Source: Deferribacteres bacterium (GTDB lineage Bacteria > Nitrospirota > Thermodesulfovibrionia > UBA6902). Taken from it: a DNA stretch of 34,561 bases. The stretch's first letter is position 1. Each line of letters starts with the position of its first letter. A model generated the notes under the pieces. That model saw nothing but the letters and a program-made list of their open reading frames with translations. It was not told the origin of the DNA and ran no database searches. Shown in pieces: positions 1 through 34,561 of the stretch. Where the stretch lies: NCBI GenBank assembly GCA_013152795.1, contig JAADFS010000192.1, forward strand, positions 1 through 34,561, given 5' to 3'. A program made the translations under genes and the position numbers.

Positions 1-104
1 GGGAACGCCTTCTCAATAAGCAGGCTCCTGAGTCTCGCCCTCGCAGTATAAAGCCCTGCTGTCAGGCCAGCAGGGCCGCCGCCGATAATTACAACATCAT
101 ACAT
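1..104 (-). CDS. trxB: Thioredoxin reductase, N-terminal fragment (runs off window start)
   Basis: Reverse strand from an ATG at 104 reads [29 protein letters not shown], an FAD-binding GxGxxG N-terminus, next to trxA. Confidence 0.8.
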
Positions 105-121
105 CAGATTATCCGGAACTG

Positions 122-448
122 TTAAAGCAGGGAATCTATCTTGGATTTGAGCTGGGCCTTGGGTACGGCTCCGACTATCTGGTCAGCCACCTTGCCGTCT
201 TTAAAAAACATGAGCGTCGGTATACCCCTGATATTATACCGGCTTGCAAGATCAGGATTCTCATCCGTGTTAACCTTTGCAAACAGCACCCTGCCCTCGT
301 ATTCCTTTGCAAGTTCTTCAACAACAGGAGAGACTATCTTGCACGGCCCGCACCATGTTGCCCAGAAGTCAACCATTACAAGATTCTGCGCCTTAAGAAC
401 CGTCTCCTCAAAATTATCGCTCGTAACACTTGCCACTGTCTCTGACAT
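122..448 (-). CDS. trxA: Thioredoxin
   Basis: 108 aa with [12 protein letters not shown] active site and cis-Pro GIPTLMFF. Confidence 0.97.
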
Positions 449-524
449 TATAAGATCCTCCTCTGCAATAAAAGTTTATAAATTATATTTCTTAAATAAT
501 GTCTTTGTCAATTTCCCGTGTCTC

Positions 525-2540
525 CTAAACCCCTGCTGTCTCCGATTCCTTCAGCCACAGGAGCCTTGAATGGTCGAGGACGGATCTGTTAAGCGCTTCG
601 ATTATATCTGCCGGGCCGGTGTCAAGACCCTGCTTTTCCTCGAACGGCCTGAATACAGGTTCAGCCTCTTCAGGGCCGCCCTTTGTTTTCGGGGTGATAT
701 CTTTTAAAGGCTCCCCGATTGCCTTTGAAAGATTGATAATGATATCACGGTGCTGCTTGGAAACGCCCAGAGGGTCGACAACCTTCCTGACGTCCTTAAC
801 CTTGCCCAGGTAGTTGATTATTGTGCCCTTTGATTCAAGGTATGTTGCGGCCGGCAGCACTATATCGGCCTGTTTTGCAAAATCCGTAAGGTAAGATGTC
901 TGGGCTATGATAAACTTTGCGCCGGGTCTCTTGGAGACAGGGATTTCCCCTACTGCATAAAGCACATCCATGTCACCGGAGATCATCTCCTTGTAGGTCT
1001 TCCCGTCCGCGGGCAGGCCTGCTGCGGCAATGCCCCTTGCATTGGCCTCATACGGCACTGCAACGACCTTGACATCGATCAGCAGCGAGATATTCCTTGA
1101 GGCACTGAAAAGGGACGGGGCGCAGAATATTGCGGGTGACCCCGCACCGGCCAGTATGGCGGCGGCCTTTTCAATATCTTCCGTTACCGCAAGACCTGAG
1201 ACAGCGGCCTCCAGTTCCTTGCCGCCTGTCTTCCCCTTGTCGATCAGGCCCCTTGCTATGTGCGCAAGCGTTGTCGCCTCCTCAGCCTTGATGCTTACTG
1301 TTGCTGCACGGCCTATCCTGATTTCCGCCGAGTTTATGACAATAAGTTTGGCGCCTCTTGAGACCCTCTTTCTTATGCCTGCATCAAGGGCCGGCAGTAC
1401 CCTGCTCCACTGCGAGGGGTCAAGTCCTGCAAGGACGATTGCATCCGTGCCGTCAAGATCAACGGTATCGGAGAGGTTCAGGGAATCGGCATCTGCATAA
1501 AGACTCGCTGTTGTATCCACATTGCCCGTCCGGATTACGTCAGAGGCGAATCTCGAAAGTGCAAGGGCATCCTGGTTGAGTATGCCCGCTGTGCTTATGA
1601 TCCCCGCACCGGCACCTGCCTGCTTTAATCTCTCGGCTGCGGTTTCCAGTGCATCTTTCCATGTGGTCTCCTGCAGCTCGCCGTTGACCCTTTTCATCGG
1701 GACAGTGACCCTTGCGTCCGACGTCACCGCGTCGAATCCGAACCTGCCGGTTGCGCATATGTATCTTTCAGCCGACCCGTCAGCCGCACCAGTGTTTATC
1801 TTTATGATTTCACCGTCTCTTTCACTGGCGATTATATCGCAGCCGCAGCCGCAGGAAAGACAGGCGGATGCGGTCTTCGTATATTCCCACTCCCTGCCCT
1901 TTCTCCACCTGCCGGCTTCAAGGAGGGCATTGACAGGGCATACGTCGATACAGCTCCCGCAGAAAGTGCAGTCGGATTTCTGCAGCGGCCTGTCCATGGC
2001 AGTGACAACCTTTGCACCGACTCCCCTTCCCATGAATTCAAGGACGCTCGTGCCCTGTTCCTTGCACACCCGCACACATCTTCCGCATATGATGCAGTAG
2101 TCAGGGTCTCTCCTGATAAACGGATTTTCCTCATCAACAGGGTATCCGAATTTCTTCCTGCTGAAGCTTGATTCCTTTATTCCAAAGTCATACGCATACT
2201 GCTGCAGAGTGCATGCACCGGCCTTTGTGCAGGTCATGCAGTCAAGCGGATGCATGGAGAGGATAAGGTCTATCACGAATTTCCTTATCTCCTCTAACTT
2301 TTCGGTTCTGGTGTTGACGACCATCCCTTCCTTTACCTTTGTGGTGCAGCCTATCAGCGGGGCCTTCATACCCTCCACCTCAACAAGACACATCCTGCAT
2401 GCGCCTATTCCCCTCATCCCCTTCAGGTAACAGAGGTTCGGAATGTGGATTCCCGCTGTCTCGGCAGCATCAATGAGATTGGTTCCCGCCGGAACACGCA
2501 CTGCCTTGCCATCTATTTTCAGAGTAACTTTTTTTGACAT
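525..2540 (-). CDS. NuoG/HydA-like iron-sulfur protein: 2Fe-2S ferredoxin, His/Cys cluster, 4Fe-4S motifs and a molybdopterin-oxidoreductase-like domain without an evident catalytic Cys/Sec
   Basis: 671 aa; CYLKGMRGIGACRMCLVEVEG (2Fe-2S), HPLDCMTCTKAGACTLQ, CIICGRCVRVC, CTFCGSCIDVC, CLSCGCGC. Confidence 0.88.
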   Translation of the reverse strand: MSKKVTLKIDGKAVRVPAGTNLIDAAETAGIHIPNLCYLKGMRGIGACRMCLVEVEGMKAPLIGCTTKVKEGMVVNTRTEKLEEIRKFVIDLILSMHPLDCMTCTKAGACTLQQYAYDFGIKESSFSRKKFGYPVDEENPFIRRDPDYCIICGRCVRVCKEQGTSVLEFMGRGVGAKVVTAMDRPLQKSDCTFCGSCIDVCPVNALLEAGRWRKGREWEYTKTASACLSCGCGCDIIASERDGEIIKINTGAADGSAERYICATGRFGFDAVTSDARVTVPMKRVNGELQETTWKDALETAAERLKQAGAGAGIISTAGILNQDALALSRFASDVIRTGNVDTTASLYADADSLNLSDTVDLDGTDAIVLAGLDPSQWSRVLPALDAGIRKRVSRGAKLIVINSAEIRIGRAATVSIKAEEATTLAHIARGLIDKGKTGGKELEAAVSGLAVTEDIEKAAAILAGAGSPAIFCAPSLFSASRNISLLIDVKVVAVPYEANARGIAAAGLPADGKTYKEMISGDMDVLYAVGEIPVSKRPGAKFIIAQTSYLTDFAKQADIVLPAATYLESKGTIINYLGKVKDVRKVVDPLGVSKQHRDIIINLSKAIGEPLKDITPKTKGGPEEAEPVFRPFEEKQGLDTGPADIIEALNRSVLDHSRLLWLKESETAGV

Positions 2541-2630
2541 CTGCTCCTCCTGTCTATCATATCCGGAAACAGGGAGACCCCCGCCGCCGTTTCGAAATTT
2601 ATTTTAAGGGCGTATTGCGATACACCCCTG

Positions 2631-3230
2631 CTATGTTCCAACTGTTTCAGCCTCTTTGACTTTTGCATCAACAACTGCAATAGCCTTTTCCGGACACGCC
2701 GGGACGCATTCGCCGCACTTGACGCATTTGGTCTGCCTGATCTCAAACGGCTGGTACCCGCTGATAAACGCCCGTCTCTTTTCGCCATAGATAGCGCCGT
2801 ATTTGCAGGCCGTCAGGCATTCGCCGCACATGGTGCACTTCGCAGTGATAATCGTGTATTCAATGTAGGCCCCGCATGTCCGCTCCGGACAAATGCCTTC
2901 GACATGCCTGTCGAAGTCTCCTGTATCGAGCCACTGAAGCATAAACCGTGCAGTATCTTTTCCCTTTTTACACATGGAGCCGTCCAGCATATCAGAGGCG
3001 ATCCTTCGGAGTTTGGACAGATCCTCCTCCGCGGCCTTCCCCTCAATCATATTATTCAGAATCACCCTTGCCTCATAGCTCCCCATGGAGCAGGGAAAGC
3101 ACTTGCCGCACATCGGCCCGGCGAGGAATTCCGTCATATAGAAAAGTGCCCTTTCCAAAGGGCATTTCTTTTCATCCGCCGCCTTTTTGATGTCGTCTGT
3201 CTTTATGAGTCTCTTATCTGTCATGGCCAA
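2631..3230 (-). CDS. Stand-alone NuoF C-terminal iron-sulfur-like domain plus two 4Fe-4S ferredoxin motifs
   Basis: 199 aa; GPMCGKCFPCSMGSYEA...SMCKKGKDTA resembles the NuoF 4Fe-4S site; CTMCGECLTACKYGA and CVKCGECVPACPEKA. Confidence 0.85.
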   Translation of the reverse strand: MAMTDKRLIKTDDIKKAADEKKCPLERALFYMTEFLAGPMCGKCFPCSMGSYEARVILNNMIEGKAAEEDLSKLRRIASDMLDGSMCKKGKDTARFMLQWLDTGDFDRHVEGICPERTCGAYIEYTIITAKCTMCGECLTACKYGAIYGEKRRAFISGYQPFEIRQTKCVKCGECVPACPEKAIAVVDAKVKEAETVGT

Positions 3231-3233
3231 ACC

Positions 3234-5573
3234 TCAGTATATCGCCTCTGCCATGTAGATAATCTCCGGCAGGACGTGGGCAACCAGGTCTCTGTAAGTG
3301 ACCATTCCTATGAGCCTGCCCTTTTCAACAATCGGCAGATGGCGTATCTTTTCTTTTGAGACAACCTGGATTGCGGCATTGATCTCTGTTGAAGGTTCAA
3401 ATGTTATGATCTTCGTGGTCATTAAATTCCCGATGGGCTCTGCCTTCAGGTCAACATTCTTGTGGACATAGCGGACTACGTCCCTTTCGGTAAAAATACC
3501 GGCTATTTTCCCTTCTTCGTCAACCACTATCACGTCGCTTATATTCTTCTCAGCCATAAGCCTTACGGCTGCATCCGCAGTCTGGTCCCGGGTAACGGTG
3601 GTCAACTCATCGGGTTTTTTCTTTAAGATATCTCTAAGGACCATTCTCGCCCTCCTGTCTATAAGTTCTATTGTTTCCGTAGGCACCTTGAATTCTTCCT
3701 CAAGTATTACATGCCTCTGTTTCTTTATCATAACGGCATTGATCGGACATGCATTATAACAGGCCATGCACTGTGTGCAGGCATTGCGGTCGATTATATA
3801 TCTCTTTCTCGTCTCGGTAACCGCATTGAACGCGCAGGCCTCTTTGCACAGTCCGCACCTGATGCACGCCGCCTGATCGATGACGAATGCCCCCATGCCG
3901 GTGCATGCCTTTGCACGGCAGTACTTTTCATAGACATGCTCTTCATACTCCTCCCTGAAATACTTGATCGTGCTCAGCACAGGGTTGGGCGCGCTCTGGC
4001 CGAGACCGCAGAGTGAGGCCTTCTGGATGTACTGACCGAGCTCCACGAGCCTGCGGATGTCGCCCTGTTCACCCCTGCCCGATGTGATCCTGTCGAGTAT
4101 CTGGAGCATCTGGTAGGTACCTATTCTGCACGGCGGGCATTTGCCGCAGGATTCGGACTGTGTAAATGAGAGGAAGAACTTGGCCACATCAACCATACAT
4201 GTATCTTCATCCATCACCACCATTCCGCCCGAGCCCATCATGGAGCCCACGGATGCAAGGGAATCAAAGTCTATCGGCAGGTCAAGGTGTTCGGCAGGTA
4301 TACAGCCGCCTGAAGGGCCGCCCGTCTGCACGGCCTTGAACTTCTTATCACCGAGCATACCGCCGCCGATGTCAAATATTATCTCCCTCAGGGTCATGCC
4401 CATGGGTACCTCGACCAAGCCGGTGTTCTTGACCTTGCCGGTAAGTGCAAACACCTTGGTACCGGGTGATGTCTTGGTTCCGATGGACGTGAAGTAGTCG
4501 GAGCCCTTTTCAACGATCACGGGGACGCACGCATAGGTTTCAATGTTGTTGAGATTGCTCGGATAGCCCCACGGGCCGCCCCCTGGTTGTGAAAGCCTCG
4601 GCGGCCTGGGCCTCGGGAAACCCCTCTCACCTTCGATGGAGGCAACAAGGGCCGTGGACTCACCGCATACGAACGCCCCTGCGCCTTCCCTTATATCCAC
4701 TGTAAAACTGAAGTCCGTGCCGAGGATGTTTTTCCCGAGCAGCCCCAGTTCTTCGGCCTGTTTTATTGCTATCCTGAGGTTCTGAACCGCCAGGGGGTAT
4801 TCATGCCTGACATATATAAATCCGTACTGCGCGCCTATTGCATATGCACACAGCGCCATTCCCTCAAGGAGGCTGTGGGGGTCGCCCTCCATAATAGACC
4901 TGTCCATGAATGCGCCCGGGTCGCCTTCGTCACCGTTTGCGATCACAAACTTGATATCCCCCGGCGCCGACTTGGTATGGGCCCATTTCTTGCCTGCAGG
5001 GAATCCTGCGCCGCCCCTTCCCCTGAGATTCGCCCTGTCGACTTCCTGAAGAACCAGATCAGGTGTCATTAAGGCCAGGGCCTTTTCCAGCGCGGCGTAT
5101 CCCCCGACCGCGAGGTAATGATTAATATTGCACGGGTCGATCACCCCGTTGTTTCTCAGGGCGATCCTTATCTGTTTCTTATAAAACGGGATATCCGTCA
5201 TAACGGGTATGGGCTCGCTGAGGATGCCGTCACGGTAAAGGCCCTGCCTGTAGGGCATGTTGCCCAGCATGGAATAGCTCATGATGGAAGATACATTTTC
5301 GGGCCTGGTCCTCTGGTAGAAGATGTTCATGGGTTCCACCTTGAGCACCGGACCTTTCTGGCATATCCCCTGGCAGCCTGTCCTGACTATCTCCACCTCA
5401 ACGCCGCTGTCCGCCGCCTCTTTTTTAAACGCATCTATCACCTTGTGGGCGCCCGTTGCAGTGCATGCAGTTCCACAGCATACCCTCGCCCTGAGGGCGT
5501 CGGGCTTGAATGTGGTATCTTTCAGGCGCTCTCTGAACTCGTAAAGCTCTTTTGGACTGTTAAGTTTCTTCAT
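3234..5573 (-). CDS. NuoF/HydB-like NADH-binding flavoprotein: Trx-like 2Fe-2S, FMN/NADH domain, SLBB, 4Fe-4S, 2x ferredoxin, C-terminal CBS pair
   Basis: 779 aa; NLRGRGGAGFPAGKKW, NGDEGDPGAFMDR, ESCGKCPPCRIGT, CIRCGLCKEAC, CTQCMACYNACP, and a CBS tandem from about residue 655. Confidence 0.92.
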   Translation of the reverse strand: MKKLNSPKELYEFRERLKDTTFKPDALRARVCCGTACTATGAHKVIDAFKKEAADSGVEVEIVRTGCQGICQKGPVLKVEPMNIFYQRTRPENVSSIMSYSMLGNMPYRQGLYRDGILSEPIPVMTDIPFYKKQIRIALRNNGVIDPCNINHYLAVGGYAALEKALALMTPDLVLQEVDRANLRGRGGAGFPAGKKWAHTKSAPGDIKFVIANGDEGDPGAFMDRSIMEGDPHSLLEGMALCAYAIGAQYGFIYVRHEYPLAVQNLRIAIKQAEELGLLGKNILGTDFSFTVDIREGAGAFVCGESTALVASIEGERGFPRPRPPRLSQPGGGPWGYPSNLNNIETYACVPVIVEKGSDYFTSIGTKTSPGTKVFALTGKVKNTGLVEVPMGMTLREIIFDIGGGMLGDKKFKAVQTGGPSGGCIPAEHLDLPIDFDSLASVGSMMGSGGMVVMDEDTCMVDVAKFFLSFTQSESCGKCPPCRIGTYQMLQILDRITSGRGEQGDIRRLVELGQYIQKASLCGLGQSAPNPVLSTIKYFREEYEEHVYEKYCRAKACTGMGAFVIDQAACIRCGLCKEACAFNAVTETRKRYIIDRNACTQCMACYNACPINAVMIKKQRHVILEEEFKVPTETIELIDRRARMVLRDILKKKPDELTTVTRDQTADAAVRLMAEKNISDVIVVDEEGKIAGIFTERDVVRYVHKNVDLKAEPIGNLMTTKIITFEPSTEINAAIQVVSKEKIRHLPIVEKGRLIGMVTYRDLVAHVLPEIIYMAEAIY

Positions 5574-5607
5574 ATCTTCACCTTAATTAATATTTAATGT
5601 AATTAAG

Positions 5608-6090
5608 CTATCCGTCGCCGCTTTTAATATCCTCGACTATCTCATCAAGCCTTTTCATGTCTATTTCACCGACGATGCTCTCATTGACCGTCGCCACCGG
5701 TGCAAGGCCGCAGCAGCCGATGCATCCCACGGTCTCAAGGGTCATCGCAAGATCAGGCGTTGTCTCTCCTTCATCTATCTTGAACTCATCCTTGATCCTG
5801 TCGAGAACTTTATCCGCCCCCCTTACATGGCAGGCGGTGCCCGTGCAGACGCGTACTATCTTCCTGCCCCGCGGCGTGAAATAGAACTGTTTGTAAAACG
5901 TCGCTGTGCTGTAAACATCTGACAGCGGTATATCCAGCTTTTTAGATAACCTTATCAGGTCTTCCTCCGGCAGATAATTGCGTTCCTTCTGTATCTGCTG
6001 GAAGGCATGTATGAGGATGCCCCTTTTCTTCTGTGTATCGGTCAGAATATCGCCGACATGTCCTATGACTTCATCAACCTTGAGATTCAC
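5608..6090 (-). CDS. NuoE/HydC-like 2Fe-2S thioredoxin-fold subunit
   Basis: C..C...C..C pattern (CTGTACHVRGA...CIGCCGLAPV). The supplied ORF starts at 6111, but a GTG at 6088-6090 with GGGAGG 5 nt upstream looks like a better start. Confidence 0.88.
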   Translation of the reverse strand: MNLKVDEVIGHVGDILTDTQKKRGILIHAFQQIQKERNYLPEEDLIRLSKKLDIPLSDVYSTATFYKQFYFTPRGRKIVRVCTGTACHVRGADKVLDRIKDEFKIDEGETTPDLAMTLETVGCIGCCGLAPVATVNESIVGEIDMKRLDEIVEDIKSGDG

Positions 6091-8086
6091 TGATACCTCC
6101 CACTCCGGCATGGGCTGCGCCGGCTGCTGATCTTTCCAGTTCCCTCCTGGCAGCCATGTCCATAAGGACCCTTTCGGCGCCGAACTTTCCGGGTTCGTAT
6201 TTTCTCAATTTGAGCCTCTCCCTCGCCTTGTCTATGTAGTCAAGTGTCATCGCAAGAATCTTTTCAGGATCCGGCTCGAAATGAAGCGCTCCCATGTAGC
6301 GCTCAAACCATACTTCGGTCATGATCCTTTCAACTTCCTTGCTCGCTCCGACCGGTGACTCCCCGCCCATGATTACGGGAACACCGGATGCCGCGAAATA
6401 TGTACCGATTGCAATGGCCTTCTCGGACATCCACTCCGGAGCGATTCCAACGGCAGGCATTCCGCCGATCTCATCGGACAGGCCCCCTTCATGCGCCATG
6501 GCCGTTGCTATCGTGAGTATCCTCGAGTTGTCTACGCACGCGCCGAGGTGAAGGATGGGCGGGATTCCGATTGCCTCACAGACCTCCCTGAGGCCTGGGC
6601 CGGCATTTTCAAGCGCCATCTCGGGCGTTAAATATCCGGCGGTCCCGCATGCTGCAGAGCCGCAGCCGGTTGAGACGATGAGAACGTCATTTTTTATAAG
6701 CTCGGTTGCAAGGTATTTGTGAATGCTTGTGGCCTGCACCCTCGGGTTGTCGCATCCTACCAGCCCGACCACGCCCCGGATCCTTCCGGCCATGATGGCG
6801 TCATTCAAAGGCCTGAAGGATGCACGCCATTTTCCGCCCTGCATGTATTCGATATACTCATGGGAGAAACCTGCTATCAGCGGCGTCTTGCGGGTGATAT
6901 GGCTTCCCTCGCTTGTCCTGTTCGGGAAATTGTCTATGGCCATTCTTATAATCTTCTCCGCCGTCTCCCTTGCATGGTGCTCGTCGTATTCAACGTGGAC
7001 TGCCCCGGGTATCTTGGCCTTGGGGCTGGTGGTGATGATCTTTGTATGGAATTTCTCCGACAGCTTGGCGATGGCAGGCATGATGCACTGCACATCAACC
7101 GTCATGGCGTCGATCAGACCAGTCATAATACCCAGTTCCTGGTTTGTAAACCCGCCGGCAGTGGGTATCCCGTGCCTCATGAGGACCTCGTTTGCAGTGC
7201 AGCACATGCCGCCGAGATTGATGCCCTTCGCCCCCTTGGATTTTGCGTATTCAATCATCTCCGGCGAGGATGCCACATCAACGATTATCTCGGCAAGGGT
7301 GGGCTCGTGGCCGTGGACGATGAGGTTGACCTCGTCCTCCTTGAATATGCCGAAGCTGGATTCGGCCCTGAGGGGTTTGGGTGTTCCGAAGAGGATGTCC
7401 GTGATGTCCGTGGAGATCATGCAGCCGCCCCAGCCGTCCGCCAGTGCGGTCCTTAATCCCTGTGCCAGCAGGTGATCGGCCTCGTGGTCCACACCCACAC
7501 TTGTCCGGTGCATGGCCTCCACCACCTCCCTGTCTATGCCGCGCGGGGCAATCCCCCATTTCCTCCATCTCTCCTGCGTCTTCTCGGGAGCCCTTTTGTT
7601 GTAATTCAGTTCCCCTGTCTGGCGCCCGAAATCCTCAAGGAATTTAAGGGCGACATCTTTTGCAACATCATTGACAGGCCTGCCCTCGAATTCTATTCCG
7701 AGTATACCGGCAACCTTGTACAGTTTTTTGACGTCGGTTATCTTGAAGTCCTTTGCCGTACCCTCGGCGGCCGCCAGGAGGGTCATGGCCATGTCTCTTG
7801 CGTGATCAGAGTGGGCGGCGGTGCCTGCCGCTATCATCCTTACGAGGTTTCTTGCAGCCACCGTGGCAAGCGATGCGCCGCATACCCCTGCCGCCTTTTC
7901 CTCGGCGTTCCGGCCCACGAGCCTGCACGGGCCCATATGGCATACCCTGCAGCAGGCCCCGGTCTCGCCTATGGGGCACTGCTTCAGTTTCTCCGCACGC
8001 TCAAAGCATGTCTCAAGATGGTGGGACTCACCCCATTCTATTATCTCTTCTGCTGATGTGCTTGCGCTTTTTGTCACTTTATCCAT
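6074..8086 (-). CDS. cooS: Anaerobic carbon-monoxide dehydrogenase catalytic subunit
   Basis: 670 aa; CPIGETGACCRVCHMGPCRL (B/D cluster ligands), GGMCCTANEVLMRHG, GCGSAACGTAGYLTPE, HLGACVDNSRI. Confidence 0.97.
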   Translation of the reverse strand: MDKVTKSASTSAEEIIEWGESHHLETCFERAEKLKQCPIGETGACCRVCHMGPCRLVGRNAEEKAAGVCGASLATVAARNLVRMIAAGTAAHSDHARDMAMTLLAAAEGTAKDFKITDVKKLYKVAGILGIEFEGRPVNDVAKDVALKFLEDFGRQTGELNYNKRAPEKTQERWRKWGIAPRGIDREVVEAMHRTSVGVDHEADHLLAQGLRTALADGWGGCMISTDITDILFGTPKPLRAESSFGIFKEDEVNLIVHGHEPTLAEIIVDVASSPEMIEYAKSKGAKGINLGGMCCTANEVLMRHGIPTAGGFTNQELGIMTGLIDAMTVDVQCIMPAIAKLSEKFHTKIITTSPKAKIPGAVHVEYDEHHARETAEKIIRMAIDNFPNRTSEGSHITRKTPLIAGFSHEYIEYMQGGKWRASFRPLNDAIMAGRIRGVVGLVGCDNPRVQATSIHKYLATELIKNDVLIVSTGCGSAACGTAGYLTPEMALENAGPGLREVCEAIGIPPILHLGACVDNSRILTIATAMAHEGGLSDEIGGMPAVGIAPEWMSEKAIAIGTYFAASGVPVIMGGESPVGASKEVERIMTEVWFERYMGALHFEPDPEKILAMTLDYIDKARERLKLRKYEPGKFGAERVLMDMAARRELERSAAGAAHAGVGGISESQG

Positions 8087-8160
8087 ATATCCTCCATAAT
8101 TCGTGAATCGTGTCCGGTCGGCGTGTCCGTAAAAATGCTCAACTCAGACGGACAACCTCT

Positions 8161-10359
8161 TTAGAACATCGGTTCCATCTCAAGCGCCGGATGCCCGACA
8201 CTTGCAAGATATTCCAGAAGCTTTTCAGAATCTTCCGCGATAGTCTCATCCGCAATCTTATCCATTAAATCAGGCACCCCCTCTTCCTCGCACCTCTTTT
8301 TGAAATCCTCGGCGATTCTCTCCTTGAGATTCTTTGTCATCCAGACTATTCTCCTGATTCCGCCGTCTGCATAGAGGAACTTGCGGCTTGTAATGAAATT
8401 CACCCCTATCCCCATAAAACCGGGGTTCTGCGTGCCTCCACCGACTGTACCGGCCAGTGTGGAGAATTTCATTCCAACAGGGGTCATGCCTGTATGGCCT
8501 CTCTGCACGAGCATTACCCCGTTGGCCTCAGGGATAATTGCAACGATACACTCAAAACAGCCGCAGGATGTCATGGGATTATCCATGATTGTGTACAGAT
8601 TGAGCGATTCAACCGCACCCGCGGAATTGGCCTTGAGGTATTCATCAACACCGGCCCACCTGCCTGCCTTGGCGTCCAGCACCTCGCCCTTCTTTATGGG
8701 CTGGTTGCCGCCTGTGGGGTCTATCTCGAAGGCGGCCTTTGTGTCCAGCCAGTTGTAAGCGCCGCACAGACCCAGGCGCTCCGGGCTTATAACGCATACG
8801 TGGGACGGCGCGAACGACTGGCACAGGAGGCAGGAGTAATAGGTATCCACTGATTCGTCCGTGAGGCCGGCAAGCCTGTGGTCCCTTTCCTTGTAGACGG
8901 CCCTTGCCTGTTCCTGGAGTTCGAGGACGTCCTTTTCATCGAAATAAAGTGTGACCTGGACCTTATCGACAATCGCCTTGAACCTGTTGTGTGTCATGGT
9001 GTTGTGTATTATGCCGATATGCTCCAGCGTGATGCCGTCCTTGTACGCCTGTTTGCTGATTCTCATCCATACGATGTCGCGTTGTCCCATGTGCCACAGG
9101 CCCTGTGCTTCGTTTATGTTATGATGGAGCTTTCTCTCGATAATGGCCTCAAAGTCCTTCTGCATCTTCCGGCCTGCAACGTCTATGACAATCCCGAGCG
9201 GCATCTGCCCGCCGGCCTTGTATCTCTCTTCTATATCAGTGCCCACAAGCACTACTTTGCCGTCTTCGATCTCATCCATTTCCCTTGTTCTTACCCATTC
9301 AAATGCAGGTGTGCGGTTGCCGCCGAACTCTATGAACATGTCTTCTTTCCTGATCCTCTCGCCCTCGAATGCAGGGCCGTAGGAGACGGGGATAGGCGGT
9401 TTCTCAACCGTTACCTTAAGCCCTCTGACCTCAAAGGCCCTCTGTACGATCTTGCTGTGGTCGAGTTCTTTTTCGACATGCTCGTAGGTGCATACCCCTG
9501 TCGGGTGGATGACCGGGACATCGGTATCGCATATTGCGGGGTATCCCATATTGATGGCTCCGGCACCCGTGGACCACTTGACGTCGTCAAGCTCGCCCAG
9601 GACAAGGGCGAAAGCAAAGACCCTGTCTTTTGTATATTTCAGATGCGCCTTGTAATCCCCGGGCTTGTTGCCGCCGAAGATCAGGGACGCCCTGATGGAC
9701 CAGTCGAGCGCATAGAGTGTATGTTCTGTTTTCGTGCCGAGAGGGACGATATATGTATCCCAGCCGAGCTCGACATTCTTCCTCAGAAGTTGCCTCGTGA
9801 CGCTGTCGCCTCCCGATTCCCCGGAGAGGAATATGAGGATGTTCTTTTCCTGCAGTTCCCTCACGATTTTCACCGCGGTTTCATCATCAGGGGCCGCGCC
9901 GATGATGGCTGCAAAACCCGGCATCCTGCCGTCAACAAGCTGGATGCCCAGGTTTCTCTGAATGGTGTCCGTGATGAAGCCGTTGTATACATAACCTGTT
10001 TCAGGGTCTGTATCCGGCTCAAGCCCCTCAATATATCTCAGGGCCAGTATGATCTCCTCGCAGAAAAGGGTTGCCATGCCCGAATCCAGGGCCTCTCCGA
10101 GATATGGTTTCCAGAGCTTTTCCTCCGGCTCCTCGTGCAGCATCTCCCTTGCCATTTCCAGGGCAACCTTCATGTCGGCAAGTGTCTTGACAGGGAATGC
10201 CGTCATTGCATACACCAGCGGAAGGTAAAAAGCAGTGTCCGGAAACTCAAACACGAAGTCCTTTCCTTTTTCCGCAATCGCCTTATCAAGCATCTCCTCC
10301 GCCGTCCTGAAGAGACTGTGTGAAGCCCTTATTGCAGCAGAGGCAATTATCTTTGACAT
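8161..10359 (-). CDS. acsB: CO-methylating acetyl-CoA synthase (bacterial full-length form)
   Basis: 732 aa; A-cluster-like CLLCQSFAPSHVCVISPERLGLCGAYNW and SCGCFECI; next to cooS and acsCDE. Confidence 0.97.
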   Translation of the reverse strand: MSKIIASAAIRASHSLFRTAEEMLDKAIAEKGKDFVFEFPDTAFYLPLVYAMTAFPVKTLADMKVALEMAREMLHEEPEEKLWKPYLGEALDSGMATLFCEEIILALRYIEGLEPDTDPETGYVYNGFITDTIQRNLGIQLVDGRMPGFAAIIGAAPDDETAVKIVRELQEKNILIFLSGESGGDSVTRQLLRKNVELGWDTYIVPLGTKTEHTLYALDWSIRASLIFGGNKPGDYKAHLKYTKDRVFAFALVLGELDDVKWSTGAGAINMGYPAICDTDVPVIHPTGVCTYEHVEKELDHSKIVQRAFEVRGLKVTVEKPPIPVSYGPAFEGERIRKEDMFIEFGGNRTPAFEWVRTREMDEIEDGKVVLVGTDIEERYKAGGQMPLGIVIDVAGRKMQKDFEAIIERKLHHNINEAQGLWHMGQRDIVWMRISKQAYKDGITLEHIGIIHNTMTHNRFKAIVDKVQVTLYFDEKDVLELQEQARAVYKERDHRLAGLTDESVDTYYSCLLCQSFAPSHVCVISPERLGLCGAYNWLDTKAAFEIDPTGGNQPIKKGEVLDAKAGRWAGVDEYLKANSAGAVESLNLYTIMDNPMTSCGCFECIVAIIPEANGVMLVQRGHTGMTPVGMKFSTLAGTVGGGTQNPGFMGIGVNFITSRKFLYADGGIRRIVWMTKNLKERIAEDFKKRCEEEGVPDLMDKIADETIAEDSEKLLEYLASVGHPALEMEPMF

Positions 10360-10406
10360 TTCAACCTCCTAAACGGTAATTATATGTACGGTAATAAATC
10401 TCCTGC

Positions 10407-10835
10407 CTAATGGCGCTTCCTGCACTTCCGGCATAAGCCGTAAAACTCGATACTGTTGCCGAGCAATTCAAATCCGTGTGTGAGCTCTTCCGGCACGTCC
10501 AGCTTGAAATCCGTGTGCAGATCGAGAATCTTCTTGCACTTAATGCACAAAATATGGTGGTGTTTGGTGGTGTCCGGGTCATATCTTTTCTTGCCGGAAT
10601 CTATCTTGAGCTCCTTCACGCGTTGTTTGTTTTTCAGCGCCTCAAGCGTGTTGTAAACCGTTGCAAAAGACATTGTGGGATAGTGTTTCAGCACCGCCTT
10701 GTAAATGTCTTCGGCAGACGGATGCGACTTGTTGCCCCTCAGAAAATTCAGTATGGCAAGCCGCTGGGGCGTTAATTTAATCTGAAGTCGTCTGAATTCT
10801 TTCATGGTTTTGATTTTTCTTCTGTCATTCCTCAA
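10407..10835 (-). CDS. Fur/PerR-family transcriptional regulator
   Basis: 142 aa winged-helix (LTPQRLAILNFL...MSFATVYNTLEAL) with HHHILCIKCKKI and LCRKCRKRH. Confidence 0.93.
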   Translation of the reverse strand: MRNDRRKIKTMKEFRRLQIKLTPQRLAILNFLRGNKSHPSAEDIYKAVLKHYPTMSFATVYNTLEALKNKQRVKELKIDSGKKRYDPDTTKHHHILCIKCKKILDLHTDFKLDVPEELTHGFELLGNSIEFYGLCRKCRKRH

Positions 10836-10920
10836 CTTCTCCGGGGGTCGTTTTTCCGGCAGGGATTACCGGTGTGCTCCCGCCTCCGGGAATGACACGT
10901 TCTTAAGTACTCAAATTAGT

Positions 10921-10935
10921 TAATAATAATTATTA
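10921..10935. promoter_or_regulatory. Candidate Fur/PerR-type operator (7-1-7 inverted repeat)
   Basis: TAATAAT-A-ATTATTA is a perfect 7-1-7 inverted repeat about 85 bp upstream of the fur-like start, flanked by two ATTAGTTAATAA direct repeats at 10915-10926 and 10932-10943. Confidence 0.6.
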
Positions 10936-11016
10936 GTTAATAAAACGTCATAATATCTTACAGATGTCCGCCCCCCCTGTCAAACAGGCTGCACATAAAT
11001 AAACCCTCCAGGGGCG

Positions 11017-11038
11017 TAAAAATACCGCCCGCGGGCGG
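11017..11038 (-). terminator. Candidate intrinsic terminator of the acsE-acsD-acsC unit
   Basis: On the minus strand the perfect palindrome CCGCCCGCGGGCGG (11025-11038) is followed by TATTTTTACG, downstream of the acsC stop. Confidence 0.6.
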
Positions 11039-11081
11039 GAGGGAGGGCCTGCAGCGTTCAGGCAACATCAGGCCAGAAAAC

Positions 11082-12422
11082 CTATGCACGGTTTTTCAGA
11101 AAAGTCGGAATGGCGTTCGCCTCCCTCGGGCCGACCGTTATCTTCCATCCCTCGAGCTTGTCCTCGAGCGCGCCGCTGAGGATTGCAACCTGACCCGGCA
11201 GGATAAGCTCCTTGTGGCTGATCTGGTTCTCCACCCCGCTTTCCTTTATGAACTGCGCGATCTTTGCGGCCGTGAACTTACCGGCAGCCCAGGCAGTCAG
11301 AACGGAAAGACCCTCGCAGTCCATTACGGCAAGCCGTGCCGGCACCCGGCTGTTTTCAATCTCACCCGATACAATGAAATAGGTGAGCGAGAAATTCGTT
11401 GTAATCATAAGCGGTGAATCCGGACCCGGCTCTCCGATTTCGTAAATCTTCTGCTCCACCTGCATCGGCACCTGCGGGTCGGTGTAGAGATTCTGCCTCA
11501 GCGTGAAGAGCGCGAGATTCTTCCACTTTTCAATACTGCCGAGTATGACTATTGAGGCGTATTTGGCGATTGCCACAGAGGCAATGGATGCCTCGAAAAG
11601 GGGATCATCCCTCAACACGCTGTTTATCACCGGATATCCGAGCGGTTTGAAGTTCTTCTTAAGCGCAGAACGCCTGATCTGCGTATTGTGCTCTATGATC
11701 TCCCTTGCCGTCTTTGCGCCGGAGTCAAGTACGATATCCTCCACGCCGAGCCCCTTGATCTTTTCAGTGAGCACCGAGAGGGCCTCCGGACCCTGCGCGC
11801 ATGCAACAAGGGGAACACCGTGAGCCTTTGCAACAGCGGCCATGGCTTCGGCGTTTCCGTCATCAGCTCCGTAGATCAGCGGCTTTCTCTCTGCAACGGC
11901 CTTTACGGCGGCCTCGGCCGCAGCGACATCCTTGCAGTTCAGTATGATGGCCGCCTCCGGCGCCTTCTCCGCCACAAGCCTTACGGCAGCCTCATATCTG
12001 GCGGCGTCGCCCGAAGCATATTCCACGGATATGGCATCAACCCTCAGTTTCTGCCCCACCCGGTCGATTTCGGAAGAGGCCACTTCGGATGCCTTTTCCG
12101 CAAGTTCGCCGTCGCTTAAGCTGTCTTTAACATTAAGCGCCAGGGCACAGGGATTGATGAACTTCTTCTCATGCCTGAACAGAACGGTCTCTCCGCCCAG
12201 CTTTACAGCCTTTTCCCCGGTGCCGAGCTCGAATGACCTTATGGGCGGCGCCGACGCCTCGCCGAGGGTTTTCTTTGCCTCCTCCGACACATCAGGACAC
12301 GCTGAAAGCTCCACGCCTCCCTGCGCGAGTTTCATTGCAAAGGCCAGACATGTGGGAAATCCGCATTTCTTGCAGTTTGTCTTCGGAAGAAGCTTAAATA
12401 TCTGAATTCCGGTTAATGCCAT
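11082..12422 (-). CDS. acsC: Corrinoid/iron-sulfur protein large subunit
   Basis: 446 aa; N-terminal CKKCGFPTCLAFAMKLAQGG...C Fe-S motif and TIM-barrel/corrinoid region; next to acsD. Confidence 0.95.
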   Translation of the reverse strand: MALTGIQIFKLLPKTNCKKCGFPTCLAFAMKLAQGGVELSACPDVSEEAKKTLGEASAPPIRSFELGTGEKAVKLGGETVLFRHEKKFINPCALALNVKDSLSDGELAEKASEVASSEIDRVGQKLRVDAISVEYASGDAARYEAAVRLVAEKAPEAAIILNCKDVAAAEAAVKAVAERKPLIYGADDGNAEAMAAVAKAHGVPLVACAQGPEALSVLTEKIKGLGVEDIVLDSGAKTAREIIEHNTQIRRSALKKNFKPLGYPVINSVLRDDPLFEASIASVAIAKYASIVILGSIEKWKNLALFTLRQNLYTDPQVPMQVEQKIYEIGEPGPDSPLMITTNFSLTYFIVSGEIENSRVPARLAVMDCEGLSVLTAWAAGKFTAAKIAQFIKESGVENQISHKELILPGQVAILSGALEDKLEGWKITVGPREANAIPTFLKNRA

Positions 12423-12442
12423 TGTTTACCTCCATATTTTGC

Positions 12443-13384
12443 TCAAACCAGTTCACCGATGGTCTTTTCAACGGTCTCTATCGCCGCAGGATGCCTCATG
12501 ATAAGGAGGTTTGTCCCGGCCAGAAGCATCGCCGTTGCGGTAATCGCCTCCCAGGCAATGCCCCTCTCACGGAGCGCCCCCCATTCAGGAACATCCGCTT
12601 CCGGGGCAACGGTCTCCTTTATCTTCCAGACATACATGCCGACATCCCCGAGTATCGGAGGCTGCATGGTCGGATCATTCTGGGCAAGCGCGGCAAGCCG
12701 TATCCTCTCCATCACTGAATAGGTATACTCCAGGCCGTACCCGAGCGCAGAGCACATCGGGTCTGTAATGAGCTTTTCTTTGCTGAAACCCATCTGGGTT
12801 ATCAGGATGTTCAACTGTTTTGCAAGATTGATGTCAAGCTCCGACATTGCTATCAGTTTATGATTATGCGCGAGGGCCGCGGCCACTATGGTTTTGTAAT
12901 TGCCCTCCTGGGCCTTTCCGATTATGCAGTTGTACCCGCTTGCAGCCTCGGCTGCGGCAACCAGCACCGTGGAGTCCTTTTCAATGTGGTTGGAGCCGAG
13001 TATGACAAGGGGCACATCAACAGCCGCCAGCACATCCTTGACGGTCTTGGCGGCATCCTCGGCAGACCTGTCGTCCCTGTCTGGATGGGTGCTCAGAAGC
13101 CTGAGCGCAATGGCCTTTGCATTCAGGACATCCTGGCAGTGTTTGGCCCATGCAACAGGATCGCCGCTTACATCCTTGTATGCCTCTTTTACTGTATCCG
13201 GCCAGTCATCGGGCGGACAGTCCTGAATCTCATAGGCAATCACGGGCTTGTTGGGCTGTTGTCCTTCAAAGGACAGGAACGGAAGGGTGTTTTCACCGCC
13301 TACTGTAACCGCCCTGTCGTCTTTGCCGAAATCAAAGCTTAGGACTTTACCGGTATATGACTCCTTAGGAATAACGTAAGACAT
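12443..13384 (-). CDS. acsD: Corrinoid/iron-sulfur protein small subunit
   Basis: 313 aa; DPVAWAKHCQDVLNAKAIALRL, LEYTYSVMERIRLAAL; CdhD/AcsD-like. Confidence 0.94.
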   Translation of the reverse strand: MSYVIPKESYTGKVLSFDFGKDDRAVTVGGENTLPFLSFEGQQPNKPVIAYEIQDCPPDDWPDTVKEAYKDVSGDPVAWAKHCQDVLNAKAIALRLLSTHPDRDDRSAEDAAKTVKDVLAAVDVPLVILGSNHIEKDSTVLVAAAEAASGYNCIIGKAQEGNYKTIVAAALAHNHKLIAMSELDINLAKQLNILITQMGFSKEKLITDPMCSALGYGLEYTYSVMERIRLAALAQNDPTMQPPILGDVGMYVWKIKETVAPEADVPEWGALRERGIAWEAITATAMLLAGTNLLIMRHPAAIETVEKTIGELV

Positions 13385-13442
13385 ATTGACCTCCGTAAAA
13401 AGATTTGCTCAGGAAACAGACGCTGCTGCATTGAGCCTTTCA

Positions 13443-14231
13443 TTACATCTCCAGGTACGAGTGCGCATAAAGTGTATTTCCGAGAAAGATGTCCGTTGTC
13501 TTGAGCACATCCATAAGATCTTTGTCAAGAGGGTTCATGATCGCCGCTGAAAGACCCTCGTACATAAGCAGTGTCAGGTATACCCTGTCTATCAGGCTTC
13601 TCATCTCCTTCGGCACGCCGTTTGATACATTACTCAGCCCCACAACCGTTTTCATCGGGGGGTCATTCAGTTCCTGGAACATCTTCACGGCCTTGATGGC
13701 ATGGATGGCCTGATCCTGCATTGTGCAGACCTGGAGAATCAGCGGATCAAGGAAAAGATCTTCCATCGGCACGCCGTATTCAGCGGCCCTGGCCATAATC
13801 TCGGCGGCTATCCCGCATCTTTCCTCCGCGTCGGCAGGCAGGCTGCCCTTTCCGAGGGTCAGGGCGATACACTGCGCATTGTGTTTCGCCGCCATCTCGA
13901 GCATGACAAACCTGTCCGGCTCATTTGACGTGGAGTTGATAAGGGGCCTTCCCCATTCATTGTTATGCACCTGCAGGCCCGCCTCAAGCGCGGCCGCATT
14001 GGTGGTATCCAGGCACAGGGGGGCCTGCACCACCTGCTGTATGCTCTCGACCATCCACTTCATGAGGTCTTCGCCGTTTTCCTCGGCAGGACCTATATTT
14101 ACGTCTATGAAGTGTGCGCCTGCCTTCCACTGGGCTGCGGCAAGCTCCTGGATGGGTTTGGGGTCGCGGGCATTCATCGCCTCCCTGACCTTTTTCGCTA
14201 TAACGCTGATTTTTTCACCTATAATTATCAT
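13443..14231 (-). CDS. acsE: Methyltetrahydrofolate:corrinoid/iron-sulfur protein methyltransferase
   Basis: 262 aa pterin-binding barrel: GAHFIDVNIGPAEENGED, LCLDTTNAAALEAGL, LINSTSNEPDR, VVGLSNVSNG. Confidence 0.94.
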   Translation of the reverse strand: MIIIGEKISVIAKKVREAMNARDPKPIQELAAAQWKAGAHFIDVNIGPAEENGEDLMKWMVESIQQVVQAPLCLDTTNAAALEAGLQVHNNEWGRPLINSTSNEPDRFVMLEMAAKHNAQCIALTLGKGSLPADAEERCGIAAEIMARAAEYGVPMEDLFLDPLILQVCTMQDQAIHAIKAVKMFQELNDPPMKTVVGLSNVSNGVPKEMRSLIDRVYLTLLMYEGLSAAIMNPLDKDLMDVLKTTDIFLGNTLYAHSYLEM

Positions 14232-14408
14232 TCTTCCGTTCTCCTTAATTGGGTTTTAAATCCTGCAGTTGAGAACTGACAACCTGAAGCAAAGTTGTGA
14301 ATTATAACATAAGTGGGAAGGAAAATATGTGCAATTATTTGGTAATAAGAATTTTAAATAAGAAGTCAGGGGCGGCACGGCGGTGCCGTTACGGGGGGCG
14401 CAGCGGAG

Positions 14409-15605
14409 TTGAAGTTTTCCGCCGGTATCAGACATAATATTGCCATGAATCCCACGTTCAGGAAGGTCTATTCGGAAATCCAGGGCGGAATGAAGCTCTC
14501 CAAGTGCCGGAAATGCGGCTGCATGAGGGGAACGCTGGAGAATCTCAGGGCATCCCTGCCCTTGCTGAAAATCAAGGATGCAAAGGAACTTCTCCGGCAT
14601 GTGAATGAATGGCTCGGGCAGCTTGAACCGCTCGAATACCCGTGTTTCGGGTGCAAATACTGCATTCCGCCGGAGGCCATGACCAGGCTCACTGCAAAAT
14701 ACCCGGCCCTTGCATCAGCCAGTCTGTCAGGCTGCGGGATGACGGTGAATAATGATTCCTGGCCGCCTGTGGAAGGCGAGTATACTGTGCTGGACGCATC
14801 AGCTCCGGTGGCCGTCTCCACCCTCTCAAGCGTCAAACTCGAGGAAAAGCTGGCCAGGCTCAGGCCCGAAGGTCTCTGCATAGTCGGCAAGACAGAGACG
14901 GAAAACATCGGAATCGACAAAATAGTGAAAAACGTCACTTCCAATCCCGCCATCACCTCCCTGATCCTGGCGGGAAAAGACACCGAGGGGCACCAGAGCG
15001 GGAAAACTCTCCTGGCACTTTGGGAAAACGGGGTGGACGAAAACATGCGCGTGATCGGTTCAAACGGCAGGCGTCCCATACTCAAGAATGTAACCCGCTC
15101 GGATGTGGAAAAATTCAGAAAACAGATACACATAGAAGACCAGATAGGCTGTGAAAACACCCGGACGTTAGCCAGGAAAATCCGGGAAATGTCCCGGAAG
15201 GCCGCTGCAGCGGCGGGTGCTTCCTCTTGCGGATGCCACGGTGACTGCGGCACACCGGCTGTTGCCGTATCAATGCCCTCCCTGTCCGTTGCAAAGGTCG
15301 GTTCTTCAGAAGTTCCCGTGATTACGGCGAAAAAACACAGAAAATCAGCGGTCAGGCTTGACAGCGCGGGGTATTTCGTGATCCTGCCGTCTGAGAAGGA
15401 TAAATCCATCCTGGTGGAGCACTATTCCTATGACAATAAGCTGCTCAGGAAGATCAAAGGCAAAAACAGCCGGGATATTTATTTTACGATTATCAATAAT
15501 AAATGGGTTACAGAGTTAAGCCATGCGGCATACCTGGGGAAAGAACTCGCAAGGGCTGAATTATCCATCAGGGAAGGATTCAAATTTGTTCAGGACGGGG
15601 CATAG
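14409..15605 (+). CDS. MtrA-like corrinoid-domain protein with Cys-rich N-terminal segment and DUF4346-like C-terminus
   Basis: 398 aa from TTG 14409 (ATG at 14445 possible). [14 protein letters not shown]...[65 protein letters not shown] resembles the MtrA core; LDSAGYFVI...[18 protein letters not shown]...[16 protein letters not shown] resembles DUF4346. Confidence 0.85.
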
Positions 15606-16363
15606 TGGGAAAGGTAACGGCAGTAGCCAACCAGAAGGGGGGCGTTGGAAAGACTACTTCGGCGATTAATCTGGGCGCATCCCTTGCAGGTGAGGGGAAG
15701 CGTGTCCTGCTCATTGATTCCGACCCCCAGGGCAACTCAACAAGCGGCCTCGGCATTGACAAGGAAAACATCAACGGCAGTCTCTATGACCTGTACACCG
15801 GCGCGAAACGCATAGAAAGGATCATCCGCCGGACAGACGTGGAGCGTCTTGAGATCATATCATCGAATATCGAGCTTATAGGCGCCGAGCTTGAGCTTTC
15901 CTCAAGAGAGGGCAGGGAGACGATTCTGAGGCGCGCCCTTGAGCCGGTCAAATACCGGTATGATTACATCTTTATCGACTGCCCGCCTTCGCTGAGCCTG
16001 CTGACACTGAATGCCCTTGTTGCAGCGGACGGCCTCCTCATTCCCATGCAGTGTGAATATTATGCGCTTGAAGGGATCAGCATGCTTCTGAGAACCTTCA
16101 ATATGGTGAAAAGCTCGCTGAATCCCTCCCTTGAGATAGAAGGGATACTGATCACAATGTTTGACGGGAGGATCACCCTCGCCAACCAGGTGACGGATGA
16201 GTTGAGGAGGCATTTCGGCGACAAGGTCTACAGGACGATCATCCCCAGGAATGTCACCCTTGCCGAGGCCCCGAGCCACGGCAAACCGGTTATAATGTAT
16301 GATATACACTCAAAAGGCGCCCGGAGTTACCTGGAGCTTGCAAAGGAGATAATAGGTCAATGA
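15605..16363 (+). CDS. parA: Chromosome-partitioning ATPase ParA/Soj
   Basis: GTG start overlaps the preceding TAG by 1 nt. [50 protein letters not shown]. Confidence 0.96.
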
Positions 16364-17196
16364 AGCCCGCACTCGGAAAAGGCCTCTCCGCCCTGATCCC
16401 CGGGACAGGAAAAGGGAAGGCAAAGGAGATACTGGAAATAGACCCGGCGAATATCGTGCCCAACAAATACCAGCCGAGGAGGATATTCAGGGACGAGACC
16501 CTGAATGAACTCGTGGCCTCGATAAAGGAAAAGGGCGTGATCCAGCCTGTAATCGTGAGAAAGACGGACGGCGGCTCATACCAGTTGATTGCAGGCGAGC
16601 GGAGGTGGAGGGCCGCCAGGATGGCGGGGCTGTCCGGTATTCCGGCCATTGTCAAGGAAGCCGCCCCTTCCGAGGTGCTTGAACTCGCACTGATAGAAAA
16701 CATCCAGAGGGAGGACCTCAACCCCCTTGAGGCCGCAGAGGCCTTTCAGAGGCTGATAGACGATTTCAACCTCACCCATGACGACCTGTCCGCAAGGGTC
16801 GGCAAAGACAGGGCCACAGTGACCAATTACCTGAGGATACTGAAACTGCCTGCCGAGATCAAGCAGTGGATCGCCGAAGGCTCCCTGAGCATAGGCCATG
16901 CCAAGGCACTGCTGCGCGTTGACAACCGGCGACTTCAGATCAGCATGGCAAAGAGGATCATACGTGACGGCCTGAGCGTAAGGCAGGCCGAGGCATTAAG
17001 CAAAAAAAGCGCTGTTGTCTCACGGCCCAAACCAGCGGCCAGGGACCCGCAGATTGCCTCCCTTGAGGAAAAGCTCGTGCAGAGCCTCGGTACAAAAGTC
17101 CGCCTGATCCACAAATCGAACAAAAAGGGAAAGATAGAGATAGAGTACTATTCCCTTGAGGAGCTCGACAGGCTCCTTGAAATCCTCATAAACTGA
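16360..17196 (+). CDS. parB: Chromosome-partitioning protein ParB/Spo0J
   Basis: ATGA overlap with par[63 protein letters not shown]-terminal [20 protein letters not shown]. Confidence 0.96.
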
Positions 17197-17380
17197 AGCC
17201 TCTTTTCTACCCAAAAGAGAGTTGCATCAGCCCCGATTGTGTGTTAACATTTTTATACACACAGAAAGCAATTTCCCATTACTATACCTTGACTAAACCC
17301 CGTTGGAATGCTCTGCCGGACTTTCTGACGGGTAATTTATTTTATTACGTGTAATAAAAATTACACGGGGGGAGGCTGTT

Positions 17381-19825
17381 ATGAAATCAAGGAATTCATA
17401 TCTGATTCTGGGTGTGCTTATGATCGCCCTGCTGATGCCGTCTTCAGCAGGCGCAGCCTGGCGGACAGGCTGTGTGGATTGTCCGCGTCTTTTTTATCGT
17501 ATAGATATGCGGACGCTGGCGGTGGATTCTTCCGGGAATCCACATATTGTTTACGGTGGAGGGGGCTGGATCGGAGATGGTGTATATTATGCATATTATG
17601 ACGGAGACTCATGGCATATCGAAACAGTGGACGACAGGGGTGGTGGCACTCTCTCCATAGCCATAGACTCCTCGGATAAAGCGCATATCAGCTATGACGG
17701 CAGCGGCGGGTTGAAACATGCAACCAATGCATCCGGCTCGTGGGTGATTGAGACAGTGGACATTGAAGGAGGCGGTCGTCCCTCCATAGCCATAGACTCC
17801 TCGGATAAGATTCATATCAGTTATGGCAGCAGCCCTCTGAAATATGCGACGAATGCATCCGGTTCATGGGTGATTGAGACAGTGGAGGACGTGGGAGCCT
17901 GGTCTAACTCCATAGCGGCAGACTCGTCAGGCAACGTGCATATCACTTATCGTTATTCTACTGCTGATTCAAAAGATTACATCCTCAAATACGCGACGAA
18001 TGCATCCGGCTCATGGGTAACCGAGATTATAGACAGCGACGGAAGGGTAGGTGAGCATCACTCCATAGCTGTCGACTCATCGGATAAAGTGCATATTGCG
18101 TATGATTATTATCTTTATCTGAAATATGCGACGAATGCATCCGGCTCATGGGTAACCGAAATTGTAGACAGCGACGGAAGGGTGGGTGAGAGTAACTCCA
18201 TAGCCGTAGACTCGTCAGACAACGTGCACATCAGTTACGGTGATTATACCAGTTATCCGTATTATCAACTGAAATACGCAACAAATGCCTCAGGTTCATG
18301 GGTCACCGAGATAGTGGACGATAGCGCTGTATTATCGATTTTCTCCAGGACCTCCATAGCCGTAGATTCCTCAGATAATGTGCATATCAGTTACGTCCAT
18401 GACAGTCCTATTCCTACTTATATTTTTCCGAAGTTCTACCTCAGATATGCAACCAATGCATCCGGTTCGTGGGTCACCGAGACAGTGGACAGTGGCAGGA
18501 AAGTCAGCAAGTATAGTTCGGTAGCCATGGATTCAACAGGTAATGCACATATTAGTTATGTCAGCGATGAAGGTCTGATACATATGACCAACAACGTGGG
18601 TTCTTGGATAACCGAGGTTGTGGTCAGTGGGTTGGGAAGCTGGCCCAACTCCATAGCTGTAGACTCGGCAGACAATGTACATATCGGTTATCTCGGTGAT
18701 CAAGGTTTGATACACGTTACAAATGAGCAGGGTTCATGGGCAAGCGAAATTGTGGATACTAATGGAGGCATATCCAACTCCATCGTCATAGACTCCTCGG
18801 ATAAAGTGCATATTAGTTATCTTAGTCATTATGAGGACAAGGCCTATCCAAATGAGTATCTGAAATATGCGACAAATGCATCCGGTTCATGGGTCACTGA
18901 GACCGTATTGGTCGGCGCTGCAGGTGAATACTTTCACAACTCTATAGCCCTGGATTCTTCGGATAAGGTACATATTACTTATCGGGATGCGTACTGGCTG
19001 GTATTGCCAAGTAATATCAACCATGTGACGAATGCATCCGGTTCATGGATCACTGAGGTTGTCGATCGTGATGGAATGGCTCCTTCCATAGCCATAGACT
19101 CCGCAGACAATGTGCATATCAGTTATTTTTATCCTGTTTATTATTCAAGTTACAGATACCTGAAACATGCGACGAATGCATCCGGTTCGTGGGTGAATGA
19201 AGTTGTAGATAACACAGGAAGCCCGTCTTTCATAGCCATAGACTCCGCAGACAATGTGCATATCAGTTATAGCAACGCTCAATCTCTGATGTATATGACA
19301 AATGCATCGGGTTCATGGGTGAGCGAAACGGTGGACAGCGATGCAGGTGAGGTGATCTCCATGGCGATGGATTCAACGGATAAGGTTTACATTGTCTACT
19401 ATGACAGATTTCATTTTGACCTCAAGTATGCAACAAACAAGCCCTTGCCTGACATCTCGGTAACCGACTCGGTCGACCCCGCGGATGACCTCCAGATACC
19501 GTTTGGTGAAGTAAGGGGAGGCAGGTCACCAAGCCGGACAGCAACTGTAACAAATATTGCAGACAGCGGCAGCGAAAACCTTGTGATCAGTGCTGTATAT
19601 CTGACAGGTGCGAATCCGGAACAATTCGAGATATGGAAGGATAATTGTTCTGATACGGCATTAGCATCGTCCGGAAGCTGTACGATACGAGTGGTATTCA
19701 CGCCTGAAGAGGAAGGAGTGTACAGTGCAAGGCTGGGCATAGACAGCAACGACCCCGACACACCTACAGTTTATGTGAAATTAACCGGGACAAGCGTTGC
19801 AAAGCGCAAGCAGGGCCGCAGATAG
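17381..19825 (+). CDS. Secreted repeat protein, predicted double seven-bladed beta-propeller with C-terminal ASH/choice-of-anchor-D-like domain
   Basis: 814 aa; signal peptide MKSRNSYLILGVLMIALLMPSSAGAA; 14 repeats of LKYATNASGSWVTEIVD...SIAIDSSDKVHISY; tail QIPFGEVRGGRSPSRTATVTN...SCTIRVVFTPEEEGVYSARLGIDSNDPDTPTVYVKLTG. Confidence 0.85.
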   Translation: MKSRNSYLILGVLMIALLMPSSAGAAWRTGCVDCPRLFYRIDMRTLAVDSSGNPHIVYGGGGWIGDGVYYAYYDGDSWHIETVDDRGGGTLSIAIDSSDKAHISYDGSGGLKHATNASGSWVIETVDIEGGGRPSIAIDSSDKIHISYGSSPLKYATNASGSWVIETVEDVGAWSNSIAADSSGNVHITYRYSTADSKDYILKYATNASGSWVTEIIDSDGRVGEHHSIAVDSSDKVHIAYDYYLYLKYATNASGSWVTEIVDSDGRVGESNSIAVDSSDNVHISYGDYTSYPYYQLKYATNASGSWVTEIVDDSAVLSIFSRTSIAVDSSDNVHISYVHDSPIPTYIFPKFYLRYATNASGSWVTETVDSGRKVSKYSSVAMDSTGNAHISYVSDEGLIHMTNNVGSWITEVVVSGLGSWPNSIAVDSADNVHIGYLGDQGLIHVTNEQGSWASEIVDTNGGISNSIVIDSSDKVHISYLSHYEDKAYPNEYLKYATNASGSWVTETVLVGAAGEYFHNSIALDSSDKVHITYRDAYWLVLPSNINHVTNASGSWITEVVDRDGMAPSIAIDSADNVHISYFYPVYYSSYRYLKHATNASGSWVNEVVDNTGSPSFIAIDSADNVHISYSNAQSLMYMTNASGSWVSETVDSDAGEVISMAMDSTDKVYIVYYDRFHFDLKYATNKPLPDISVTDSVDPADDLQIPFGEVRGGRSPSRTATVTNIADSGSENLVISAVYLTGANPEQFEIWKDNCSDTALASSGSCTIRVVFTPEEEGVYSARLGIDSNDPDTPTVYVKLTGTSVAKRKQGRR

Positions 19826-19842
19826 CCCTGAGAGAGATCTGC

Positions 19843-19881
19843 GGGGATTGCAAAGCCGGAAGATCCGGCTTTACAATCCCC
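19843..19881 (+). terminator. Long hairpin, candidate terminator between the tandem propeller genes
   Basis: GGGGATTG-c-AAAGCCGGA-aga-TCCGGCTTT-a-CAATCCCC: 17 paired bases, one internal mismatch, 3-nt loop, then ATTTATAA (weak U tract). Confidence 0.6.
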
Positions 19882-19960
19882 ATTTATAACCGTAAAAAGT
19901 ATTTCTCAGCTTTTTCTTTCCGAGGGGGTAAATATTAATGCAATAAAGGGGGAGGCTGTC

Positions 19961-22377
19961 ATGAAATCAAGAAATTCATATTTGATTCCGGGCGTTCTCA
20001 TAATCGCCCTGCTGTTGCCCTATTCAGCACTTGCCGGCTGGCGGACGGGGTGTGTGGATTGTCCACGTTATTTCGATGGTATGAATTCCAGGTCACTGGC
20101 GCTGGATTCTTCGGGGAATCCCCATATTGTTTATGGAAGTAGAGACGGTGTATATTATGCCTGGTATGACGGAGTTTCCTGGCATACTGAGACAGTGAAC
20201 ATCGATGGAGGCATATTTGCCTCCATAGCCATAGCCATAGACTCGTCAGATAAGGTACATATTATTTATTATGACGGTTATCCAAATAGGGCCCTGAAAT
20301 ACGCCACGAATGCCTCCGGCTCATGGGTGTCTGAAGTTGTGGACAGCGACGGAGGCTGGGCTACCTCCATAGCCATAGACTCATCAGATAAGGTGCATAT
20401 CAGTTATTCCTATTATCGTGGTTATCCGGACTACATCAATGCCCTGAAGTATGCGACGAATGCCTCCGGCTCATGGGTGTCTGAAGTTGTGGACAGCGAC
20501 GGAGGCTGGGCTACCTCCATAGCCATAGACTCATCAGATAAGGTGATATCAGTTATAATGTTAGTTATCCAAATTATGACCTGAAATATGCAACAAATGC
20601 CTCCGGCTCATGGGCGACTGAGATTGTGGACAGCGGTGAGGGCTGGGCTACCTCCATAGCCATAGACTCATCAGATAAGGTGCATATCAGTTATAATGTT
20701 GATTATCCAAATTATGACCTGAAATATGCAACAAACGCCTCAGGCTCATGGGTGTCTGAGATTGTGGACAGCAGAAGCATGTATCCCTCCATAGCCATAG
20801 ACTCATCGGATAAGGCGCATATCAGTTATTATAACCATTCGGATTACGACCTGAAATATGCCACGAATGCCTCCGGCTTATGGGTGACCGAGATTGTGGA
20901 CGATAAAGCAAGTTTAAAAGGAGACAATGGTAACTCCTCCATAGCGGTGGATTCATCAGATAATGTGCATATCAGTTATCTGTTCGCTCATATCGGTTAT
21001 ACGTCTGATTATGAATATGGCTTTACTGACCTCAAGTATGCAGTGAATTCATCCGGTTCATGGGTAATCGAGACAGTAGACAGCGGCAGAAAAGCCAGCG
21101 ATGGTTCAGTAGCAATAGATTCGTCAGATATGCTGCATATCAGTTATGTAACCGATCAGGGTTTGATGTACATGACGAATGCCTCAGGCTCATGGGTGAC
21201 TGAGATTGTGGACAGCGGCGGAAGCTGGGCTCCTTATATAGCCATAGACTCCTCAGATAAGGCGCATATCAGTTATGATAGTTATCCCTTCGAGAGGGGT
21301 GTAAAATATGCCACGAATGCCTCCGGTTCATGGGTAACTGAGATTATGGACAGCAAGAGCAAAGCCGATGTTACTTCCATAGCCATAGACTCATCGGATA
21401 AGGTGCATATTAGTTATTATAGCTATGATCCGGATTACGCCCTGAAATATACAACGAATGCCTCAGGCTTATGGGTGACTGAGATTGTGGACAGCAAAAG
21501 CAAATCTGCGGTTCCTTCTATAGCCATAGACTCCTCAGATAAGGCGCATATTAGTTATAACAGCAATTATCCGGATTTCGACCTGAAATACGCCACGAAT
21601 GCTTCGGGCTCATGGGTGTCTGAGATTGTGGACAGCTATGTGGACATTTTTTCCTCCATAGCCATAGACTCCTCAGATAAGGCACATATTAGTTATAACA
21701 GCAATTATCCGGATTCCAGCCTGAAATACGCCACTAATGCTTCGGGCTCATGGGTGTCTGAGATTGTGGACAGCGACGGAGGCTGGTCTAACTTCATAGC
21801 CATAGACTCCTCAGATAAGGCGCATATTAGTTATATCTCCCGTAGCAGTTTGAAATACGCTACGAATGCCTCCGGCTCATGGGAGGTTGAAACAGTGGTG
21901 AATCAAGGCAGGCCTAACTCCATAGCCATGGATTCATCAGACAATGTTTATATTATTTATTATGATATAGAGCATTATGACCTCAGGTATGCAACCAACA
22001 AGCCCTTACCGGAAATCTCGGCGACCGACTCGGTCGATCCCGCCGGTGACCTCCTGATACCGTTTGGTGAAGTAAGGGGAGGCAGGCCGTCAAGACAGAC
22101 AGCCACTGTAACAAATACCGGAGACGCAGACCTTGTAATCAGCGAGGTATATTTGACAGGCGCGGATCCGGAACAATTCGATATACGAAAGGACACCTGT
22201 TCAAATATGCCTGTAGCGCCCTCCGGAAGCTGCACGATAGATGTGGTATTCACTCCTCAAGAGGCAGGTGTGTACAGTGCAAGGCTGGGCATAGACAGCA
22301 ACGACCTCGACACACCGGAGCTTTATGTAAAGTTAACCGGGACAGGTATTGCAATGCGCATGAAAAGCCGCAAATAG
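19961..22377 (+). pseudogene. Second secreted 14-repeat propeller paralog, interrupted by a one-base deletion (ORFs 19961..20584 and 20626..22377)
   Basis: Same signal peptide, WRTGCVDCPR start, repeats and C-terminal domain as the upstream paralog. GATAAGGTG-ATATCAGTTA at 20538-20554 lacks the C present in sister repeats (GATAAGGTGCATATCAGTTA). Restoring it joins the frames. Confidence 0.8.
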
Positions 22378-22464
22378 CCCTGAGAGATATATGCAGGGGA
22401 AGGAATCCCCCCTGATGAGGTTGCAACGGATGAGAACAATGGTGAAACGGTTCCTGTTGAGACT

Positions 22465-23365
22465 TCAGTACGGGTATCCCACCGATCTGAAAATCTCCCT
22501 GCACTCTTTCTCCTTTTCAACATCCGGTCTTATGCCGTTCAGTGCGGCGGGCGCATCCTTTCCGAGGGATTGTCTTTTTGCAATCCCCCCTGAATTATAG
22601 GGCAGCAGTTCATAATATGCGCAGCCTGTGTTTTTAATGAAAGAGGCGATACCGGTGAGATTCTCCGCCGTTGCCGTAATACCGGGGACAAGGGGTACTC
22701 TCGGGATGACCTGAATGTCCCGTGCCTGAACCAGGCTCGTGAAATTCTCCAGTATCGCATCATTCACTCTGCCCGTATATTTCTCATGCTCATGCCGGTC
22801 AATAAACTTGATGTCGTAATATATGAGGTCAACATAGGGCAGAATGCCTGTCCTGAATCCGGTGGATCCCGGATGTCTGGATTGCAATGTGAATATTGTT
22901 TTTCTTCAGTTCTTCCATTACCGGCTGAAGGTAACGGGTATAAAGCGCCGGCTCCCCACCTGAGAAAGTCACACCGCCGTTTGAGGTCTCATAAAAGACG
23001 CGGTCTCTCAAGAGTATCTCCACGAGTTCGCCGGCAAGATAATATCCGCCTATCAGCTCCACGGCCCCCGCAGGACAGATGTCCGCGCATCTGCCGCATG
23101 CAGTGCATTGCTCCCTGTTTATCCTCTGCATGTCATGCATACTGACCGCACCTTCGCTGCATACCCTCCGGCAGTCTCCGCACAGTATGCACCTGTCAGG
23201 ATAAAAGGCGACCTCGGCGGCAGGGTCCATGGATTCAGGATTGTGGCACCAGATGCACGAAAGAGGGCATCCCTTGAGAAAAACGGTGGTCCTTATGCCC
23301 GGGCCGTCATCAAGGGCAAAGCGGCGTATATTGAATATCAACGGCTGTTTTTGTTTCCTGCTCAT
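22465..23365 (-). pseudogene. Glycyl radical enzyme activating protein (radical SAM, two ferredoxin-like motifs), apparently frameshifted
   Basis: 22829..23365 has GPGIRTTVFLKGCPLSCIWCHNPES, CILCGDCRRVC, CTACGRCADICPAGA, TFSGGEPALY, IAIQTSG. 22465..22887 continues in another frame: GILPYVDLIYYDIKFID...PRVPLVPGITATAENL...YELLPYN. Confidence 0.8.
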
Positions 23366-23823
23366 ACACTCCCTGTTGCCATCAACTGGAGACGCTTTGC
23401 CATATAGGCGAATTTGTACAGATAGTTGAGATTGCCGCGGGGCGTTACATCCTGCCTGAGCATTGAGCCGAGGATATCGGGTTTGGGTGAAATGAGATAG
23501 TTCAGGAGCACCCTGCCGTTTCTGAACTCTATCGTGATATCGGGATTATCTATTAATCTCTCGGAGACCCTCATCCTGTTGTCTCTGAAAACCGCTGAAA
23601 CGGTTATGCTCCCGTCCCTGCTCTTGAAGAGATACCTTCCGTTGAATCCCTCTATATTCCGCCTGAAGTCCCCGTAGTTTACAAGGAAGACAAGGCTCAT
23701 GAGTTTTAACAGTGTCTCCAGGAACTCCTCGGCGAACTCGGACTCCATGCACCTGAGCCATTTCTTCATCAGCCATCTGGCCCTGAGTTTCCGGAAAAGT
23801 ATGAAGTTCAGAAAATCTTCCAT
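23362..23823 (-). CDS. SCP2 sterol-binding-domain-like protein
   Basis: 153 aa; GRYLFKSRDGSITVSAVFRDNRMRVSERLIDNPDITIEFRNGRVLLNYLISPKPDILGSMLRQDVTPRGNLNYLYKF; overlaps the activating enzyme start by 4 nt. Confidence 0.6.
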   Translation of the reverse strand: MEDFLNFILFRKLRARWLMKKWLRCMESEFAEEFLETLLKLMSLVFLVNYGDFRRNIEGFNGRYLFKSRDGSITVSAVFRDNRMRVSERLIDNPDITIEFRNGRVLLNYLISPKPDILGSMLRQDVTPRGNLNYLYKFAYMAKRLQLMATGSV

Positions 23824-23838
23824 CCATTGCCTCCTTCT

Positions 23839-26319
23839 CTACTCATACGGCAGCATTGATTTATGCGCCTCGGGAAACGGGTTTGCCTTGCCGGTCCTTA
23901 TGTCGTATTCGGTCCTGGTGATGATCTCTTCCTTCATCGCCTCGTTCAGGGCATTGAAGTATGCCGAATATCCCGATACCCTTACGAGAAGCTCCGGATA
24001 TTTATCCGGATTATTCCTGGCATCAAGAAGGGTTTCGTAAGACATGATATTAAACTGCACATGAAGGCCCCCGCTCCTGAAATACGCCTCCACAGCCGAG
24101 GCGAATCTCTCGAGGTCCTCCTCACCTGAAACAGACGGATATTTCAGGTTGAGGGCCTCTCCCATGGGGATGCAGAGACCGTCAAGGCCGCCCACTGTCC
24201 TGAGGCACGCGGCCAGGTCCCGGGCGGCCTGCGATACAGGGGTGATGCCGCTGGCGAATACCTCATAAGCCCTTCTGCCGTTGGGAAGCGCGCCGGAGAG
24301 CTTTCCCTGGCCTGCATGATTGGTCGTTGTCCAGTAAGCCGGCCTGTATTTGCCTCCGCGGTAGTTTGTATGGCCCTGGTAGAAATCATACAGGAAGCGT
24401 ATGAGGTTCTGCGAGTTCTTCACTGCAACAGGGTCTTCAGTGCCGTATTTGGGGGTCCTGTTGACAAGGTATGCATGCAGCTTTTCATGCCCGTTGAAGT
24501 TCGCCTTCAGGGCCTGGATGAGTTCGGCGAATGTGCATTTCCCCTCAATGAAGACCGCCTTCTCTATTGCATTGAGTGAATCAACGGTGTCGGCAAACCC
24601 GATATGGGTCGCGCCCGAGGCATTATACAGCGCGCCTCCGAATATAAGGTCCTTCCCCTTTTCCATAGGCCCCTCGAAAAAGGCCGAAAGCAGGGGCGTG
24701 GGATATATCTCCTGGTGCACGAGGCCGAAGTATTCGTTTAATTCAATGGCCTTGCCCATGAGCCAGGAAGCCTGTTTCTTGAATGCCTCCCAGAACTCTT
24801 CAAAGCTCCTGAACTCCTCGGGGTCGCCGGTCACAGGCCCTATCTGTTCATCACCGACAACGGGTCTTTTGCCGTTGTAGAGGGCCAGCTCAAGCGCCGA
24901 GACAAGATTGAACATGATGGAGCTTGAGGCATCATAGCTCTTGCCGGGGATGCCCATCTCCACGCAGCCGATTATACCGTAGTCCCGCGCATGTTCTGTC
25001 TTCACACCCTGGTTTTCAAGTGTCACAATGTCAACCACGTCATTATGAAATGCCGGCACGGCCCTTGTGTTCACTATAACCTCCGCGACCCTGTCGCGGT
25101 ACTCCCTGGTATTTTTCTCATAATGATACCTCGCGTTCATACTGGGGTCCCTGAGTTTGAGAAGCTCCGTCACCCTGAGTATGATATAGGTCAATTCATT
25201 GACCGCATCTTCACCGTTTTCGTCCACCCCGCCTACCGTAACCGCCGGGACGGTACCCGCTCCGCCCCAGAGTTCTTCAGCGGTCTCGGGCACGAGATTG
25301 GTGTTGTCGTTGAGCTTCAGCCAGAGACAGCTCATTATTTCAACGGCCTCTCTGTCGGTCAGGGTCCCGTTGTCAATATCATTCCTGTAGTATTTATAGA
25401 GCACCTGGTCGAGCCTCCCCGGGCTCATGGCCATATTGATGCTTTCGGCGTGGATGCCCACCTGTATAATCCACAGGGAATTGACGGCCTCGCGGAATGT
25501 GCCCGCAGGTTTTGCAGGCACCCTTGCGCATATTTCGGACATTGTCCGGAAATTCTGTTTCCTGAACGGGTCGTCCGTCTCTGCTGCAAGCTCAGCGGCC
25601 CTTCTGCTCAGGTTCCGTGCGTATGCAATAATTCCCTGAAGCGCTATTTGGACAGCCTGGTAAAACTCAAGCTTCTGTTTGTTTTCACCGGTGATATTCC
25701 CGCTCTCCCGGATATGCCTTTCCCTTGAGGCTGCCTCTTCAATGATGAATTCCAGCCCCCTGTCCAGTGCAACCTCGTATCCGGGAATGGTATGGGATAT
25801 GGTGCCGGCCTTGCCTGCTATGAAAAAGACGAACTTTTCAAAGAGGCCCATGCACTCGGGATTGTTATATTTTTTCCTGGTGTATTCAATAATGTTCCGC
25901 TCCATCCAGTAGGGGTAAATCTCGAAGTTCAGCTCATCGGCATCTTCAGGCGACAGCTTCAGCGGATTCTTCTTCCTGTCACTGATGGTATCCAGCTCGG
26001 GCCATATGGTCATCCCTGTATACTCCGGGTACACGGGTGCACCGAAGGCCTTTGAAGTGGTCGTGCCTGCAAGCAGGTTATCATCGAAAAAGAGCGGTTC
26101 CTTGTTGGAAAGGAAATAATTGACCGCCTTTGCATAACGGATTTCCGCGGGCTCCTCATCAGTGGACATATTCTTCAGATAATGTGTTAAATGCCTCGCG
26201 CGTTCAATACAGACCTCGGGCCTTATTTTGATCTGTGATTCCCTCAGCCTCCTTATCAGGTCCAGGTTGTCAAGCGAATACTCCCTGAGCCGGATATCTT
26301 TTAAACGAATGGACGACAT
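23839..26319 (-). CDS. Glycyl radical enzyme (PFL-like superfamily, substrate unknown)
   Basis: 826 aa; thiyl/base motif IGCVEMGIPGKSYDASSS and C-terminal glycyl radical motif RVSGYSAYFNALN. Confidence 0.93.
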   Translation of the reverse strand: MSSIRLKDIRLREYSLDNLDLIRRLRESQIKIRPEVCIERARHLTHYLKNMSTDEEPAEIRYAKAVNYFLSNKEPLFFDDNLLAGTTTSKAFGAPVYPEYTGMTIWPELDTISDRKKNPLKLSPEDADELNFEIYPYWMERNIIEYTRKKYNNPECMGLFEKFVFFIAGKAGTISHTIPGYEVALDRGLEFIIEEAASRERHIRESGNITGENKQKLEFYQAVQIALQGIIAYARNLSRRAAELAAETDDPFRKQNFRTMSEICARVPAKPAGTFREAVNSLWIIQVGIHAESINMAMSPGRLDQVLYKYYRNDIDNGTLTDREAVEIMSCLWLKLNDNTNLVPETAEELWGGAGTVPAVTVGGVDENGEDAVNELTYIILRVTELLKLRDPSMNARYHYEKNTREYRDRVAEVIVNTRAVPAFHNDVVDIVTLENQGVKTEHARDYGIIGCVEMGIPGKSYDASSSIMFNLVSALELALYNGKRPVVGDEQIGPVTGDPEEFRSFEEFWEAFKKQASWLMGKAIELNEYFGLVHQEIYPTPLLSAFFEGPMEKGKDLIFGGALYNASGATHIGFADTVDSLNAIEKAVFIEGKCTFAELIQALKANFNGHEKLHAYLVNRTPKYGTEDPVAVKNSQNLIRFLYDFYQGHTNYRGGKYRPAYWTTTNHAGQGKLSGALPNGRRAYEVFASGITPVSQAARDLAACLRTVGGLDGLCIPMGEALNLKYPSVSGEEDLERFASAVEAYFRSGGLHVQFNIMSYETLLDARNNPDKYPELLVRVSGYSAYFNALNEAMKEEIITRTEYDIRTGKANPFPEAHKSMLPYE

Positions 26320-26388
26320 ACCGCCTCCTTTATGGTTTCCTGACAGTACAAATAATTCTCACATTCCCCCGGCAGATTCCTCTGCCCT

Positions 26389-26405
26389 GTTTATGCAACA
26401 TTAAG
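26389..26405 (+). repeat. Dispersed intergenic repeat, copy 1
   Basis: GTTTATGCAACATTAAG. Confidence 0.75.
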
Positions 26406-26412
26406 ATAAAGT

Positions 26413-26820
26413 TTAAATTGGATACAAAGCAACATTGAGTCTGTTGAAATGTTTCCTGTTGAAAGTCACTACACCTTCAGCATTAAGCTTTTTCGACAGG
26501 ACAGAGATATACGCATCTGCAAACTCTACCGGGTGCATTTTGTAAACCTCTAATGACTCTGTAATAATGTCAATATCGGAAACATCAAGTCCGGGAATAC
26601 CCGCGATGCTTAAAAGGCAGTTGTATATTTCACTCTTTTTCATTTCATAAAATGATTTCAATGTCCATGCAAGCTCAAAAAACACGGGCGGTCCCGTCAC
26701 AAGACGTATCTTCCCTTTTTCCGCCCTGTCCAGAAGTTTTTCAACCCTGTCCGCATGTTCAGGTTCGTCGTTGACAAGATAACGGATGAAGACATTTGTA
26801 TCAACAAAGTATTTCTTCAT
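26413..26820 (-). CDS. PIN-domain ribonuclease, VapC-like toxin
   Basis: 135 aa; MKKYFVDTNVFIRYLVNDEPEHADRV..., conserved acidic residues, FADAYISVLSKKLNAEGVVTFNRKHF. Confidence 0.88.
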   Translation of the reverse strand: MKKYFVDTNVFIRYLVNDEPEHADRVEKLLDRAEKGKIRLVTGPPVFFELAWTLKSFYEMKKSEIYNCLLSIAGIPGLDVSDIDIITESLEVYKMHPVEFADAYISVLSKKLNAEGVVTFNRKHFNRLNVALYPI

Positions 26821-27056
26821 TTATCCTTTCCCGTCACATGTTTTGAAACAGCCGCCTGCATTGCCCTGCGGGCAGAACCTTTTTTCGCGGGGATACTGCC
26901 CCTTAACTTTCTGAAAGAGGGAACCGATTTCAAAATAATTTCTCCATCCCTCATAATAATCTCAACCTTGTCTCTGGGTTTTATGTCAAGCTTATTCCTT
27001 ATGTAGGAAGGAAGCGTTATCTGCCCCTTTGATGAAACTGTAGCAAATCCCATCAA
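26817..27056 (-). CDS. AbrB/SpoVT-type antitoxin
   Basis: 79 aa; ATVSSKGQITLPSYIRNKLDIKPRDKVEIIMRDGEIILK; 4-nt overlap with the PIN gene. Confidence 0.9.
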   Translation of the reverse strand: MMGFATVSSKGQITLPSYIRNKLDIKPRDKVEIIMRDGEIILKSVPSFRKLRGSIPAKKGSARRAMQAAVSKHVTGKDK

Positions 27057-27137
27057 ATTCCTCCTTTTCCTTTTTGCTTTACTATTATATCATGTAAAGC
27101 GGAGCCTCTGTTTATCCGAGTTAATATTAAGGACTTA

Positions 27138-28154
27138 TCACAGGACATGAAGGTTCACGCCCATTTTCCTGAACAGTTTATCAAGATGGCCCATTGCGAA
27201 TCTCTGATGCTCTTTTACCGCTTCCTGGAACCGGAACCAGTCCGTCTTTTCCCTGTTCACTCCATCCCTCCAGTAAAGCCTGTCACGAAGCATTGTAAAC
27301 ATTGAGAGCAATCCGCTGTCGGAATCCCTCAGTCCACGCACTTCGGTTTCTATGGCATCGTTAAACCAGTCGGCTTCGTCAAACTCCCCCAGCCATGGGG
27401 CGATTTCCTTGTAGCGGCTGATGCGCTCTTCGGTATACCACTTGCTGTCGCCGGAAAATGACGGGCCCATGGCCCTGATCAGCCAACTGCGCAAATCATC
27501 CCATCCGGCATTGGCATTTATGTTAATGCCCTGAAGGTAACTGCGGTATTTGCCGTAAATCTTCTCCGCAGCATCAATGTAACGCTCTGTATTGTCAATC
27601 TCGTCATTAACAAGGCGGCAGTCTTCCCACCTGTGGGCAGGCCAGTCTGGATGGTGTTCGGCATCGGCATGGCCGATATCGGGCTTCGGGTCCATCCCTA
27701 TATTGTTGAAGTAGTCATACCAGCCCACGAAGTTCTGATGCGCCCATGTGTCCGCGTAAGCGTGTGTCGCAATGCCTATCCGGTAGAGCCTCGTATCTTC
27801 CGGGGCCCTGAACGCCTCGTCCATCATGCTGCTGGCTGTCTCATTGCCGGGGGTAGTGTTTAACAGATGCATCTTGCCGTCAGTGCGGCAGGCCCTCTCG
27901 TCCGCAGGGTCGCCGGGGACGAAATGAAACACGGGATATATCCTCATCAACTTTCTTTTCGGCTTGAGAATATTCATTGTCTGTGAGATATAGTTTTCAT
28001 ACGGTTTTCCGCCCGAGCGGTCTTCGATCTTGAGGCATACATCGTTTTCATCAACGTACTCCGAGGCCGTTGCAATGGTTTTGGCCTCGGCCTCACTGAA
28101 ACCAGCGGCCCTGGCGATTATCCCCGTCATGTAATAATGAAATTCAGTATCCAT
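27138..28154 (-). CDS. DUF6765-like protein, possible Zn-dependent phospholipase C-type fold
   Basis: 338 aa; MDTEFHYYMTGIIARAAGFSEAEAKTIATASEYVDEND and metal-binding-like GIATHAYADTWAHQNFVGW. Confidence 0.6.
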   Translation of the reverse strand: MDTEFHYYMTGIIARAAGFSEAEAKTIATASEYVDENDVCLKIEDRSGGKPYENYISQTMNILKPKRKLMRIYPVFHFVPGDPADERACRTDGKMHLLNTTPGNETASSMMDEAFRAPEDTRLYRIGIATHAYADTWAHQNFVGWYDYFNNIGMDPKPDIGHADAEHHPDWPAHRWEDCRLVNDEIDNTERYIDAAEKIYGKYRSYLQGININANAGWDDLRSWLIRAMGPSFSGDSKWYTEERISRYKEIAPWLGEFDEADWFNDAIETEVRGLRDSDSGLLSMFTMLRDRLYWRDGVNREKTDWFRFQEAVKEHQRFAMGHLDKLFRKMGVNLHVL

Positions 28155-28308
28155 ACCATTCCCTCCTTTTTATTACTTTGCCTTGCAGTGGCATAAAAAC
28201 ACCGGTGTTCAAAGGGTGCAGTTGTCAGGGTGCAGGGTGCAGAAAAAAATACGAAATTTCATTCTGAACCCTGAACTCTGAACCCGTAACTCGCAACTCG
28301 CTCACCCG

Positions 28309-28324
28309 TTTATGCAACATTAAA
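28309..28324 (+). repeat. Dispersed intergenic repeat, copy 2
   Basis: GTTTATGCAACATTAA, followed by AGTTAAGG. Confidence 0.75.
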
Positions 28325-28366
28325 GTTAAGGTTCAGTGATAAGAGCCCCCTCCTTTGTGTCGGTTA

Positions 28367-30235
28367 TCACCGGTCGGTGTCAAAGCCGATAAACTCCCTG
28401 ACCGCATACCAGTCGTCATCCATCAGCATAAAGTATCCGAAATTTTCATACTTATAGACAGCCGGGTCTTTTGCGGGATCATACGGTATCCCGGGTTTCG
28501 TCGAATAAAGGAGCTGCCCCAGGTACAGGCCGTCGGCTATCCTGACCAGCTCGTCTATGCAGAGGTTGTCCGGGGGCATGGTGTGTAATTCCGGCCACCG
28601 GTAGTTGAACTGCAGCACCTCCCTGCCGCCGTTTTCGGGGTTGATGGATCTGCTGTTGGCTGCAATGAAGTAAAAACTCTTGACATAAATGTCATCGCTT
28701 TTTTCCTTTTCATCCGGATATTCCACAATCATCCCCGTTCTGTCCAGTAGTTCTATAAACGCAGTAACCGGCAGGGAAAGCCCGAGGTCCTTCCTGTATG
28801 TATTGGCCCCGATGATAACGGGATTCATCCCCTCATAATACCGCGCGCTGTCTCCGATATACTTCCTTATCCCGTCTACGGATGAAGGTGTAAAGGTCTT
28901 GCCCGTCCACGGTGAAAACGGCCTGACGGCAGGGTATATGTCATTCAGCACGGTCCTGTCGAACTTTTTCAGGAAACCGCCGTTGTTGAAAGAGACGACA
29001 CCTCCGTGCAGGAAACCGCTGATGCCGCGGGGCGACTCTCCGCATTTAAACACCTCGAGAAGCCTGGCAAAGTACCGTTCCTTGTACCCCGGCCCTTTCT
29101 GTATCCCGTCGTAGATATCCCGCAGGTAATGGAGTATGGTCTCCCTGTCCCCCATATCCTCGGCAATTGCCCTGCACTCGGGAGAATCCCTGAACGTGAA
29201 TGTCCTGAATTTGCCGGAGAGGTCTTGGGACAAACTGTACGCAATTTCGGGAAAGAGCCTGTTCTTTTCACCAAGCCACGTGTCGTCCATGAGAAGGAAA
29301 TACCCGAAATTCCGGTACTTGTAATCCTTTACCGGCACGTCGGGGTCATAATCTTTAAACAGATATTTCAGGGAAGTTGCATAATAGAGCTTCCCGAGGT
29401 AGAGGCCCTTGGATATCTCAACTATTTCATCAATGAGGAGCCTGTTGGGAAAGACATTACCAAGGTTTTTCCAGCGGTAATTCAGGGCCAGCACCTCTTT
29501 TCCAGGATGGGCCGTGTCTACAGACATGGCTTTCCGCGCGAGAAAGAGGCCTCCCCTGGCATGTATCCATGAACGTTGCCTCTTGTCCGCGCCGGGCACT
29601 GCCTCCATATCTATAACGGCAGACAGCACATAGTTTGAAAGATTGTTGACAACTCCATTCTTTTCTTTGCGGAAAGAGTTTATCCCCAGATACACGGTAT
29701 CTCCTCCGGGGACGGCACCGCCGGTGAATTTCTTTACCTTCTCAGGCCCTATCTTCCTAAAATCCTTTCCTGCCCACGGTGATGTATCGGACAGCAGCCT
29801 GCCGTAAAGCACCTGAAGCATGTCAACCTCTCTGCCTATGCCGAGCCTCTGCCGGGTCTTCTCAAGGAAGGTGTAAACATCGGTTCCCGTCTTAAGGCTT
29901 ATGGTGATGCCGTGGTAGAATCCGTCAACTTCCCCGGGTGTCCTGCCGCAGAGGAAGAGCCGGTCGAGCTTGCCGGCGATTTCCCCGTGCGAGGTGCCTT
30001 TATTGAGGATGTCCGTATAGTAGCGCATCAGTTCCAGCGGGTTGTTCCTGCCCTTCATGTCCTTCTGCATTATCTCCATAAACAGGGGGTCTTCCCTGTC
30101 GCACGTATCCGCAAGGGTGAAATCCCGGGACACGCCGGGCCCGGCCGGAATGTCCCCGCCTCCCCGGCCCTCTTTTTTTATGCACGAGTAGAGAAAAAAC
30201 ACTGATAATACCACGCAGATGACTTTTATCCTCAT
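28367..30235 (-). CDS. Predicted lipoprotein with two homologous ~300-aa halves
   Basis: ORF runs from 30328, but MRIKVICVVLSVFFLYSCIKKEG (start 30235, preceded by GGAAAGGGGC) gives a signal peptide and lipobox. Confidence 0.7.
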   Translation of the reverse strand: MRIKVICVVLSVFFLYSCIKKEGRGGGDIPAGPGVSRDFTLADTCDREDPLFMEIMQKDMKGRNNPLELMRYYTDILNKGTSHGEIAGKLDRLFLCGRTPGEVDGFYHGITISLKTGTDVYTFLEKTRQRLGIGREVDMLQVLYGRLLSDTSPWAGKDFRKIGPEKVKKFTGGAVPGGDTVYLGINSFRKEKNGVVNNLSNYVLSAVIDMEAVPGADKRQRSWIHARGGLFLARKAMSVDTAHPGKEVLALNYRWKNLGNVFPNRLLIDEIVEISKGLYLGKLYYATSLKYLFKDYDPDVPVKDYKYRNFGYFLLMDDTWLGEKNRLFPEIAYSLSQDLSGKFRTFTFRDSPECRAIAEDMGDRETILHYLRDIYDGIQKGPGYKERYFARLLEVFKCGESPRGISGFLHGGVVSFNNGGFLKKFDRTVLNDIYPAVRPFSPWTGKTFTPSSVDGIRKYIGDSARYYEGMNPVIIGANTYRKDLGLSLPVTAFIELLDRTGMIVEYPDEKEKSDDIYVKSFYFIAANSRSINPENGGREVLQFNYRWPELHTMPPDNLCIDELVRIADGLYLGQLLYSTKPGIPYDPAKDPAVYKYENFGYFMLMDDDWYAVREFIGFDTDR

Positions 30236-30500
30236 TGACAGCCCCTTTCCGTTAAATGTCTTCTGTGTTAACCTTAAATCATTCTCGTCCCCTTGCGGGA
30301 AAGAAATATCCTCTTGGAAATACCTCAAACAGGGACAGTATTACCCCTTTATCTTGCTGAATTATAGTTTATTCACAGCCAAATGATTTGTAAACCTTAC
30401 AGTGGCAAAAAACATCGCCGGCGTGACAGGAGAGCCGAAGGTTTTACCGGAAATTTTCAACCGTTTTTTGTCAAATTTTGTAATTTCACGATTCCGGGTA

Positions 30501-30530
30501 TTGGCATATAAGGTGAAACTTCTGTATAAT
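30501..30530 (+). promoter_or_regulatory. Sigma70-like promoter
   Basis: TTGGCA (30501-30506), 18-bp spacer, TATAAT (30525-30530). Confidence 0.65.
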
Positions 30531-30536
30531 TCAATC

Positions 30537-31010
30537 ATGCTGTCCGAGGATAAAATTCAAATACTGTGCGATAAAATGAAAAAGGAGTTCAAGTTTTTCA
30601 AGAGCTTAAGCGATGAAGAACTCAGGGCCTTTCTCAGTTTCTGTGACAACAGGCAGGTGGATGCGGGACTCAATCTGTGGAGTGAAGGCGATTCAGACAA
30701 TTACGCGGTTTTTATCATTTCAGGGAAAATAGGCATAAAGAAGAAAACAGAGTTCGAGGGAAAATACATGATTGTCGGCACATTCGCCAAAGGCACGGTG
30801 GTGGGTGAGCTTTGCCTGCTCACGGATCAGGTCAGGTCCGTTACGGCCGTAATACTTGAACCCGTTGACATCGTGACCCTCTCCAGCAAGGACTTTGAAA
30901 AGCTTATGGAAAAATATCCCATGCTGGGGCTCAAGCTTCTCAGGCACATCTTCCTCGTGATATCAAAGCGGCTCAACAGGTCTACCGAGCGAATGGCTTC
31001 GATATTTTAA
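30537..31010 (+). CDS. Cyclic nucleotide-binding (CRP-like) domain protein lacking a DNA-binding domain
   Basis: Start at MLSEDKIQILCDKMKKEFKFF; cNMP fold LWSEGDSDNYAVFIISGKIGI...GTVVGELCLLTDQVRSVTAVILEPVDIVTLSSKDFEKLM; ends shortly after the domain. Confidence 0.85.
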   Translation: MLSEDKIQILCDKMKKEFKFFKSLSDEELRAFLSFCDNRQVDAGLNLWSEGDSDNYAVFIISGKIGIKKKTEFEGKYMIVGTFAKGTVVGELCLLTDQVRSVTAVILEPVDIVTLSSKDFEKLMEKYPMLGLKLLRHIFLVISKRLNRSTERMASIF

Positions 31011-31066
31011 ACGGTCTTTTATATGCATCATAGCCGTTGAACCCGCAACCCGCAACCCTCCTGCCC

Positions 31067-31087
31067 GTTTATGCAACATTAAGGTTA
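31067..31087 (+). repeat. Dispersed intergenic repeat, copy 3
   Basis: GTTTATGCAACATTAAGGTTA. Confidence 0.8.
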
Positions 31088-31167
31088 CCTGTCAAAATTG
31101 ACAAGTCCGTATCGTTAGTGTTAATTTAGTTATTATTAATATTAATACCCCCCGGAGAGTTCTGGAA

Positions 31168-31485
31168 ATGACAAGAGCAAAGAAAATCGGGATCATTATT
31201 CTCCTTGTCGGAATCTGCCTGCCTACAGCCACGCTTCCCTTTATCACGGAGTTTCATCCCAAACCCGACATATGCCTGACATCAAACTTTTTCGGAAACA
31301 TGGGCAACATGATAGTGGCATTCGGTGCAGAACAAACGGCCGTCTCCGGTAATTCCGGCACAGGAGGCAGCCCTCTGATTGCAATACCCTACAGATATCT
31401 CTTTGCCCTCGGCGTCATACTGACCTGTGTCGGAATAGGAATAATAGTTTTATCCCCCGGTAAGAAGCCTGACCGCAAATCCTGA
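31168..31485 (+). CDS. Small membrane protein with two predicted TM helices
   Basis: 105 aa; hydrophobic IGIIILLVGICLPTATLPFI and YLFALGVILTCVGIGIIVL; preceded by GGAGAG. Confidence 0.55.
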   Translation: MTRAKKIGIIILLVGICLPTATLPFITEFHPKPDICLTSNFFGNMGNMIVAFGAEQTAVSGNSGTGGSPLIAIPYRYLFALGVILTCVGIGIIVLSPGKKPDRKS

Positions 31486-31666
31486 ATCCCCGCAACCTCC
31501 CCGCTTTCCGCGTCTTTTTCCTTTTAACACAAGCCCCTCGAGAAAAATTTTAAAGAACCGCGCCTGTTATGCCGAACAAAAATTAACGCCGGTCGTTTTA
31601 AACCGGAGGGATGACCGGCGCGGATGCTGGATTAAGTTTTCTTGAGAACACTTATTGTGAGAAAAG

Positions 31667-32459
31667 ATGATGCGTTTCTTTGAAAAGCTGGGTGCCGATG
31701 TCCTGTATCAGGTCAACCAGATCGGCAGGATGGGCATATTTCTCTTTTATTCCGCCATCAGCATAGTAATGCCGCCGTACAAGGTATTCCCTGTCGTCAA
31801 GCAGATATACCATATAGGCGCGCGTTCAGTGTTTGTCATTCTATTCACCGGTGTCTTTACCGGCATGGTCCTGGGGCTTCAGGGGTACAACACCCTCAGC
31901 AAGTTCGGTGCAGAGGGGCTCCTGGGGACTGCCGTGGCCCTAAGCCTTATCAGGGAGTTGGGCCCTGTCATGGCGGCGCTTATGGTAACGGGCAGGGCAG
32001 GCTCCGCCATATGCGCCGAGATAGGCATCATGCGCATCTCCGAACAGATCGACGGACGCCCTGGAGTGCATGGCTATTGATCCGCACAAGTATGTCGTAG
32101 CCCCCAAGTTCATAGCGGGAATCGTCTCCCTTCCACTGCTGACCGCTCTTTTTAACGTGATCGGAATCCTGGGGGGATATGTGGTTGGGGTAGGCCTCCT
32201 CGGAATCAATGAAGGGGCATATTTTTCAAGTATGTACAACGACGTGGAGTTCGGAGATATTTATATGGGATTTGTCAAATCCCTCTGCTTCGGGGTTCTG
32301 ATTATATGGATATGCTCTTCAAAGGGGTATTTTGTCCACTTGACAAAAGGCGGGGGGTTTGGAGCCGAAGGCGTAAGCAGTGTCACCACCAATGCGGTGG
32401 TCATGTCATCAGTCTGCATACTGTTATTCGATTATTTCCTGACATCGGTGCTTTTATGA
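31667..32459 (+). pseudogene. mlaE: MlaE-family ABC permease split by a frameshift (ORFs 31667..32080 and 32070..32459)
   Basis: First ORF reads ...AGSAICAEIGIMRISEQID then shifts. Second ORF begins MAIDPHKYVVAPKFIAG. The junction is ATCGACGGACGCCCTGGAG, where removing 4 nt restores ISEQIDALECMAIDP. Confidence 0.85.
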
Positions 32460-33232
32460 GTGAAAAACCGGTTGTACAGCTTATAGACGTAAAAAAATCA
32501 TACGGCTCGCAGCAGGTCTTAAAGGGAGTGAACCTGTCGATAATGGAGGGGAAGACAACCGTTATCGTCGGCGGAAGCGGCCAGGGCAAGAGCCAGATCA
32601 TCAAGCATATCCTCGGCCTGGTCAGGCCTGACAGCGGCAAAGTGCTTGTCTACGGAAAGGACATAAGCAGGGCCGGCAAAAGGGAACTCCGGGCGATCAG
32701 GGCCAATTTCGGCGTCCTCTTTCAGAATGCGGCGCTCTTTGATTCAATGACCGTGTATGACAATGTGGCGCTTCCCCTCAGGGAACGGACAAGGCTGTCC
32801 GAGGCTGAGATAAAAAAAATCGTGGACAGAAACCTGGCGCTTATGGACATCATCGGCAGCGACGACAAGTATCCCGCACAGATCAGCGGCGGCATGAGAA
32901 AAAGGGTCGGTCTCGCGCGTGCGCTCGTGCTGGAACCGCGGATAATCTTTTTTGATGAACCCACGACAGGGCTTGACGTCGCAAAGAGCAACGAGATATA
33001 CCGCGTATTCTTCCGCACACAGACCCAGTTGAAATACACCGCCGTTATCGTCAGCCACGATGTGCCGAAGATATTCAAACTGGCCGATTACGTGGCATTG
33101 CTTCATAACGGCGTTATTCACAGTTGTATTACTCCCGAAGAGTTCCAGCTTTCTGACGACCCCGTGATCAGGGAATTTGTCGAGACCACCATGGGTCAGC
33201 TTTATTCAAGTGAAATGGAGGGTGAATTATGA
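32456..33232 (+). CDS. mlaF: MlaF-type ABC transporter ATPase
   Basis: Walker A GGSGQGKS, signature ISGGMRKRVGLARAL, Walker B IIFFDEPTTGLD. Start MSEKPVVQLIDVKKSYG in an ATGA overlap with mlaE; the ORF's upstream start at 32306 is probably not used. Confidence 0.95.
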   Translation: MSEKPVVQLIDVKKSYGSQQVLKGVNLSIMEGKTTVIVGGSGQGKSQIIKHILGLVRPDSGKVLVYGKDISRAGKRELRAIRANFGVLFQNAALFDSMTVYDNVALPLRERTRLSEAEIKKIVDRNLALMDIIGSDDKYPAQISGGMRKRVGLARALVLEPRIIFFDEPTTGLDVAKSNEIYRVFFRTQTQLKYTAVIVSHDVPKIFKLADYVALLHNGVIHSCITPEEFQLSDDPVIREFVETTMGQLYSSEMEGEL

Positions 33233-33669
33233 AAAAGATAAACATTGAGACCGCGGTAGGGATTTTTATAATCCTCGGCCTGCTCAGCCTTGGATACCTT
33301 TCTGTGAAACTGGGCGATGTCAGCCTGTTCGGGACGAAACAGTATACGGTAAGGGCCCGCTTTGCGAACGTATCCGGACTGAAGAAGGGAGCCGCCGTAG
33401 AAATTGCAGGGGTCAGGGTGGGAAAGGTCGCGGACATCAGGCTTGAGGACTATGAGGCCGACGTGGAACTTCTGATCGACCCGGATGTAAAACTGCAGGA
33501 GGACGCAATAGCCTCCATAAGGACACAGGGTATAATCGGCGATAAATACATCAAGATCAAGACAGGCGGCGCAGATGAGTATATCGGGGATAACGGGGAG
33601 ATCCTGGAGACCGAATCCGCGATTGAGCTGGAGGAACTCATAAGCAAATATATCTTCGAGAAAGAGTAG
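33229..33669 (+). CDS. mlaD: MlaD (MCE domain) protein
   Basis: 146 aa; N-terminal TM and MCE fold YTVRARFANVSGLKKGAAVEIAGVRVGKVADIRL; ATGA overlap with mlaF. Confidence 0.94.
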   Translation: MKKINIETAVGIFIILGLLSLGYLSVKLGDVSLFGTKQYTVRARFANVSGLKKGAAVEIAGVRVGKVADIRLEDYEADVELLIDPDVKLQEDAIASIRTQGIIGDKYIKIKTGGADEYIGDNGEILETESAIELEELISKYIFEKE

Positions 33670-33735
33670 TGCTTAACTCTGCAAGAGCGGAAGGCGATAT
33701 TATTTTAAAGCACTAAAAAACAGAGGAGGCAGATA

Positions 33736-34365
33736 ATGATGAAAAGGACACTGCAAATCATAATTATAACGGCACTGGCCCTGGGTATGTCCGGAATAAG
33801 CGCGGCGGAAAATACACCTATAGAGGCGATAAGATCGACAGTTGACGCCGTCCTTGATATAATGAAAGATAAAGAACTTGCTGCACCCGGCAGGAGAGCG
33901 GAACGGCGGGAGAAGATACGGGCGCTGATCAGGGACCGTTTTGATTTCAGGGAGATGTCGAGACGCTCACTCGCCAGGCACTGGAAGAAACTAAGCCCTG
34001 AAGAGGAAAGAGAGTTCGTAGCCGTTTTTTCCGACTTGCTGGAGTCCTCGTATATAGGGAAAATCGAGGCATACACGGATGAAAAAGTCACCTATGACAA
34101 GGAAACCATCAGGGGCAAGGGTAAATACGGGATAGTCAATACAACAATTGTCACAAAGAATGTCGATATCCCGATTGACTACAAGCTTATTTTCAGGAAC
34201 GGAAAATGGTGGATTTACGATGTCGTCATCGAAGGGGTGAGCTTTATCAGTACCTACAGGAGCCAGTACAACAAGATCATAGTTAAACAATCTTTTGCAA
34301 AACTCCTCGAACGGATGAAGAGCAAGCTGAAAGAAATAAAGGCCATGGAAGCGAAAGAGGCTTAA
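33736..34365 (+). CDS. mlaC: MlaC-type phospholipid-binding protein
   Basis: 209 aa; signal peptide; RREKIRALIRDRFDFREMSRRSLARHWKKLSPEEEREFVAVFSDLLESSYIGKIE. Confidence 0.93.
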   Translation: MMKRTLQIIIITALALGMSGISAAENTPIEAIRSTVDAVLDIMKDKELAAPGRRAERREKIRALIRDRFDFREMSRRSLARHWKKLSPEEEREFVAVFSDLLESSYIGKIEAYTDEKVTYDKETIRGKGKYGIVNTTIVTKNVDIPIDYKLIFRNGKWWIYDVVIEGVSFISTYRSQYNKIIVKQSFAKLLERMKSKLKEIKAMEAKEA

Positions 34366-34383
34366 CCTTAATGTTGCATAAAT
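34363..34383 (-). repeat. Dispersed intergenic repeat, copy 4 (reverse orientation)
   Basis: TAACCTTAATGTTGCATAAAT, 20/21 match to the reverse complement of copy 3; its TAA is the mlaC stop codon. Confidence 0.8.
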
Positions 34384-34385
34384 GT

Positions 34386-34550
34386 GGCAAGGGAGGCTGC
34401 CGTAAAACCTTTATAAAGCGATAGGATATTGGAAATAACTCTTTATTGCAGGAAGTAACGGAGAGTGAAGTTGCAAAAGACGTCAAAATGCCGTGCGGAA
34501 TATTTCCTGAAGGTATCGCAGATAAAGCTTTTCCGGCAGCCTCCCTTGCC
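34386..34550. repeat. MITE-like structure with 22-bp terminal inverted repeats
   Basis: GGCAAGGGAGGCTGCCGTAAAA (34386-34407) and TTTTCCGGCAGCCTCCCTTGCC (34529-34550) are inverted repeats with one mismatch. Confidence 0.6.
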
Positions 34551-34561
34551 CGCACGCAATG

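Follow-up and report, generated by a model that had tools for sequence, protein, structure and literature searches.

Tandem secreted proteins of fourteen repeats, predicted to be double seven-bladed propellers, and a family whose blade numbers are mostly seven or fourteen

The stretch of DNA analysed here (the window) is one entire contig of 34,561 bases from a 2.77-Mb draft genome (324 contigs, 85% complete). Two tandem genes on it, encoding the proteins that we call A and B (Table 1), are flanked by parA/parB-like genes, an assignment made by reading the ORFs, and by a glycyl-radical enzyme and its activase. A and B are tandem paralogs belonging to a secreted beta-propeller family, and the repeats of their genes are evident in the DNA too, with periods of 126–141 bp. 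No Rfam element scored above its gathering score near the two genes or in 13 related loci; a search of phage sequences gave no matches, and a search of plasmids gave two, both weak.

Table 1. Features of the genes for proteins A and B, in coordinates of the window.
Feature	Position	Strand	Remarks
Protein A	17381-19825	+	814 aa
A signal peptide, aa 1-25	17381..17455	+	cleavage near AGA/AW; sequence reading
A WRTGCVDCPR, strand d0 (RTGCVD)	17459..17488	+	model strand E4-9; aligned with homologs' WTTEAVDAPK
A 14 blades	17513..19441	+	blade 1 differs in type (PHIVYGG..VYYAYYDG..W); no fourth strand in blade 14
A choice-of-anchor D / ASH (Ig-like) domain, aa 704-794	19490..19762	+	NF012200, 60 bits
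Protein B	19961-22377	+	14 repeats spanning one frame change
B signal peptide	19961..20035	+	sequence reading
B WRTGCVDCPR, putative closing strand	20039..20068	+	
B blades 1-3 and beginning of blade 4, in the first frame	20090..20545	+	
B frame change inside blade 4, at about 20545	20540..20552	+	
B remainder of blade 4, then blades 5-14, in the second frame	20548..22002	+	
B choice-of-anchor D / ASH domain	22033..22311	+	NF012200, 66.5 bits

The repeat unit of A (DSSDxVHISY...LKYATNASGSWVTExVD) occurs at a spacing of 42–55 aa, and a direct count of the motif gives 14 copies, the number that an earlier note on this DNA had claimed. The same note had claimed 14 repeats for B once a frameshift is repaired, and 14 are indeed found across both frames; the first ORF of B (19961–20584) holds blades 1–3 and runs into blade 4. 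The frame change may be a sequence error rather than the mark of a pseudogene, because MlaE on the same contig is likewise split, over two ORFs matching adjacent halves of its profile, and the radical-SAM activase adjoining B also seems to be split.

Both proteins carry the common signal peptide, WRTGCVDCPR segment and C-terminal Ig/ASH-like domain that had been described for them. The signal peptide of A, with a hydrophobic core and an A-x-A site, is nearly identical in B. Both C-terminal domains score above the 45-bit cut-off of NF012200 (choice-of-anchor D) and are members by score, but in neither protein does a C-terminal anchor follow the domain. In Pfam, the ASH and Cep192_D4 matches of A fall below their cut-offs, and B matches both ASH (28.2; cut-off 27) and HYDIN_VesB Ig (34.7; cut-off 25.5). 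The WRTGCVDCPR segment had been taken for a CxxC element; its position after the signal peptide stands, but its reading changes. An alignment with homologs makes it the counterpart of a segment of the form WxTEAVDAPKxF, and the RTGCVD of A is a beta strand in the AlphaFold2 model described below. WRTGCVDCPR would then be the N-terminal outer strand (d0) that closes a ring, at either blade 7 or blade 14, and not a separate CxxC domain; the Cys pair is not a defining feature, since it is limited to a minority of relatives. Most arrays of the family likewise have a lone N-terminal d strand and an incomplete last blade, which in most members stops after the third strand (LKYATN). A lone fourth strand, a run of full blades and a last blade without its fourth strand together make up the layout of a propeller closed by both ends. 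In most fourteen-blade relatives, blade 1 is also of its own type (PHIAYGGDHLYHAYxDGxxW).

Neither Pfam nor NCBIfam holds a model describing this propeller family. The Pfam propeller-type repeats SBBP, BNR_4 and RCC1_2 match fragments of it, each in some members only, and none of them describes the family. WD40 models of Pfam match neither of the two window proteins, and of the 25 families listed with 42 homologs none is WD40. Sequence searches of the PDB returned only Pizza2 (E 0.19), a designed propeller, and PknD (E 8e-4); the latter, a weak match, was the sole significant one for a profile of the whole family, which had no PLL/PHL chain among its hits.

For A, a structure was predicted with AlphaFold2 from an alignment with 41 homologs. 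The model (pLDDT 90.3, pTM 0.85) has 56 strands, that is 14 times four: each blade comprises four strands and spans about 47 aa, and no linker separates the 14 blades. When this model was compared with the PDB by Foldseek, the seven-bladed Photorhabdus lectins PLL5, PLL2 and PHL covered about half of the A chain (TM of the target 0.72–0.75, rmsd 3.7–4.0 Å, 363–368 columns, a few entries lower). Matches along the whole chain included double seven-bladed proteins, the GH74 xyloglucanases (TM 0.45–0.49) and Aip1 (0.40). The double seven-bladed propeller proposed in the earlier note is thus supported by the prediction, which shows 14 four-stranded blades and can be laid over closed seven-bladed rings along about half of its length; the check proposed there, by AlphaFold and Foldseek, returned a propeller fold with seven-bladed matches. 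From the model, the 14 blades very probably fold as two closed seven-bladed rings per chain. The whole-chain TM to known double propellers reaches only 0.40–0.50, which suggests that the orientation of the two rings is different in A or uncertain in the model.

Neither the fold nor an arrangement as 7+7 is new; it is the family that lacks a curated model. For the WRAP protein of Nostoc punctiforme (Npun_R6612), the solved structure (PDB 2YMU; PMC6805158) has its 14 near-identical blades arranged in two seven-bladed propellers, and A resembles it in that 14 amplified blades would give 7+7, though for A by prediction only. The likeness extends to a closing strand, putative in A, outside the amplified region and to the existence of frame-broken relatives (PMC6805158, PMC9218822). 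WRAP is a member of the WD40 superfamily with near-identical blades, whereas the family of A and B is built from a unit of about 47 aa, is more diverged and secreted, and has an ASH domain.

How often seven or a multiple of it recurs was read from related arrays. A profile search of genome contigs with A alone gave no matches, and a search with the homolog alignment gave 75 loci; a blade HMM was then applied to the window, to 20 stretches from related genomes and to these 75 named loci. Members of the family occur in Nitrospirota, Planctomycetota (anammox bacteria among them), Deltaproteobacteria and archaea. Of the arrays, 134 were scored as complete; 112 of these hold a multiple of seven, 70 with 14 blades and 42 with seven, and after clustering at 60% identity 56 of the 67 clusters have a multiple of seven. 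Binomial p-values for these counts presuppose independent arrays and a 1/7 chance, and they serve for description only. Because this first sample favoured long arrays, a second was drawn from lower-scoring matches: seven blades were counted in 14 of its 18 ORFs, the others having 5, 4 and, in one case, 8 over two frames. The survey for multiples of seven that the earlier note had called for thus comes out in favour of the rule in both samples. Several of the 22 arrays with other numbers are pieces of longer ones, left by broken frames (B of the window, L093 with 4+10, L115 with 5+9), by contig ends (L066, L085) or by an early stop (L099). Clear exceptions (4, 5, 8, 11, 12, 13 or 15 blades) are few: 11 blades in L086, 12 in L037 (the same as L059) and L081, 13 in L067, L073 and L103, and 15 in L113, besides short divergent archaeal arrays. 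Those of 4, 5, 8, 12 and 13 blades may be real or may be errors of assembly. The 12-blade array L059, folded with five other short arrays as its alignment, gave a model (pLDDT 87.9, pTM 0.67) with an N-terminal segment without strand and with one seven-bladed ring, whose TM to PLL/PHL was mostly 0.74–0.80. This model would fit a unit that favours rings of seven, with five blades left over; the array itself may be a collapsed assembly.

The closest single-domain folds for both models, A and L059, are thus those of the PLL/PHL lectins, which share four-stranded blades and a closed seven-bladed ring but consist of a single ring. A and B might then be secreted double-propeller lectins near this Photorhabdus group, binding sugars between blades in the same manner. 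Secretion agrees with such a role, as do the adhesion-type partner modules of relatives, and by analogy with the PLL/PHL-like fold sugar binding is plausible. The sequence match is insignificant, however, since NF052348 reaches E 0.083 on part of B, far below its cut-off, and matches none of 42 members. In PHL the fucose site 3F includes Trp199 and Trp214 (PMC5584973), a pair that is absent from our blade consensus, which has one conserved Trp per blade (97%). We therefore consider a lectin of the PLL/PHL type unlikely, but a candidate to be kept in mind.

Beneath the constant number, the blades themselves appear to turn over. With blade boundaries taken from the HMM, the interior blades (2–13) of A and B have a DNA identity of 73.7% at matching positions and of 73.7% at non-matching positions; elsewhere the two genes are 81% (signal peptide and d0), 80% (blade 1) and 83% (ASH domain) identical. 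Within B, the neighbouring blades 2/3, 4/5 and 11/12 are 87–90% identical, which suggests that copies were duplicated or converted locally not long ago; the total is 14 all the same. Across 58 continuous fourteen-blade arrays, blade register is kept in 0.9% of pairs (difference > 0.05), giving 47 separate groups at this cut and 15 when the threshold is relaxed to 0.03. In 17 of 59 fourteen-blade arrays (about 5 expected), it is blade 7 that resembles the remaining blades least; it lacks the usual c–d turn in 21 of 59, against 104 of 649 other blades (p = 4e-4). These peculiarities are what would be expected at a ring boundary. An origin of the fourteen from a doubled seven-blade half is unsupported, the mean similarity of blades at offset 7 being 0.562 and that at other offsets 0.545–0.571.

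The earlier suggestion that the equal counts of A and B reflect structural constraint gains support from these comparisons, in which interior blades show no position-specific similarity and the count is still 14. Fourteen could also be a matter of descent: the ancestral gene would already have had 14 blades, gene conversion would have made them alike, and the count would be unselected. A constant count is by itself no proof of selection, because conversion homogenises blades and leaves their number unchanged, and the distinct first blade common to most fourteen-blade arrays would suit common descent as well. Yet counts do change, if rarely, in proteins with a normal first blade (11, 12, 13 and 15), and the neighbouring blades of B appear to have been duplicated or converted recently without a shift from 14. 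We think descent alone an improbable account of the number, and selection on blade count likely, though short of proof.

The function of the protein would rest on what every blade repeats. Over 713 interior blades, one residue occupies each of the positions S2, D6, H12, I13, Y15, L23, Y25, T27, N28, G31, W33 and D39 in 86–97% of cases. Because interior blades are freely exchanged while their count is kept, we suggest that such repeated residues matter rather than a single catalytic site, which the exchange makes unlikely. A and B have a secretion signal and an Ig-like domain, and some relatives carry further modules of an extracellular kind (PKD, cadherin-like, Ig-like, TSP3 and MopE metal-binding). 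The GH74 xyloglucanases and Aip1/UNC-78 (1NR0) share with the predicted A two seven-bladed rings per chain, but differ in a whole-chain TM of only 0.40–0.49, in their blade families and in the lack of a catalytic family match. That A and B are GH74-type glycoside hydrolases, with two such rings and an active cleft, is accordingly very improbable: GH74 enzymes are indeed among the whole-chain structural matches, but neither Pfam nor NCBIfam gives a GH74 match in the window proteins or homologs, and blade exchange between paralogs would not preserve a single catalytic pair. Least probable of all is one closed ring of 14 blades, larger than the 12 of the largest propeller known so far (PMC9218822), which the linker-free run of blades and closure by d0 and the incomplete blade 14 would allow, but against which stand the superposition of about half of the model on closed seven-bladed rings (a half-arc of a larger ring should not superpose so), the common occurrence of the same repeat unit in single arrays of seven, the 7+7 structure of the 14-bladed WRAP and the boundary features of blade 7.

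We consider it probable, taking the explanation as a whole, that A and B are secreted double seven-bladed paralogs engaged in multivalent extracellular binding, with ring closure setting the number at 7 or 14. In this explanation the 14 blades of one chain would form two closed seven-bladed rings followed by the Ig-like (choice-of-anchor D) domain at the C-terminus, and the protein would serve as an extracellular scaffold for multivalent binding, with glycans as the likeliest ligand. The residues that recur from blade to blade (D, H, Y, T-N, G, W), together with the conserved first blade, would carry this function, and the closure of each ring at seven would hold the number at 7 or 14. Whether the family is also a natural case in which blade number is selected and the blades are interchangeable, 7 or 14 being kept without a shared register, seems to us an evenly balanced question.

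For amplified propellers elsewhere, blade numbers are described as a continuum in which there are peaks (PMC9218822); the 7-or-14 rule found here is sharper than that published continuum, and it holds with blade turnover beneath it, which is the part most worth following. A likely structure is also gained for a family of secreted proteins that no curated model covers, and the natural exceptions with 12, 13 or 15 blades are ready test cases. In this propeller family, how ring closure bears on the number of repeats becomes testable.

Because the MlaE permease is split over two ORFs that are adjacent on the profile, covering positions 1-87 and 92-211 respectively, indel errors are probably present in the window contig. 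The radical-SAM activase also appears to be spread over a pair of ORFs that differ in frame; of these, the shorter has no match of its own in Pfam. A Pfam search at E 0.001 returned no matches for the 653-aa ORF. The Wood-Ljungdahl gene cluster encodes a Prismane/CO dehydrogenase, acetyl-CoA synthase (CdhC, CdhD) and NADH-dehydrogenase-like subunits.

Features of the window outside the propeller genes
Feature	Position	Strand	Remark
Wood-Ljungdahl gene cluster	525-13384	-	
Radical-SAM activase	22465-23365	-	seemingly two ORFs, different frames
Glycyl-radical enzyme	23839-26319		neighbour of the activase
653-aa ORF	28367-30328	-	Pfam-negative
MlaE permease, two ORFs	31667-32459	+	profile match

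Additional paralogs of A and B, the tandem secreted proteins, were found on other contigs of the same genome (C60, C32, C156): L028, with 14 blades; L029, with 13 and a broken N-terminal frame; and L030, which is truncated by a contig end. Among the relatives, the planctomycete L077 and L078 each have a linker that connects an array of seven blades to one of fourteen within a single chain, and the archaeal L101, L105 and L112 (>3,000 aa) carry multiple separate seven-blade arrays per chain.
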